Positions 1 through 64,000 of a DNA stretch of 64,000 bases are shown piece after piece. The stretch's first letter is position 1. Each line of letters starts with the position of its first letter. Origin of the DNA: Verrucomicrobiales bacterium (lineage in GTDB: Bacteria; Verrucomicrobiota; Verrucomicrobiia; Verrucomicrobiales; DEV007); the NCBI GenBank assembly GCA_029213265.1, contig JARGNG010000003.1:3131-67130 (forward strand), given 5' to 3'. The notes beneath the pieces were generated by a model. The model saw only the letters and a list, made by a program, of their open reading frames with translations. It made no database searches and had not been told where the DNA came from. The position numbers and the translations under genes are program-made.

Positions 1-2
1 AT

Positions 3-59
3 CCCGAAGTGGCTGTTGAGAACATCAAAAAGTTGATCGCCGGCGAAGAGCTGGAATAA
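3..59 (+). CDS. C-terminal end of an unidentified protein (partial)
   Basis: Only the last 18 codons are in the window, ending in TAA and read as PEVAVENIKKLIAGEELE. The frame is open to the left edge. The helical, charged tail resembles the ends of some D-2-hydroxyacid dehydrogenases, but that is too little sequence for a name. It is kept because the frame is open and the duplicated hairpin element begins directly behind its stop codon, as expected after a gene end. Confidence 0.45.
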   Translation, partial: PEVAVENIKKLIAGEELE

Positions 60-67
60 GTGTTCGC

Positions 68-258
68 ATCCCGTAGCGGAACTCGTGAGAGTTTCGAGTG
101 CGTTTCCTGACAGCACCCCGCGATCTTCTCTCCGCGGAAGAAAATCTTACGATTTCCTCTACCCCGCAGCGGAACTCGTGAGAGTTTCGAGTGCGTTTCC
201 TGACAGCACCCCCGCGCGCGCTTCCCTCCGCGGAAGAAAATCTTACGATTTCCTCTAC
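68..258. repeat. Two imperfect tandem copies of a ~95-base hairpin-containing element
   Basis: Copy 1 (68-160) and copy 2 (161-258) share nearly identical ends and differ mainly in a short central stretch. Each carries the hairpin CGGAACTC-GTGA-GAGTTTCG (77-96 and 170-189), an 8-pair stem with one G-U pair closed by a GNRA-type GUGA tetraloop, then the small palindrome TCCGCGGA (131-138 and 227-234). It fills the space between two converging genes. It may be a REP-like element, a terminator or a processing signal; no copy was noticed elsewhere in the window. Confidence 0.75.
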
Positions 259-260
259 GC

Positions 261-2003
261 TTAGTAGGTCAGGGTCACGCCGAAGTGAAATTTCCCGCCG
301 TCGTCGTCGGTGGGTAGCAGCCCGTGGTCCTGGATTCCCCAACCATAGGCAGCGCGAGCAAATCCTCGATCCGTAATCCGCAGATTGAGCCCGATACCGA
401 GGCTCTGTAGCGAGGGGCTCACTTCACCGGGAAGCGCGTCGCTGATGTCGAGAGCGGCGGCATCGTAAAAAACAAACGCGTTCCAGGTATCGTCGCAGGC
501 TTCGCAGAGAGAAAAGTCAGGGCTGATCAATTCCACCGTGGAGAGAAAGCCCGAGTCCCCTCGCACGAGGCTTTCATCAAATCCGCGAACGGTGGAATAC
601 CCGCCCGCAAGAAGCTGCTCGGTCGAGGAAAGCCGGTCTCCTGTGCTCTGCGCCCGCAGATCGACACGAAGGCTGTAGTCACCAGGCAGGCGAATGAGCC
701 GCTCATATTCAGCGAGTCCATACCAGTAGTCAGCGGTCGAACCAATTCTCGCCAGGTCGAAGCTGGCATCGTCGTTGTTCTCGAACATGCCCCCGGGAGA
801 TCCCACGAGCCCGATGGCGAATCGTGTCAGTCCCAACGAGTCGACAATCTCCGCATCGTACATAGCGCGAAACTGCCCAATTTCGATTTCGGTTCCGAAA
901 AAGGTAAGGCCTCCAAAAAGCAGATCGGTATTGGTGGATTTGTAATCAAAGCCAAAGATGAAATTGTGGGTCCATTGACGATTGAATTCCGGCCGCGGAA
1001 GCGGAATGCGATACTCAGCCGAAAGCTGCTCGCTCAGGCCTGTCACGCTCGGAACTGCGACCAATGACTCGCTCGTGACGTGAGCGCCCATCAGTTGCAG
1101 CGTGTGGCGCCAGGGCAGAAAGGCCTGATAAAAAACGGAATGCGCCTGCAGATTGTCCCACTCCAGATCCGTCGCGAAGTGGTATCCGATCAGGTGTTCC
1201 TTTCGAAGAGGATTGTTCCAGTTGAATCCGAAAGCCCACTCCTCTTCCCCTGTCTGATTCACTCCGGTATTGGCGAATCCTGAATACACAGAAAATGCTT
1301 TCTCCTCCGACACATCGAGCACGATATTGCTGGTCCCGTCTTCGTCACCACGATCATAAATCAGATTTACATTGCGGATCGGATTCTGGTTCAACCAATC
1401 CAAATCCGCTTCGACAACGCGACGGTTGATTCGATCTCCCCTGTCCACCCTGAGGTTGCTGAGCAGATAATCCTCCCGGGAAACAACGGCACCCTCGGCG
1501 GATTTTTCTCCGAGAATTGCTTCGCGGACAACCACCTGCAGTTTTCCTCCGCTGATGTTCTGCTCCGGGTAGTAGACATCGACGAGGGGATAATCACTTT
1601 CGCGCCAGGCCAGCACGACCGTTTTCCCCACCTCTGAAAGCAGAGCCATCGACATCGGTTTGCCCACGAAAGGCTCAAGCAACTCCCGGAGTCCGTCCGG
1701 TGCAGGTAGTTCTTTCTCGACCACGATGGAGTCCGGTCCCGCGCCGGGGTCCATTGTTGCATTGTCCTGATGAGCGATCAGGTGAATCGATTTCACGTCC
1801 ACGCCGAGAGGGGTATCATCCGCAGAGGCTTCTTCGGCCTCGCGATCATCGCGAACCGTGGCATCCCTGTTCTGCTGCTGAGGGAGCACCTCACTGCGGG
1901 TTCGCTCTGCCCGGTCGAGCGGCCGACTCTGACCACGAATTTCCATCACCGCTCCAATAAGAAGACAGGAAATAACGAAGGTAACTGGCGTTCGAAAATA
2001 CAT
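261..2003 (-). CDS. TpsB-type outer-membrane transporter (ShlB/FhaC/HecB family)
   Basis: This 580-residue protein is the likely outer-membrane pore of a two-partner secretion system and should export the large protein encoded immediately upstream. Residues 1-25 form a signal peptide. A POTRA-like region lies around residues 85-165 (RELLEPFVGKPMS through SGGKLQVVVREAILGE), followed by a second periplasmic segment and a long run of alternating aromatic/hydrophobic strands typical of the FhaC beta-barrel, ending in aromatic Tyr. The family is usually 550-600 residues. The gene follows the tpsA stop after 17 bases, so the two are probably co-transcribed. No strong Shine-Dalgarno sequence is visible before the ATG. 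Confidence 0.85.
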   Translation of the reverse strand: MYFRTPVTFVISCLLIGAVMEIRGQSRPLDRAERTRSEVLPQQQNRDATVRDDREAEEASADDTPLGVDVKSIHLIAHQDNATMDPGAGPDSIVVEKELPAPDGLRELLEPFVGKPMSMALLSEVGKTVVLAWRESDYPLVDVYYPEQNISGGKLQVVVREAILGEKSAEGAVVSREDYLLSNLRVDRGDRINRRVVEADLDWLNQNPIRNVNLIYDRGDEDGTSNIVLDVSEEKAFSVYSGFANTGVNQTGEEEWAFGFNWNNPLRKEHLIGYHFATDLEWDNLQAHSVFYQAFLPWRHTLQLMGAHVTSESLVAVPSVTGLSEQLSAEYRIPLPRPEFNRQWTHNFIFGFDYKSTNTDLLFGGLTFFGTEIEIGQFRAMYDAEIVDSLGLTRFAIGLVGSPGGMFENNDDASFDLARIGSTADYWYGLAEYERLIRLPGDYSLRVDLRAQSTGDRLSSTEQLLAGGYSTVRGFDESLVRGDSGFLSTVELISPDFSLCEACDDTWNAFVFYDAAALDISDALPGEVSPSLQSLGIGLNLRITDRGFARAAYGWGIQDHGLLPTDDDGGKFHFGVTLTY

Positions 2004-2020
2004 ACAAAATGAGACGCAAG

Positions 2021-5000
2021 TTACTCTTCAAGAGCAGAATTCAACTCTGCAAAAGACTCTTCTCCGATCAAATCTGTCAGCATGTCGATCACTTCCTGAG
2101 GAAGCGGCACCTGAACCGTCATGATTCCGATCGGCCCATCCGCCGAAACCAATGGAATGGAAAGGGTCATTTCAAGAGCACTGAGGAGTTCGAGCGATCC
2201 GGAAACAGTCAGGTTTTCCTGAAGCAGGGCCGCCATCTCGGCGGGAGTTGCTTCCGTCAAATTGATCATGTAAGGCCCATCCATCCTCAGGAGAATTGTG
2301 GACCCTTCAAAATCAATCGCATTGGCCAACTCGGCCCAGACATCCGGCTCTAGATTGTTCTTGAGAGTTTCTATGATGCTCGCGGGAGGAACGGTGAACG
2401 TCCCGTCCAGACTCGCAGGAGCCTGCAGCAGATACTGCGAACCGTCGAGTTGGATCGCAATCGCCTGACCGGCGACTGCCGCAGCGAGGGAGCCAGTGAA
2501 AGCACCGAATGTTCCCGGGGTCACGGTAGTGGAAGAAAACTGGTCAATTGGAGCTCCGTCCCCCTCGGTTGGAGCCGGCACCTGAACGTTCTGAGTTTGC
2601 TGCGTCAAAATCACCTCGCTGTCGTCCGAAGGAGGGTTCGGGCCCTCGAAATTACTCGCAAATACCCTCGAACTGCCCAGCTGGATGGGATTCCCCCCCA
2701 GGTAAAAGTTCGCGCCCATATCGAGAAAGTCTTCGCCTCCACCCCCATCAAGGATTTGGGTCAGCCCGTTGCTCCGGGTCACCACCGTGTCGCCCCCCCC
2801 ACCGAGCAGCAGCGTGAGCGCTTCCAGACCGGAAAAGGTATAAGTGGGATTTCGAACAATCGTGTCCTGCCCGATCGTGTAGGTATTTCTTCCACCCAGG
2901 GTCCGGTCATCAATGCGAAGTAAATCGTTCCCCTGGCCGCCTACGATCAAGTCAACCACGGCCTGATTATAAAACTGAAACTGGTCATTCCCTCCGGCAC
3001 CATTCAGGATTTCAAATCCTGAGAAACTTCCCTGATTCAGCGTTCCTGCATTGCTCGACTGAACCCTGAATATATCAGCGTTGTTCGTTCCAAAAAGAGT
3101 ATCGGTATTGGAACCGCCCACTAGCCTCTCAAGGCCATTCAGCGATCCTACCGAAGTCGATGAATTGTTTCGAAAATCGACTTTGACGGGTGCTGAGAAA
3201 CCCGAATAATCGAGCGTGTCAAAATCCGCCCCTCCGTGGATCGCAGAAACACCTCCGCCCGGTGCGATCACAAACCGGTCATTCCCTGCCCCACCGAGGA
3301 GAGCTCCGTCAAGCAGAAGTCCCGGGGCAATGGAAACGAAAAACGTATCGTTCCCTCCCAAACCGGAAATTTTTTCGAAATCAGAGAATTCGAATTCCCG
3401 GATGGAGGTGGCGCCTTCCCCCGCGTCCACCGTCGTGGAAAAAATACCACCGGTCCCCGACGTGATCGTGATCTGATCCGCTCGCCCGGTTCCAGTGATT
3501 CCATCGACTGAAAGTCCACCGGCGAGCTTCTCGATACTGGAGAAAAACCCCACTTGCGTCGCGGTTCCGGCATCGAGATCCACTTCGACGGCATCGGTGA
3601 AGGAACCGAAATCGAGGGAGTCAAAATCTGCCCCGCCAAAGATCGTCCCTACGGATCCGCCAGGCATCATGGAAAAAGTATCGTCCCCGCTTTCCCCGGA
3701 CAGGATTCCTTCAAAATCAGATTCGCCCAAAAGCTCGACGAAAAAGTGGTCGTCGCCATTTCCGCCCCGGACCTCGGAAAAGCTCTCGAACTGTATCGTT
3801 TGCGTAAAAGCTTCAGACGGGATGCCGATTTCGGAAACTGCAGCCAGTTCCGAAGCCGGGTAATCTGTCAGGATCTCCTCAAAAGTTTCCTCAAAAGTGA
3901 TCGAGCCGGAACCGTTTCCGGTAATCCGGATTTTATCATTTCCGTAGGTCGATTGAATCACATCGCCGGAAGCTCCTCCGATCACCCGCTCTATATTCGA
4001 AAAATACGAAGTATCGCCTCCGTAGGCATACGTCATAGAATCCAAATCCACCCCGACGAAAACGGTAACACCACTGAAGTCGAGCACATCCTCGCCGCCG
4101 GCATTTTCATATGAACCGGAGATATACCCTGCCGCTCCTGATACGAGCTCGAACCGATCGCTGCCGCCTCGACCATAAAGATCACCGGCAAAAGAATTCC
4201 CCGTTCCTACATTGATGATGAAGCGATCATTGAAGTCACTCCCGGAGGCATTCTCAAAAGAGGAGACCGAAATTCTCTCCCCGTTCAGATCATCGTAGAT
4301 AAATTCATCGCTCCCATTGATGGTAAAAGTGGCACCGGTATTGCTGGAGCCCTCGAACGAATCGAAGGAAGAGGCACTTCCCGTGAGCGTATCCACATTG
4401 CTGAACTGATCGGCATTCAGATACAAACTCCCGCCCGAGTGTCCGGAAAAGTCGACCGAGTTAAATCCCGCGCCGCCATCGACGGTATAACCGCCGGAAG
4501 AGGGTCGAATCGAAAAAAGAAAGTCCGTGTCATCAGTCGAAGATCCCGTGTAGGAAACTCCGGAATTTCCTGTTACAGAATTACCTACCTCAATCTTACC
4601 CATTTCGGTCGAAACGCTCACAGACTGATTTGAACTTTGCACCCCGGCCTGAATCGCGACACCCACCTCTTCGTTCGATCGGGCGTTCCCGCTGATCGTC
4701 ACAGCGCCGCTTCCCGAAACCCCGGATCCGGAGTGTATCCAAACGCCCTTGTTCCCGGCAGAGTCGCCTCCATTGCCTACCAGAATGACCTGCCCGCCTG
4801 TCGAGGTGAGGCTTCCCGCCACTTCAATTCCATGAAAATCTCCTGACACTGCGGTTACCTGATTTGCATTGACGGTAATACTGCCATCCGCATGCAGAGA
4901 CACTCCCGGAAGAATCTTTGCGCTGCGAGTCACATCGACCGTCAAATCACCAACAGAGGTCATCGAGTGACCAATGGAAATTTGACCGGCATCCAGATCA

Positions 5001-7936
5001 ACATTTCCAACCGCATTGGAGGCTCCCACCGCGCCCTGAAAATCGATCTCCCCTGTCGTTCCCGCATTGATCGTCAGAGCTTCCGCCGTCGTCTCGCTGT
5101 TCACGGTCCCCTCGATCAGGACATCGGCACCGCCGACAACTGCGCCGGACATCGTCGTATCGAGGATCGCATCGGATCTCAACACGACATCATCGCTGAT
5201 CCGAATCTCATTTCCCGCTGTCACGATGTTGGAATTGAGATAGGTCGTGTTCGGCACCAATCCACCCGGACCGGCTCCATCCAGGGTGATGGAAGCATTG
5301 TCAGCTCCCGTGATCTGACCGTTCACGAAGATCTCCCCTCCTACACCAGAGGCCGCCAAAGTAGTTGGATCACGAAAGGTCACCGGCGAAACATAGACGG
5401 AACCCGAACCGAAGGAGGTATCACCAATCGTGATCGAACGGAAGCCATCCGCGAGCAGATCAATCTCAGATTGCGTCACTTGAAACCCCAGATCGGAAGC
5501 TCCCGCGCCGATATGGATATCCGATGCCGGGTCGAGCGGGCGGATGATCAAATCGCCCGGAGAAGAAACACTCCCAAAGGAAAAATCGACCGAATTGGCT
5601 TCAATCAAAATGCTGCTGTTTACGTCCGCAGTTTTGATAGCACTGGTCGTCAATGCCAGGTGCAGCCCCTGTTCTGCATTTCCCAGGGAATCGGCTTTGA
5701 TGTGAATACCACCCGAACCAGTTGCCCGGGCTTCGCCAAGAAGCTCGATTCCGTGTCCGATATTCGCTCCCCCTTCTCCTGACAAAAGAATCGACCCGGT
5801 CCCGGTCGTCTCGAAAAGTCCCTGCATCTGGATGCCGGAAGCGACCGCATTCGTTGTCGCGCCTCCCACTCCGGTAATGGAAAGGTCACCATCGTGCGTG
5901 CGAATGAGCCCGGAGGACATTGAGAATCCATCCCCGTTCCCCAATGCGGCGTCGCCCCCGGTGCCCTCGATCGTCACGCTCCCCAGGCCGGTCGCGCTGA
6001 TGAAAGAATTGAAAATCGAAACTCCGAAATTTGCCTCCGAAATACTGGCGTCCTGATTCCCGCCGTGTCCACTCAACTCGATGGCTCCGTCGGCCGTTTC
6101 CAACGCACCGCCCACCATGTTCACGCCGGTGAACGTGCCGAAGGCAAGACCGTCCTCATTTGCCGTGATAATGATGTCACCGGTGTTGGTTTTGATTCCC
6201 CCCGCCAGCGGCAGGTCGGCCGGTTCGGTCCCCTCTTCCGTAACAAACTCCGGCATCTTCCCGAGTTCGGCGGCTCTACCTGCCGTGACAAAAACCGAAC
6301 CCGCTCCGAGCGCCTCAATTCTGGCTCCGTTCTCGAGGACAAAATCCCTGTCCGCGTTGAACGAAAGATTTCCACCTGCCGACCAGGTGATGTCGACTCC
6401 GGAAAAGATCGTGATATCTCCAGCGTCTGTATCCACGCTGTTCGTGTCGATGACCAGATTCGCCCCCGTTCCGAGAAAGCTGACAATGTCGCCGTCCTCG
6501 ATCGTATTTAATCCCATCGGAAACGACGCATCAGGTCCCGTTCCCGTCCCGCTGAAGATATAGATGTCGGTGGGGTCAAAGAGCAACGTCCCCCCGTCTC
6601 CGTTCGCGGCGCCAAGAAATACCCGGCTCGCGAGATCGGGAATGAACACTTCATTCTTTCCGGAAAGCTCGACGAATCCCCCGTTGCCTCCCTGGTCTCC
6701 TCCGGTCGCGGAAACTGATCCGAGAAAATCGAGACGTTTTTCGGCAAACACGATCACCTCGCCACCGCCTCCCTCGACGGTCGCGTTGGCACTGAGAATG
6801 ACTCCTTCTGCGACACTCACATCCGTCGCGTTCATGAAGCGAATCTCCTCACCCCGACGCCCGCCTCCGATGTAGATGGTACCGCCGGCGCGCTCTCCAT
6901 CGGCAATGATGAGTGAGCCTTCCAATACCGATACCTCCCGACCGAGCAATACAATTTCCCCGCCAGTTTCGCCACCCGCAGCGTCAATCGTTCCGCCAAC
7001 TTCCGTTACGCCGCCCTGTCCACTCTCGACGACGACCCGGCCACCCGATTTCGTATTCGGGTTCTTCGCAACGAGCGTTCCGGTCGACCGAACGCGGCTT
7101 CCCGATGATCGCTGCCCTCCGGCCCGGAGGAAAATCTGTCCGCCCTCCCGGGAAACACCGGTCGCGGCGACGCGCCCTTCGTTCTTGACGGCCATTCCAT
7201 AGAGGTTGCCTCCATGCGATTTTAACTCGGCTATGTTGGCGTGAATCGATCCCTCATTGACGACCCCGTTCTCCTTCTTTTCCCCGCTGGCACCTCGAAC
7301 AAACACTCTCTCCGTCCCCGACTCTTTGATAAGAACATCATTTCCTGCGGCAAGCCCCACGGTGCCCCGGCGCGCGCTGAGTGATCCCGAGTTATCCACC
7401 GTCGAGGCGATTAAAAAGATATCGCCGTCGAACGCGCTGATGCTGCCCAGGTTCACGACTGCCGCCTGGGAATCCCCTCGATAACGCAAATCCCCTCCGG
7501 ATAGGAAATCCCGGTCGCTGATGTCGAGTGTGGAAGCGGTAAAACCGGCCACATCGATCACGCCCGTCCGCCCGACCAATACTCCGTTCGGGTTGAGAAG
7601 AAAAATACTGCCGTTGGCTCGGAGGTTTCCGTCGATTCGCGACACGGTCCCACCGGTGACCCGGTTCAAGGTTGCGGCCCTTGCGTTCGGCTGCACAAAG
7701 CGGGTCGTCTGCCCGTGCTGAATCGAAAATGAGTTCCAGTCAATGACACCGCGATTGGATTTCTGGATCACCCGGAGGGCGTTCCCACCCTGCTGGATGC
7801 GAATATCCCCCTGCCGAATGTTTGCTCCCCCGGGGTTGGAAAAGGAGGAAAGCGGCAAGCCCAGCGAAAAACAGAGCGCCAGGGCAATCGCAAGGCGGCT
7901 TGCGGAGAGTGTTTCCCCGTAGGGGTGAGCGCTCAT
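2021..7936 (-). CDS. Giant TpsA-type exoprotein with filamentous-haemagglutinin N-terminal domain
   Basis: A 1,971-residue secreted adhesin or surface protein. After a signal peptide (residues 1-34) comes the TPS/haemagglutinin activity domain: IRQGDIRIQQGGNALRVIQ, then RGVIDWNSFSI, NRVTGG and GSIFLLNPNGVLVG, which is recognised by TpsB. A long right-handed beta-helix region of imperfect repeats follows. The C-terminal third contains RTX-like motifs such as GGNGDDHFF, GGAGNDRFV and GGQGNDLLR, expected to bind calcium. The ATG at 7936 was preferred over the TTG at 7957 because it gives a compact signal peptide. It lies between the FecR gene (39 bases from this start) and tpsB (17 bases), forming a probable three-gene operon. 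Substrate and host surface are unknown. Confidence 0.88.
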   Translation of the reverse strand: MSAHPYGETLSASRLAIALALCFSLGLPLSSFSNPGGANIRQGDIRIQQGGNALRVIQKSNRGVIDWNSFSIQHGQTTRFVQPNARAATLNRVTGGTVSRIDGNLRANGSIFLLNPNGVLVGRTGVIDVAGFTASTLDISDRDFLSGGDLRYRGDSQAAVVNLGSISAFDGDIFLIASTVDNSGSLSARRGTVGLAAGNDVLIKESGTERVFVRGASGEKKENGVVNEGSIHANIAELKSHGGNLYGMAVKNEGRVAATGVSREGGQIFLRAGGQRSSGSRVRSTGTLVAKNPNTKSGGRVVVESGQGGVTEVGGTIDAAGGETGGEIVLLGREVSVLEGSLIIADGERAGGTIYIGGGRRGEEIRFMNATDVSVAEGVILSANATVEGGGGEVIVFAEKRLDFLGSVSATGGDQGGNGGFVELSGKNEVFIPDLASRVFLGAANGDGGTLLFDPTDIYIFSGTGTGPDASFPMGLNTIEDGDIVSFLGTGANLVIDTNSVDTDAGDITIFSGVDITWSAGGNLSFNADRDFVLENGARIEALGAGSVFVTAGRAAELGKMPEFVTEEGTEPADLPLAGGIKTNTGDIIITANEDGLAFGTFTGVNMVGGALETADGAIELSGHGGNQDASISEANFGVSIFNSFISATGLGSVTIEGTGGDAALGNGDGFSMSSGLIRTHDGDLSITGVGGATTNAVASGIQMQGLFETTGTGSILLSGEGGANIGHGIELLGEARATGSGGIHIKADSLGNAEQGLHLALTTSAIKTADVNSSILIEANSVDFSFGSVSSPGDLIIRPLDPASDIHIGAGASDLGFQVTQSEIDLLADGFRSITIGDTSFGSGSVYVSPVTFRDPTTLAASGVGGEIFVNGQITGADNASITLDGAGPGGLVPNTTYLNSNIVTAGNEIRISDDVVLRSDAILDTTMSGAVVGGADVLIEGTVNSETTAEALTINAGTTGEIDFQGAVGASNAVGNVDLDAGQISIGHSMTSVGDLTVDVTRSAKILPGVSLHADGSITVNANQVTAVSGDFHGIEVAGSLTSTGGQVILVGNGGDSAGNKGVWIHSGSGVSGSGAVTISGNARSNEEVGVAIQAGVQSSNQSVSVSTEMGKIEVGNSVTGNSGVSYTGSSTDDTDFLFSIRPSSGGYTVDGGAGFNSVDFSGHSGGSLYLNADQFSNVDTLTGSASSFDSFEGSSNTGATFTINGSDEFIYDDLNGERISVSSFENASGSDFNDRFIINVGTGNSFAGDLYGRGGSDRFELVSGAAGYISGSYENAGGEDVLDFSGVTVFVGVDLDSMTYAYGGDTSYFSNIERVIGGASGDVIQSTYGNDKIRITGNGSGSITFEETFEEILTDYPASELAAVSEIGIPSEAFTQTIQFESFSEVRGGNGDDHFFVELLGESDFEGILSGESGDDTFSMMPGGSVGTIFGGADFDSLDFGSFTDAVEVDLDAGTATQVGFFSSIEKLAGGLSVDGITGTGRADQITITSGTGGIFSTTVDAGEGATSIREFEFSDFEKISGLGGNDTFFVSIAPGLLLDGALLGGAGNDRFVIAPGGGVSAIHGGADFDTLDYSGFSAPVKVDFRNNSSTSVGSLNGLERLVGGSNTDTLFGTNNADIFRVQSSNAGTLNQGSFSGFEILNGAGGNDQFQFYNQAVVDLIVGGQGNDLLRIDDRTLGGRNTYTIGQDTIVRNPTYTFSGLEALTLLLGGGGDTVVTRSNGLTQILDGGGGEDFLDMGANFYLGGNPIQLGSSRVFASNFEGPNPPSDDSEVILTQQTQNVQVPAPTEGDGAPIDQFSSTTVTPGTFGAFTGSLAAAVAGQAIAIQLDGSQYLLQAPASLDGTFTVPPASIIETLKNNLEPDVWAELANAIDFEGSTILLRMDGPYMINLTEATPAEMAALLQENLTVSGSLELLSALEMTLSIPLVSADGPIGIMTVQVPLPQEVIDMLTDLIGEESFAELNSALEE

Positions 7937-7974
7937 CAAATTTTCTGAACTCCGCAATCTTTCGGCACGCCCTG

Positions 7975-8487
7975 CTAGTTTTCTTCGGCAGCCGGAATGA
8001 TCTCAACGCGACCCTCTTTTACCTGAGCGTAGCCTTTTCCGTCTTTCACTGCGACGGAGTAAAAGGTTCCCCGGGCAGCCGCCACGCCGCTGGGCGTTCG
8101 CACTTTGAAATCCAATTCCCCTGAAGCGTTCGGTTTGAGAAGAGCACCGAGGCTTCCGTCCTTGAGATCGATCATGACCTGCTTGGGAGACGCCGCCTCA
8201 TCCACGGTCTCGATCACCACCTCTGAATTCTCGGAAATCCGGATGGCAGAACGAGGAGTGATCACGATGACGGCCCGGGCATCAGCCCCGGTTTTGATCG
8301 TCGTTCCGACTGCGACCTTGTCTCCTTTTTCGAGAGGCGTTTCCGCCCCTCCTTCTTTGGAGAGGGCCACTACTTCGCCGACTGCTACAGTAACCCGGCC
8401 GCTCTCAGGTGCGGCTTCTGAAAGAGTGGAGAAAATCGCGAATAGAGTCGTCACGATCAGGAAACTCCTAAATAATGTTGGATTCAT
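7975..8487 (-). CDS. FecR-domain exported protein
   Basis: A 170-residue protein with an N-terminal signal peptide (about residues 1-26) followed by a FecR-type domain: a KGDKVAVGTTIKTGADARAVI core, RISENSEVVIE, and a C-terminal FKVRTPSGVAAARGTFYSV segment typical of the family. There is no cytoplasmic or transmembrane signalling part and no anti-sigma domain, so it is a periplasmic FecR protein rather than a classical FecR regulator. It is first in the operon with tpsA and tpsB and divergent from a CHASE2 cyclase. Such neighbours suggest a role in sensing or regulating exoprotein secretion, which is inference. Confidence 0.85.
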   Translation of the reverse strand: MNPTLFRSFLIVTTLFAIFSTLSEAAPESGRVTVAVGEVVALSKEGGAETPLEKGDKVAVGTTIKTGADARAVIVITPRSAIRISENSEVVIETVDEAASPKQVMIDLKDGSLGALLKPNASGELDFKVRTPSGVAAARGTFYSVAVKDGKGYAQVKEGRVEIIPAAEEN

Positions 8488-8543
8488 AAAAGCTTTCGAT
8501 ACGGTTCCTTTCTGTTATCTAGAGGCCTACAGCACAAAGATCA

Positions 8544-10847
8544 ATGCCAATCGGTTCTTTTTTAAGACGAAGAGTGGTGCGAATTGATTCATACTATTTC
8601 AAAAAATTTCTGCTACACATGCCCCGGAAAAGTGACAGACATCGTTATGTGGCCCTCATTCTCGCACCCCCTGCAATTGCCTTGCTCATGGCACTCATCG
8701 GACCAACGGAGTTTGTCCTCGAACTGGAGAACGTGACAGTAGATTGGAGGTTCAAAGCGCGTGCGGACTCGGATCCGCCCCCCTCCCCGAAACTCGCCCT
8801 CGTCGGGATCGGAAATGTCTCTCTGCAAAAGATCGGTCGCTGGCAGGACTGGAGTAGAAAAGAGCACGGGGAATTGCTGGGCTGGCTCGGCTACCGCCCC
8901 CCCGAAGTGATCGCGTTCGACTTGTTCTTTCCGGAACCCAGTGCCGACGAGACGGACGACATCGCTTTTGCGGAAGGACTTTCCCTGCATTTCGAGCCAA
9001 TCACGGGAATGTATATCGACACGAGCAGGGAGACTGCGGACAAGGCGGTTGCAGGGATGGAATTCCCTCCCCTCTCCCTCCACGCGACGAAACCGTTTCC
9101 CGACGTGACCGGTGATACGACCAGACTTCTCAGCGGCCCTACGGGAGATGTGCCGATCGAGCTCATTGCCGAAAGTTCATGGACCGGATCCGTAAATTTT
9201 CCGCCCTCTGATGTCGATGGCATGCGAAGAGAGATCCCCCTGATTGTGCGTATCGGGAACGACGTCTATCCCTCGCTCGCCCTGCAAATCCTGGTCCGGA
9301 AAGAGGAGGCACATCGCGAGGATGTGAGAATTGTAATCGGAGAATCCATCATCGTTCCGAAAGAAGAGGGAGGTGAATGGAGAATCCCCATCGACGAGCA
9401 GGGATTTCACTATGTAAACTATCGTGACACACGCCGGTTTCAAATCATTGACTACTATGCACTTCGAGAGCAAATCAGAAGGACGGAGGAACTGGGAGAT
9501 CCATGGCCTGCAGATGAACTTCCACCCATCGCGGATCAAATCCTGATCATCGGGCAAAGCGCGGAGGGACTTTCCGATTTCGGCCCCACCCCCTACCGTG
9601 CCGAAGATCCTCTATTCGCCGTTCAGGCCACCGTGCTCGACAGCATTCTGCGGGAAGATTACATCAAAACGATTCCCCTGTGGTTGTTTCTGGCAGTTTG
9701 GACGATCATCGCCTGGATCACCCTCGCTTTGCTTCGAAAGGCTCCCATCCTCGTTTCGGTTCTCGTTCCGATCGTGCTTACAGGGCTCTTCATCACTGTC
9801 GCATTCTGGTTGTTTGAGAGGAACTCTCTGCTTCTGCCGCTCTTTCTGCCCGTAGCCGGATTCCTCGTGATCCATTCGACCATGATCGGAGATCGACTGT
9901 CCATCGAACTTCGTGAAAAGCGCTACATTCGTGGAGTCTTCGGCTCTTACGTTTCCCCGGATATCGTAAATCAAATCATCAGCTCCGGTCAGACTCCCGA
10001 ACTAGGCGGGGAGCAGGTCAACATCACGATTCTGTTCAGCGACATCCAGGGCTTCTCCACCTTCTCCGAACAACTGACTCCGGTCGCCCTCGTCGAATTG
10101 ATGGTCGAATACCTCTCGGAGATGACCGACATCGTGACCGACACCGGTGGCACGCTCGACAAGTACATCGGCGATGCCATCGACGCGATGTTCGGCGCGC
10201 CGTTACCGCTTGAGGGACACGCCTACAAAGGCGTGGATGCCGCTATTCAGATGCAACGAAAACAGCAGGAGCTGGATGCCTTCTGGAAAGCGGAAAATCG
10301 ACCTGAAATCGTCCAGGAAATGCGCACTCGTATAGGCCTGAACACCGGAGCCGCCGTTGTCGGCAACATGGGGTCGAAGCGCCGCTTCAACTACACCATG
10401 ATGGGCGACAACGTGAATCTGGGAGCCCGCTGTGAATCGGCCGCCAAGTCCTACGGCGTCTATACGATGATCACGGAGGACACTTACCGGGAGGCTAAAG
10501 AAATCAAAGATGACATCGTCTATCGCTATCTCGACCAGATCATTGTCCAGGGAAGAACCCTGCCGGTAAAAGTCTTTGAAGTACTCGAAAAGAAGGATCT
10601 CGTCAGCGCGGACGACCTCGCCTGCATTGAACTCTACGAGGAAGCCTACCGCCTCCATTTGAATCGAGAGTGGGACAAAGCGATTGCCCACTTTGAAAAA
10701 TCCTCCGCCCTCGAACCGTTTCAGCCCGACCGGGACGCGGGGATCAAGACGAACCCTTCGCGGGTCATGATTGCCCGTTGCGGAGTGCTGAAAGTCTCCC
10801 CTCCCGCGGACGATTGGGATGGAGTCTATCGAATGACAACGAAATAG
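8544..10847 (+). CDS. CHASE2-domain membrane adenylate cyclase (class III)
   Basis: A 767-residue membrane sensor that should make cAMP in the cytoplasm in response to an extracytoplasmic signal. Order: transmembrane helix about 37-57, periplasmic CHASE2 domain about 60-370, three hydrophobic helices about 378-460, and a class III cyclase domain about 490-660. Catalytic residues are present: metal-binding Asp500 (LFSDI) and Asp544 (YIGDAID), Asn625 and Arg629 (NVNLGARCE). Lys540 and Asp622 match adenine-selecting positions, so ATP rather than GTP is predicted. The short tail after the cyclase has no clear domain. The start is uncertain: ATG 8544 gives the longest frame, while ATG 8619 would leave more room for divergent promoters. 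It ends 12 bases from the converging glutaminase gene. Confidence 0.88.
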   Translation: MPIGSFLRRRVVRIDSYYFKKFLLHMPRKSDRHRYVALILAPPAIALLMALIGPTEFVLELENVTVDWRFKARADSDPPPSPKLALVGIGNVSLQKIGRWQDWSRKEHGELLGWLGYRPPEVIAFDLFFPEPSADETDDIAFAEGLSLHFEPITGMYIDTSRETADKAVAGMEFPPLSLHATKPFPDVTGDTTRLLSGPTGDVPIELIAESSWTGSVNFPPSDVDGMRREIPLIVRIGNDVYPSLALQILVRKEEAHREDVRIVIGESIIVPKEEGGEWRIPIDEQGFHYVNYRDTRRFQIIDYYALREQIRRTEELGDPWPADELPPIADQILIIGQSAEGLSDFGPTPYRAEDPLFAVQATVLDSILREDYIKTIPLWLFLAVWTIIAWITLALLRKAPILVSVLVPIVLTGLFITVAFWLFERNSLLLPLFLPVAGFLVIHSTMIGDRLSIELREKRYIRGVFGSYVSPDIVNQIISSGQTPELGGEQVNITILFSDIQGFSTFSEQLTPVALVELMVEYLSEMTDIVTDTGGTLDKYIGDAIDAMFGAPLPLEGHAYKGVDAAIQMQRKQQELDAFWKAENRPEIVQEMRTRIGLNTGAAVVGNMGSKRRFNYTMMGDNVNLGARCESAAKSYGVYTMITEDTYREAKEIKDDIVYRYLDQIIVQGRTLPVKVFEVLEKKDLVSADDLACIELYEEAYRLHLNREWDKAIAHFEKSSALEPFQPDRDAGIKTNPSRVMIARCGVLKVSPPADDWDGVYRMTTK

Positions 10848-10859
10848 ACGCCCGGTCAA

Positions 10860-12683
10860 TCAACCCGATTTCAATGCCGCCACCTCGAGATCTCTTCGCC
10901 GGAGGCGGTTAACATTCAATTCGAGAATCCCGCGGATCAATTTGATATAGATCTCCGAATTCACTTCCCGAAGGCTTTCGAACCGCTCCAGCGAAAGCGT
11001 ATAGCAGGTAATATCCTCATCCGCCCAGACATCGGCAGAGCGGTTGGCCCGGGTGATCACTGCGATATCACCAAAGCAGGCCCCCGGTCCGAAGGTACTC
11101 ACCAGTCGACCTTTTCCGCTTTCCCGAGAATCCTGCTGGTAAACGCTGATCTCCCCTTTGGAAAGAAAGTAAACATCATCCGGAGGGTCCCCCTCGAAGA
11201 TCACTTGCGCCCCTTTCCGGAAAGCCGTCATTTCAAACAAGCCCTCCACTTCGGAAAGCTCTCGCGGGGTTAATTCCGCAAAGAGATCAAACTCGTAAAA
11301 CGGAACCAGTCCACCGACTAGCGGAGCATCAAGGTGCATCTTCAGTATTTGATCTTCACAGACCTTGAGCGCAAATCCGATCTGCTCATAGAACTGCACA
11401 TGCTCTCCCAGCTCCTTGAATGCTTCCGGATCCAGCTTCACCGCATTTTCTACGATGAGAAGCTTCTTTCCGGCATTCTTCAAAGCCATGGCGACCTCGA
11501 GGAGGAGATCCTGCGTCCCTGCATCGATCAATCCGGCCCGGTTCAGATCCAAGAGGAAAATGTCGGTCGTCGCAGCGAGGTCAGATGATTTCCGAACCAC
11601 CCTCTCCAGAGCCGAAAAGAAGATATCCCCCTGCAATTCAATCACCGTCACCTTATCCCCATGTTTGCGGATCGTTTCATGATGGGTTTGCAGTCGATTG
11701 CAGTGCGACCCGACTTGAGAAAGCTTGTAGACACGACGGATCACCTGATCAGAAATCACAGGAAGGTTAAAAAGGTGCAGATTGAACTTCTTTGAAAGAT
11801 CCCGGAAGACCCGGACACCCCGTACGCTGTTTCCTTTCGCATCGAGACGGGGAGAAAAAACAGCCACGCCCAACTGCCCCGGCAGGACTCCGACGACACC
11901 CCCTCCAACTCCGCTCTTGGCGGGAAGCCCTACCGTGAAAATCCACTCACCGGAGTAGTCATACATTCCGCAGGTACTCATGACACTGAGCACCTTTTCC
12001 ACGTTTGTCGGCTCGAGAACCCGCTCCTTCGTCAAAGGATTGATGCCCCCGTTGGCCAGCGAAGCTGCCATAACCGACAGATCGCGGCAGTTCACCAGGA
12101 TCGAGCACTGCTTGAAGTAGACCTCTACGGCTTCGTCGACAGGATCGTCGAGCATTTCGAAATTTCGAAGAAGATTGGCAATGGCCCGGTTCCGGAACCC
12201 GGTCGAGCTCTCAGACCGGTAAACATGCTCATCGACGCTCAATTCCCGTGCCGCGAACTGTGAAAAGCGTCCTCGAATCTCTTCAAAGCGAGCTTCGAAC
12301 CCAATCCCGGGAACCATGCCCGATGAGGCAATCGCTCCTGCATTGATCATCGGGTTGAGAGGTCTCCCGGTAGCCGGATCAAGACTGATTGAATTAAACG
12401 CCTCCCCTGACGGCTCCACTCCGATTCTCTTTTCCACCTCCTCAATCCCGAACTCATCGAGAATCATTCCATAGGTGAACGCCTTTGAAATCGATTGAAT
12501 CGTAAACTCCTGTGTCGTCTCCCCTACTTCGTAGACATGGCCGTCGGCAGTGAAAACACTGATCCCAAACCAATCCGGATTCGCCTTCGCCAGCTCAGGG
12601 ATGTAGTCGGCAAGCTCTCCGTCATCACATGTTTTGTATTGTTCATACAGCTCTTGAATGATGCGGGAGATCGTATTTTCCAT
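10860..12683 (-). CDS. glsA: Glutaminase with C-terminal STAS and cyclic-nucleotide-binding domains
   Basis: A 607-residue cytoplasmic enzyme, about twice the length of a simple glutaminase. Residues 1-305 are a serine-dependent glutaminase (glutamine to glutamate plus ammonia) with the SxxK motif at Ser64-Lys67 (QSISKAF) and a glycine-rich SGVGGGVVGVLPG segment. Residues about 350-450 form a STAS-like domain. Residues about 470-590 form a cyclic-nucleotide-binding domain with the phosphate-cassette-like FGDIAVITRANRSADV, which keeps the Arg but has Asp in place of the usual Glu. This predicts gating by cAMP. The converging neighbour, 12 bases away, is an adenylate cyclase. A sigma-54-type promoter lies upstream. 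Confidence 0.9.
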   Translation of the reverse strand: MENTISRIIQELYEQYKTCDDGELADYIPELAKANPDWFGISVFTADGHVYEVGETTQEFTIQSISKAFTYGMILDEFGIEEVEKRIGVEPSGEAFNSISLDPATGRPLNPMINAGAIASSGMVPGIGFEARFEEIRGRFSQFAARELSVDEHVYRSESSTGFRNRAIANLLRNFEMLDDPVDEAVEVYFKQCSILVNCRDLSVMAASLANGGINPLTKERVLEPTNVEKVLSVMSTCGMYDYSGEWIFTVGLPAKSGVGGGVVGVLPGQLGVAVFSPRLDAKGNSVRGVRVFRDLSKKFNLHLFNLPVISDQVIRRVYKLSQVGSHCNRLQTHHETIRKHGDKVTVIELQGDIFFSALERVVRKSSDLAATTDIFLLDLNRAGLIDAGTQDLLLEVAMALKNAGKKLLIVENAVKLDPEAFKELGEHVQFYEQIGFALKVCEDQILKMHLDAPLVGGLVPFYEFDLFAELTPRELSEVEGLFEMTAFRKGAQVIFEGDPPDDVYFLSKGEISVYQQDSRESGKGRLVSTFGPGACFGDIAVITRANRSADVWADEDITCYTLSLERFESLREVNSEIYIKLIRGILELNVNRLRRRDLEVAALKSG

Positions 12684-12723
12684 TCTTGAAAGTCAGTCAG
12701 TTACGGGGGAAGGAATCCTACAA

Positions 12724-12739
12724 AGCAGGAAACGTGCCC
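12724..12739 (-). promoter_or_regulatory. Candidate sigma-54 promoter for the glutaminase gene
   Basis: On the minus strand this reads GGGCACG-TTTC-CTGCT. The consensus is TGGCACG-N4-TTGCW, and the GG and GC pairs have the exact 12-base offset required by RpoN. Transcription would start near 12713, about 30 bases before the ATG. This fits nitrogen control of a glutaminase. No enhancer-binding site was recognised. Confidence 0.55.
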
Positions 12740-12825
12740 GAAGAAGATAGAGATTCAAAAATTCATTCGAAACCTCTCGTCCCTGCTACTATTCCAGAGG
12801 AATCCGGAAGTGGATCACTGGACGC

Positions 12826-12871
12826 AAAAAGGGCACACCCGGCCGAATGGCTCGACCTGAAGTGTGCCCTG
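12826..12871 (-). terminator. Rho-independent terminator after the small membrane protein gene
   Basis: A 9-pair stem, GTGTGCCCT (12862-12870 side) with AGGGCACAC (12830-12838), is followed on the minus strand by a run of T (complement of 12826-12830). The loop is long (23 bases). It lies about 25 bases beyond the stop of the 83-codon gene and before the glutaminase promoter. Confidence 0.75.
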
Positions 12872-12894
12872 GAAATTCAGTGCGGATCCGCTGC

Positions 12895-13146
12895 TTACTT
12901 GCCGATCGCTTTCTTGACCGCTGCGACAATCAGCATGAGGACGACTCCTCCGACTCCGCCACTGCCGACCTGACCGAGGACACCGCCTCCTTCGAGTCCG
13001 ATCATCCCGAGCAACTGACCGCCCAGTCCTCCCCCGAGGATTCCAACGACCGAGTTCCAAAGAGTTCCAAGGCTCAATTTCTTAAAGATGAGGCCTCCGA
13101 CGTTTCCGCCGACAGCTCCACAAATCAGGCTGATAAGTAATTCCAT
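12895..13146 (-). CDS. Small glycine-rich membrane protein (GlsB/YeaQ-like)
   Basis: An 83-residue, very hydrophobic protein with three glycine-rich membrane segments (about residues 3-20, 30-48 and 58-78) and a short basic end, AAVKKAIGK. Glycine spacing such as GGGLGGQLLG and GGGVGGVV resembles the GlsB/YeaQ/YmgE family of small stress-induced membrane proteins, although the residues between the glycines are not diagnostic. It stands alone with its own terminator. Function is unknown; a role in envelope stress is the family suggestion only. Confidence 0.72.
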   Translation of the reverse strand: MELLISLICGAVGGNVGGLIFKKLSLGTLWNSVVGILGGGLGGQLLGMIGLEGGGVLGQVGSGGVGGVVLMLIVAAVKKAIGK

Positions 13147-13348
13147 ATTATTTCGTAGGGGTTTGGTGGTTAGTGAGATCCGCCAGGGGAAGCGGACTGT
13201 TTCATTCAGGCAGAAAGCAATCCGCGTGTCACGGCGAAACTGGAAATTGTTACGGGGTTCCCGCGTTCCTGTTTCATCTCGCCTATTTGTAGGTAGTTTA
13301 TTAGGTTCCTTCTATCCCTGTCTCAGCGGGTTCCACTCTTTGCACACA

Positions 13349-14251
13349 ATGATCCTTTCGAAGCTGCGGCACCTCCTTATCCTCACCGTTCTCCTGACCA
13401 CCCTCGCCGCAGACGCAGAACCGCGCCAATGGCAGGATACCAGCGGTCAATTCACAGTGCTTGCGGAACTGATCGAGGAAAAGGAAGACGTCGTCATTCT
13501 GCGAAAGGACAACGGAGTCGTCATTGGGGTTCCGGTTTTGAAACTGAGCACCGGAGACCGGGAGTATCTCCAATCGCTTTCTCAACCGGCTCCCGCTCCG
13601 GAAACAGAAGATCCCTTTGAGAATGCGCCGATCGCAGCCCCTCCGGAGGAAGAGTTCAAAGAAGTTCCAGTATCTAAAGGGTTCTGGCCGGAGCTCCGAA
13701 ACATGCTCGAGGAACTGGACGAAAAGGGAGCGCACGGGAAACGGTTGATTCGGAGGCTCCAGTTCATGGCGTCCCTCGCTCCGGAATGGATGAAACGACC
13801 GGAAACACCTTTCATTCTGTTTTTCGCCAGCCTCGTTCTCTTCCTTCCTGCGTATATCTGGCTTCTGAAGCACGAGTTTGCGGCCAACCCGCTCTGGGGC
13901 ATTGCCCAGATCCTTGCCGACTTCGTCGGATCGTGCCTCGTGCCGTTCTTCGGCGCTTTCGTCACGCTGATTTTTGCGACGGGACATCTGCGGGACTCCT
14001 GGAAGCCGGTCCTGTTTTACCTTTTCGTTTCCACCTTGTTTCTCAGCTCTTTTGTTTTCATCTCAAAGGATCTGTATGAAGGTCTCGGGGTCGAAGAAGT
14101 GGAAGTCGAGAAGGTGGAAGAAGTGAAGAAACCGAAAGATCCCAATCGCTCCTACCGTCCCGGCAAATTCAAACCGCCGGCGGCACCGGATTCGTCGAAA
14201 GACGCTGCCGAGGAGACATCGGGAGATCCGTTTGGGGAAGCCTCCCAATAG
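13349..14251 (+). CDS. Membrane protein with N-terminal SHD1-like domain
   Basis: A 300-residue protein with a signal peptide (MILSKLRHLLILTVLLTTLA), an SHD1 (SLA1-homology) type domain at about residues 22-75 (PRQWQDTSGQFTVLAEL to LSTGDREYLQ), a Pro/Glu-rich linker, and three or four hydrophobic helices at about 150-250. A charged cytoplasmic tail of Glu/Val/Lys repeats and Pro-rich sequence ends the protein. SHD1-like domains of this kind are common in planctomycete and verrucomicrobial exported proteins. The ATG at 13349 was chosen over an upstream in-frame start because it gives the signal peptide directly. Function is unknown. Confidence 0.75.
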   Translation: MILSKLRHLLILTVLLTTLAADAEPRQWQDTSGQFTVLAELIEEKEDVVILRKDNGVVIGVPVLKLSTGDREYLQSLSQPAPAPETEDPFENAPIAAPPEEEFKEVPVSKGFWPELRNMLEELDEKGAHGKRLIRRLQFMASLAPEWMKRPETPFILFFASLVLFLPAYIWLLKHEFAANPLWGIAQILADFVGSCLVPFFGAFVTLIFATGHLRDSWKPVLFYLFVSTLFLSSFVFISKDLYEGLGVEEVEVEKVEEVKKPKDPNRSYRPGKFKPPAAPDSSKDAAEETSGDPFGEASQ

Positions 14252-14265
14252 AAGAACTGGTCCAC

Positions 14266-14303
14266 AAAAAAACCGGACGCCGCTTTCGCGACGCCCGGTC
14301 TTT
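14266..14303. terminator. Bidirectional terminator between the SHD1 gene and groEL
   Basis: A strong hairpin with arms from 14272 and 14299 (ACCGGACGCCGC paired with the segment ending GCCCGGT, two mismatches) is flanked by seven A on the left and TCTTT on the right. Read on the minus strand it has a T-run directly after the stem and suits groEL. It could also serve the plus-strand gene ending at 14251. Confidence 0.75.
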
Positions 14304-14365
14304 GAAATTTCTGACTGCGAGGCAGGCGAAGCGCCCGCCCTGCAGTGCAAAATGCGGGAACGATC

Positions 14366-16009
<1,644 letters not shown>

Positions 16010-16064
16010 TTAGAATAAATTCAATTCAACAGGGCGTTGCCCAACCGTGTTTGGTCGGTGCATG

Positions 16065-16079
16065 AACCCTGTCAGGGTT
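16065..16079. other. Perfect 7-1-7 palindrome between groES and groEL
   Basis: AACCCTG-T-CAGGGTT sits directly at the groES stop codon, with a second small hairpin (GGGC-GTT-GCCC, about 16032-16042) nearby. There is no T-run in the groEL direction. It may stabilise the 3' end of groES mRNA or be a processing site that adjusts the groES:groEL ratio. Confidence 0.45.
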
Positions 16080-16372
16080 TAGGAGAGGATTCCGAGGATG
16101 TCGCTCTCATTGACAAGTACGCACTCGTCTCCGCCGATTTTAACCTCGGTTCCTCCATACTTGGAGATGAGGACAGTGTCGCCGACGCTTACCGAAAACT
16201 CGACAATTTCACCATCGTCGTTCTTTCCGTTTCCAAGCGCGACCACTTCGGCCTCCTGAGGTTTTTCTTTTGCGGTGTCAGGAAGAAAGATTCCGCCGTC
16301 GGACTTCTGCTCTTCCAGTTCGATACGCTTCACCAGGACACGAGTTCCGAGAGGTGTGATGTTCGTTGCCAT
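16079..16372 (-). CDS. groS: Co-chaperonin GroES (10 kDa)
   Basis: A 97-residue protein, the normal family length. It caps the GroEL ring. Typical features are [12 protein letters not shown] at the N-terminus, the mobile-loop region [20 protein letters not shown], and the end [15 protein letters not shown] and [10 protein letters not shown]. The ATG at 16370-16372 was taken as start; a longer in-frame extension adds 20 residues that do not belong to the family. It precedes groEL and follows dnaK on the same strand, giving a compact heat-shock cluster. Confidence 0.96.
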
Positions 16373-16488
16373 ATACAGTTTAGTTGGTTTTCTTTTGGTT
16401 TGGGTTTTCAAATTCCGGGAATCGCTGGGCACGCCGCTGGCAAAGTTTTGAAGCTCAGGAGCGGGCCGACGACCCTCGGAATTCGGAA

Positions 16489-16528
16489 CCCCGGTCTCAC
16501 TACGATTTCTTTCCTAGAAAGACCGGGG
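16489..16528 (-). terminator. Probable terminator or processing hairpin after dnaK
   Basis: CCCCGGTCT (16489-16497) pairs perfectly with AGACCGGGG (16520-16528), with a partly self-complementary interior. On the minus strand it begins 17 bases after the dnaK stop. The run of T is poor (TTCCGAATT follows), so it may stabilise the message rather than terminate, and groES could be reached by read-through. Confidence 0.5.
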
Positions 16529-16544
16529 AAATTGTTTATTTGGA

Positions 16545-18485
16545 TTAAGCTTTTTCTTCTCCGACTTCTTCGAATTCCGCGTCGACGACATCGCCTTGCG
16601 CCTCTTTGGGCTCGTCGGAACTGTCATCGCCCCCTGCGTCGGGTGCTCCTGCCATTGGATCGGCTCCTGCACCGGCCTGCTGTGCGGCTGCGGCCAGTTC
16701 ACTGAATTTTTCCTGAAGGGCGTCGGTGGAAGACTTGATCTTCTCCGTGTCGTCCGACTTGAGAGCCTCTTCGACCTCGGCGACGCTTGCCTCGATACCG
16801 GCTTTCGCGTCTTCGGGAAGCTGATCACCCAGTTCGTCGATCTGCTTCTTCACCGTGTAAACGGCGTTGTCAGCCGTGTTGCGGACTTCGATACCTTCCA
16901 TCCGCTCCTTGTCGGCATCGGCGTATTTTTCAGCCTCCTGCTTGGCCTTCTCGATTTCGTCATCGCTGAGACCGCTGGAGCCTTCGATGGAAATGTTCTG
17001 CTCCTTACCGGTCTCCTTGTCCTTGGCGGACACTTTGAGAATACCGTTCCGATCAATGTCGAAGGTCACTTCAATCTGTGGCACGCCGCGAGGCGCCGCG
17101 TTGATGCCGTCGAGACGGAAGTTTCCGAGCATCTTGTTATCCGTGACGAGCTTGCGCTCACCCTGACAAACTACGATGTCGACCGAGGGCTGACTGTCCG
17201 CTGCGGTGGAAAACACCTGCGACTTCTTCGCCGGGATCGTCGTGTTCCGCTCGATCATTGGAGTCGCCACGCCGCCCATCGTTTCGATGGAGAGAGTCAG
17301 CGGAGTCACGTCGAGAAGAACGACATCGCCGAGGGTCGGGTCTTTTGCGAGAACACCACCCTGAATCGCGGCACCAACGGCCACCACCTCGTCGGGGTTC
17401 ACGCCCTGGTGCGGATCTTTTCCGGCGAGAGACTTGGCCGTCTCGACCACTTTCGGCATGCGGGTCATACCACCAACGAGAACGAGTTCATCAATGTCAC
17501 CGGAGGATACGCCGGCCTCTTTCAAACAGGCAACAACAGGGCCCTTGGTTCGCTCAAAGAGATGATCGGTCATCTGCTCCAGTTGCGAACGCTTCAAGGT
17601 CTGCTGAATGTGCTTGGGACCACTCTGGTCAGCCGTGATGAAAGGCAGGTTGATTTCGTAGGACTGGCTCGAAGAGAGAGCAATCTTCGCCTTCTCCGCC
17701 TCTTCCTTGATTCGCTGAAGCGCGTCGGGCTGACCGCTCAGATCGATGTCGTTGTCCTGCTTGAACTGATCGACAATGTTTTTGATGATCGCATTGTCCC
17801 AGTCATCACCACCTAGTTGGGTGTCACCGTCAGTCGCAAGCACTTCGAAAAAGCCCTCGTCGATTTCAAGAACCGATATATCGAAGGTTCCGCCACCGAG
17901 GTCATACACAGCGATCTTTTCCTCGCCCTCTTTATCGAGACCATAGGCAAGAGCGGCCGCAGTCGGCTCGTTGACGATTCGCTTTACGTCCAACCCGGCA
18001 ATTTCCCCGGCTGCTTTGGTCGCATTTCGCTGGGAGTCGTTGAAATAGGCCGGCACGGTAATTACCGCATCCGTAATTGTCTCACCCAGTTTAGCTTCTG
18101 CATCCGCCTTCAGCTTTCCGAGGATCATCGCAGAAATCTCCTGCGGACTGTAGGTCTTCGTTTCCCCGCCGACTTCCACTTCGATGTGGGCGTCGCCGTT
18201 TTTCGCTTTCACGATCTTGTAGGGCGATTGCTTCTCCTCATCGGAGAGCTCATCATACTTCCTGCCGATCAAACGCTTCGCGGAGAAAATCGTGTTTTGG
18301 GGGTTCGTGATCGCCTGGCGTTTCGCGGCCTGACCGACAAGACGCTCGCCATCCTTTGAGAATGCCACTACAGACGGGGTCGTCCGGGCGCCTTCTGCAT
18401 TTTCGAGAACCGCCGGTTGGCCGCCCTCCATGACAGCCATGCAGGAGTTCGTTGTTCCCAGGTCAATTCCAAGAATTTTACTCAT
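16545..18485 (-). CDS. dnaK: Molecular chaperone DnaK (Hsp70)
   Basis: A 646-residue Hsp70. The nucleotide-binding domain shows [39 protein letters not shown], and [15 protein letters not shown]; the substrate-binding domain has the usual [17 protein letters not shown]. The C-terminal lid ends in an Ala/Gly/Asp-rich tail and the charged [10 protein letters not shown], close to the EEVKD-like ends of other DnaKs. The start has a strong Shine-Dalgarno, AAGGAGATAAGTAAT before the ATG. It is followed on the same strand by groES and groEL. No grpE or dnaJ is in the window. Confidence 0.97.
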
Positions 18486-18613
18486 ATTACTTATCTCCTT
18501 CTAAATTTAATTTTGGGACCGAAGCCCCGGGGGTTGTTGAGATGCGCGCCGATTTGTCGAAACGCAGTTCATTTCTAATCTTCGGGAGTGCAATCGCTGT
18601 GCCATTCGGCCTT

Positions 18614-18622
18614 AGTATATCA
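18614..18622 (-). promoter_or_regulatory. Candidate extended -10 promoter for dnaK
   Basis: On the minus strand the sequence reads TGATATACT, a TGn extended -10 with a good TATACT hexamer. The hexamer 17 bases upstream (CGTTAA) is a poor -35. Transcription would start near 18607 and give a leader of about 120 bases. No sigma-32-like or CIRCE sequence was recognised. Confidence 0.35.
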
Positions 18623-18699
18623 CAACAAATTCCTAATTAACGACTTATGAAAAGAAATAAGGCTTTATGCGAAACATAGAAATCCCAGTTTTGAGTCTT

Positions 18700-18731
18700 T
18701 TTGGCACAAAGGAGCCAAATTGGCGCGCCAA
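18700..18731. repeat. Nested inverted repeats upstream of dnaK
   Basis: TTTGGC (18700-18705) is inverted as GCCAAA (18714-18719), followed at once by the perfect 12-base palindrome TTGGCGCGCCAA (18720-18731). The three TTGGC-type arms lie in the ~330-base space between the amino-acid-binding lipoprotein gene and dnaK. They could be an operator or RNA structure. The rest of this space holds nothing recognised apart from the candidate dnaK promoter. Confidence 0.5.
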
Positions 18732-18814
18732 AATGACGCACCGTGAAGAGGTAGATCCACCAACCCGGTGACTACCTTCTCGCGAGGGCGGCTACGTTTT
18801 CCCGCTAGCGCGCT

Positions 18815-19642
18815 TCAATGAAAGATGAACGGAACGCCCATGTCTTCAAAGGCGGCCTTCTGCTCGGCCATATACCGATCCGCGAGTTCGTCGAAGCGCC
18901 CTTTCTCCCGATACTCAGCCAGGAAAGCATTCACCTGAGCCCGAAGTTCCTCATCGCTCTTACGCAGGCCCACCGCCCAGGTCTCTTCCCGAATCGGATT
19001 CAGAATGGGTCGGGTTTCCCCCTCATATTTTTTCCAGAACTGGTATATCGAAATCTGATCGTAGACGAACGCATCCGCCCTCCCCTGCACCACTTCCAAA
19101 ACGCAGGCCGCCGCTTCATCGAGCGTGATCAACGGAACCTCCGGCAGGGATTTCGTTGCCCACTGATGCCCCGTCGTTGCCAGCTTCACCGCCAGCTTCG
19201 TTTCCCCGGGAACAACGTCTTCAATCGATTGGATGGCGGAATCCTTACGCACCAGCATGCAAAGCCCGTTCGTCACGTACCCATCCGAAAAAGCGATCGT
19301 ATTCTCGCGCTCCGGCGTCCGGGTCATCGAGGAGATGATGACGTCGATCTTCTTCGACTGCAGTGCGGGAATGATGCCGTCCCAGGCCACATCCCGGAGT
19401 TCAAGAGGCCGCCCCAGATAAACAGCGAGATCTTCCGCCATCCGAACACTGATCCCGTCCGGCTGATTGTCCGGTCCCCGCATTTCAAAGGGCGGGTAGG
19501 CCATCTCCATACCGACGACGAGGGGCATGGGCGCATTGGAATCCTCTTTCCGGCCACAGGATGACAGGTAGAGGGTGAGTACGAGAAAAGCCCCCATTCC
19601 AACAGGGTGAAAAAGCCGACCGCTATCCAGAGAAGAAAACAT
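18815..19642 (-). CDS. Amino-acid ABC transporter substrate-binding lipoprotein (family 3)
   Basis: A ~275-residue extracytoplasmic solute-binding protein. The lipobox LYLSSC (Cys29) follows a hydrophobic stretch, so it is a lipoprotein. Family-3 signatures include VVGMEMAYPPFEM at the mature N-terminus, DVIISSMTRTPERENTIAFSDGY, and the ligand-contacting TTGHQWATKSLPE and GRADAFVYDQ regions. This family binds polar amino acids or related small solutes. No permease or ATPase gene is next to it, so it is an orphan component. ATG 19642 was chosen; a GTG at 19660 with an AGGGG sequence four bases upstream is a real alternative. Confidence 0.85.
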   Translation of the reverse strand: MFSSLDSGRLFHPVGMGAFLVLTLYLSSCGRKEDSNAPMPLVVGMEMAYPPFEMRGPDNQPDGISVRMAEDLAVYLGRPLELRDVAWDGIIPALQSKKIDVIISSMTRTPERENTIAFSDGYVTNGLCMLVRKDSAIQSIEDVVPGETKLAVKLATTGHQWATKSLPEVPLITLDEAAACVLEVVQGRADAFVYDQISIYQFWKKYEGETRPILNPIREETWAVGLRKSDEELRAQVNAFLAEYREKGRFDELADRYMAEQKAAFEDMGVPFIFH

Positions 19643-19756
19643 GGGGCCAATTTGCACCACTTTTCCCCTAAGAGAAGCGCGATTCCACTATCGACAGAGA
19701 GACGTTTGTCCTTCACATTTCCCGTCCGCCCCCTCCGCACTCTCAAATCTGCCTTT

Positions 19757-22700
19757 ATGAGAGCCACTCTTTTTTCTATTATCATCGTAACGAGCTTTGG
19801 GCTTTTGCCTTCCGTCGGATTGTCGGCTGAAGACGACAATCCAACACCGATTCGTCTTGCCTCGACTCCTGCCCTTTCTCCCGATGGGCGAAGGCTGGCC
19901 TTCGAATGGGCCGGTGACGTTTGGATTTCCGGGATTCGCGGCGGGGACGCAAAGCGGCTCACGACTCATCCCTCCAGTGACGGCGTTCCGATTTTTTCCC
20001 CCGATGGGGAATCGATCGCGTTTACGAGCAACCGGACGGGCAGCGATCAAGTGTTTACCATGCCGGTGAAAGGTGGGATCCCCCGCCAGGTCACGTTTCA
20101 CTCGGAAGGCTCCCGCACCGTAGACTGGTATCCGGATGGGAAATCAATCCTGAGCCGTGGACAGCGCTCGTTCGGCACCCGCTCCTCCTATCGCTATTAC
20201 CGGGTCTCGTTAGAAAAACGCGAGGCCGAAGTGCTGCTTTTCGACGCAGAGATCGGAACGGACAATGCATCCCTTTCCCCGGACGGACAGAAGTTGCTTT
20301 TCACTCGCGAGGGTGGCGATCTCTACCGTCGCGGCTACCGGGGCACGCGCTCATCCCAAATCTGGATGGCGGAGAAGCTGGAAACTCCCAATCCAAAATT
20401 TACCAAGCTAATCGCTCGTGACACGGGCGCTCGCTCACCACTGTGGAAACCGGATGGTTCTGGATTTTTCTATCTCGGAGATCACGGGGAGAGTGGATTG
20501 TTCTCCCTCTGGTCCCACGATCTCAAGTCCGGGAAGGAAACGGAACTTACCTCACAGAAAGACGATCCAGTGATCCTGCCGGCGATGGCACGGGACGGTT
20601 CGGCGGTTGTGTATCGGGCAGGATTTGATTTTTCACGCGTGCGCCCCGAGGCAAAAGGCAAAGCCGCGCGCGCCCGCAAGCTCTCGCTGCACGCAACGGG
20701 AGATATCACCGACGACAGTACGATTCGGAGAACGCTTACCAAGGCGAGCAACGTGAGTTTCAGCGAGGACGGACTGGAAATGGCGTTTGCTGCAGGCGGA
20801 GACATCTGGATCATGGATACCGAGCTGAAAGAGCCGGTTCCCATCACGACCACTGCTGCCGAAGAGCGCGAGCCGGTCATGAGCCCGGACGGAAAGCAGG
20901 TTCTTTTCATTCGCGACGATGGCGAGCGTGCCGACATCTGGTCGGTCGAGCGATCCGACGCTCGCAACTACTGGTGGAGAAATCGCGAATTCAAAGAAGC
21001 CCGGCTCACCAAGGACGGGAAGATAAAGCATGATCTCGTCTTTGTTCCCGGCGGCAGGCAAATCAGCTATCACGCCGGAGCAGGCGACCTCTGGGTGTCC
21101 GATGTCGATGGCAAGAACGCAAAGCGCCTCATCGAATCCTGGAGCGCGATGCAATACGACTGGTCTCCCGATGGCAGGTGGATCGCCTACGCCAAGAGCG
21201 ACTCCGATTTCAACCGGGACATCTGGATCGCCCCTGCCGACGGCAAACGGAAGCCCTTCAATCTTTCCCGTCACCCCGATTCCGACAGCAATCCCAAGTG
21301 GTCGCCCAACGGAAAGATTCTCGCTTTCACGGGAAGACGCTACGATCAGGAAACCGACATCTACTACGTCTATCTTTCGCGAGCCGACGAAGAGTTCGAT
21401 CGCCGCGACCGCTCCCTGAAGTCAGCCGTTGAAAAGATGTCGAAAGAAAGAAAGCCGCAGACTCCCCCTACCCCACCCAAAAAGGAAGAGCCCAAAGCAG
21501 AGCCTGACAAAAAGCCCGCCGCCCCGAAAGATCCCGCACCGGCCCCGGCAAAAGGCAAAGCGGAGCCGAAGATGCCGGAACCAGCCAAAGCGGAGCCCAC
21601 GAAGGAACCCGCTCCGGCGAAACCAAAAACGGCGCCAGCAAAAGACGAAGCAAAACCTTCCCCACCGGCAAAACCGGAGGCGAAACCGGAGGCGAAACCG
21701 GAGGCGAAACCGGAGGCAGAGGCAGCGAAGAAGCCAACTCCATCAAGCAGCCCGAAACTACCCGAGGTCAAAATCGATTTCGGAGGCATCTACGAGCGCA
21801 TCCATCGCATCTCCATTCCTGACGCCAAAGAGGAAAACCTCTTCTGGTCCCACGACTCCAAGCGTCTCGCATTTGGCGCCAAGATCAAAAACGTCGACGC
21901 GACCTATTACGTCACCTTTCCTGACAGGCTCATCACACCCGCGGCCTTGTATTCAAAACGGGGATCACTCGCTCGTTGGATCCCGAAAAACGACACCGTT
22001 CTCTGGCTCGTAAACGGGATCCCCTCATCCTTGTCGAAAGGCAGCCTACGCTCCTATTCCTTCCGGTCACTGCAGACCATGGACCGGGAAGAATATCGGA
22101 GAACGGCTTTCCGCCAGATCTGGCGAACCATGGGCGACATCTGGTATGATCCCAATCTCAACAACCTTGACTGGAAAGCGATTGGGGAGAAGTACACCCC
22201 CGTAGCCGCCGTCGCGCCGGACAACAGGAACTTCGATCGGGCCGTGGCCATGATGCTCGGAGAACTGAACGGCTCCCACCTGGGATTCCGCGCTTCCTCG
22301 ACTGCTTTTGGGGAATCTCCGTGGAAGCCCACTGCGGGATGGAAAGAAACGACCGCTCATCTCGGTGTGAGCTTTGACCGCTTTTTTGCAGGGCCCGGGA
22401 TCAAAGTCGAATCGGTGGTGCCCTTCGGCCCGGCAGACCAGAACGACGGCAAGCTTACCGTCGGCGATGTCATTCTCGAAATCGATGGAGCCAAAGTGGA
22501 TCCGAAAACGGACCTCACACGGATCCTGAACGGCCCGCTGGAGAGAATGCTTTCCCTGAAAGTGCGGCAGCAGGCCGGGAAAAAGGCGAAAGACGAAAAG
22601 GCCGAGGAAGAAAAATTCCGAACCGTAACGATTCGTCCGACGTCCTACTCTTTGATTCGAACACAGTTGCATCGCGACACGATTCGCAAAAACCGCGCCA

Positions 22701-23335
22701 TGATCGACAAGCTGAGTGGTGGAAAAATCGGCTACGTCTACGTCCCGCGGATGCAATGGAATGAGTTCATCAAATTTGAGGAGGAAATCTACGCTCGTGG
22801 AGCAGGGAAAGACGGACTCATTATTGATGTGCGCAACAACGGAGGAGGCTTCACCGCTGATCACCTGCTCACCGTTCTGACGCCTCCGGAGCACGCTTTC
22901 ACGATCCCCCGCGGCGGTGAACGCGGCTATCCTCAGGATCGACGGGTCTACGCAACGTGGAATAGACCCATCACCGTTCTCTGCAATCAGAACAGCTTTT
23001 CCAACGCGGAGATTTTCAGTCATGCGATCAAGGAACTGGGTCGGGGAAAAGTCGTCGGAGTCACCACCTCGGGAGGAGTCATCTCCACCGGCTCAAAAAA
23101 CATCATGGACATCGGAACTCTCCGCATCCCCTTCCGCGGATGGTTTCGACTCAGCGACGGAGAAGATATGGAACTCAATGGAGCTGTTCCCGATGTTGTT
23201 GTCTGGAACCAACCGGGAGAACTCTCGAGAGGAAAAGATCGCCAGATCGAGAAAGCCGTCGAAGTGCTGAAGAAAGACATCACCGACTTTCAGAAAAAGC
23301 CAAAGCCCGAGCCGAAACGTGCGAGTCAGCGGTGA
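19757..23335 (+). CDS. Exported tricorn-like serine protease (S41 family)
   Basis: A 1,192-residue protein with a signal peptide (MRATLFSIIIVTSFGLLPSVGLS). Residues about 30-560 are a beta-propeller with recurrent SPDG / WSPDGRWIAY / WSPNGKILAF motifs. A Lys/Pro/Glu/Ala-rich linker (about 565-671) follows, then further propeller sequence, a tricorn core (RQIWRTMGDIWYDPNLNNLDW), a PDZ domain (about 868-930) and the S41 domain (about 990-1150). The nucleophile is probably the Ser near residue 1080 in NQNSFSNAEIF; DVRNNGGG is conserved. Being exported, it probably degrades peptides or proteins in the periplasm. The Pro-rich linker inside the propeller is unusual. ATG 19757 was chosen over an in-frame upstream start for the signal peptide. 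Confidence 0.9.
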   Translation: MRATLFSIIIVTSFGLLPSVGLSAEDDNPTPIRLASTPALSPDGRRLAFEWAGDVWISGIRGGDAKRLTTHPSSDGVPIFSPDGESIAFTSNRTGSDQVFTMPVKGGIPRQVTFHSEGSRTVDWYPDGKSILSRGQRSFGTRSSYRYYRVSLEKREAEVLLFDAEIGTDNASLSPDGQKLLFTREGGDLYRRGYRGTRSSQIWMAEKLETPNPKFTKLIARDTGARSPLWKPDGSGFFYLGDHGESGLFSLWSHDLKSGKETELTSQKDDPVILPAMARDGSAVVYRAGFDFSRVRPEAKGKAARARKLSLHATGDITDDSTIRRTLTKASNVSFSEDGLEMAFAAGGDIWIMDTELKEPVPITTTAAEEREPVMSPDGKQVLFIRDDGERADIWSVERSDARNYWWRNREFKEARLTKDGKIKHDLVFVPGGRQISYHAGAGDLWVSDVDGKNAKRLIESWSAMQYDWSPDGRWIAYAKSDSDFNRDIWIAPADGKRKPFNLSRHPDSDSNPKWSPNGKILAFTGRRYDQETDIYYVYLSRADEEFDRRDRSLKSAVEKMSKERKPQTPPTPPKKEEPKAEPDKKPAAPKDPAPAPAKGKAEPKMPEPAKAEPTKEPAPAKPKTAPAKDEAKPSPPAKPEAKPEAKPEAKPEAEAAKKPTPSSSPKLPEVKIDFGGIYERIHRISIPDAKEENLFWSHDSKRLAFGAKIKNVDATYYVTFPDRLITPAALYSKRGSLARWIPKNDTVLWLVNGIPSSLSKGSLRSYSFRSLQTMDREEYRRTAFRQIWRTMGDIWYDPNLNNLDWKAIGEKYTPVAAVAPDNRNFDRAVAMMLGELNGSHLGFRASSTAFGESPWKPTAGWKETTAHLGVSFDRFFAGPGIKVESVVPFGPADQNDGKLTVGDVILEIDGAKVDPKTDLTRILNGPLERMLSLKVRQQAGKKAKDEKAEEEKFRTVTIRPTSYSLIRTQLHRDTIRKNRAMIDKLSGGKIGYVYVPRMQWNEFIKFEEEIYARGAGKDGLIIDVRNNGGGFTADHLLTVLTPPEHAFTIPRGGERGYPQDRRVYATWNRPITVLCNQNSFSNAEIFSHAIKELGRGKVVGVTTSGGVISTGSKNIMDIGTLRIPFRGWFRLSDGEDMELNGAVPDVVVWNQPGELSRGKDRQIEKAVEVLKKDITDFQKKPKPEPKRASQR
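21670..21717 (+). repeat. Four in-frame copies of a 12-base tandem repeat
   Basis: The unit AAACCGGAGGCG is repeated in register inside the tricorn-like gene and encodes consecutive Lys-Pro-Glu-Ala units of the linker. The copies are almost identical at the DNA level while the flanking Lys/Pro/Ala-rich code is not, which points to recent slippage expansion. A change of copy number would alter linker length without a frameshift. Confidence 0.85.
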
Positions 23336-23443
23336 AAAAGGCGATTCGTTATCCAATTGCCCTGGAGGCAAGAAATCGCCGCTTCCCGCCCCCTAAGCTG
23401 TTTGACGGGAGGATGAAACGCTTTGATCTTACGGAAGAAAACC

Positions 23444-24301
23444 ATGCGCGACACTCTCATTGACACCATCGCTGCCTCCGCGAATCCCGACGCTGTCTCG
23501 TGGCTCCGCGAGACCATTTCGGGCCTGTCGGAAAACTTCGAGAAGCGCCCTTTTTATTACGCTTTCAGCGGTGTCTCCCGTCGATTTGACAAGGCGGCCA
23601 CGATCCACTCACCGGAGAATCCTCTCATCGATGGATGGGACGAATACCGGGCCGCCCGTGTCGCACTTCTTCTCGTGCTCGCAGAGCAGGACAAAGAAGT
23701 CTTTCTGGAAACCTTCTTCGCAGTGCTCAATACCGCTGACATTCGTGAACAGATCGCCCTCTTCTCCGCCCTTCGGTGGATGCCCCATCAGGAGGACTTG
23801 ATCGAACCGGCTGTGGATGGCCTTCGCTCCAACATTGTCGACATCTATGATGCGATCGCTCTCGACAATCCTTTTCCGCAACAGCATTTCACCGATGAAG
23901 CGTGGAATCAGATGGTGCTGAAAGCCATTTTCATCAGTCGTCCGCTGTATCGCATCGCCGGAATTGCGGAGCGAAAGAATCAACTGCTCGCCGAGGCGAT
24001 CTCCGATCTTGCTCACGAGCGCTGGGCCGCCGGACGAGCCATCACGCCGGAAGCATGGCGAAGCTGTATCGGATTTCTCGATGACCGAATCGCCGGGGAC
24101 ATTCGGAAGATGGCTCAAAGCGAGAATTCCGATGACCGCTCCGCAGCTGCCCTGGTCGTTTCGGAGGATTCTTCGGGCGTCCTCGAAGATCTACGCGGAG
24201 CACTCCAACCCGAACTCGAATCCATCGAAAGTGGCTCCCTGACCTGGCACACTCTTGGAAAAACGATGGAGGAAAAACTCGTTCGTAAAAGCCTGACCTG
24301 A
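23444..24301 (+). CDS. eboA: EboA-family protein
   Basis: A 285-residue cytoplasmic, mainly helical protein. The segment NIVDIYDAIALDNPFPQQ, then DEAWNQMVLKAIFISRPLYRI and AHERWAAGRAITPEAW, matches the conserved core I know from EboA. EboA belongs to the ebo cluster, which in other bacteria moves a lipid-like or isoprenoid precursor towards the periplasm; the molecular role of EboA itself is not known. The ATG at 23444 has GGAAG seven bases upstream; a TTG at 23423 is less likely. eboB follows after 43 bases. The usual eboC-eboF partners are not here. Confidence 0.85.
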   Translation: MRDTLIDTIAASANPDAVSWLRETISGLSENFEKRPFYYAFSGVSRRFDKAATIHSPENPLIDGWDEYRAARVALLLVLAEQDKEVFLETFFAVLNTADIREQIALFSALRWMPHQEDLIEPAVDGLRSNIVDIYDAIALDNPFPQQHFTDEAWNQMVLKAIFISRPLYRIAGIAERKNQLLAEAISDLAHERWAAGRAITPEAWRSCIGFLDDRIAGDIRKMAQSENSDDRSAAALVVSEDSSGVLEDLRGALQPELESIESGSLTWHTLGKTMEEKLVRKSLT

Positions 24302-24344
24302 TTGATTCCCCTCCACTCCTCTCCACCTTCCTTCCCACTTTCCC

Positions 24345-25250
24345 ATGCGCTTCTTCGATTCCCACGTTCACATGGTCTCCCGGACCACTGATGACTACCA
24401 GCGGATGGCTGCGGCCGGTGTCACCGCGATCATCGAGCCGTCCTTCTGGCAGGGGCAACCCCGGACCGAAGTCGGGACATTCAAAGACTACTTCAATTCC
24501 CTCATCGGATTCGAGCGCTTCCGCGCGAGCCAGTTCGGGATCCAACACTACTGTACGATTGGCCTGAACCCGAAGGAGGCCAACAACGAAAAGCTCGCTG
24601 AAGCGGTGCTGGAGCTGATGCCACTGTATATCTGCAAAGAGGGCGTCGTCGGCATCGGGGAAATCGGATTCGATGACCAGACGAAGGCGGAGGAAAAATA
24701 TCTCATCAAGCAAGCCGAACTCGCGCTTGAGGCCGATCTTCCCATCCAGATCCACACGCCTCACCGGGATAAAAAGAAAGGCACGATCCGAACGATGGAT
24801 GTTCTTGAAGACGTCGGGATTGATCCACGCAAAGTCATCATTGATCACAACAACGAGGAAACGGTCAAAGAAGTCCTCGACCGTGGTTATTGGTCTGCGT
24901 TTACGATTTATCCCCACACCAAGCTCGGCAACGAGCGCATGGTCGAGCTCATGCTCGAATATGGAGCCGAGCAAATCGTCGTCGACAGCGCCGCCGACTG
25001 GGGCATCAGCGATCCGCTCGCGGTACCGAAAACAGCAGCTTTGATGAAAGATCGAGGCATCAGTCTTGAGAAGATCGAACAGGTCACCTATCACAATCCT
25101 CTCGCCGCCTACGGCCAGAGCGGCCAGGTCAGTGAAAAGGACTGGGACGGCAGCGAAGGGATCGATCCCTCCGCTCTTTTCGAAGGCAATACCCTGCTCC
25201 GGGGTGGGATGGATGTGGACACGGCGATGTCGCAGTATTTGATCGAGTGA
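24345..25250 (+). CDS. eboB: TatD-family metal-dependent hydrolase, EboB
   Basis: A 301-residue TIM-barrel amidohydrolase. Metal-binding motifs are the HxH in FDSHVHMV (His7, His9), the Glu of VGIGEIGFDD, the His of PIQIHTPHRD, the HNNEE segment and the Asp of VVDSAADWG. This arrangement, and its place directly behind eboA, identify it as EboB rather than housekeeping TatD. The reaction is unknown; TatD relatives are hydrolases or nucleases. The next gene lies on the opposite strand, so the ebo operon stops here with two genes. Confidence 0.85.
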   Translation: MRFFDSHVHMVSRTTDDYQRMAAAGVTAIIEPSFWQGQPRTEVGTFKDYFNSLIGFERFRASQFGIQHYCTIGLNPKEANNEKLAEAVLELMPLYICKEGVVGIGEIGFDDQTKAEEKYLIKQAELALEADLPIQIHTPHRDKKKGTIRTMDVLEDVGIDPRKVIIDHNNEETVKEVLDRGYWSAFTIYPHTKLGNERMVELMLEYGAEQIVVDSAADWGISDPLAVPKTAALMKDRGISLEKIEQVTYHNPLAAYGQSGQVSEKDWDGSEGIDPSALFEGNTLLRGGMDVDTAMSQYLIE

Positions 25251-25264
25251 GCAATTTGGAGAAT

Positions 25265-25894
25265 TTATTCGAGTCGCTCCAACCACTCTCCGATCCACTC
25301 GGCCGCTTCCACCCTTCTCGGACCCGGAGGCATTTCGAAGGAAATCTTTTCCACGAAATGCTCGGGTGAAACGAGAGGAAGAGACAACTGAAAATGCCGC
25401 GGTTCTGCAATCACGGTTCCGCCCATCGAGTTCCACCAGTCCGCCATCGCAATATTCTGTCTACGGCAGGAGCCGAAAAACTCCCGAACTCCGGTTCTCC
25501 AACCGTCAATATAGAGAATCGAAAACAGGAGCGTAGCAAACCCGCTTCTCTGCCATTCATCCCCCACCGTAAAGGCCAACTCGGCACGCTCCCTGCTTTC
25601 TCGATCCCGCCAGAAGGAGCCTCCGGCATACCCGGGGAAATCAGGATCGGATGCCGAAAGCGCGACCCAGGCAATGTGATCAGAGTTGTCGGTATCGGTC
25701 AGGCTGGCGGCTCTCGAAGGGCTCATCTCTGCCGGCTTCTCCCAGAAACGGTTGAGACGGGATTCGGGGGAAAGGAGAGCATAGGCACGCCGCACCCTTT
25801 CCTGATCCCCTTTCCCGAGAGGGCGCAGCAACAGGTCAGGTCCGTCCGGGAGGGAAACCGGGAAAGGTTCGATCTCTTGGAGAAGTTGAGGCAT
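25265..25894 (-). CDS. GNAT-family N-acetyltransferase
   Basis: A ~209-residue protein with the GNAT fold. The acetyl-CoA-binding part is visible as AELAFTVGDEWQRSGFATLLFSILYIDGWR, equivalent to the usual V.p.yqg.GiG motif, followed by NIAMADWWNSMGG. The N-terminal part contains the family-typical LRPLGKGDQERVRRAYALLSPESRLNRFW. The start at 25894 puts it eight bases after the alanine dehydrogenase stop; a longer frame would overlap that gene by 70 bases. It is probably co-transcribed with ald. The acceptor is unknown. Confidence 0.78.
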   Translation of the reverse strand: MPQLLQEIEPFPVSLPDGPDLLLRPLGKGDQERVRRAYALLSPESRLNRFWEKPAEMSPSRAASLTDTDNSDHIAWVALSASDPDFPGYAGGSFWRDRESRERAELAFTVGDEWQRSGFATLLFSILYIDGWRTGVREFFGSCRRQNIAMADWWNSMGGTVIAEPRHFQLSLPLVSPEHFVEKISFEMPPGPRRVEAAEWIGEWLERLE

Positions 25895-25902
25895 CGGCTC
25901 GA

Positions 25903-27009
25903 CTACAAGGAACGATATTCCATCCCGTGCGCCTCGCCCACCTCGGCGCAAGTAAGCTCGCCTTCCCTGCAATTGATTCCGCCCACCAACTCCGGCGACT
26001 TCTCGCAGGCGCCTTCCAATCCGAGAGTAGCGAGCGTCTGCAGATACGGAAGCGTCACGCTGGTCAATGCCTGCGTCGATGTCCTTGCATAGGCACCCGG
26101 CATATTCGCAACACAGTAGTGGATCACGCCCTCTTCGGTGTAGACCGGGTCTTCATGCGTCGTGGGACGGGTCGTTTCGATGCAACCTCCCTGATCCACC
26201 GCAATATCGACCAGCACGGTTCCTTCCCGCATCGATCCCAGCAATTCTCTCGATACCAGTTTCGGCGCTTTGGCCCCGGGCACTAACACAGCCCCAATGA
26301 GAAGATCGGTTCGTGGCAGAATTTCAAGAAGCGCGGCCTCACTGCTGTAGAGGGTCCGCGCAGCCGGCAGCGCCGTATCGAGCCAGGTCATGCGCTCGCT
26401 GCTGATCTCGAGAATCGCCGTCTCCGCTCCGATTCCTGTCGCCACTTTGGCGGCATTCGTTCCGCAGGTTCCTCCGCCCAAAATGGTAACCCGCCCCGGC
26501 AGGACTCCGGGAACTCCGCCGAGCAGGGTCCCCCGTCCTCCCGCGTGCTTGGCGAGAAAGTAGGCTCCCACCATCACACTCATGCGGCCCGCCACTTCGC
26601 TCATTGGCTCAAGCAGCGGCAGCCGGTTCCCGACTTTGACCGTTTCATAGGCCACTCCGGTCGCTCCGGTAGCAACGAGGTCGCGGGTCAAGGTCGCATC
26701 CGCCGCGAGATGGAGATAGGTGAAGAGAATCTGTCCTTCTCGAAGCATTTCGATCTCGGAAGGCTGGGGTTCCTTCACTTTCACTACGATATCGCTTCGC
26801 GAAAAAATGCCGGTTGCCGTGGCGACGATCTCAGCACCCGCATCCTTGTATTCCGAATCGAGGTAAGCAGCACCAAGCCCGGCTCCGGATTCGATCAAAA
26901 CCGAAACGCCTTGTCGAACCAACTGCCGCGTTCCGCCGGGAGTTAACGCGACCCTATTCTCCTGTTTCTTGATTTCGCGGGGACAGCCGACAATAGAGGG
27001 TTTAGACAT
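25903..27009 (-). CDS. ald: Alanine dehydrogenase
   Basis: A 368-residue cytoplasmic enzyme interconverting L-alanine + NAD and pyruvate + ammonia + NADH. The N-terminal PREIKKQENRVALTPGG, the KVKEPQPSE segment (catalytic Lys), TYLHLAAD (catalytic His), and the Rossmann VTILGGGTCGTNAAKVATGIGA are all present; length is typical. ATG 27009 was chosen; the longer frame adds a tail foreign to the family. A weak sigma-54-type site lies 32 bases upstream, which would fit its role in nitrogen assimilation or alanine use. Confidence 0.93.
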   Translation of the reverse strand: MSKPSIVGCPREIKKQENRVALTPGGTRQLVRQGVSVLIESGAGLGAAYLDSEYKDAGAEIVATATGIFSRSDIVVKVKEPQPSEIEMLREGQILFTYLHLAADATLTRDLVATGATGVAYETVKVGNRLPLLEPMSEVAGRMSVMVGAYFLAKHAGGRGTLLGGVPGVLPGRVTILGGGTCGTNAAKVATGIGAETAILEISSERMTWLDTALPAARTLYSSEAALLEILPRTDLLIGAVLVPGAKAPKLVSRELLGSMREGTVLVDIAVDQGGCIETTRPTTHEDPVYTEEGVIHYCVANMPGAYARTSTQALTSVTLPYLQTLATLGLEGACEKSPELVGGINCREGELTCAEVGEAHGMEYRSL

Positions 27010-27040
27010 GGGACAGTGATACCAGATCCGGTAGCAATGG

Positions 27041-27056
27041 AGCAAGAGCGATGCCG
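27041..27056 (-). promoter_or_regulatory. Weak candidate sigma-54 promoter for ald
   Basis: Minus-strand reading CGGCATC-GCTC-TTGCT. The -12 box is perfect and GG/GC spacing is correct, but the -24 box matches only GGCA. Transcription would start about 20 bases before the ATG. It is listed because stronger sites occur before the other nitrogen genes of the window. Confidence 0.3.
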
Positions 27057-27176
27057 CCTCAAGACACAAATCATAAATATACCTAATCTCCCGAATCAGC
27101 CAAACCATCTCGCATAAATGGGACTATTATATAAATTTTATTCGAATTTTAATAATTCCCGTCACGCCGGGAAAAA

Positions 27177-27673
27177 ATGAGGATTCACCATCTACTTTTG
27201 CTCGGGCTGTCCATGACTTCGGTCACATCCCTCCACGCCCAAACCGGTGGTCTTGATCAGGCGGAGGCGATTGGGAACTACCTGAACGGCGCACTTCCTT
27301 CTGAAACGCCCCGCCCCTCCTCGGGCAGTTGGACACTGACCAATGCCTTCCCGAACCTGACCGTTATTGATCCGGTGGAAATGCTGCCGGTTCCCTTTTC
27401 CAACCGTCTCATGGTCGTAGAAAAAAGCGGGGCGTCCGGTTGTCTTTGACCACAATGAAAATGCGACCTCCAAAACGGTGCTGATCGACATTCGCAACCA
27501 GGTTGCGGTCCTTCTTTGTGCAAACACTCCCCGCAGTTTCCGAGGAAAACATCGCCCTGACCGGCAAATACCTTGCGGTTGGAAATTCGAGCCAACGCGA
27601 GATCGGGTTTTCCGTCTGGGAGCAGGATGGAACCTCGAACCTCTACGAAAGTGCGGGTGAAACAAAAGCGTAA
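27177..27673 (+). pseudogene. Decayed exported glucose/sorbosone-dehydrogenase-like gene
   Basis: An ATG-started frame encodes a signal peptide (MRIHHLLLLGLSMTSVTSLHA) and then SGSWTLTNAFPNLTVIDPVEMLPVP and NRLMVVEKSG, which resembles the start of exported PQQ-type sugar dehydrogenases (beta-propellers). The frame breaks near 27440; the sense continues one frame over as GRPVVFDHNENATSKTVLID. A second break near 27515 leads into a third frame (ENIALTGKYLAVGNSSQ to GETKA) ending at 27673. At least two frameshifts and loss of most of the ~500-residue body make a working product unlikely. The following ~300 bases (27674-27988) hold no recognisable gene. Confidence 0.6.
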
Positions 27674-27988
27674 TTCACAGAAGAAGCGTTTCTCAGGAAC
27701 CCTTCGGGCAGCTTCGGTTCTCGACCCCGGAAAAGTCGATGTCGTGAAGGTGCGCGCGCAAAAGCGTTGAGGCGGGAAGATCGGGGCCAATGCTGAAGGA
27801 TCGAGCTCCTGCTCTGTCCTTTTCCGGCATTCTTTGAACCAGACTAAAATCCCGCGTGAGCACTCCGGAAGCCTCGCCCTGCGCTCCCCGAAACAGGGCC
27901 AAATCAATGACCTAACCCTGTTGACTTTTATGGCTTTTATGTTTTTGCTTACTTAATTATTAAGTTTTCCAAAATTTTGGTCTTCGCC

Positions 27989-28969
27989 ATGTCTGCTCGC
28001 CCTACCATCCTCATCTTTTTTGCCTGCATTGCAGTCGGGGTTCTTCCATCCTGCAAAACAGCAAAGAAACGTAGCATGGCGTTCAATGAAAGCCCCATCA
28101 TCGGAGCTCTCGCCCATGGGGAAGAAGTGAGCGAGGAGACCATCGAGAAACTGAAGGAAATTGCCAACGATCCCGCTTCCAATCTTGAGATGGAGGCGGG
28201 AACCGGAGCAGAGGGATTGGCTTCCCACGGCGTCGATCTGCAATTCCCCGGCCAAGAGGTATTTGATCCCCTGACGGCCTGGAGGCGGCCGGGACTCAAT
28301 CCCCGCTCGATCAGCCCCGGTGATATTTTCTCCGAAAATGTAGGTCCTGTTTTAAACAAGTCCTTCAGCCTCGCCGACGCGCTCTCCGAAGAGCAGCGAA
28401 AGCAGCTGTTCGAAGTGTTTACCAGCTCTGGAAAGATGAGAGTTCCCATGACGATTTCCTCATCGGAGTTGGCGGATTTGAGAAATCAGGCCGCCGCCGC
28501 CGGCAACGATGTCTACCTTCCGTCCCGCAGCGTTGCTCTGGACTTTCGCGCTCTCACCTACTCGTCCGACAATGCCAAACTGGAACGCCTCCTCGATGAC
28601 CTCGCCGGGGGCAACCGGGCGGAAGACCTGGATTCTGTCTCGTTTCCTCCCAGGGCCGATCAACAACTTGCCGATGTCAAAAAACGGCTCAAAAGCGGGG
28701 AGAAACTTTTCGTCATCACTGGAGTCACGGAATCAACACAGATAACCGCTACCTATCCGGGTGCCCCGGTTGGAAAACGGGATGCGGAACCGATTCAAAA
28801 CGCCGTGCAGCAAATGTTTCCCCATCTTGACCAACTCGAGGCGGTGAAAAAGGACAAAACGATCATTCTTTCCGGCAGCCCCCGTGTCCTCTGGGAGTTC
28901 GAGGCCCGCGAACTCAAGCTCGATGGTGACAAACTGTCGATCGACAGCAAGGCGCTGGTCCAACTGTAA
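27989..28969 (+). CDS. Lipoprotein of unknown function
   Basis: A 326-residue protein with a lipoprotein signal (MSARPTILIFFACIAVGVLPSC; lipid Cys22). The mature part is soluble, mainly helical with mixed alpha/beta at the C-terminus, and shows no motif I recognise. It has Asp/Glu-rich segments and ends VLWEFEARELKLDGDKLSID. ATG 27989 was preferred to the TTG at 27977. A single gene, converging with msrA. The AT-rich stretch upstream (about 27925-27975) is the likely promoter region. Confidence 0.65.
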   Translation: MSARPTILIFFACIAVGVLPSCKTAKKRSMAFNESPIIGALAHGEEVSEETIEKLKEIANDPASNLEMEAGTGAEGLASHGVDLQFPGQEVFDPLTAWRRPGLNPRSISPGDIFSENVGPVLNKSFSLADALSEEQRKQLFEVFTSSGKMRVPMTISSSELADLRNQAAAAGNDVYLPSRSVALDFRALTYSSDNAKLERLLDDLAGGNRAEDLDSVSFPPRADQQLADVKKRLKSGEKLFVITGVTESTQITATYPGAPVGKRDAEPIQNAVQQMFPHLDQLEAVKKDKTIILSGSPRVLWEFEARELKLDGDKLSIDSKALVQL

Positions 28970-29040
28970 TGGCGTGGAATCGAGGACCTGTCCCGCTCTG
29001 AATCCTTCCTCGAAGACACCACACTGCTGCAGAATTCGCA

Positions 29041-29751
29041 CTACTCCAAACCGAGCTTCTTCAGCTTCGGCGTGATCACAAGAGTGCAATAGCGATCCCC
29101 TTTGTTGTTCAGGTAATAGTCCTGGTGATAGTCCTCCGCGACCCAGAACTTCGATGCCGCCGTGATTTCGGTGACAGCCGGGTCAGAGTAGTAGCCACTC
29201 GCATCCAGTTTCGCTTTCGACTTCTCGGCGATCATTTTCTGTTCCGGAGAATGATAGAAAACTGCGGAGCGGTATTGTGGTCCGCGATCAGCGCCCTGCT
29301 GATTCAAGGTGGTGGGATCGTGTGCCTGCCAGAAAATATCGAGAATCTCCTCCAGCTTGATTTTGGAATTGTCGAAGGTCACCTCGATTGCTTCCGCATG
29401 CCCTGTCGTCTTTGTGCAAATCTGCTCGTAGGTCGGATTCTCGACATGTCCTCCGATGTATCCGGAAACGACGTCTTCTACGCCATCGATCTTTTCGAGA
29501 ACCGCTTCGGTGCACCAGAAACATCCTCCGGCAAGAGTGATCTGTTCCTTCCCGGATCCGGCGGCAACCTGATTCGCTGATTCCTTCATCGGCGTCGTTT
29601 CCGCCTCTTTCTTCTTGGCCCCCTCCCCCACTTCTGTTTCGGAAGCATCGGCAGGCGGAGAATCCGTTTCCCCCTGATCAGAACAGGATACAAAAAGCAA
29701 AGAGCTTAGGGCGATCACAGCAGCGGCGGAAAAACAGAACGGCTTTTTCAT
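29041..29751 (-). CDS. msrA: Peptide methionine-S-sulfoxide reductase MsrA, exported lipoprotein
   Basis: A 236-residue protein repairing methionine-S-sulfoxide. The active site GCFWC (catalytic Cys77) and the TGHAEAIEV, FWQAHDPTTLNQQGADRGPQYRS and YHQDYYLNN segments are intact. It begins with a signal ending in a lipobox, LLFVSC (Cys23), then a Glu/Ala/Lys-rich linker of ~40 residues. The enzyme should therefore be membrane-anchored outside the cytoplasm, unlike the usual cytosolic MsrA. ATG 29751 has GAGGA upstream. No msrB is adjacent. Confidence 0.93.
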   Translation of the reverse strand: MKKPFCFSAAAVIALSSLLFVSCSDQGETDSPPADASETEVGEGAKKKEAETTPMKESANQVAAGSGKEQITLAGGCFWCTEAVLEKIDGVEDVVSGYIGGHVENPTYEQICTKTTGHAEAIEVTFDNSKIKLEEILDIFWQAHDPTTLNQQGADRGPQYRSAVFYHSPEQKMIAEKSKAKLDASGYYSDPAVTEITAASKFWVAEDYHQDYYLNNKGDRYCTLVITPKLKKLGLE

Positions 29752-29913
29752 CTCGTCCTCATCCTGCCTCCTCTTTGCAAAATCGCAATCTTCTATGCCA
29801 GCGGGCTTACGCCAAAATCGGTCGATGAGGCGCCTGACAAAGCAAATCCGGGATTTTTTCCGAAAAAGGGCAAAAAAACGGCAAAAACCGTTGACGTGTG
29901 CCATTCTTTTCCG

Positions 29914-29932
29914 ATAACTATGGCATAGTTAT
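29914..29932. promoter_or_regulatory. Perfect 9-1-9 palindrome upstream of a small DNA-binding-like gene
   Basis: ATAACTATG-G-CATAGTTAT is a perfect 19-base inverted repeat 17 bases before the start codon. A TTGACG (29891-29896) lies upstream at a distance that would place the palindrome over the -10 region. This layout suggests an operator for autoregulation by the gene product. Confidence 0.6.
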
Positions 29933-29949
29933 TCCATTTAAAGGAATTC

Positions 29950-30150
29950 ATGGCGAGGCCCAAGAACACAACCGAGACCGTTCAGATCACTCTTTCTGCG
30001 ACACCGCAGGTCAAAGAGCTGCTCGAGGAGCTGTCGAAGTCCGGGTTCTACGGCAAGAACGCTGCCGAAACCGCTCTGATGCTGCTCAAGGAGAAAATCC
30101 GTGATCTGCAACGCGACGGCCAGGCACCGGCTCCCAAGTATTCGACCTGA
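29950..30150 (+). CDS. Small putative ribbon-helix-helix-like protein
   Basis: A 66-residue protein. VQITLSATPQVKELLEELSKSGFYGKNAAETALMLLKEKI has the outline of a ribbon-helix-helix domain: a short strand, two amphipathic helices and a turn with Gly. The strand pattern is imperfect, so the assignment is tentative. AAGGA precedes the ATG by four bases. The perfect palindrome in its promoter region supports a DNA-binding role. A second small gene follows in the same direction. Confidence 0.65.
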   Translation: MARPKNTTETVQITLSATPQVKELLEELSKSGFYGKNAAETALMLLKEKIRDLQRDGQAPAPKYST

Positions 30151-30205
30151 TGGCGATAGCGACCTGACCACCACCCCACCTGGAACCACCAAACCACTCG
30201 ACACC

Positions 30206-30439
30206 ATGTATCTGCCCGATCCAGCACACGGCGACAGCTCCGCCAACGCGCTCGCTCTTCTTGAGTCAGCCGCTCAGTCTCCCGCTCAAATTTGCGAAGA
30301 CAATCCCGAAGTCCAAGCCGCTTTTGATCAGAGCCTTCGCGAACTCGCGGAAGACATCATTCGATTTCACCCCGATCTGGCTCACATCCTGGTGAACATG
30401 GGCACCGATCCCAGTCCTTTTGTCCACGGGCAGAACTGA
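30206..30439 (+). CDS. Small hypothetical protein
   Basis: A 77-residue acidic protein (starts MYLPDPAHGD) with helical segments ALALLESAAQSPAQICEDNP and FDQSLRELAEDIIRFHPDLAHILVNMG. No family recognised. It lies 55 bases behind the ribbon-helix-helix-like gene and ends 12 bases before the converging murQ fusion gene. The longer frame from 30101 overlaps the previous gene and looks less natural. Confidence 0.45.
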   Translation: MYLPDPAHGDSSANALALLESAAQSPAQICEDNPEVQAAFDQSLRELAEDIIRFHPDLAHILVNMGTDPSPFVHGQN

Positions 30440-30451
30440 TTTCCTGCTGAC

Positions 30452-32236
30452 TCAGTTTCCTTCGATCCTTTCACAGGCGTCCCGAATCAGCCAACCGCAG
30501 TGGCTGAGAGCTTCTGCGGCATCAGATTCCCCGGCTCCGGTCAACGCGGCGGTAATTCGAACCGCCCGATCCCGGAGCTTCTCGTTCGATGCATTAACAT
30601 CGACCATGAGATTGGAGATCACCTTGCCCGATTGCACCATCGCCAGGGTCGTGACGATGTTTAAAACCATCTTGGTAGCTGTTCCTGCTTTCAGTCGTGT
30701 CGAGCCGGTCAAAATCTCCGGCCCTACATTGGGGGAAATCACCAGGTCAGGACGCGCTTCCTCCGAAATCTGAACCGCCGGATTGAAGCAAAGCAAGGCC
30801 GTCGAAGCACCACGCACCCTTGCCTCGGCCAGCGCCCCGTGAACAAACGGAGTGCGCCCACTGGCGGCGATTCCCAATACCGTGTCCTGTTCCGTGATTC
30901 CCCGGAACTGAATCGCAGTGGCTCCTGCGGACGGATCGTCCTCCGCTCCCTCGACCGGACTCCAGAGCGCCCGGTATCCTCCCGCGATGATTCCCTGCAC
31001 CTGCTCAGCCGGGGACCGGAAGGTCGGAGGGCATTCGCTCGCATCGAGAACACCGAGGCGCCCGCTGGTTCCAGCGCCCACATAAAAGAGGCGCCCCCCT
31101 TTCTCAAAGGTATCGGCGACGGTGGAAACGAGGGATGCGATTTTGTCCCTCTCCGCTAGCAGCGCCTCCGGCAAAAGACGATCCTCCTCGATCATGAGCG
31201 AGACGGCCTCCGGGATCGGCATGGCATCGAGATTCATGGATCGCGGATTCCGCTGCTCGGTCGGGGACTCCAGCAGGCTCTTCATCTCGACGGCCGCAGG
31301 TCGAACCGAACCGCCCTCCGAAACGGAAGCGGAGGCGCCCAACTGTTCTCTTGCGAGAACGACAGCCCCCCAGGTCCCGGGCCGATCCAGTTGCTCGACC
31401 ATCGCGCCGGGCCGCGCCATTTCAATCCCCGCGGCAACGCGATTCGAAAATTCCGGCTGCTTTCGCAAGGTCCCGCCCGAGAGAATAAACTGAACTCCGC
31501 CTTTCTTCGTCAACTTTCCGGCACAGGCAATCGCATCGGAGACGAGACTCTCGACCGCCTTGTCGACAATGGAAACCGCCACCGGACATCCGAGCTTTGC
31601 CGACTCAAACACGGGAATCGCGAGATGGGCAATCTCGTATTTTCCGGCCTCGACCGACCAGGGAATCAGGCTCTCCAAATCGTTGATTTGCAGCCGTGCC
31701 AAAATCGATTCCCCGAGCCGTGGCCAGACACCGGAATGGTCGAAATAGGCAACCGCGGCCCGAAGTCCCTGCAGTCCTATGTCGCAGGAACTGCCTCGAT
31801 CCCCGAGAACATGTCCCCGACCGCCCACCTTGGCCGTGCGCCCGTCTTCGGTCCGACCGAAGCAGCAGGACCCGGTCCCGCTCAGGACGAGAACCTGCGC
31901 CTCCATTCCTTCCCTCCGGGTCCCTGCAGCCAGCGCGGTTTCCAGATCATCGGTGACCCGGCAGGGAATATCCGGCCAAAGCGGTTCGAGGGCAGAGCGA
32001 ACCCGGGCCACTTCCTTTTCGCCCCTGACCCCGGCGAGGCCCACGCACATGGCGTCCGGCGTCGATTCTCCCAGCCCCGCTTTTACCTCCCGAAAGAGGG
32101 ATCTCAGTTCTGCATCTGTCAGCAGGAGCACATTCGCGGGGCCGATTGAAAACTCCCGCAACACCTCCCCATCCATTCCCGCCAGCAGGACGGTGGTGTG
32201 AGTAGCGCCGCCTTCGATTCCTAGAACTCGTTTCAT
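30452..32236 (-). CDS. murQ: Fusion of BadF/BcrA-type sugar kinase and N-acetylmuramate-6-phosphate etherase
   Basis: A 594-residue two-domain enzyme. The N-terminal ~310 residues are a BadF/BadG/BcrA-type ATPase/sugar kinase (VLGIEGGATHTTVLLAG; VLSGTGSCCFG; GGRGHVLGDRGSS). The C-terminal ~265 residues are MurQ, a SIS-domain lyase (LFYVGAGTSGRLGVLDASECPPTF; catalytic Glu in VEGAEDD; NVGPEILTGSTRLKAGTATK). Together they could phosphorylate N-acetylmuramic acid and remove lactate to give GlcNAc-6-phosphate, recycling peptidoglycan. Kinase substrate specificity is inferred from the fusion. ATG 32236 was chosen; a TTG at 32257 is possible. It lies 143 bases behind the allophanate hydrolase gene. 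Confidence 0.9.
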   Translation of the reverse strand: MKRVLGIEGGATHTTVLLAGMDGEVLREFSIGPANVLLLTDAELRSLFREVKAGLGESTPDAMCVGLAGVRGEKEVARVRSALEPLWPDIPCRVTDDLETALAAGTRREGMEAQVLVLSGTGSCCFGRTEDGRTAKVGGRGHVLGDRGSSCDIGLQGLRAAVAYFDHSGVWPRLGESILARLQINDLESLIPWSVEAGKYEIAHLAIPVFESAKLGCPVAVSIVDKAVESLVSDAIACAGKLTKKGGVQFILSGGTLRKQPEFSNRVAAGIEMARPGAMVEQLDRPGTWGAVVLAREQLGASASVSEGGSVRPAAVEMKSLLESPTEQRNPRSMNLDAMPIPEAVSLMIEEDRLLPEALLAERDKIASLVSTVADTFEKGGRLFYVGAGTSGRLGVLDASECPPTFRSPAEQVQGIIAGGYRALWSPVEGAEDDPSAGATAIQFRGITEQDTVLGIAASGRTPFVHGALAEARVRGASTALLCFNPAVQISEEARPDLVISPNVGPEILTGSTRLKAGTATKMVLNIVTTLAMVQSGKVISNLMVDVNASNEKLRDRAVRITAALTGAGESDAAEALSHCGWLIRDACERIEGN

Positions 32237-32379
32237 TCTCGTGTTGGGTGCGCGCAATCAGATCGTCCGGCAAAGTCGCCACGGGTAAATCTTCCACCAA
32301 ATTGCCGGAATGAAAGAGGACATCAAGCGCCCTCCTCCGGAGGGCTGATTTCACGCGCCCGGAACTGTATTGCCGGTGT

Positions 32380-34185
32380 CTAACCACCAACATACTTTCT
32401 CCAACCGCCCAGGCCGGTGATCTCTTCAGCATTCACAATCGCGTGAGACTCGCAGAGAAAACCGCTCACTTCCCGCTGGCCTGTCAGAAGGAGTTTCCCA
32501 ATGCCGAGGGGAGATCCGATGCCTTCGACAAAGGACCCAAAAGTGGACGCGGGAACGCTCCAGATTTCGACTTCGATAGCGCCCCCCTTTTCCTCATCGC
32601 GAACGAGACCGGGCCGGGCTGGAAATTCATCCGTGGCGGGCAGGGAAAACATTCGATACACGGGAGCCGTCTCTGTCGCTTCCACAAAACGGGCTCCGCG
32701 CGTCGTCAGTTGGTGATTCAATGGCAATCCGGAAAGGTGGGCTCCACAGACGACAACATCGATGCACGTTTCGGTCGAACCCAGAGCCATCGCGCCAGGA
32801 TCGAAGGTATTCTCCTTGTCACTGGGCGACAGCAAGCCGGTCGCATCATGAAAGCGGGACGCCAGCCCCAGGAGAAACGGATCCCGAAACGCGGGACCAA
32901 ACAGGGTTACTCCCCATGGCATACCCTGTTGAGTCAGGAACCCGGAAGGCACCGCAACGGCGGCATAGTCCAGCAGATTCATGAAGTTGGTATAGTATCC
33001 CAAATTGGAATTCAGTTGGATCGGATCAGCTTCCACTTCCGCAGTGGAATAGGGCGAACCCAACGTCGGCGTCAGGATGGCATCTACGGTCGACCAGACT
33101 TCGTCGGCCCTGCGCTTCAATGCGCGCAATCGGTATTCGGCCTTGAATGCCGACACTGCGGAAAGACCTTTTGCACCGCCGATAATCTTCGCCGTCACGG
33201 GAAACATGTCTTCCCCATGTTTCTCGAAGAAGGGTTCAATTGCAGCGAGGCGCTCAGCAACCCAGGGCCCCTCGTAGAGAAGGCGGGCGGCTTCGAGGAA
33301 TGGTTCGAAGTCGATCTCCGCTACTTCCCAACCCAATTCCCGACAGCGGGTCAAAGAGTCTCCGAACAGTCCGGCCGCCTCGTCATTGCCAAAGAATTTC
33401 AGCTGATCCGGGCGCGGCACTCCGATTTTTGCGGAAGCCATTGAAGGAGACGGCTCCAGGGGAGTGATCATCGCCCGACTGTAGGGATCCTCCTCATCAA
33501 AGCCTGCCATAAGGTCGACGACCCGGGCGCTTTCCTCCACCGTGCCTGCGAACACCGTGACACAGTCGAGAGAGCGGCAGGCCGGCACAACGCCACGGCA
33601 ACTCACGAGCCCCATGGTCGGCTTGAGTCCGACAAGATTGTTCAAAGACGCCGGAACCCGTCCTGATCCGGCAGTATCCGTTCCGAGAGCGAAGGAAACG
33701 AGACCGGAAGTAACCGCGACGGCAGAGCCCGAACTGGATCCTCCGGGAATAATCTCGGCCTGATAGGGATTCGCGGGATAACCGTAGGGCGATCGAACCC
33801 CGACCAGTCCGGTCGCAAACTGATCGAGATTGGTCTTCCCGATCGGGATCGCTCCCGCCTCGATGAGCCGGGCTACGGCGGGTGCAGAAACCTCCGGAGT
33901 ATAGGCATATTCCGGACACCCGGCTGTCGTGGGGACACCGGCCAGATCAATGTTGTCCTTGATCGCAAACGGGATTCCGAAAAGCGGAAGCTCCGAAGGC
34001 TCGCGATTTTCCAACTGATCCACATACCGGAGAACCGCCTCACTCGACAAGCGCTCGATCCAGATTTTCGGATCCGATTCATCGCAGGCCTGCAGGATAT
34101 CGAGAATGACATCGCGGGGACTTGTCGTTCCGTCGCAATACGATCGCTGCAGGTCGGAGATTCGGAGGAGCTTCAGAGGAGTCAT
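32380..34185 (-). CDS. atzF: Allophanate hydrolase
   Basis: A 601-residue enzyme cleaving allophanate to ammonia and CO2. The amidase-signature domain has catalytic Lys in IPFAIKDNI and the Ser-Ser in PGGSSSGSAVAV; SGRVPASLNNLVGLKPT follows. The extra C-terminal domain typical of allophanate hydrolase begins around residue 470 (TCIDVVVCGAHLSGLPLNHQL) and ends GFLCESHAIVNAEEITGLGGW. The start at 34185 is eight bases after the carboxylase stop, so the genes are coupled. It is the last step of the pathway encoded by this operon. Confidence 0.94.
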   Translation of the reverse strand: MTPLKLLRISDLQRSYCDGTTSPRDVILDILQACDESDPKIWIERLSSEAVLRYVDQLENREPSELPLFGIPFAIKDNIDLAGVPTTAGCPEYAYTPEVSAPAVARLIEAGAIPIGKTNLDQFATGLVGVRSPYGYPANPYQAEIIPGGSSSGSAVAVTSGLVSFALGTDTAGSGRVPASLNNLVGLKPTMGLVSCRGVVPACRSLDCVTVFAGTVEESARVVDLMAGFDEEDPYSRAMITPLEPSPSMASAKIGVPRPDQLKFFGNDEAAGLFGDSLTRCRELGWEVAEIDFEPFLEAARLLYEGPWVAERLAAIEPFFEKHGEDMFPVTAKIIGGAKGLSAVSAFKAEYRLRALKRRADEVWSTVDAILTPTLGSPYSTAEVEADPIQLNSNLGYYTNFMNLLDYAAVAVPSGFLTQQGMPWGVTLFGPAFRDPFLLGLASRFHDATGLLSPSDKENTFDPGAMALGSTETCIDVVVCGAHLSGLPLNHQLTTRGARFVEATETAPVYRMFSLPATDEFPARPGLVRDEEKGGAIEVEIWSVPASTFGSFVEGIGSPLGIGKLLLTGQREVSGFLCESHAIVNAEEITGLGGWRKYVGG

Positions 34186-34193
34186 CAGAGAAA

Positions 34194-37100
34194 TCAGGAA
34201 GGTTCGAGATACAAAAGTGGTTCCCCCGGGGCGACTGCCGCGCCTTCTTTCGCGATGACCTTCCAAACCGTTCCATTCCGCGGGGCGGAAACAATAAATT
34301 CGGTTTTCATTGCCTCGAGGATGGCAACCCGTTCCCCGGCCTCGACGGTATCCCCGTCCTTTTTGAACACCTTCCAGACATTTGCCGCGACAAAGCTGTC
34401 GATGGGCTCCATTCCCTCAGGCACCGCCTCGCTGCCTGATTCGCCGGACCCGGTTTCGAGTTCGTCGACAACCTCAGCGACTCCCGCGGCTGCCCAGCGT
34501 TCGCGCTCCTCTTCGAAAGCAGCCTGCTGGCCTGACTTGAAGTTCTGAATCGCCGCGCAATTCTCCTCGAGAAACCGGTTGTATTCCCCGATCGAAAACT
34601 GCGTTGTCTCGATACGCGGATTGAAACGTCCCTGAATAAAGTCGTTCCGGAGTTCCTCCAGTTCTTTTGTGGTGACCGGATACCAGCGAATCTGATCAAA
34701 AAAGCGCAGCAACCAGGGCTTGCCTTCGCGAAAGGATTCCGTAGTTCGATAGCGGTTCCATTGCTGAATCGTCCGGCCCACGAATTGATATCCTCCCGGA
34801 CCCTCCATCCCGTAAATGCAGAGATAGGCACCGCCGATTCCCACCGCGTTCTCCGGCGTCCAGGTGCGGGCGGGATTGTATTTCGTGGTGACGAGTCGAT
34901 GCCGTGGATCCAGTGGCGTTGCGACCGGTGCGCCCAGATAGACATCACCCAAACCGAGAACGAGATAGTTTGCTTCGTACACAATTCGGTTCACTTCCTC
35001 GATAGAACCGAGCCCGTTGATTCGCCGAATGAATTCAATATTGCTCGGGCACCAGGGCGCGTCCGGTCGGACCGATTGCGTATATTTGTCGATTGCCTCC
35101 TGCGTCGAAGGGTCGTCCCAGGAAAGCGGAAGATGGACGATGCGTGAGGGTACCTCGAGTTCCTCCAGCGGAGGAAGGGCTTGTTCGATCGACTCGATCC
35201 GCTCGATCAAATCGCCCTGTGCAATGATCCGGCTGTCGTAGTGAATCTGAAGCGACCGAATGCCCGGTGTCAGATCAATGATTCCTGATATTTCCCCTGA
35301 CTGAATCGCCTGATGGAGCACGTGCGCTTTGAGGCGAAGATTGAGGTCGAGGCGCAAAGGTCCAAATTCGATCAGGAGATATCGGTCGCCGGACTGCCGG
35401 TAGACAATCTTCTCATCCCCTTCTCCGCGCTCCCGCAAGGTGGCCGATGCAGGAACGGGTTGAGGTTCCAATACCGCCTCCGCACGATCAGCCGGGGCAT
35501 TCCAATCTGCGATTCGCACTTCCTGATCCTCATCGAGTTGCCGGGCATCGGCGAGACTGACCATTTCAAACCGGACTTTGTCACCCGCCCGAAGCTGTCC
35601 CATTTTCCAGAGATCGGCATGAACAATGGTGGCAGGGCAGACGAATCCACCCAGGCTCGGACCATCCGGCCCGAGAATCACCGGCATATCGCCTGTGAAA
35701 TCCACCGTTCCGATTCCGTAGGCATTGTCGTGAATATTGGAAGGGTGAAGCCCAGCCTCCCCCCCGTCCGATCGCGCCCATTCCGGCTTCGGGCCAATCA
35801 GACGGATTCCGGTCCTGTCAGAGTTGTAGTGAATCTCCCAGTCGGTCGAAAAGAAGGTCTCGATGTCATTTGGAGTGAAAAAGTCGGGCGCTCCATGAGG
35901 ACCATACATCACCCGGACTTTCCACGAATTGGTATAGGCGGGAGGATTTTGCAGGGCTGCCGCCGCCTCGCTTGCGCACTGGTCTGATTCTCCGAAATGA
36001 ACCACGTCACCCGTTCGCAAAGCACGACCTGCATGGCCGCCAAACTGTCCGAGGATAAAAGTGGATCGACTGCCGAGGTATTCCGGAACGTCAAACCCTC
36101 CCGCGATAGCGAGATAGGATCGCATCCCACTGGTGACGGCCGGCCCTACCGCCAGAGTTTGTCCCCGCTTGACCGGGATCGATTCCCAAAAGGCGACAGG
36201 CTCTCCATCCAGCGTTGTCTCCATGGGGGCACCGGTCAGCGCGATGACCGTATCGTGATTGAATTGCAGAGTCGGCCCGGTTAAAGTCATTTCCAATCCC
36301 GCCGCCGCATCGGAATTTCCCACCAGTCGATTCGCGAGTCGAAACGCCAGAGGATCCATCGGCCCGGAAGGTGGCACACCAACATCCCAGTAACCGAGCC
36401 GCGAAGGATAGTCCTGGATCGTCGTCTGGGTTCCCCCGGTAAGCACATCGACACTGTGTGGCTGATAGTCGAACTGATCGAGCCAACGAGTTGTAAGGTC
36501 AGCACTCTGAAAGTTGGAGGCGCCCAACACCTGACGCAGATATTCCAGATTGCTCTCGATCCCCGCCACCTCACTTTTCGCCAACGAGTGAAGAAGGCGG
36601 CTAACCGCCTCCTCACGCGTTGCGCCTCTCGACATGACTTTCGCGAGAAGCGGATCGTAAAAGCCGGTCACCTCGGTTCCCGTTTCCACCCACCCGTCAA
36701 TGCGGTCCGCGGCCGCCCAATCAACATGAGTCAGCAATCCCGGAGACGGCTGAAAGTCTTTGTTAGGATCTTCCGCATAGACCCTGACCTCGATGGCATG
36801 TCCATCGGGAACGAGAGATTCCGCAGCAGGCAAGTCCCATGCCTCCCCGGCGCATCGAATCATCCATTCCACGAGATCGACCCCGAAAATCATTTCCGTG
36901 ACACCGTGCTCAACCTGGAGGCGTGTGTTCACTTCGAGAAAATAGAACTCGGCGGTGTCGACGTCGTAGAGAAATTCCACGGTCCCGGCAGATCGATAGT
37001 TCACACTCGCCGCCAGATCGACGGCAGACTGATGAAGCGCTTTTCGAACCTCCCCTGAAATGGCCGGAGCAGGCGTTTCTTCCACGATCTTCTGATTTCT

Positions 37101-37796
37101 ACGTTGCGAAGAACAGTCACGCTCTCCTAACGCAACCACCTTTCCACAACCATCCCCAAAGATCTGCACTTCGATGTGGCGGGCCCGCTCAATGTATTTT
37201 TCTATAAAGACGCCAGACTCACCGAAGTTGGCGGTACTGAGGCGCTTCACTGAATCAAAGGCCCCGGCCAGGTCAGCGGGCCCCGGGCAAATCTGAATCC
37301 CGATCCCCCCTCCCCCGGCCGAACTCTTTAGCATGATGGGATAGCGAATTTCGTCCGCCTTTCCCGCGGCCTCCTCAAGAGAGTCGAGAAGGCCCGTTCC
37401 TGGCAGCAAGGGAACCCGGCTTTCTACCGCGAGATTCCGTGCCTCATGCTTCAAGCCGAAGACTCGCAACTGTTCCGGCGTCGGGCCGATGAAGACCACT
37501 CCTACCGATTCACAAAGCTCTGCGAAAGATGCGCTTTCACTGAGCAAGCCATACCCCGGATGAACGGCTTCCGCGCCGGTGTCCTTGAGAATTTCGAGAA
37601 GGCGATCCTGATTCAGGTAACTGTCTTTGACAGGTGCCGGGCCGAGGCAATACGCCTCATCAGCCATCGTCACATGGGGGGAATCACGATCCGCCTCTGA
37701 ATAGACCGCGACGGAGGCAACGCCCATTTCGCGTAGAGTCCGCAGGATCCGACAGGCGATCTCACCGCGGTTGGCCATAAGCACTTTGGTAAACAT
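34194..37796 (-). CDS. Urea/guanidine carboxylase (biotin-dependent)
   Basis: A 1,200-residue biotin enzyme. Biotin carboxylase occupies residues 1-450 ([46 protein letters not shown]). Two carboxyltransferase halves follow (from [23 protein letters not shown] and from [20 protein letters not shown]), then a C-terminal biotinyl domain with EAMKTEF (biotinyl Lys about 1165). Annotated in most genomes as urea carboxylase. In clusters that also carry the two DUF1989 proteins, characterised homologues carboxylate guanidine rather than urea, so guanidine is the more likely substrate here; this is transferred knowledge. There are no urease genes in the window. Confidence 0.93.
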
Positions 37797-37801
37797 AATG
37801 G

Positions 37802-38437
37802 TCAGTTCCAAATGAGAACCTGCACGGGCGTCGGATTGTAGCCGTTGCAGGGATTGTTCAACTGCGGGCAATTGCTGATCAGAGCCACAACATCGCGCCC
37901 TGCCTTCATTTCGACATAGCGTCCCGGAGCGGAGATTCCATCCTCAAAGGTGAGCTTGCCGTCGGGCGTGACCGGCACGTTCATGAAGAAGTTGATATTG
38001 CAGGTGATGTCGCGCTTTCCCATTCCGTGGCCCCATTCTGTCACCCCGTTGATGAAACTGTCCCGACAGGCATGCATCGCCTCTTTGTCGAGGGAGTAGC
38101 GCATCGTATTGCTTTCCCGTGAGCAGGCGCCCCCCACCGTGTCGTGACGTCCGCAGGTATCCGCCACGATCGTGAGTAGCGGCCTTCCATCGGTGGACAT
38201 CAGTTTTGTTCCCGTCGTCAGATAGAGATTCTTCTGGGCGCGAATCGTGTCCGAAGCGCTGTAGCGATTGGCCGGATCGTGCGCATCGTAAAACAGGGTG
38301 TCGGCGGCCTGGTTTCCCTCCAGATCAACGATCCGGAATGTTTGTCCTGCAAGGATCGTGTGCATCCAGTGATCGCCGGCGGGAACCGTGTGATCATAGG
38401 TCGCGTTCGCCGGGTCATTTTTGCTTTCCGTCAGCAT
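37802..38437 (-). CDS. DUF1989 protein UAAP2 (carboxyguanidine deiminase subunit)
   Basis: A 211-residue protein of the urea-carboxylase-associated DUF1989 family, type 2. The N-terminus reads [36 protein letters not shown], then [16 protein letters not shown] with His/Cys residues that bind zinc in related proteins, and [11 protein letters not shown]. Homologues act as a two-subunit deiminase on carboxyguanidine, giving allophanate for the downstream hydrolase. It lies five bases before the carboxylase start and 37 bases after UAAP1. ATG 38437 was chosen; the longer frame runs into the neighbour. Confidence 0.9.
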
Positions 38438-38474
38438 AGGGAATTGGAGGAATAATTGGATCCGAAAGGATGAG

Positions 38475-39203
38475 TTAGTCGCGAAGCCGGTAGTAGTCTT
38501 CGGTGTTAATAAAGGCTCGCTCGTTCTCGGGACGGGAAAGACGGCAGGGATCATTGCTCGTTGCGGGTTCTCCGGAAAAGACCTCCAGTTTCACCGGCTT
38601 CGGAGAATATTCCGTTCCGGGGTCAAAGGGATGAGGACAGGTATTCAGAACCACGAGAGTTTTCATCTCCAGGCGGAGTTCCACAGAGTCACCGGCACCG
38701 CTCCCCTCGCTGACGAAATCGAGGTTCCCCTCCTCGTCCGACACCACTTTGCTGAACCAGTTCAGGTTGGGAACGAGGTCTTTCGGGCCAAGCCCCCACT
38801 TTGCCAGTTCGATGAGAAAGTTCTCTTTTCCGTTCCGATAGAAGTCATTCCGGCAGGCCTGGTAGCTCCCCGCGCCTCCGTATTTTTCCAGAATCTGATC
38901 TGAGTCCGTACAACCACATACCGTGTCGTGCCATCCCCTTGTATCCTCCGTTACGGAGCAGAAGATCCGGCCCATGTCGGAGTGGATACAAAGCGGCGCA
39001 GTGAGATAGAAAACGTGCTGCCCTTTCAGCGTGTCGGGCATGTTGTAGCGCTCTGTTAGTTGATCGGCATTGTAGAGAAGCATCGACACATTGGCCCCGC
39101 CTTCCAGATCGGTGAGCCGCAGCCTTTTTCCCCGCCCAATTACCTGTGACCACATCCCGCCACCGGGAATCACTTTTTCGAAAATCGAAGAACTCAGGTT
39201 CAT
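38475..39203 (-). CDS. DUF1989 protein UAAP1 (carboxyguanidine deiminase subunit)
   Basis: A 242-residue partner of UAAP2, with the same fold: [56 protein letters not shown] (possible zinc ligands), [12 protein letters not shown] and [10 protein letters not shown]. The pair is thought to form the deiminase for the carboxylated substrate. It is the second gene of the operon, 19 bases after the NikR-like regulator. Confidence 0.9.
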
Positions 39204-39222
39204 AAAATAGAGAAAGCCGGGG

Positions 39223-39675
39223 CTATTTCTTTTCCTCCTTACGGGGATGAATAGGAGGCATGATCGTAGACATCATGACGAGGCGTCCTGATTTAACGCC
39301 TTTGCAGGTGATGAGCTTGTCAGAGATCATCTTGAGGCGCCGGGCAGGGCCCTGGACGAGGAGAACCTCCATCGTATGATCCTCCTCCAGGAGAATGTGC
39401 TGAGAGCTGATCACTTCATCGATGTATTCCCGCTCGATGTTCGCCAGTTGCTGCAACAGCCCGGGCCGCCCGTCATAAAAAAGAGTGATGGTTCCCGCCA
39501 TCAACTCGGCACCGCGCTGCTTGTAGTGCTCGATCAGGCTCGAATTGATCATCTCGGAAATCGCCTGGGATCGATTCTCGAAACCACGGGCATTTACGAC
39601 ATTCGACAACTCACGATAGACATCCCACGGGAGTGATATGCTGATTCGCTTGACGCCGGTTTCCTGTTCGCTCAT
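39223..39675 (-). CDS. NikR-fold transcriptional regulator with degenerate nickel site
   Basis: A 150-residue regulator. Residues 8-47 are a ribbon-helix-helix ([20 protein letters not shown]); residues about 60-135 form the NikR-type ACT-like domain (GTITLFYDG to [10 protein letters not shown]). Aligned by hand to E. coli NikR, the ligands His76, His87, His89 and Cys95 correspond to Arg82, His93, Leu95 and Thr101, so only one of four is kept. It is therefore unlikely to be a nickel sensor of the usual kind. It heads the guanidine/urea operon, and a NikR-like dyad lies just upstream, so autoregulation and control of the pathway are inferred. Its effector may be guanidine or a pathway intermediate. 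Confidence 0.85.
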
Positions 39676-39700
39676 CGATTGAATGATGAAACGAAGAGAT

Positions 39701-39716
39701 AGCAGCAGCCGTGCCG
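39701..39716 (-). promoter_or_regulatory. Candidate sigma-54 promoter of the NikR-like/guanidine operon
   Basis: Minus-strand reading CGGCACG-GCTG-CTGCT: GGCACG and TGCT match the -24/-12 consensus at exact spacing, with one mismatch in each box. The start point would be near 39690, about 15 bases before the regulator ATG. The regulator dyad begins two bases upstream of the -24 box. Confidence 0.5.
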
Positions 39717-39717
39717 T

Positions 39718-39749
39718 CCGTAATACTTTTGTTGAAATTCGTATTACGG
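39718..39749. promoter_or_regulatory. NikR-like dyad operator
   Basis: CCGTAATAC (39718-39726) and GTATTACGG (39741-39749) are perfect inverted 9-base arms separated by 14 bases. As GTAATA-N16-TATTAC this has the same geometry as the E. coli NikR operator (GTATGA-N16-TCATAC). It sits 43 bases before the NikR-like gene and beside its sigma-54-like promoter. Confidence 0.7.
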
Positions 39750-39786
39750 CTATGGAAGGAAAGTCATACCCGCAGGGAAGTAACGT

Positions 39787-41052
39787 TCAGCTTGAGTGTG
39801 CCTTGATCTTCTCTGCGAGATACTTTTGAAAGTGCCAAATCGGTTCCTCAAGGTGGCTGAGTCGACCGGGGGTGGCGACGGAGGATTTCATTCCCCGCTG
39901 CGTCGCTTCGCAAACCTCCATATCTTCCAGATGAAATTTGATCGCCGCTGCGACTTCACTTTCGTAGGTCTCGTCGTATCCTTTCTCTTCCTTCGTCGAG
40001 GGATGAATCAACATAGTGGTGGTCAGGCTGCAGGTTTCCGGTCCGGTCGGCAGCAACCGATACCAGTAGGTTCGGTCCGGAGCATTGAAGATGAGAAAGT
40101 TAGGGAATCCAAGGTAGACCCACCATTCGGTGTAATCTTCGACCTCAAGACCGGGAAAAGGCTTCATGGTCGTTCCGGCATCCCCGGAGGCGAGAATCTC
40201 TTCCTTCATATCCTCTCGCAAGGGCAGGTGCATTACCGAGTAGTTTTCATCGTACGGCTCTGTCCAGCAGCCCTTGGCCGGCAAAAATGGCTCGAGGGTT
40301 TTTCGGTGCGCACCGAGGTGATGATACGCCTCCATGAAATTCTCGAGTAGAATCTTCCAGTTGAAGTCGCAGCTCCAATGCTGATCCCAGACGAGCTCCG
40401 CTTCGCTCAGATTCCATTTTCCCATGAACTGCTCCCGCAAGCCGTCGTACTTTTCAGCGAGAGGCGGAATTTCTTCCGACAAGGTCACAAAGATGAAACC
40501 TTCCCAGATCTCACTGCGATATTCGTGCAGGCAGATTTCCGTTCGATCGAAGCCCTCGGCCTCCTGCATTTCGGGGACACCCACAAGGCGCCCGCTCATT
40601 TCATAGCTCCACAGATGATAGGGGCAGAGAATGACACGCTCGTTGCCTTTATCAGGATAGTTGGCTCCATTCGGCATCACGTCCATCCCCCGATGTCGAC
40701 ACACCCTCGACAACACTCGAATCACGTCATCTTTTCCCCGGGCCACCACCATGGGCTCGCCGCAAATGTCCACCTTGATAAAGTCTCCGGGATTCGGCAA
40801 TTGCGAGATGTGGGCAAGCGAGATCCACTCTTTTCTGAAAATCTCCGACGCTTCAAAATCGAGAAACGCGGGATCCACGTAAGCCCCGGGAGGAAGCGAC
40901 TGTGACTTCTCTCTGGGTAGTTGAGATGATTCGACAATTGTTGCAAAAATCGCCTCCGTCGAAGGCATGCCCTCCGGTATGGGGAAACGATACTTGGGGG
41001 GATCACTCGCCGTAGGCGAATTCAAATCGGGAAGGGTTTCTGTTGTATTCAT
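39787..41052 (-). CDS. Rieske non-haem iron oxygenase, alpha subunit
   Basis: A 421-residue ring-hydroxylating-type oxygenase. The Rieske [2Fe-2S] ligands are Cys118-x-His120 (CRHRGMD) and Cys143-x2-His146 (CPYHLWSY). The mononuclear iron site is NFMEAYHHLGAH (His244, His249). Members hydroxylate aromatic compounds or N-demethylate small quaternary or methylated amines; the neighbourhood favours a nitrogen compound, which is inference. No reductase or ferredoxin gene is beside it. Its start overlaps the stop of the TIM-barrel gene by four bases (ATGA), and it is last of a five-gene operon starting with an ABC permease. Confidence 0.9.
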   Translation of the reverse strand: MNTTETLPDLNSPTASDPPKYRFPIPEGMPSTEAIFATIVESSQLPREKSQSLPPGAYVDPAFLDFEASEIFRKEWISLAHISQLPNPGDFIKVDICGEPMVVARGKDDVIRVLSRVCRHRGMDVMPNGANYPDKGNERVILCPYHLWSYEMSGRLVGVPEMQEAEGFDRTEICLHEYRSEIWEGFIFVTLSEEIPPLAEKYDGLREQFMGKWNLSEAELVWDQHWSCDFNWKILLENFMEAYHHLGAHRKTLEPFLPAKGCWTEPYDENYSVMHLPLREDMKEEILASGDAGTTMKPFPGLEVEDYTEWWVYLGFPNFLIFNAPDRTYWYRLLPTGPETCSLTTTMLIHPSTKEEKGYDETYESEVAAAIKFHLEDMEVCEATQRGMKSSVATPGRLSHLEEPIWHFQKYLAEKIKAHSS

Positions 41053-41915
41053 GATAGGGTGCAGGGTTCGTAGCGTTGGGAGAATCGATCCCGCTGGCGG
41101 TGACCCATCCATTGATTGATCTCCCAGAGATCTCCCAGAGGTTCCCCCGTAAACGGGAGGGTGTGCAAATAGCCATCCGGACCGAATTCCGGAGTCATCG
41201 TGGAAACAGCGAATCCGCGTTCGATCTGGGATTTCCAAACCGCATCCCACCAGCGTTCATGAGCCAGCAAAGCATCGCCTGACTCGGGAGCCCTCGGATC
41301 GGTAACCTGGGGGCCCTGGCTGTAGCCGACCCGCGGCTGAACATGAAAGGCGTGTTCGGCGCAGAGTGCCAGTATCTCCGGCTCTTCATCCAGAACGAGG
41401 CGCTCCGCCACCACGCAAAAATGGCTGAAGTCGCATGTGATCTTGAGCTCCGGCAGTTCGAATAAAACATCACGGACCCTCCACGGGCTATTGAACGATC
41501 GACCGCGGTGGGTTTCCACGGAAATCGAGATTTCATATTCGGCTTCCAGGTCGGGTATTGCGGAATGAAACTCCATAATCTCCCGAAACGACCATCCGTC
41601 GTAGCCGGCCATGGTATTGATGAAGCGGGGCTGAGCGGGAAGCGAAATTTCGATACCAGCTCTCAGCGAATCCAGATGTTCGAGTGGACTTCGATGAGGC
41701 AGCGGAACATAAAAACCCACCTCGGTAACCGTACTGATTTCGGCAATCAATCCGAGTTCGTATTCTGCAAGCGTCCCGACAAACTCCTCCCGCTCTTCTG
41801 CCAAAGCGGGAACGGGAGCTTCGATTCCACTGAACCCGGCCTCCACGCAGAGTTGGGCGGCTTCGGGGAGCGGCCCCTCGTGCCCCCACAGCGTTTTAAA
41901 AAGCTCCAGTCTCAT
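41049..41915 (-). CDS. Sugar-phosphate isomerase/epimerase-like TIM barrel
   Basis: A 288-residue protein of the xylose-isomerase-like superfamily: MRLELFKTLWGHEGPLPEAAQLCVEAGFSGIEAPVP at the N-terminus, AEISTVTEVG, ISVETHRGRSFNSPWR (metal Glu), LKITCDFSHFCVV (metal Asp/His) and HAFHVQPRVGY. The metal-binding outline is kept. Substrate unknown. The gene overlaps both neighbours by four bases (ATGA on each side), so it is made together with the FGE-like protein and the Rieske oxygenase and probably acts on the same compound. Confidence 0.85.
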   Translation of the reverse strand: MRLELFKTLWGHEGPLPEAAQLCVEAGFSGIEAPVPALAEEREEFVGTLAEYELGLIAEISTVTEVGFYVPLPHRSPLEHLDSLRAGIEISLPAQPRFINTMAGYDGWSFREIMEFHSAIPDLEAEYEISISVETHRGRSFNSPWRVRDVLFELPELKITCDFSHFCVVAERLVLDEEPEILALCAEHAFHVQPRVGYSQGPQVTDPRAPESGDALLAHERWWDAVWKSQIERGFAVSTMTPEFGPDGYLHTLPFTGEPLGDLWEINQWMGHRQRDRFSQRYEPCTLS

Positions 41916-42631
41916 AGGAGGCCGCTTTCCTCAATCAAACGGAAACCTAGATTGTCGTATCGCGCATCCACCGGCGCCCAGTCCCGCCAGGAGCAACGCA
42001 GCAGCCTCGGCATGTGGTCCCACGCACCTCCCCGAATGACTCTTCGATCGGGATCAGCTTCCTTCGAATCGAGACGGGAGGTCCATGGGCTAGAAGTCCA
42101 CTCACAGACATTCCCTGCCATATCAAAGAGACCAAAAGAATTGGCGGGGTAGCTCTTCACCGCAGTGCGTTCCGCCGGTCCTACACTGTTCCGCTGCTCG
42201 TCATAGAGGTAGTTCGCATCCTGCGCCGAAATTTGATTTCCCCGGGGAAAAATGGCACTCTCCCCGCCCCGGCAGGCATACTCCCACTCCCTCTCGGTTG
42301 GAAGCCGGAATCGTTTTCCCGGATAGTGTTCTGACAGCCAGCGAGTGTATTCGGCAATCTCTCCAAAAGTTACTCTGACCATCGGCTTCATCGAAGCATA
42401 TCCGGGACGGAACCGACCCGGTTCAAAATACGACCAGTCCCGCTCTGTCACCGGAACAGATGAAATGGAAAACCCTTCCGTGAACGAAGCCGTCTGCCTC
42501 GGCAATTCTACGCCACTGACAAATTTATCGGTCTCCAATCCCCCCATCTCGAACTGCCCGGCAGGAACTCGAACAAATGCCCCAACCAACCGGGCGGGCT
42601 CATCAATGGGTTCTGAGGGATTCATCAACAT
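41912..42631 (-). CDS. Formylglycine-generating-enzyme-like (SUMF1) protein
   Basis: A ~239-residue cytoplasmic protein with the SUMF1/FGE-sulfatase fold: FVRVPAGQFEMGG, FRLPTEREWEYACRGG, ANSFGLFDMAGNVCEWTSSPW, RVIRGGAWDH and DNLGFRLI. Members make formylglycine in sulfatases or act as iron enzymes of the EgtB type. There is no sulfatase nearby, and no signal peptide, so the conventional role is doubtful. MLMNPS gives two near-identical starts (42631, 42625). It is the third gene of the permease-to-Rieske operon. Confidence 0.87.
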   Translation of the reverse strand: MLMNPSEPIDEPARLVGAFVRVPAGQFEMGGLETDKFVSGVELPRQTASFTEGFSISSVPVTERDWSYFEPGRFRPGYASMKPMVRVTFGEIAEYTRWLSEHYPGKRFRLPTEREWEYACRGGESAIFPRGNQISAQDANYLYDEQRNSVGPAERTAVKSYPANSFGLFDMAGNVCEWTSSPWTSRLDSKEADPDRRVIRGGAWDHMPRLLRCSWRDWAPVDARYDNLGFRLIEESGLL

Positions 42632-42675
42632 GGAGACCGGCAGGATCTGGCGACATTCAGAAATCGAATCGAGGC

Positions 42676-43833
42676 CTACTCTCCGTAGCCTGATTCCTTC
42701 AAGATTTTCATGGGCGAAAGGTCGATCCCCGCCTCCATGGGGTGAGTCCCTTTGACCACTCCAAATTTCACCCACCACTCATTGGTGAGCTTCCAGTGGT
42801 TTCTGATCTCACCACTCTTGCCAAAGGGAGGATCGCCCTCGCTCAGGCCCATGAACTGAGAAGACTCCGTCCAGTTAAAAGGATAAATTCCCCCATCACC
42901 CGAACTTCCATCCGCTCCAATGACAAGCTCCACATCAGCGACGGGAAACTGAAGCCCCTTCGCGATGATTTCATTCCCTTCCGCCGGATTGGCTTCCCAG
43001 AATTTCACGGCTTCGAAATACGCTTTCACGGCAAGCGAAGCGACCTCACCCTTTTCAAGGAAGGAACCGCTCATATACATTCCATCGGCGAGAAGAGCCG
43101 TTTTCTTAAAATACGGATCCTTCGAGGTAGCGGCAACGGTTGCTTCCGGCAGCGCTTTGAGAACATTGCTTCCAAACGGCTCCCAGAATTCTCCGGCAGC
43201 TACCTTGCCGCTGACCATGGCAGCGACAGCATCATCCATGATCAGATTCGTATACTTGACCTTGTCAAAAGCGACACCGTTTTCTTCCAGCCAGATACCC
43301 ATGTAGATCTGGGTCAGTCCGCCCTCCAGAACCGCGACTTCTTTTCCAATAAGCTGCTTCGCGTCGGTCACCCCGGGCGCGAGAATGATCTTATCAGTTC
43401 CATAGGATGGATTGGTGAATGCCACCATCTTCACGGGCACTCCCTCCTCAGCCGCAATGGGTCCGTACTCAACCGTCGAAGACGTCACATCCAGCTTGCC
43501 CGCTGCCATTTGGCCAAAGCTCTCATAGGGATCTTCGATAATCTGGATATCGAGATTGATTTCGGGGACCAGGTTCTTTTCTTTCGCAATGAACCAGAAG
43601 CCATAGCCCGGCCAGGAAAACAGGGACACTTTGACCGTGGGAATCTCCGCGGGAGCTGGTGCCGGTTCTTCCGCTTTGTTGGTTTCCGCAGGAGCCTCCT
43701 TTGCAGGCTCTTCCGGTGCCGGAGTTTCCTTTTCAGGCTCTTGCGGTGGCCCGGAGCAACTGCTCAGGAACAAGGTGAAGACGATGCCTGCGATCAAGCT
43801 GGCGATGCGATAGACTGGATGGTGTATTTTCAT
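42676..43833 (-). CDS. ABC transporter substrate-binding lipoprotein (NitT/TauT type)
   Basis: A 385-residue lipoprotein (lipobox LFLSSC, Cys26) with a 40-residue Pro/Glu/Ala linker, then a family of periplasmic binding proteins related to the nitrate/sulfonate/taurine receptors: VKVSLFSWPGYGFWFIAKEKNL, GKLDVTSSTVEYGPIAAEEGVPVKMV, GKEVAVLEGGLTQIYMGIWLEENG and AAMVSGKVAAGEFWEP. Ligand not predictable from sequence. It follows its permease by 18 bases. CCTAACTG lies six bases before the ATG in place of a Shine-Dalgarno. Confidence 0.87.
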   Translation of the reverse strand: MKIHHPVYRIASLIAGIVFTLFLSSCSGPPQEPEKETPAPEEPAKEAPAETNKAEEPAPAPAEIPTVKVSLFSWPGYGFWFIAKEKNLVPEINLDIQIIEDPYESFGQMAAGKLDVTSSTVEYGPIAAEEGVPVKMVAFTNPSYGTDKIILAPGVTDAKQLIGKEVAVLEGGLTQIYMGIWLEENGVAFDKVKYTNLIMDDAVAAMVSGKVAAGEFWEPFGSNVLKALPEATVAATSKDPYFKKTALLADGMYMSGSFLEKGEVASLAVKAYFEAVKFWEANPAEGNEIIAKGLQFPVADVELVIGADGSSGDGGIYPFNWTESSQFMGLSEGDPPFGKSGEIRNHWKLTNEWWVKFGVVKGTHPMEAGIDLSPMKILKESGYGE

Positions 43834-43851
43834 GGTTCTCAGTTAGGAAAT

Positions 43852-44706
43852 TCAATAGAGGTAGCGAAACCAGAGGCGGTGAAGGAGACGGAAGAGCAGA
43901 TCAAAAAGAAGGCCGAGAATTCCGATCACAAGAATCCCCGCAAGAATGTCCTCGACCCTGACAAAACGCTTTGCCCTCATCATCATGGCGCCAATGCCAT
44001 CTGTGGCCGCAACGATTTCGGCGATCACCAGATAGGTCCAACTCACCGCCAGCATCTGGCGCGCCGTATCCATATAACTCGGAAGCGAAGCGGGCAAAAT
44101 GACGTGCCAGATCACGCTCTTCCGGGTCGCCCCGAGGGTGCGGGAGCATTCGACGATCTCCTGCTTCACTGCCTTGGTATTGTCCATCAGCAAGGTGACC
44201 AAAAACCAGACCACACCAATGACCAGCAGGGCAATCTTTTGACCGTCCCCTGTTCCCAACCACATCAGGAGAAGTGGAACGAAGGAAGGAGCCGGCAAAT
44301 AGCGGAAGGGAGATACCAGCGGATTCAGGAAGCTCTCTACCACGGGAAAGGCACCCATCATGATCCCGAGGGGCAGCGCGATCGAAAGCGCAATCGCGAA
44401 GCTGATCAGAATCCGCTTTACGCTTTGAAGGATATCCGTTCCAAAGCCCCGTTCCGCGATCAAATCATAAAGTGCCGTCACCACCTTCCCCGGTGTCGGG
44501 AGGAGTGCATCCGGAGTGAGCGAAGAGATCGCAAGGAGGTGCCAGCCCAGAAGGAACAGAATCCACGCGGAAGCACCCAGAGCATATTTCAAACGCCGCC
44601 CAACCGGTTTGCGAAATTCGAAGAGCGAGGCCTTCGCTTGAGGCTGCGCTTTTGCCTTCCTCTTCTCTGAGGAAATGCGGGGCAGGCTTTCAGCGATCGT
44701 AGGCAT
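43852..44706 (-). CDS. ABC transporter permease (NitT/TauT type)
   Basis: A 284-residue inner-membrane permease with six hydrophobic helices and the EAA-like loop (VECSRTLGATRKSVIWHVILPASLPSYMDTARQMLAVSWTYLVIAEI). First gene of the operon permease, binding lipoprotein, FGE-like, TIM barrel, Rieske. No ATPase is in this operon, so it may share the ATPase encoded at 48166-49068. A sigma-54-like site lies 39 bases upstream. ATG 44706 was chosen; the longer frame runs into the divergent marR control region. Confidence 0.9.
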   Translation of the reverse strand: MPTIAESLPRISSEKRKAKAQPQAKASLFEFRKPVGRRLKYALGASAWILFLLGWHLLAISSLTPDALLPTPGKVVTALYDLIAERGFGTDILQSVKRILISFAIALSIALPLGIMMGAFPVVESFLNPLVSPFRYLPAPSFVPLLLMWLGTGDGQKIALLVIGVVWFLVTLLMDNTKAVKQEIVECSRTLGATRKSVIWHVILPASLPSYMDTARQMLAVSWTYLVIAEIVAATDGIGAMMMRAKRFVRVEDILAGILVIGILGLLFDLLFRLLHRLWFRYLY

Positions 44707-44744
44707 ATCGGGGATTCCGAAGTGGTTCTTGCCTTCATCACAAC

Positions 44745-44760
44745 CGCATAAGTCGTGCCA
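44745..44760 (-). promoter_or_regulatory. Candidate sigma-54 promoter of the permease-Rieske operon
   Basis: Minus-strand reading TGGCACG-ACTT-ATGCG. The -24 box is perfect and the -12 GC is at the right place, with mismatches beside it. Predicted start about 28 bases before the permease ATG. The MarR-type palindrome begins 12 bases upstream of it. Confidence 0.5.
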
Positions 44761-44771
44761 CAAAGCGCATT

Positions 44772-44789
44772 TATTTGCATCCGCAAATA
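44772..44789. promoter_or_regulatory. Candidate MarR operator
   Basis: TATTTGC-ATCC-GCAAATA is a perfect 7-4-7 inverted repeat in the 189-base space between the divergent permease and marR genes. Size and AT-rich arms fit a MarR-family dimer site. It is placed to control both genes. Confidence 0.55.
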
Positions 44790-44895
44790 CTTTTCCCGCT
44801 AACTCGTTGAGCCTTTTTGAGCCACCGATCAAAACGAAACTGGGTGCAAGCTTGTGGTGGAGTTTTTTGACGCGAGCCCTCATATTCACTCCCCT

Positions 44896-45396
44896 ATGCC
44901 TGACAAGAATTCCCACCGGCAGCACGTCGCCTGGCGCCTGTTTCTAATGAGCCACTCCATCCTCACGAAAAAAGTGGAATCCGCTCTCGAGGAAGCGGGA
45001 TGCATTTCTTTCGACACATATGATGTGCTGGTGACTCTTTCGGAGGCTCAGGACTTCTCTCTGAAAATGGGAGACCTTGCCGATGCGACTTTCTTCAGCA
45101 ACAGCGGCATTTCCCGACGCGTAGCCCGACTGGAACAATCAGGCTTGATCAAACGCACGCGCTGCAAGGACGACGGCCGTGTCTTCTACGCCACCCTGAC
45201 AAGAGCAGGAAAGACCTCCCTTCGGAAAGCGTGGAACGTCTACCGCGAAGTCATCGACCAGGTTTTCGTTCGCTCGATGACAGGGAATGACGCCGAGGCG
45301 ATGATCGAAACGCTTCGCTCCGTCCTGCGCCCCATCGACCTGGGAATTCTAGAGCGATGGATTGACGAAGACCGGACCGATGCTCCGATGTGCTGA
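44896..45396 (+). CDS. MarR-family transcriptional regulator
   Basis: A 166-residue winged-helix regulator: MSHSILTKKVESALEEAGCISFDTYDVLVTL (dimerisation and first helix), DATFFSNSGISRRVARLEQSGLIKR (recognition helix), RCKDDGRVFYATLTRAG (wing). Divergent from the permease-to-Rieske operon, with a perfect palindrome between. MarR proteins usually bind small aromatic or phenolic ligands. ATG 44896 was chosen over an upstream GTG frame. Its stop codon abuts the stop of the glutamine synthetase-like gene with no base between. Confidence 0.88.
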   Translation: MPDKNSHRQHVAWRLFLMSHSILTKKVESALEEAGCISFDTYDVLVTLSEAQDFSLKMGDLADATFFSNSGISRRVARLEQSGLIKRTRCKDDGRVFYATLTRAGKTSLRKAWNVYREVIDQVFVRSMTGNDAEAMIETLRSVLRPIDLGILERWIDEDRTDAPMC

Positions 45397-46758
45397 TTAA
45401 AACAGCCTCGCGTACTGATCCACTTCCCACTGCGAAACGGTCTGGTGATATTGTCGCCATTCCTCCGATTTGTATGTGATGAACTCATCTCTCAGTTCCT
45501 GCCCGAGAGTCTCCGCCACAAAGGGATCCGCGGCAAACAACGCCACCGCCTCTTCGAGCGAGCGCGGCAGTTCCTGAATCCCCGCCGCCTCCAGTTGGGC
45601 CGGGGTGTATTCATAGAGGTTATCTTCCCGGGCATCGCCCGGATCGATTTGCTCTTTGATGCCCTTCAGTCCCGCTGCGATGACGAGAGTTGCGGCCAGA
45701 TACGGGTTGCAGGCGGCATCCGCATTTCGAGACTCAACACGACCGCCCCCCATGGGAACGCGGAGAGCATTGGTGCGATTATTTTTCCCGTAGCTGTTGA
45801 ATACCGGCGCCCAGCTGTAGTAGGCCATCAAGCCACGTCGAACGAGCCGCTTGTAGCTGTTCACGGTAGGAGCGAAGGCCGCACAAAGAGCCGGACCGTG
45901 TTTCAAAACGCCTCCGATGAAGTGATAGCCGAGTTCCGTGAGCCCGAGCCCCCGCGGGTCATCGGCAGGATCACATTTAAAGAGATTGGAACCCGTTTCG
46001 GGATCAAAGAGCGACATATTGAAGTGAGCTCCGGAGCCGGTTTTGTCCGCGAATGGTTTCGGCATGAAAGTGGCAATGAGCCCTTCCTCGGAAGCATACT
46101 GCTTCGCCATCATTCGGAAAAAGATGAATCGATCACACATCGTCAGGGCATCCGCATACTGGAAATCGAACTCGAACTGGGAGTTGGCATCTTCGTGATC
46201 GAGAGAGTAAAGATCCCAACCCAGCTCATTGATCGTTCCCGCCACCTTGTCGATCCATTCGTAGCGGTCCATGAAGCGTTTCACGTCGTAGCAGGCCTTT
46301 ACCAAATTATCGTCGTCGTTGGGGATTTCGAGTTTCCCCTCTTCATTCAACTTCAACACGTAGACTTCACATTCGATCCCGAGATTGACCCCGAAACCCA
46401 TCTCTTCAGCTTCGGCAAGAACCTTCTTAAGGGCAACGCGGGTGTTCACTTCATACGGCTCCCCTTTGAAGGTGTTGTCCGCAGGGTAAAAGGCCACCTC
46501 CTTGTTCCAGGGGAGAATGCATCCTCGATCCAGATCCGGCACGGATGCGATCTCGTCATCGTTCGGGCTCTGGCCCAATCCATCGAGGGCATACCCGGTA
46601 TAGAGTTCCGAGCCCTCCGCAAAGTGAACAAAGTGATCGATGGGAACGAACTTTCCTTTGGGAACACCGTGAATATCGACATAGGCGCCGACGCAGTATT
46701 TGACCCCCTCCGCTTTAAGGTTTTCGCGGATTTGGATGAGTTCTTCTTCGGATTTCAT
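45397..46758 (-). CDS. glnT: Type III glutamine synthetase-like enzyme (GlnT / GMAS type)
   Basis: A 453-residue ATP-dependent ligase of the glutamine synthetase superfamily: [85 protein letters not shown] (ATP/metal region), and [29 protein letters not shown] with Asn/Arg contacts. The type III group includes gamma-glutamylmethylamide synthetase, which joins glutamate to methylamine, so either ammonia or a small amine may be the substrate. No Tyr-adenylylation loop was identified. Last gene of an ABC-transport operon; it converges on marR with zero spacing. Confidence 0.9.
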
Positions 46759-46780
46759 AAAGATGTTTCAAGGTAGGGAG

Positions 46781-47362
46781 CTACAGGGATTCCGACCCGG
46801 TGGAATCACCCGGCTTCGACCATTCCAGTGATTGGATTTGAGAATCGAGCGGGGTATGGGCAATCCCGTTGGTAAAATTCGATATCAGCTTGGTGGCGAG
46901 GCCGAGAATGACTTCGAGTGACTGCCCGGGCTCAAACCCGGCTGCAAGAAACTTGTCCATTGCTTCGTCTCCGGGATGCCCCCGAAATTCAATCAGGCTG
47001 CGGGTAAAGACCCGGAGTGCCTCGAGACGCTCGTCACGGAGCGGTCGCCCGGAGCGCAACGCTTCCACATTTTCCTCCGACATACCGGCGTTCCGGGAAA
47101 GAAGAGTGTGCCACGGCACGCAGTAGGTGCAGTTGTTTTCAAAATTGGCCGTTTGATAGACCACTTGCTTCTCCACATCACTGAGACTGCATTGGTTGAA
47201 CAAATCCCACAGGGTGGCATACGCCGTGAGAGCTTCCGGTGAAGAGGCAAGGACGCGCTCAAGATTCGGAATCATCCCAAAATCCGCCTCTACCTCCTCC
47301 ATTACCTTGCAGGAAGTCCCGGGAGCAGATTCAAAATCGTGAATGGGAAATTCCGCTCTCAT
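46781..47362 (-). CDS. AhpD/carboxymuconolactone-decarboxylase-like protein
   Basis: A 193-residue helical protein with the AhpD-type active site CTYCVPWH (Cys78, Cys81, His85) after the helix VEKQVVYQTANFENN. Members are thiol peroxidases, decarboxylases or redox partners. Its start overlaps the creatininase-family stop by four bases (ATGA), so it is tied to that pathway. It may remove a peroxide or carry out a redox step on the imported compound. Confidence 0.85.
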   Translation of the reverse strand: MRAEFPIHDFESAPGTSCKVMEEVEADFGMIPNLERVLASSPEALTAYATLWDLFNQCSLSDVEKQVVYQTANFENNCTYCVPWHTLLSRNAGMSEENVEALRSGRPLRDERLEALRVFTRSLIEFRGHPGDEAMDKFLAAGFEPGQSLEVILGLATKLISNFTNGIAHTPLDSQIQSLEWSKPGDSTGSESL

Positions 47363-48153
47363 AGGTCAGAAACTTTTCCTTTTCTGACAAGCCTTTCCCA
47401 GTGCGACCGGTTCAACGGCGCCTCCTCCTTTCGTGCCTCTTTCAGAATCGCAACGAGGGCATCCCCCATCTCCCGGAAAAGTTGCGATCCCCTCTCTGCG
47501 CTGCCGAGCGATGGAGCACCGGTGACCCCGTTTACGCTTGTCTGGGCAACAGGATAACTGAACACCGTGCCGCCGGTTCGATCCGGATCATCCATCACTG
47601 CTTTCATTCGGACCGACTCGGGAGCGAGGTGCAACATCAGATCTGTTTCCGCCTTGTTGGCGTGCAAATCATCCGCGTCGGAAATGAAATAGTTCCAGAT
47701 GGATTCGCTCAGTTGAAAGGTGTGCTTCAATCCAATCTGAAGATTCCCGAGATGGGCGAGTCGAATTTTTTCGACCGCCACCCGAAGAGAGGCATCATTT
47801 CCAAAATGGCTGTTTACGATCAGCAGCTTGCTCCAGCCGGTTTGAACCGCCCACGAGGAAATACTGCAAACCGTTTCAATGAACGCTTCGTGCGTGAGGG
47901 AAAATGTCCCCGGCCATTTCGGCGTGTGTCCCGAGGAAACCGTGAAAGCCAGAGTGGGAAGCAAGGCAACGCCTGTTTCGGTCGAAGCATATTCACAAAC
48001 CCTGGTCGCGATCACCGTGTCTGTATTGATCGGCAAATGGGGACCGTGTTGCTCTGTGGCGCCAACAGGCAGGATCAACATTCCGCTCCCCCTGTCCCGA
48101 ACCCTGGCCACCTCCGGCCAGGAAAGAAATTCAATCGAAATAGGAACCTTCAT
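47359..48153 (-). CDS. Creatininase-family amidohydrolase
   Basis: A 264-residue zinc amidohydrolase-like protein: LPVGATEQHGPHLPINTDTVIA (metal Glu, His, Asp), GHTPKWPGTFSL, LLIVNSHFGNDASLRVA (the usual NGHGGN is altered to NSHFGN), and DLHANKAETDLML in place of HAGExETS. Altered second-shell residues suggest a substrate other than creatinine. Family members open cyclic or linear amides such as creatinine and formamidopyrimidines. Sits between the ABC ATPase (12 bases) and AhpD-like gene (4-base overlap). Confidence 0.85.
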   Translation of the reverse strand: MKVPISIEFLSWPEVARVRDRGSGMLILPVGATEQHGPHLPINTDTVIATRVCEYASTETGVALLPTLAFTVSSGHTPKWPGTFSLTHEAFIETVCSISSWAVQTGWSKLLIVNSHFGNDASLRVAVEKIRLAHLGNLQIGLKHTFQLSESIWNYFISDADDLHANKAETDLMLHLAPESVRMKAVMDDPDRTGGTVFSYPVAQTSVNGVTGAPSLGSAERGSQLFREMGDALVAILKEARKEEAPLNRSHWERLVRKGKVSDL

Positions 48154-48165
48154 TGCCGATTCGGT

Positions 48166-49068
48166 TCACTCCACATCATCGCCTTCGACCGTCATTCGGG
48201 CGAAAGGCAGCGTATCTTCTTTGCCTTCACTTTCCGGATGAATGAGCTGATTAATTCGATGCTTGGTGGCAATGAATTCCGGCTCGATCGACTGATCGAG
48301 GCGACGGGGCCGTGGAACCGGCACTTCGATAATCTCGTCCACCTCCCCCGGGTTTGCCTTCAAAACAAGAATCCGATCCGCGAGAAAAACGGCCTCATCA
48401 AGGTCATGCGTGATGAATAGAATCGTGATGTCAAGATTCCGCCAGATCTGCAAGAGGTAACTCTGCATCTGGGCGCGGGTCTGGGCATCAAGTGCTCCGA
48501 AGGGCTCGTCCATCAGCAAAATTCGCGGCCGATTCGCCAAGGCTCTTGCAATAGCAACTCTCTGCTTCATTCCGCCGGAAAGTTGATGAGGATAACTGTT
48601 CTCGAATTGAGAGAGTCCCACCAGATCAATCCACTGGCGCGCTTCCCCTTCCACCGAGGAACCCGACTTCCCCTCCATTTTCGGCCCGAACATGACGTTT
48701 TGCTTCACCGTCAGCCAGGGAAAGAGGGTATAGGATTGAAATACCATTCCCCGATCCGGCCCCGGGCCTGCGACAGGGTTCCCGTCTAACAAAACCTGTC
48801 CGCCCGATTCAGTTTCGAGGCCGGCAAGAATTCGAATGAGCGTCGATTTTCCACATCCGGACGGACCGATCACACACATGAACTCCCGGCGGAACACTTC
48901 GAAATCGACTCCCTTGAGGGCCGTGACTTCACCGCCCGGCGTTGGGAAGGTTTTCCCCAGTCCCTCCACCGAAAGCACTACCGGGCGCTCTTTCAGCCGG
49001 CTAAAGCGTTCTTGGACTTCGGGAGATTGCTCGCGGTAGTCAATCGCGTCTGGAAGGGAAGGTTTCAT
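48166..49068 (-). CDS. ABC transporter ATP-binding protein (NitT/TauT type)
   Basis: A 300-residue ATPase with Walker [10 protein letters not shown] (68-76), signature LSGGMKQR, Walker [13 protein letters not shown] and switch His in [10 protein letters not shown] ~25-residue N-terminal extension precedes the domain. Its start overlaps the permease stop by four bases. It probably powers the transporter of this operon, and perhaps also the second permease, which has no ATPase of its own. Confidence 0.94.
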
Positions 49069-50492
49069 GCCCGGGTAGGATGGGTTGATTTGTCAGGAAG
49101 ATGGGGAAGACGCTGCTCCGCAGCATCTTTGAACCAACGCGGCAGGAACAGGAGCGCCTTGATGACGGGATTCGCGGAAGCGGCGCTGCCTTCGTCGGTG
49201 TAGGGAAAAACCACGCCCCGCAACAAAGCGAGAATCTGATCGGTGAAGAATCCAATCAAACCGATCAGGATGATCACGGGATAAACCATATCGAAATTTC
49301 TGAATCGTCCCTGTGTTTCAATAAACTCAGTCAGTCCGCTCTTCACCCCGATCAACTCGGCGATCACAAGCCAGGTCCAGGCCCATCCCAGGAGGATGCG
49401 GAGGTCATTGTAGAGGTTTGGCAGGATCCCCGGTATCACGACCCGCATCAGCAACTGCATTTGGTTTGCGCCAAGTGTTTGCGCCGCCTCAAGCAAAGGC
49501 AGGTCAAGTCGCCTCGTTGTATTCGAGACAACCAGAACGAGTTGGAAAAATGTCCCGACAAACACGAGTGCAATCTTCGGAGCATCGTTGGCGAGAAAGA
49601 TCGCCACCAGCAAGGTGCTGAATGTCGGTGCCGGCATATAACGGAAAAAGTCGGTAAAGGGCTCGACCAACTTCGAGAAGAACGAGTACGTCCCGCAGAG
49701 CACTCCAACCGGAACTCCGATCAATGCCGCGAGAAAAAAGCCTCCGAAAACGATCCGCATGGAATGCCCCACCCGCTGCAGCATCGACGGGCGGTCCCCT
49801 TCCGGCGGTTGCGTGAAAATCTTCACTCCCGCTGCTACGACCTGATCCGGCGAAGGAAGATAATCCGGATTCGCAGATTTGCCCTGAGGTATCAGGCTGA
49901 GGAGAGGCCGGGAAATAGAATTATCTGAATCGTAAGTTTCAGAGACAGAGCGCATCGATTTCCAATTCTGCTGAACAATCGTGATGTTTTCACCGGCCAA
50001 CTCCGGAGAGTCAAGATCCAGCGTCCCTTCCGCGATATCTTTCCAGGCCCGGTAGATCGCTGCGTCATCCTTGCTTTGGCCCTCATCGATGACGCCATTG
50101 GAAATCAGAACCGGAGCAAGATGGCGCAGGATCTTTTTGTTGCTCCGACGCACCGCACTCTCCGTGGAACCGCCCAGAGGATCATCCGACTTCCATTGAG
50201 CCTCGATGGAGGCATTCTGGTCACGTACCGCACTCGTAATCTGCGGAAAGAAGCCCTTGCTGACTCTGTCGCCCGCAATGTAAACCGTTGCCACATCCTC
50301 CCGGTCAGCAGATATCTGCAATCGGATATCAGGATGCCAAAGAAACGGAAGATAGCTTACGCCCGCCCAGATTGCGAGGGGGAGAGCGAACGAAACGAGG
50401 CTCAGAATGGAAGAGCGTTTCGCGGACAGATCCCGCCGCACGCCAAACCATGGCTCGCGGCTGTCTTTTGTCCCCCGATGGGAAAAGCGCAT
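49065..50492 (-). CDS. ABC transporter permease with large extracytoplasmic insertion
   Basis: A 475-residue permease, about 200 residues longer than usual. The first hydrophobic helix (residues 28-50) is followed by a soluble ~170-residue segment (about 55-225), then the usual permease domain with [26 protein letters not shown] and the EAA loop [28 protein letters not shown]. The insert is polar, without Cys, and should face the periplasm. Domain identity unknown; it could be an added sensing or ligand-docking part. Overlaps the ATPase by four bases. Confidence 0.9.
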
Positions 50493-50572
50493 ACAAATAA
50501 GGTGGATGGGAAACCTGTCTCCGGATTCGATGACTCCGGAGACAGGGAAAGAGGTTTCAGTAACTGGCTGCC

Positions 50573-51583
50573 CTACTTCTCCATTTCAGCAAGCACCTCG
50601 AGCGTTAAGCTGGGATCGAGATACTTTTCCGTGTCGAGCGGTTTCTCATAGACCTCGTACTTCACATTGAATTCATCAGAGATCACCGAAGAGCCATAGA
50701 TAGAACCAAGTCCGTCAGCCTTTTCCCAAATCGGCTTCACCTCTTCCGGAGTCAGAATGTAGGTGCCGGCAAGAAAGGGCTCGTATTCCTCGGGGCTGAT
50801 GGAAACGCGGGAGGCTAGAATCTCCAGAGCCTCGTCGAGATTGTCTTCGTCCTTCAAGAACGCAACAATCTTGTACCAGACCTTGACTACCTTTTTCCAG
50901 GCATCGCGGTTTTTCTCGAGCGACTCAGGATCGACATAGAGAACATCGTAAATGAGGCCGGGAGCATCAGCAGAGGTGAAAATCGGCTTGGATCCGGAAA
51001 CCAGCTTCAACGCCTCACCCGAGTTCGGCTGCCAGGCGGCAATCGCGTCTACCGCGCCGGAAGACAGCACCTGAGGAGTCTCGTTGGTGGGAGTGTTGAC
51101 GATCGTAATGGAACTGCCATCAATTTTGTTCATCTCCAGGCCCTTCAGGAAGAGAAGGTGGGTAACAAAGCCCTCTTCCAGACCGATCTTCTTTCCGGCC
51201 AGGTCCTTCAAAGACTCGACCCCGGGTTTCCCGACCACCATATCGTTGCCGTTTGAGTAGTCGTTAATCAGAATTCCAACGGAAGGTTTTCCGGTGGCGC
51301 CGGTGACGAGGGCGTCGCCGTTCGTCATGCTGACCGCATCAATCTGTCCGGCAGCGTAGGCGTCCATGGAGGCAACATAGTCGTACCATGCAAATTCCAC
51401 TTCCACGCCCTCCTCTTTAAACCAGTCCTTCTTAATGCCGATTTCCCAGGCGACCCATCCCGGCCAGTCGCTGTAGGCGATCTTTAAAGGTTCGGCGTTC
51501 AATCCGCCCGGAGCGGTTGTGACAACTCCTGCCGCAACCAGGGCAAGGAGGTGACGGAGGATTCCAGATTTTTGAATTTTCAT
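50573..51583 (-). CDS. ABC transporter substrate-binding protein (NitT/TauT type)
   Basis: A 336-residue periplasmic protein with a cleavable signal (about residues 1-30, ending GGLNA). The mature start [32 protein letters not shown] and [46 protein letters not shown] mark a NitT/TauT-type binding protein of a group I associate with nitrogen-compound import. No ligand is predictable. First gene of a six-gene operon ending with the glutamine synthetase-like enzyme. ACTAACTG lies six bases before the ATG, and a perfect sigma-54 site 74 bases upstream. Confidence 0.9.
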
Positions 51584-51656
51584 GGGAGGCAGTTAGTAGG
51601 CTTAAGGTTCAAGTTTTCGGTCCGCGAAAGAAATTGCGAACGACGCCAACCATTTG

Positions 51657-51672
51657 AGCAACCGGCGTGCCA
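51657..51672 (-). promoter_or_regulatory. Sigma-54 promoter of the ABC transporter/glnT operon
   Basis: Minus-strand reading TGGCACG-CCGG-TTGCT, a perfect match to the RpoN consensus TGGCACG-N4-TTGCW. Transcription would begin near 51646, with a ~60-base leader. It lies in the 411-base divergent control region (51584-51994), whose remainder holds only the opposite sigma-54 site and a lone GTAATAC half-site at 51787. Confidence 0.7.
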
Positions 51673-51889
51673 ACACCTGCCAACAATGGCTTTGCCTGCT
51701 CCGGAAAAGCCTCCGCAAGACCTTCTCTTGGGCTTGATCCCTGATTCTAAATCACTTGAGAGAAATCACACGATCTCCTCACGCACGTAATACCCACCTC
51801 TCAATTCCTGTTGCTAGTCATTCCAATCTACCCGTAGAAAGGAGAACGATTTTTGACCCGCAAGGAAGAAAATCGGGTTCCTCTGAAAT

Positions 51890-51905
51890 TGGCACGCTAC
51901 CTGCT
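51890..51905 (+). promoter_or_regulatory. Sigma-54 promoter of the putative porin gene
   Basis: TGGCACG-CTAC-CTGCT, one mismatch from the RpoN consensus, with exact GG-GC spacing. Predicted start near 51916, leaving a ~80-base leader with a GGGAG ribosome-binding site before the ATG. Divergent from the perfect site at 51657-51672. Confidence 0.62.
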
Positions 51906-51994
51906 GACTGAGGAGATAACAGGAAGCGAAAGCATTCCGAAAAACAGGTTATTACGACCACTCAAATCCACCAATAAAGGGAGAAAATAAACAT

Positions 51995-52810
51995 ATGAAA
52001 AAAGCAATCTTAGTTGCAACAATCAGTGCGCTCACGCTTGGCGTGAATGCAGGAGACTGGGGAAAGGCGCCGATTCCGGCCAAAGCCCCAATTGAAGAAT
52101 GCCTCGACATCGGCGGTTCGATCAGCACCGGTTACATGTCCGAGTATATCTTCTACGGTTACCGTTTCTCTCGCGACAGCGTTTGGACCGATGTTAATTA
52201 CACCTTTGATTCCATCGTCCCGATCAACATCGGTGCCTGGTATCTCAACGGAATCGGAGAGACTCCCGGATATGACGAGCTTGATCTCTACATCTCTGCG
52301 GAACTCGGAAGTTTCGCCGGTTTTGACACCAGCCTTGCTTACACCTACTTCTTCTTTCCTGAAGGCGTGGGAGTTGGCTCTTACGGTGAGCTTGGTCTCG
52401 ACATTTCCCGTTCACTCGGATTTGTTGACTTCGCGTGGGAGTCCAACTACGCAATGCTCGGTCGCACAGGTGACACGGGTGGTGCATGGTACCATCAGGC
52501 TTCCCTTTCCAAAGAGTTCGGAATCACTGATTCCGTCGCCCTCGTTCTCAGTACGGGAGTAGGATACTCTGACGGATACGCCAGCTCGAACTACCTCGGC
52601 ATCGCCACTGGTTCCGGAAACGGTTTCAACCACTACTTCGTGACTGCTGAGCTGCCAATCACACTCAACTGCCGCGCAACACTCACTCCTTACCTGAGCT
52701 ACAACGGTGCTCCGGACGGATGGGTTGCTGACGGTGCAAACGGTTTCCTCAACGGAAATCTTCAGTCAGACATTCTCAGCGCTGGAGTCAGCCTGAGCGT
52801 TTCTTTCTAA
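51995..52810 (+). CDS. Putative outer-membrane beta-barrel porin
   Basis: A 271-residue exported protein: signal peptide MKKAILVATISALTLGVNA, then a barrel of alternating strands rich in Tyr, Gly and Ser (GSISTGYMSEYIFYGYRFS; FDTSLAYTYFFFP), ending in ...SLSVSF with the terminal Phe required for outer-membrane assembly. It resembles verrucomicrobial TorF-like putative porins. Divergent from the ABC transporter operon and with its own sigma-54-type promoter, it is probably the outer-membrane entry route for the same nitrogen substrate. A strong terminator follows. Confidence 0.82.
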   Translation: MKKAILVATISALTLGVNAGDWGKAPIPAKAPIEECLDIGGSISTGYMSEYIFYGYRFSRDSVWTDVNYTFDSIVPINIGAWYLNGIGETPGYDELDLYISAELGSFAGFDTSLAYTYFFFPEGVGVGSYGELGLDISRSLGFVDFAWESNYAMLGRTGDTGGAWYHQASLSKEFGITDSVALVLSTGVGYSDGYASSNYLGIATGSGNGFNHYFVTAELPITLNCRATLTPYLSYNGAPDGWVADGANGFLNGNLQSDILSAGVSLSVSF

Positions 52811-52852
52811 TTCTTCGAAATTCAGATTATCTAGATAATTTGACCCTTGGTG

Positions 52853-52889
52853 AAAATCGTCCCCTGCTACTGCGGGGGGCGATTTTTTT
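52853..52889 (+). terminator. Rho-independent terminator after the porin gene
   Basis: AAAATCG(T)CCCC pairs with GGGG(GG)CGATTTT around a short loop and is followed by a T-run ending at 52889. A separate perfect 14-base palindrome, ATTATCTAGATAAT (52826-52839), lies between the stop codon and this stem. Confidence 0.9.
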
Positions 52890-52942
52890 GTCTACTTCAA
52901 GGGCGTGTCACTCGCCGGACTGGCAGCGATACCCCTCCCTCG

Positions 52943-53815
52943 TCACCGCTTCAGCTCGCTGTCCAACAATCGGTTGTAGATCTTCTGCCGCTCCGGCATT
53001 CCAAGCCCCCGATTGCGGTATTCAAACATTTTCACGTTGATGCTTTCCCGTTGCGGGACAGACAATCGCGAAATCTTGGAGACGACTTCAGGCGGGATTG
53101 TTTCTCGATCTCCGTAGCCATCGGCCTGAAACCCCTCCCGAATGTTCCGGGCAGCGTTCCGGGCGTCAGCCAGTTGATCCGGTGTCAGCACGCGCGGATC
53201 AGGGCCTCCATGGGGGCCGGTTCCACCACCGGGAGTTCCGTTGCCAATTCGAGTGGAGACCGCCACGCCAAGCCGCCCCGTCCCCTCCGGTGCTTTTTCG
53301 TAGCGAATGGAGTAAACCTCGGTTCCTCCCACCTTGATCTGGGCAGTGAGAGTCTCAATGTCGGACTGATCCCCTTTCACCTCAACGAGTTGCCACCCTT
53401 CGACGTTGGTTTCCCGGGATACGAGATAGGACTTCCGGGTTTCAAGATCGAGCATGGTGGCGACGGCCTCCCCTTCGATCCTGGCCACTCCCGTCAGAAT
53501 CAGCGATTGCGAGAAATTGAGTGTCCGGAGAAAGGGGGAGTTCTCCCGGAGCTCCTCGAAGTATTCGTCTTCGATGGGCTGTGGCAAAAAGTCGCTCTGC
53601 CGGTCCTTCCCGGCGTCCTCCTCCTCTATTTCCCCGCCGAAGGAACGGCTTTCTCCGGAGGTGTCCTGCGCCGAAGTGGAGACGGGCATCCACAATACTC
53701 CAGCAGCGAATGCCGGAAGCAGGGTCAGACATGGACGAAATGCGTTCAATGCAGGACAGCTTGCGCAGGAACGGTCGGAACGGCGAGTCACGGATTTGCG
53801 CGAATCGTGGCTCAA
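52943..53815 (-). CDS. Exported protein of unknown function, partner of the TolC-like gene
   Basis: A 290-residue protein with a basic N-terminus and hydrophobic stretch (about residues 26-50, LTLLPAFAAGVLWMPVSTSAQ), then an acidic segment. The central part NFSQSLILTGVARIEGEAVATMLDLETRKSYLVSR to TEVYSIRYEKAP loosely recalls pilus/secretion accessory proteins (PilP/GspC-like), but I do not claim it. A Gly-rich stretch and a helical C-terminus (PERQKIYNRLLDSELKR) follow. It lies 89 bases after the TolC-like gene on the same strand. Confidence 0.6.
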   Translation of the reverse strand: MSHDSRKSVTRRSDRSCASCPALNAFRPCLTLLPAFAAGVLWMPVSTSAQDTSGESRSFGGEIEEEDAGKDRQSDFLPQPIEDEYFEELRENSPFLRTLNFSQSLILTGVARIEGEAVATMLDLETRKSYLVSRETNVEGWQLVEVKGDQSDIETLTAQIKVGGTEVYSIRYEKAPEGTGRLGVAVSTRIGNGTPGGGTGPHGGPDPRVLTPDQLADARNAARNIREGFQADGYGDRETIPPEVVSKISRLSVPQRESINVKMFEYRNRGLGMPERQKIYNRLLDSELKR

Positions 53816-53904
53816 AACCGGAGGGACGAGTCCTTTCCCATTCTTCGAAAAAGGGAGAAACCTGCCGGGCGGATAAGCCGATTTCGCAGGACTGAGCTCA
53901 GCCG

Positions 53905-55785
53905 CTACCGTTTCCGATTCGGCAGGCTCCCGGAATCGGGAGTTTTCAGCCCGTCGTCCTTGTTGCCTGGCTCTTTCAAAAATCCCAGAAATCCCCTGCG
54001 GGCCGGTTTCTCACCCTCAACCGGCACAGTTCGCGCAGACGCCTCCGGAACCGGCTGTGCCCGAAGCAAATCCGACTTTAAGATAGAAGAGCCTTCGAGC
54101 TCATCCCTCGTTTCGCCTGACACTGTTAGAGAGTCGTTGGACGACTCAAACTCGACCTTGAAAACCCGGTCCAGATCCGCTCCCAGAGCTCTTTCGAGGC
54201 GAAGCAGTGACTGGTTGTAAAGCCGGTCTGCGGCAAGATTGTAGTCGTGGAATTTGTAGAGTTCCATTTCGGTCTCGTAGCGGAGTTGTTCGCGGGCCGC
54301 AAGATCTTCGGATGCCTCGAGATCCCTGTATCTCTCTTTCATCGACCGGGAGTGCTGATCAATCGCCGCCTCAGTACGGGCCCTGTGTCGGCTCGCTTCC
54401 TTCACTGATTGGAAGGCTTCGGCCACCTCGTTGGCAATTTTCTTTTGATTCGCCTCGAGGGATGCATAGTAGCCTTCGATCCGGGCTTCAACGACCTTTT
54501 CGTCTTTGGCCAGCCAGGAAAAAAGAGGCAGGATAACGCCGACCTGAACCCCATAGTTATCATTGGTGTGCTGTCCACTGGTGGAATCCTGGGCATAGGC
54601 GGCATCGACAAAACTGAACCAGGGAATTCGTTTGGTCTTCACGAGGTCCAGTTCGGATTCGGCAATGGCCTGCTCGTGCTTGAGAATGCCTACTTCTCCC
54701 CGGTGGGCAAAGGCCATCAGAGTGAGGTAGTCGAGGTCGGCATACTCCAGGTTGATCCCCGAGCGCAGGATATGGTCGCTGACCCGGATCCGGGAACCGT
54801 CGGAAAGTCCGACCCGGGCCGCCAGATCGCGCTTCGCTGCCTTGAGCTCCGTTTCGGCGGCCCCGATGGCAAGCTTGATCCCCGGAATCTTGAGATCCTC
54901 GAAACTGAGCTGATCGAGGGTGAAGGCTCCTCCCGCATCAAGGAGTTTCTGCTCCTTGGCAACGTGCTCTTCAATGATCGCAATCTGGCGTTTGCTCACT
55001 TCGAGTTTTCGGGAGAGATACTGAAGGCCTTCGTATTGATCCCGGACTTCGAGAATCACCTTGCGCTCGGCGGCGGTGATTTCGTAGTTGGCGAGGTCGA
55101 CCTGCTTCGCGGCCTGGTTCACGAGCGCCTTCATCTCCGCCGGTTTGGGTATCCAGAACCGGACTTTGACACTCGCCGTCTGATCGCGACCGAAGCGGTC
55201 CCGACCGTGAAAGACGGTCTCATCGCTCGTGGAACGGAAGACATCACTTTCGGAACTGCGACTGTTGAAAGTCCCCCGGTTGTCGCTGTCTCTGACGTTG
55301 GACTCCGTTTGAATTCGCTCCGTCTCGGTTCGAATGACTCGATCCGAGTCTCTCCCGGGGATTACCTGTTCCGTGAAGGTTGTGGTGCTCGTCCCGCTGG
55401 AACGGTCGTTCCGACTCGCCGCGCCGTTTGGACCACCCGTTTCCTGACCGGTGCTCCGACTGCCATAGGATTCCGTGATACTGCCGCTCCTGGTGTAGGG
55501 CTGATCCAGTTGTATATTGTCATCCCTGGAAATTCCGAGACGAAGCTCCGGATCCCGCCACTGCACCGCAGCGCGCTTTCTGGCCTCCTCGACTGAGATA
55601 TTGCTTCGAAGGGCAACGAGGGCCGGGTCATTCTGAAGCGCGAGAACAATGAGATCACGCAAACCCACGGTTCCTCCCGGTTGAGCAGAATCGTTTTGCT
55701 CAGCCTGGATCGTTCCTGGAAATGAAGTGGAAGCGCCTACCGTGAATGCCAGGGACACGGCCAGCCAACGATGTCGTAACGACAT
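53905..55785 (-). CDS. TolC-like outer-membrane efflux protein
   Basis: A 626-residue protein of the outer-membrane efflux (OEP) family. Signal peptide about residues 1-29; OEP repeats with DLIVLALQNDPALVALRSNISVEEARKRAAVQWRDPELRLGI and, in the second half, long coiled-coil helices (GYYASLEANQKKIANEVAEAFQSVKEASRHRARTEA in pieces). Between them is an unusual ~70-residue Arg/Ser/Thr-rich low-complexity region. It ends in a basic, not aromatic, tail. It is divergent from the CotH operon whose last gene is an HlyD-type adaptor, a natural partner. ACTAACTG lies seven bases before the ATG. Confidence 0.88.
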   Translation of the reverse strand: MSLRHRWLAVSLAFTVGASTSFPGTIQAEQNDSAQPGGTVGLRDLIVLALQNDPALVALRSNISVEEARKRAAVQWRDPELRLGISRDDNIQLDQPYTRSGSITESYGSRSTGQETGGPNGAASRNDRSSGTSTTTFTEQVIPGRDSDRVIRTETERIQTESNVRDSDNRGTFNSRSSESDVFRSTSDETVFHGRDRFGRDQTASVKVRFWIPKPAEMKALVNQAAKQVDLANYEITAAERKVILEVRDQYEGLQYLSRKLEVSKRQIAIIEEHVAKEQKLLDAGGAFTLDQLSFEDLKIPGIKLAIGAAETELKAAKRDLAARVGLSDGSRIRVSDHILRSGINLEYADLDYLTLMAFAHRGEVGILKHEQAIAESELDLVKTKRIPWFSFVDAAYAQDSTSGQHTNDNYGVQVGVILPLFSWLAKDEKVVEARIEGYYASLEANQKKIANEVAEAFQSVKEASRHRARTEAAIDQHSRSMKERYRDLEASEDLAAREQLRYETEMELYKFHDYNLAADRLYNQSLLRLERALGADLDRVFKVEFESSNDSLTVSGETRDELEGSSILKSDLLRAQPVPEASARTVPVEGEKPARRGFLGFLKEPGNKDDGLKTPDSGSLPNRKR

Positions 55786-55971
55786 GAGTCTGCAGTTAGT
55801 AAGTGTCAGCGGAAAAAAGCATGGTTACAGCGGAACGGGCTATTCCTATGGTCTCGACAGCAAAATGGCAAGGATTCAGCGAAAAATGTTTATCAGCATG
55901 ATCAAACAGATTCGGCTGATTCCCCCCTTTTTCGTACAATCGAATTGCTAATGCACCGCAATTGAGAAAGC

Positions 55972-56000
55972 TTGACAATTCCGTCACAATCAGGTGATAA
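55972..56000 (+). promoter_or_regulatory. Sigma-70-type promoter of the CotH operon
   Basis: TTGACA, 17 bases, TGATAA. The -35 is perfect. The start point would be near 56007, which rules out ATG 56003 and supports ATG 56039 as start of the CotH gene, with a ~30-base leader. Confidence 0.65.
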
Positions 56001-56038
56001 CCATGCCGAATTGGGCCCGAATCCCATTCACTCCCCCT

Positions 56039-59000
56039 ATGCGAATCGCTACTCAAGCGTATCCGGGTGCTATTTCCCTTTTTCTATTGTTTTTCACATA
56101 CGCCTCCGGTGATGTCAAAATCAGTGAATTTGGTGCGGTTTCATCCGATCGGCTGCTGCGCTGGTCCGATTCCGGGATGCCCACTTTAGGTAGTGGAATC
56201 CCATGGTGGGAGGCAGGTTTCGACGACACCGCATGGCCCAACGGCACGGCTCCGATCGGATTCAACTATCCGGAGGTCGTCACTGATCTGGCCAATCAAG
56301 TATTCGGCCTCACGCCCTCCCTCTATGTCCGGCAGAAATTTACGGTAACTGCAGGGCAGGCCGCCTCCACAGAAGATCTCCTTCTCGATATCGATTACGA
56401 TGACGGTTTCATCGTTTACCTCAACGGGAAAGAAGTCGCCAGGGCCAACATGGCCGCGCCCGGAGGATTCGTCTATGCCGACCAACCTTCGTTCAATGCC
56501 CACAACTGGACCGGGAATGAAACTTTCACCCTGGGTAGAATCGACGAACTCCTCCAGGAGGGAGAGAACATTATCGCGATTCAGATTCACAATGTCTCGC
56601 TCACCTCGGGAGCCATGTTCCTCGACGCCGGATTGAAAAAAACCGCCGGAGGCACTGTCAATTTTCTGACGAAAGGAAGTGACTGGCACTACTTCATCGG
56701 CCGCGTCGAACCGTCCGGTGGCGTATTCGACCCCGCCTTTCTTCCTGACCAGGAAGCCTTCGAGCCGGACTGGGCCAAAGTGGGGTTCTTCCTCAACGAT
56801 GAATGGAAAGACGGCAACGGTCCTCTCGGATTCGATGCCTCCGCAGACTACCCCCTCGGGACTGATCTCGACGCGATGCGCAACAACCAGTCGGTGCTCT
56901 ACACTCGCAAAGAATTTCTCCTCGACCCCTCCCTGCTCGCATCGATATCCACGATCACCTTAACGGTCGATTTTGACGACGGTTTTGTGGCCTACTTGAA
57001 CGGCAAGGAAATTGCGAGGGAGAACCTGGGGGGGCCGGGCCTCTTTGTCCCCTTTGACGCCACCGCAAACGCCAATCACAATGCCAGTATGGACTCAGGT
57101 GGGAACGTCCCTTCCTTGATCCAGAGCTTTTCGGTCGATAAATCATTGCTCAATGAGGGGACAAACGTCCTCGCCATCCAGATGTGTAACAACGCTCTGA
57201 ACAGTTCCGACCTGATGGTGATCTCAGATCTCACCACCAATGGTGGAAGTGGACCGCAGTTGGTCAACAGCACGGACCTGCACAAGTATTTCATCGGCAC
57301 CGACGAGCCGGCTACGGTGGAAGACAATTCGGATATCGCGGTGGACCCGAAATTCGTCGACTGGATCGAATTGCACAATGATGGCGCTCAGGCTGTCAAT
57401 CTGACCGGTTGGTCACTGACCGACGACGAGGACGAGCCTCGCAAATGGGTCTTTCCGAACGGCACATCGATTGATGCGGGTGGATACCTTCTCGTTCTCG
57501 CTGACGGAATCGAACCGGAAAATGTCGCAACGACATTTCTGCACGCGAACTTCAAGCTCTCTGCAAACGGCGAATTCCTGGGGCTCTACAATGAAAGCAG
57601 CGAAGCACAAACCGAGTTTGCTTCCGAATACCCGAAGCAATATGATTTTCATTCCTACGGCACGAATCCCGGCGGCAGCGGATACGGCTACCTGAGCCAG
57701 GCCACCCCCGGCGCGGCAAATGCGGGCCCCTTCCTCTCGGATCGGGCCAAATCGCCGGACTTCAGCCGGGAGGGCGGATTTTACGACAGCACCATCTCGA
57801 TTACGCTTTCCAGCACAACACCGGGAGCAACGGTTCGATACACGACGGACGGAAGCGAGCCCACCGCCACCAACGGGCAGAATGCCTCGACCTCACTCTT
57901 TCTAACACCAATCGATGACAAAACCGGTCACGTCATTCGCGCCCGGAGTTTCGCTCCCGGCATGATTCCGTCGAAGGTGAAAACCCACACCTACCTCATC
58001 GCTCAACACCCGAACCTTCAAACCGCTCCGGCGCTCATCTTCACCGGAGAAGAGGCCCGCACCTTTTTCAAAGAACACGGGATCATGGCAATCGAAGGCG
58101 GGACCTACGTCAATAACCGTTGGCAGGCAGATGGAATCGACAGCTACAACATCCCCATCAACCGCGGGCGTGCCTACGAGCGGCCCATTCACCTCGAGAT
58201 GTACTATGCCGATGGACGGGAAGGTGTCCGGGAAACTGTGGGGCTGCGTCTCTCGTCCAGCAACTACTCCCGGCCGCGCTTGAGACTGACAAATACCGAT
58301 GCCTCCCCGTGGACCAGCAACCATACGGAAAAGCCGTCGTTCAATATCTTTTGTCGTAGTGACTACGGCACCGAAGCAATCGAGCACCAGTGGCTCGAGG
58401 AAGACTATTCCGTCGACCAATTCGCTCAGTTTCGCGTCCGGGCGGGCAAGAACGACATGAGGTCCCCCTTCGTCGCGGACCAGGTGGTGCGGAATCTATT
58501 CTCCGACATGGGGCAGGTCAGCAGCCGGGGGATCAACAACACCGTTTATATCAACGGGGAATTCAAAGGTTTCTTCAATCTCTCAGAACGCTTGCGCGAA
58601 CCTTTTTTCCAGGAACACCACGACAGCAAGGAAGAATGGGACGTTCGCCAGGTGGGCGAGTTCGCCAGTGGCGACAGCGCGAAGTGGAACGAGATGATCG
58701 CTCTCATGCAGCAGGATCTTACCGTTCTCGCCAATTACGAGGCCGTTCTGGGAATGCTCGATGTCGATAACTTCATCGATTACCTACTGGTCAACACGTA
58801 TGGCGCAACCCGAGACTGGCCGCAAAACAACTGGGTCGCAGCCCGGGAACGTTCCGACACCGGGCTTTATCGCTTTTACGTATGGGATGCCGAGATGTCC
58901 TATGGGTTTGGTAATCGAGCGACCAGCTACGACACGATCCAGGCGGACCTGATCAACAAAAACAATGATATCCCGAGAATTTTCAAGTACCTGCGGGTCA

Positions 59001-60925
59001 GCCCCGAGTTTCGTCTGCGCTGGGCCGACCGGGTTCAGAAACACTTTTTCCACGAGGGCGTTCTCGATGACAGGGATGCTCCCAATTCTAACGCTCGCAA
59101 ACATTGGATCGAACTTGTTGCCACCCACCAGCCGCTCCTCAGCTACGTCCACAACCAAACGGTCGATTCTACCCGATTCATCAACTGGACAAGTCCTTCT
59201 AACGGCAAGCGCTCCTACCTGTTTGGACCCAACGCAACTCAATTCGCCAACCACGGACTCTGGCCGGACCTGAAGGCTCCTGAATTCAGCCAGCACGGAG
59301 GGGAAGTTCCAGGAGGCTATCTCCTGCAAATCTCCCAAACCGGTCCTCCCGGATCGACCATCTACACGACGACCGACGGATCCGACCCGCGCCTTCCGGG
59401 CGGAGCCATTTCGCCGAACGCCACCGCCTACAACAATGGTATGGCGCTCTACAATGCCAGCAGCCAGGTCATGGCGCGCGTTTATGTTCCGTCGACGGGT
59501 GAATGGAGTCCCTTGAACGAGGCGGTTTTTGAGGTGGGAATCCCCCCCGTCCTCATCAATGAGATCCTTACGCACACCGACCTGCCGGAGGTGGACTCGA
59601 TCGAACTCTACAATCCCAACCCGGTCTCCGTAAATCTGCGGGGCTGGTTTCTCACGGACAACCAGTCCAACCCGAAAAAATTCACGATCCCCAACGGAAC
59701 CGTGATTCCCCCCGGAGGCTACCTTGTCTTCGATGAGAGCGATTTTAATGCGGGAGGGGCAAACAGCTTCCGGCTGTCAGAATACGGCGAAGAAGTGTAT
59801 TTATTCAGTGGAAACATTTTCGGCGATTTGACCGGCTATTCCCATGGGTGGGATTTCAGAGCCGCCCCCAACGGTGTCACGATGGGGAGGCATGTGGACA
59901 GTCAGGGGAAAGTGCATTTTGTTCTTCAGGAATCGAATACACTCGGGTCCGAAAATTCCGATCCCCTTGTCGGTCCTGTCGCGATCACCGAGATTCACTA
60001 TCATCCGACCGATCTGAATGGCGGAGTCGACAATCCGGCCGACGAGTTCATCGAGCTCAGCAATATCTCGACCTCGCCCGTGCCGCTCTACAACACCAAT
60101 ACGAGCGTTCCCGGATATGGCAACGCAGCCCTGAGCGATACCTGGCAGCTGCGCAACGCGGTCGATTTTGATTTCCCTCCGGGGGTCACGATGCAGCCCG
60201 GAGATCGCTTTCTCGTGGTCGGGTTTGACCCGGACACGGACACGGCTCAGTTGGCGAGCCTGCGCTCGAAATTCAACATCCACGGGAGCGTTCAGGTCTT
60301 CGGACCGTGGTCAGGGAAACTGGACAACTCCGGAGAGGAAATCGAATGGAAATATCCGGGCAATGCCGATCCCGACGCTTCCTTTTTCGTCCCCTACTAC
60401 ACGATCGAGGAAATCGACTACCGGGATGCCGCACCCTGGCCGATCGAAGCCGATGGCGCCGGCTCGTCGCTGCAGCGAATCCGGTTCGACGAGTTCGCCA
60501 ACGACCCGGCCAACTGGAAGGCGGACATTCCCCAGACGGGCAGCGGACGGGACACCGACAATGACCTGATGGATGACTGGTGGGAACTCCTGCACGGATT
60601 GAACGTGGGGATCGATGATTCCGGATCCGATCTCGACCTGGATCGTTTCAACAACCTGGATGAATTTCTCGCCGGAACTTTGCCGGGAGATCCGCGAAGT
60701 TATCTCCATCTGGAAATTGAGCCCACCCAGGTCGGTCTCAATCTCGGATTCACGGCTCTGCCCCACGTTTCCTACACGATCCAATACAGTGATTCGCTGA
60801 TCTCCCCCAACTGGATCGACCTGCAGGAAATCGCCCCGGATTCGGAGGAAAGAGAAATTCAGATTTCAATCACTCCCACGGAAGACCAGCGGTTTTTCCG
60901 GGCCATCGTATCCCCTCTTGATTGA
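56039..60925 (+). CDS. Large exported CotH-kinase/lamin-tail surface protein
   Basis: A 1,628-residue exported protein: signal peptide (MRIATQAYPGAISLFLLFFTYASG), two galactose-binding-like segments of repeated design (YDDGFIVYLNGKEVARANMA and FDDGFVAYLNGKEIARENLG), a lamin-tail domain (about 430-555; DWIELHNDGAQAVNLTGWSLTD), chitobiase-like TTDGSEPT modules (about 580 and 1110), a CotH-kinase domain (about 740-960; YINGEFKGFFNLSERLREPFF, YRFYVWDAEMSYGFG), further lamin-tail domains and a C-terminal Asp-rich NDLMDDWWELLHGL type-3-like repeat. CotH proteins are atypical kinases of spore or surface proteins. Translation is coupled to the VTC gene 14 bases downstream. Confidence 0.9.
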   Translation: MRIATQAYPGAISLFLLFFTYASGDVKISEFGAVSSDRLLRWSDSGMPTLGSGIPWWEAGFDDTAWPNGTAPIGFNYPEVVTDLANQVFGLTPSLYVRQKFTVTAGQAASTEDLLLDIDYDDGFIVYLNGKEVARANMAAPGGFVYADQPSFNAHNWTGNETFTLGRIDELLQEGENIIAIQIHNVSLTSGAMFLDAGLKKTAGGTVNFLTKGSDWHYFIGRVEPSGGVFDPAFLPDQEAFEPDWAKVGFFLNDEWKDGNGPLGFDASADYPLGTDLDAMRNNQSVLYTRKEFLLDPSLLASISTITLTVDFDDGFVAYLNGKEIARENLGGPGLFVPFDATANANHNASMDSGGNVPSLIQSFSVDKSLLNEGTNVLAIQMCNNALNSSDLMVISDLTTNGGSGPQLVNSTDLHKYFIGTDEPATVEDNSDIAVDPKFVDWIELHNDGAQAVNLTGWSLTDDEDEPRKWVFPNGTSIDAGGYLLVLADGIEPENVATTFLHANFKLSANGEFLGLYNESSEAQTEFASEYPKQYDFHSYGTNPGGSGYGYLSQATPGAANAGPFLSDRAKSPDFSREGGFYDSTISITLSSTTPGATVRYTTDGSEPTATNGQNASTSLFLTPIDDKTGHVIRARSFAPGMIPSKVKTHTYLIAQHPNLQTAPALIFTGEEARTFFKEHGIMAIEGGTYVNNRWQADGIDSYNIPINRGRAYERPIHLEMYYADGREGVRETVGLRLSSSNYSRPRLRLTNTDASPWTSNHTEKPSFNIFCRSDYGTEAIEHQWLEEDYSVDQFAQFRVRAGKNDMRSPFVADQVVRNLFSDMGQVSSRGINNTVYINGEFKGFFNLSERLREPFFQEHHDSKEEWDVRQVGEFASGDSAKWNEMIALMQQDLTVLANYEAVLGMLDVDNFIDYLLVNTYGATRDWPQNNWVAARERSDTGLYRFYVWDAEMSYGFGNRATSYDTIQADLINKNNDIPRIFKYLRVSPEFRLRWADRVQKHFFHEGVLDDRDAPNSNARKHWIELVATHQPLLSYVHNQTVDSTRFINWTSPSNGKRSYLFGPNATQFANHGLWPDLKAPEFSQHGGEVPGGYLLQISQTGPPGSTIYTTTDGSDPRLPGGAISPNATAYNNGMALYNASSQVMARVYVPSTGEWSPLNEAVFEVGIPPVLINEILTHTDLPEVDSIELYNPNPVSVNLRGWFLTDNQSNPKKFTIPNGTVIPPGGYLVFDESDFNAGGANSFRLSEYGEEVYLFSGNIFGDLTGYSHGWDFRAAPNGVTMGRHVDSQGKVHFVLQESNTLGSENSDPLVGPVAITEIHYHPTDLNGGVDNPADEFIELSNISTSPVPLYNTNTSVPGYGNAALSDTWQLRNAVDFDFPPGVTMQPGDRFLVVGFDPDTDTAQLASLRSKFNIHGSVQVFGPWSGKLDNSGEEIEWKYPGNADPDASFFVPYYTIEEIDYRDAAPWPIEADGAGSSLQRIRFDEFANDPANWKADIPQTGSGRDTDNDLMDDWWELLHGLNVGIDDSGSDLDLDRFNNLDEFLAGTLPGDPRSYLHLEIEPTQVGLNLGFTALPHVSYTIQYSDSLISPNWIDLQEIAPDSEEREIQISITPTEDQRFFRAIVSPLD

Positions 60926-60939
60926 ATCCCTCCAAAACG

Positions 60940-61830
60940 ATGTTCCGGTTTCTCTCCAGCGATACAGATAAATTGGCCTCTTTGAAAGGGGCTTCCGAAC
61001 CTTCGGGAAAACCGGCCGGATTCCAGACGGGAGACGACCTCCGCATCGAGCGCCATGAGGCCAAGTACATTGTTCCCTACTCCTTGATGCCGGAACTCCG
61101 GGAGTACATTCGCCCTCACGTTATCAGAGACAAACACGGCATCGGCGAGGTTCCCAAATACCTCGTTCGCACGATCCAGCTGGATGGCCGTGACCTTTGT
61201 CTGCACTATGCCAAGGAGATCGAGGCACTGAATCGCTTTAAGCTTAGAATCCGAACCTACGGAACGGACGGAAAGGCACCCTACTTTGTCGAGATCAAAC
61301 GCAAACTGGGAAGTGTGATCGTCAAAAGCCGGTCCGTCCTCAAGTCCGATCAATATTCGCCGGACTTGTTCCTCAATCCCCGGGCCTACATCCCTTTTTC
61401 GAGTGAGAAAGAACACATGAACTACCTCGACTTTCTTCGTCTCACCCGGGAAATTGGTGCGCAACCGATCACGATGATTCAGTATGAGAGAGAGTCCTAC
61501 ATGGGCATTCGCGAAGACTACGCCCGAGTGACCTTTGATACGAGGATTGCCTATCAAATGACACCGAGCTACGATTTCGGTTATGTAAACAGCGGACGAT
61601 GGCACCGGATTGACACCCCCACCGGCCTGCGGACCGACATCGGCGGGTTTGTGCTCGAGTTGAAAAGTAAAATGGGGATTCCACGCTGGATGCTGGACTT
61701 TGTCCGCGCCTTCGATCTCGTCCGGGTCGGCTTCTGCAAATACTCTGCAGCGCTGCGCCTAGAATCACTCAATGCCGGGTATGAATATTCCGAGGGCAGC
61801 GAAAACTGCGTCCCTGACTCCAAATGGTAA
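60940..61830 (+). CDS. VTC-domain polyphosphate polymerase-like protein
   Basis: A 296-residue cytoplasmic protein with the VTC catalytic tunnel fold: RIERHEAKYIVPYSLMPELREYI, VRTIQLDGRDLCLHYAKE, RFKLRIRTYG and PYFVEIKRKLGSVIVKSRS. The Arg/Lys pattern for triphosphate binding is present. Such proteins may polymerise phosphate from ATP. ATG 60940 was chosen over TTG 60922. It sits between the CotH and DUF4956 genes, an arrangement seen in several phyla, whose biological role is unknown. Confidence 0.85.
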   Translation: MFRFLSSDTDKLASLKGASEPSGKPAGFQTGDDLRIERHEAKYIVPYSLMPELREYIRPHVIRDKHGIGEVPKYLVRTIQLDGRDLCLHYAKEIEALNRFKLRIRTYGTDGKAPYFVEIKRKLGSVIVKSRSVLKSDQYSPDLFLNPRAYIPFSSEKEHMNYLDFLRLTREIGAQPITMIQYERESYMGIREDYARVTFDTRIAYQMTPSYDFGYVNSGRWHRIDTPTGLRTDIGGFVLELKSKMGIPRWMLDFVRAFDLVRVGFCKYSAALRLESLNAGYEYSEGSENCVPDSKW

Positions 61831-61851
61831 GCAATTTCGAGTAAATAACCC

Positions 61852-62535
61852 ATGGAAAGCCTTCAAGTCCTTCTCGGCCCGAATCGCCTTCTGAACCTCA
61901 CCGAGGTTCTCATCGCCTTTTCCGCCGTCTTCGTGCTCAGTTCGATCCTCACGACCGTCTATCGCATGACTCACCAGGGATTCTCTTATTCCAGAGTCTT
62001 TGTTCAGGCCATGCTTCTGGCTTCGATCACATCGTGCCTCATGATCATGGTGATCGGCAACAACCTCGCCCGCGGACTGGGCATTCTTGGAGCCCTGGCG
62101 ATCATCCGTTTTCGTACACCGGTTCGCGACCCCCGTGACATGGTCTTTCTGTTTTGCTGCCTCGCCGTCGGGATCGGGTGCGGCGCCCGTGTGTTCGCCG
62201 TCGCCACGGTCGGAGCGCTCTTTTTCAGTGCCACGGCTCTCTACCTGCACTGGGCTCCCTTCTCTGCCCGAAGTGATTTCGAGGGGCTCCTGCGATTTCT
62301 ACTTCCACCGGACTCAAAGTCCCATGACAAGCTCAAAACCATCTTCGAGAACCATCTGAAGTCGGCAACTCTGATCGCGGTACGGGAAGCCGTTCAGGGT
62401 GACTTGATGGAATACTCCTACCAGACGCGACTTCTCCGTGCAGACTCTCAACAATACCTGATGGATGAAATTCGGAAGCTACCGGACGTCGAAGAGCCGA
62501 ATCTCCTGATGCAACGCTCGTCTGTAGAAATCTAG
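61852..62535 (+). CDS. DUF4956 membrane protein
   Basis: A 227-residue protein with about four membrane helices (VLIAFSAVFVLSSIL, FVQAMLLASITSCLMIMVIGN, GLGILGALAIIRFR, FLFCCLAVGIGCGARVFAVATVGALFF) and the family's hallmark GALAIIRFRTPVRDPRDMVFLF. The soluble C-terminal part is ACT-like in outline. Regular partner of VTC-domain proteins; function unknown, possibly phosphate or polyphosphate related. Starts 21 bases after the VTC stop. Confidence 0.88.
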   Translation: MESLQVLLGPNRLLNLTEVLIAFSAVFVLSSILTTVYRMTHQGFSYSRVFVQAMLLASITSCLMIMVIGNNLARGLGILGALAIIRFRTPVRDPRDMVFLFCCLAVGIGCGARVFAVATVGALFFSATALYLHWAPFSARSDFEGLLRFLLPPDSKSHDKLKTIFENHLKSATLIAVREAVQGDLMEYSYQTRLLRADSQQYLMDEIRKLPDVEEPNLLMQRSSVEI

Positions 62536-62540
62536 ATACT

Positions 62541-63668
62541 ATGGCTCATTCAGACGAAGAAAACCATGTAACCGTGTACCAGAGGCCCTGGTGGATGGGG
62601 GTTCGCCAATACTGGCCGCTGCTGGTATTTGTCTTCTTTATCGTTTTGGCAGCCTTTCTTTACGCCAACGGTGGCAAATACCGGGTCATGACCGGGACTG
62701 CGGAACGCATCGTGGAAAATATCGCTCCCCTCGAGTCCGCCCGGATCGAAAGTATTCATGTGAAAGTCGGAGACCGGGTCAAAGCGGGTGATATCATTGC
62801 CCAACTCGATACCGGTATTATCGATGCAGAGAACGCGGTACAGAAAGAGAGAATTGTCCGCGCCAGCCTCGAAGCGAAATTGGAACAACTGACGCTGGAA
62901 CGGCAGTTCTCTTCGGCCTTACAGGAAGCAGAACAGGCCCTGCGCGAGGCAAAGATGGACCTTCGTCTGAATGCAGTCGAACACGATGCCCTGGTCAAAG
63001 AAATTGCCCGTCTCGAACCCTTGCAGGAAAAGCGACTCGTCAGTGCCGAGTCGCTGGCGGCCAAGCAGGCCCGCGAGTCCGTTCTCCGGGAGACATTGAA
63101 ATTGATGCCCGATCACATCGAGGCTTTGGCCGCCGATGTGGAACGAGCCAAAGAGCAACAAGCCACGGCCCTGGCCCGCATGGATGAGATGAAAGCGAAC
63201 ACGGCAAGCGCGACCGATGCACAGGGAGAGGCGATCAAGCTGCTCAATATCCGTCGCGACGGTTACACCCTGCGCGCTAAGCAGGAGGGCGTTGTCGCCG
63301 AGATTGACGGTCAACCCGGGGATGTCGTGGAACCCGGCGGGACGATCGCGTCCCTTCTCATTCAGGGGCCCATCCGGGTGGTTGGCTTTCTGCCGGAAAG
63401 CGATTTGAGTGCCGTAGCGATTGGCACTCCTGCCAACATTTACCCCACCGTATCCTTGCGGGAAACCGGCGTCATCTCCGGTCGGGTCGCCCAGGTCAGT
63501 CCGGCCGTCTATTCCCTTCCGGAGCGCGCCAGTCCGATCCGCGGCCAGGTCGTCAGAGGACGTCGCGTCGTTCTCGATCTGGATGAGGTGGTCAATCTGA
63601 TCCCCGGAGAAACAGTCTCGATCGAAATCGAATCGAGTTTGTTTACCCCGATCTCGCTGACCGACTGA
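62541..63668 (+). CDS. HlyD-family membrane-fusion/adaptor protein
   Basis: A 375-residue protein: short cytoplasmic start, one membrane helix (WPLLVFVFFIVLAAFLYA), split lipoyl/barrel-sandwich domain (SARIESIHVKVGDRVKAGDIIAQLDTGII and LRAKQEGVVAEIDGQPGDVVEPGGTI), a coiled-coil hairpin (about 95-230) and a beta-barrel (LIQGPIRVVGFLPESDLSAV). It is an adaptor linking an inner-membrane machine to an outer-membrane channel. Five bases after the DUF4956 stop. The TolC-like protein at 53905-55785 is the likely partner; no ABC or RND pump is in the window. Confidence 0.9.
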   Translation: MAHSDEENHVTVYQRPWWMGVRQYWPLLVFVFFIVLAAFLYANGGKYRVMTGTAERIVENIAPLESARIESIHVKVGDRVKAGDIIAQLDTGIIDAENAVQKERIVRASLEAKLEQLTLERQFSSALQEAEQALREAKMDLRLNAVEHDALVKEIARLEPLQEKRLVSAESLAAKQARESVLRETLKLMPDHIEALAADVERAKEQQATALARMDEMKANTASATDAQGEAIKLLNIRRDGYTLRAKQEGVVAEIDGQPGDVVEPGGTIASLLIQGPIRVVGFLPESDLSAVAIGTPANIYPTVSLRETGVISGRVAQVSPAVYSLPERASPIRGQVVRGRRVVLDLDEVVNLIPGETVSIEIESSLFTPISLTD

Positions 63669-64000
63669 ATTCGGATCCGGTTTCCGAAGTCCAGGTCTTC
63701 GCCGGAATCGAAAGCGGCCCTGCCACCGGCTTCCCCTTTCCGGGGACGGAAAGAAATGAACTCGGCCTGATCGATCACTACGAACATCTCGAGTCCCTTT
63801 CCGACCGTCTCGCTGGATTTCACCTGCACGATGTCAACGCCGCGGGCAGAGATCATCAGCCTGTCGGGTCGGGCTCGATTGATGTCCGGAGAATTGGCGA
63901 ATTGGTCAGGCCCGAACACAAACTCGTCCTCGAGTTGAGCCCCCGGCTCAAAAAAGAAGAGGTGCTGACATCCCGGGAAACTATTCTCGAGGCGTTCTCC
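63668..64000 (+). pseudogene. C-terminal half of a sugar-isomerase-like TIM barrel (truncated start; runs off window)
   Basis: A frame open to the right edge reads DRLAGFHLHDVNAAGRDHQPVGSGSIDVRRIG and KLVLELSPRLKKEEVLTSRE, which is the C-terminal part of a xylose-isomerase-like protein. The ~150 residues expected before it are missing: upstream is the HlyD-type gene. The frame is closed by a stop at 63584-63586, and between it and the edge there is no ATG; the first candidate start is a CTG at 63665 overlapping the HlyD stop. Either a 5'-truncated remnant or an unusually started short gene. Confidence 0.5.

Follow-up and report, generated by a model that had tools for sequence, protein, structure and literature searches.

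The closest described counterparts of the protein studied here belong to the NikR family of nickel regulators. E. coli NikR holds nickel through His76, His87, His89 and Cys95 and binds its operator in the nickel-bound form; that operator, GTATGA-N16-TCATAC, is reported with a span of 28 bp (PMC7055735). In guanidine metabolism, the guanidine-I (ykkC) riboswitch is reported to serve guanidine transport and carboxylase genes (PMC12186494). Paired proteins of PF09347 (DUF1989) are described as carboxyguanidine deiminase subunits, and aspartates at K. lactis positions 1330 and 1584 as the residues that tell guanidine carboxylases from urea carboxylases (PMC11410670). A search of titles and the beginnings of abstracts returned no literature linking NikR to guanidine or urea carboxylase, and subscription journals may differ in this respect.

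A NikR-type gene in a guanidine-breakdown cluster

The window, a stretch of 64,000 nucleotides from a Verrucomicrobiales bacterium (contig JARGNG010000003.1), contains a NikR-family gene among the following features.

32380..34266, minus strand: allophanate hydrolase (TIGR02713, 765 bits)
34194..37871, minus strand: guanidine carboxylase (family name: urea carboxylase) with D724 and D976 (TIGR02712, 1850 bits)
37802..38554, minus strand: UAAP2, DUF1989, carboxyguanidine deiminase subunit (TIGR03424, 337 bits, residues 51-249); the real start is probably inside this ORF
38475..39203, minus strand: UAAP1, DUF1989, carboxyguanidine deiminase subunit (TIGR03425, 330 bits)
39223..39675, minus strand: NikR-family regulator without the nickel site (R82/H93/L95/T101 at E. 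coli positions 76/87/89/95)
39718..39749, no strand: operator-like dyad CCGTAATAC-N14-GTATTACGG (28-bp core 39720-39747)
39787..41250, minus strand: Rieske oxygenase alpha subunit; the true start is probably internal
41049..41915, minus strand: xylose-isomerase-like TIM barrel protein
41912..42778, minus strand: formylglycine-generating-enzyme-like (FGE-like) protein
42676..43833, minus strand: ABC substrate-binding protein (NMT1-like)
43852..44925, minus strand: ABC permease
44854..45396, plus strand: MarR-family gene inside the cluster
45397..46758, minus strand: type III glutamine-synthetase-like (GS) enzyme
46781..47362, minus strand: carboxymuconolactone-decarboxylase-like protein
47359..48153, minus strand: creatininase-family amidohydrolase
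48166..49068, minus strand: ABC transporter ATPase
49065..50492, minus strand: ABC permease
50573..51583, minus strand: ABC substrate-binding protein (NMT1-like)

A sequence-only reading of this DNA had placed the NikR-type gene at the head of a guanidine or urea operon. The enzymes of the pathway are indeed there: the paired DUF1989 proteins and the allophanate hydrolase score above the cut-offs of TIGR03425, TIGR03424 and TIGR02713, and D724 and D976 of the carboxylase align with the columns of residues 1330 and 1584 of 5i8i, the chain numbering being taken as K. lactis numbering and the column of residue 1584 counted by hand. Because both signature aspartates of guanidine carboxylases are present, "guanidine" is the better label than "urea". 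A motif search at the discriminating position of the carboxylase in 48 regulator-bearing loci gave Asp in 43, Asn in none and no motif in five. As for the place of the regulator, it does precede the pathway genes, but other same-strand genes stand before it. By family annotation, the neighbours from 32380 to 51583 are genes of guanidine type, with no nickel transport or nickel enzyme genes in this region. The locus resembles the described guanidine carboxylase pathway in having all of its enzymes with their signature residues, and differs in that it would be controlled by a protein rather than by a known riboswitch.

The creatininase, type III GS, Rieske, FGE-like and TIM-barrel genes (41049-48153, minus strand) recur in several related loci, and a Rieske oxygenase gene is also present in L002, L003, L047, L048, L056, L063 and L067. 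The MarR-family gene was set aside as a general regulator, with matches in L002 and L003 alone among the loci searched.

A predicted NikR fold that has lost three of the four nickel ligands

The regulator gene encodes a protein of 150 residues in which a ribbon-helix-helix domain is followed by NikR_C (PF08753, 76.6 bits against a Pfam cut-off of 22), the architecture of NikR, and residues 10-137 align with 2bj1. Its best matches by sequence and by structure are NikR chains of the 2bj series, which, 2bj1 included, we take to be NikR of P. horikoshii. In phmmer alignments to 2bj1 and to 1q5v, our reference chain for E. coli NikR, the nickel-ligand columns are occupied by R82, H93, L95 and T101, so that H93, the equivalent of His87, is the one ligand kept, just as the sequence-only reading had stated. 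The protein also falls below the cut-offs of all five matching NCBIfam NikR models, with scores of 102.2 against 105, 64 against 83 and 57.4 against 175.45 for the NikR equivalogs. Judged from sequence, a protein with a predicted NikR fold and a NikR-type operator is nonetheless no nickel regulator by the ligand test.

Structure prediction, which the same reading had suggested, revealed no pocket. The AlphaFold model is poor (pLDDT 64.7); its C-terminal domain matches NikR domains with a TM of up to 0.92 by target length, its best full-length matches are NikR chains at a TM of about 0.5, and at this low confidence no guanidine pocket emerged from it.

The nearest relatives, L002 and L003, have regulators 92% and 84% identical to that of the window. 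Since dN is 0.05-0.11 and dS ranges from 0.95 to saturated among these three sequences (dN 0.11 and dS 1.39 for the window against L003), the protein is under purifying selection. Neutral decay of a broken nikR gene was considered and is ruled out by dN far below dS, by conservation in many genomes and by the covariation of residue and half-site described below.

The full nickel site is missing throughout a pathway-linked clade

A scan of a genome collection yielded 10 loci, two from Verrucomicrobiales and eight from Proteobacteria, all 10 in the same kind of cluster. Searching 387 genomes from the window's phylum with the profile made from these 10 proteins gave matches in 137. Our census takes in all phylum matches except six that cover the DNA-binding part alone, and counts a homologue as pathway-linked when at least two of UAAP1, UAAP2, carboxylase and allophanate hydrolase occur in the stretch examined. 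It comprises 151 NikR homologues, of which 48 are pathway-linked (the 10 scan loci plus 38 from the phylum survey, counting the window) and the remaining 103 are not.

The His-His-His-Cys set is found in none of the 48 pathway-linked proteins versus 92 of the 103 others. No pathway-linked protein has Cys at column 95 (L121, with an incomplete frame, has no residue there), and their ligand columns read RHLT, RHLV, RHLI, RQMN, CHHM, HNNT, HLHS or HHHY. Besides the 92 HHHC proteins, the others consist of nine DRAS-like sequences of a distinct clade, one HHYC and one HHHY (L091). Three histidines are kept in some members (HHHY, HHHT), and these may retain residual metal binding. Two genomes, G480 and G130, each encode a full-site NikR plus a form lacking the nickel site.

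Seven further loci come from a survey of a proteobacterial class (in L217 the first ligand column is absent, and the examined stretch of L215 contains no pathway enzyme), and three were examined on plasmids, out of 87 records with matches. Consistent with the proposed loss of ligands, homologues in the same context carry a full nickel site in 0/48 census loci, 0/7 proteobacterial loci and 0/3 plasmid loci. The plasmids belong to Acinetobacter sp. NCu2D-2, Novosphingobium sp. EMRT-2 and the pond-water isolate Asticcacaulis excentricus CB 48. On each of them the regulator gene stands in this pathway cluster too; the ligand columns read QHQV, AHFS and LHFS, and public annotation calls these proteins transcriptional regulator or CopG family.

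Linkage to the pathway is close, in counts that are not corrected for kinship: all 28 of the best phylum homologues besides that of the window lie beside UAAP genes (27 of them also with the carboxylase in the stretch examined), and UAAP1 is over the cut-off in 45 of the 387 phylum genomes, 38 of which have the regulator in the locus while seven have none.

The clade also has conserved residues of its own. Gln replaces the Arg or Lys of NikR at E. coli position 102 (98%), two prolines follow the domain (98% and 90%), and Met at position 52 and Glu at 81 and 91 are further clade-specific residues; these are places to look for a new pocket. In an unrooted tree of 91 rows, made with every third HHHC sequence and with the four ligand columns left out, the 48 pathway-linked proteins and L091 form one group of 49 rows (SH-aLRT 100), starred in our tree, that adjoins HHHC NikRs of the same phylum. 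For a tree of few columns and many unresolved forks, the simplest reading would be a single origin, with the cysteine lost at the base of the clade and the histidines lost piecemeal.

L091, an HHHY member of the clade, lacks the N-terminal part and comes from a genome with no UAAP1 match; it is probably a leftover after loss of the pathway. The second NikR-like clade, with DRAS-type ligand columns (L178 and L183-L190), consists of nine sequences from one family of the phylum, and the contexts of L184, L187 and L188 lack pathway genes and contain proteins bearing prepilin-like N-methylation motifs.

An operator-like dyad with NikR geometry

The dyad noticed in the sequence-only reading stood up to closer inspection. 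Its arms can be read directly, CCGTAATAC at 39718-39726 and, after N14, GTATTACGG at 39741-39749; counted from 7-bp arms it spans 28 bp (7+14+7), as in E. coli, and it lies 42 bases upstream of the ATG (44 from the 7-bp arm). This candidate 28-bp palindromic operator is conserved in relatives, and in L002 and L003 the arms and the N14 are identical although the flanking DNA differs. The next best sites in the 5.87-Mb draft genome carry 2 mismatches. A regulon beyond the locus was rejected, since the exact dyad occurs once and sites with at most three mismatches number 49 per strand versus at least 100 when the pattern is reversed.

No second dyad scored above threshold upstream of the substrate-binding gene that starts at 51583, where a lone half-site is present at 51787-51793, and no sigma-70-type promoter was found near the dyad. 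A third half-site, GTCATAC on the plus strand at 39763-39769, precedes the dyad by 22 bases when read in the direction of the gene; L002, L003 and L051 have similar half-sites at the same offset.

The scan for dyads covered the DNA ahead of the regulator, the substrate-binding gene and UAAP1 in 55 regulator-bearing loci, the 48 pathway-linked ones of the census and the seven from the proteobacterial class survey (mean length 989 bp, and 534 bp in loci without the regulator). A span-28 dyad with two NikR-like half-sites was present in 48/55; the half-site list and the scanned region were fixed after the sites had been seen, and the controls are the 20 other spans between 20 and 40, each with a dyad in 0-6 of the 55 loci, and 11 guanidine loci without the regulator, where the span-28 dyad was found in none. 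Earlier counts had been 12/38 and 3/10 before the regulator, then 20/48, then 34/55 in a scan that overlooked sites before the substrate-binding gene. Seven regulator-bearing loci have no dyad: L008 and L217 are cut by a contig end, L216 and L011 have no substrate-binding gene to scan, L121 has the incomplete frame, and L074 and L102 simply stand as exceptions. Upstream of canonical nikR genes in the phylum, the same half-sites gave a span-28 dyad in 7/92, a weak peak against 6 for span 27, and inheritance of the operator unchanged from canonical nikR is weakly supported.

On the plasmids, a span-28 dyad lies at most 140 bp before the regulator in all three loci. The Acinetobacter locus (L225) has dyads at 8830-8857 before the regulator and at 16466-16493 before an oppositely oriented transporter operon, which also carries an SMR transporter and a 2OG-Fe(II) oxygenase. 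A dyad likewise precedes the transporter operon of L226 (6205), and span-28 matches without an evident link were seen in L225 (6722) and L226 (17469 and 17551).

Residue 5 of the regulator covaries with the half-site

Position 5 of E. coli NikR, in the DNA-reading strand, presumably reads bases of the operator together with Arg3 and Thr7. Arg3 is kept, and position 5 is Ser or Thr in the clade. Across 48 loci, Ser5 goes with TATTA/TAATA half-sites in 36 and Thr5 with TATGA/TCATA in eight, four loci are ties (2 each) and the opposite pairing does not occur, the half-site list behind these counts having been chosen after the sites were seen. E. coli NikR combines Thr5 with a GTATGA half-site, as the Thr5 members of the clade do with TATGA. 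On a tree made without that column (39 untied rows), residue 5 and half-site changed four times each, and the changes coincide. An independent-pairs sign test found 3 pairs on starred branches and gave p=0.25, a sample with which 0.05 is out of reach. We regard this covariation as the best evidence short of experiment that the regulator would bind the dyad.

In one proteobacterial class, regulator and guanidine-I rarely occur together

The guanidine-I riboswitch is an RNA, whereas the regulator is a protein. No known guanidine riboswitch is visible at the window locus, in agreement with the sequence-only reading: between 30000 and 52000 no Rfam family attains its gathering score, and strict-filter searches of the genome gave no match to guanidine-I, -II or -III. 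Among the phylum's 45 pathway genomes, guanidine-I was found in none under stricter filters, among the candidates scored, and guanidine-II in five and guanidine-III in two, on other contigs or more than 1 Mb from UAAP1. With cmscan, seven regulator-bearing phylum loci gave no guanidine aptamer, and L191-L197, seven guanidine loci of the phylum without the regulator, gave no Rfam match; six of the latter come from genomes with three TIGR03425-type matches. The three plasmid loci have no Rfam match either. Seven of the 45 phylum pathway genomes thus lack the regulator and also an Rfam riboswitch at the locus, which counts against the explanation favoured below. In L052 (5600-5889) and L065 (4954-5252) the 5' ureB small RNA family matches at urease alpha genes, probably owing to coding-sequence similarity.

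In the class of G389 (the genome of L004), which we take to be GTDB Gammaproteobacteria, UAAP1 is over the cut-off in 29 of 369 genomes, and the regulator was searched for in these 29. Guanidine-I occurs in 21 of them, and nine have the regulator at 98 bits or more: two genomes have both, seven the regulator only, 19 the riboswitch only and one neither. Guanidine-I is therefore present in 19/20 genomes without the regulator versus 2/9 with it (Fisher p=1.7e-4, kinship not corrected). This near-exclusion supports the idea that the regulator senses guanidine or a pathway intermediate.

The two genomes with both are G389 and G609. The regulator of G389 ends a transporter operon divergent from the enzyme operon; that of G609 lies on a different contig among transporter and GS genes, where the 18 kb examined contain no pathway enzyme, and the enzyme locus of this genome carries guanidine-I. 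More broadly, five loci of the CHHM form from one proteobacterial group (L004, L005, L006, L010 and L011) have guanidine-I before the enzyme operon and the regulator at the end of the divergent transporter operon, with a dyad at the operon start in four, and this co-occurrence is counted against our explanation. Guanidine-II lies upstream of the carboxylase in six regulator-bearing loci: L004 (33.2), L007 (33.1), L009 (33.0), L212 (34.1), L213 (32.6) and L217 (39.2), the first five within about 2.1 bits of the gathering score of 32. These elements mark the six loci as guanidine-responsive independently of the regulator; the presence of both together is counted against our explanation too, with most of the elements barely over the gathering score.

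Discussion

Homology to NikR, loss of the ligands, linkage to the pathway, the dyad and the near-exclusion of guanidine-I are all legible in the genomes compared. They probably reflect a NikR-descended, pathway-specific transcription factor that controls guanidine uptake and breakdown. We take it to be a local repressor of guanidine use that does not depend on nickel and is released most likely by guanidine. From the conserved spacing and the covariation of residue and half-site, it almost certainly binds the NikR-type 28-bp dyad through its N-terminal ribbon-helix-helix domain. A response to nickel through the NikR site has very likely gone, since no member of the clade has the cysteine and the histidines have gone to varying extents. 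The former metal-binding domain would serve another signal, and guanidine is a somewhat favoured candidate for it, a pathway intermediate being the other. The resemblance to NikR of E. coli, P. horikoshii and H. pylori extends to the two domains, the 28-bp operator span and Arg3, which we take to be a base-reading residue; the differences are the missing ligand set, scores below the NCBIfam cut-offs and the guanidine-breakdown context.

The free regulator would repress the guanidine operon via the dyad, and its ligand, most likely guanidine, would release it, reversing the ligand logic of NikR; an activator role is the alternative. A repressor released by its ligand is the simplest logic because a catabolic operon should be on when its substrate is present, and the location of the dyad, 42 bases ahead of the regulator's own ATG, would favour repression.

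The same local regulator might instead respond to carboxyguanidine, allophanate, ammonium or another substrate of the cluster, creatinine- or methylguanidine-like, a reading we consider unlikely. The creatininase, type III GS, Rieske and FGE-like genes of the window reach beyond the carboxylase route, and the Acinetobacter plasmid cluster has a 2OG oxygenase and an SMR transporter in addition, but such extra genes vary among loci whereas the regulator and the carboxylase set stay together, and most regulator-bearing pathway genomes of the one class surveyed lack guanidine-I.

It is more doubtful still that the protein has remained a metal sensor, with nickel or another metal acting via a changed site to decide between the nickel-free carboxylase route and urease or other nickel enzymes. 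Urease alpha does occur in 27 of the 38 regulator-bearing phylum genomes, and the three-histidine members would fit such a role; the window genome, however, has no urease alpha match, the window protein has a single ligand, every ligand column varies among lineages, unlike a conserved new site, and both G480 and G130 hold a full-site NikR as well. Least probable of all is an autoregulator without a ligand, a NikR turned constitutively DNA-binding that sets the expression level alone: loss of the trigger site with retention of the dyad speaks for it, yet the clade-specific C-terminal residues and the purifying selection suggest a function kept there, and a repressor that is always active would not replace a riboswitch.

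The regulator is a strong candidate for the first known guanidine-sensing protein, and its clade offers a concrete guanidine-sensor candidate with a mapped operator. Whether a nickel sensor turned, on a single occasion, into a guanidine-sensing protein that passed between Verrucomicrobiota and Proteobacteria and became a counterpart of guanidine-I with reversed logic is, in our estimate, evenly balanced. If true, this would be the first transcription factor that binds guanidine, with a ligand logic reversed relative to NikR, and a clear example of how a domain for sensing metal can be redirected to a small organic cation, with forms keeping three, two, one or none of the histidines living on in different lineages. 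A guanidine-responsive repressor could also serve as a biosensor. Protein and RNA would then swap places in the control of one pathway.
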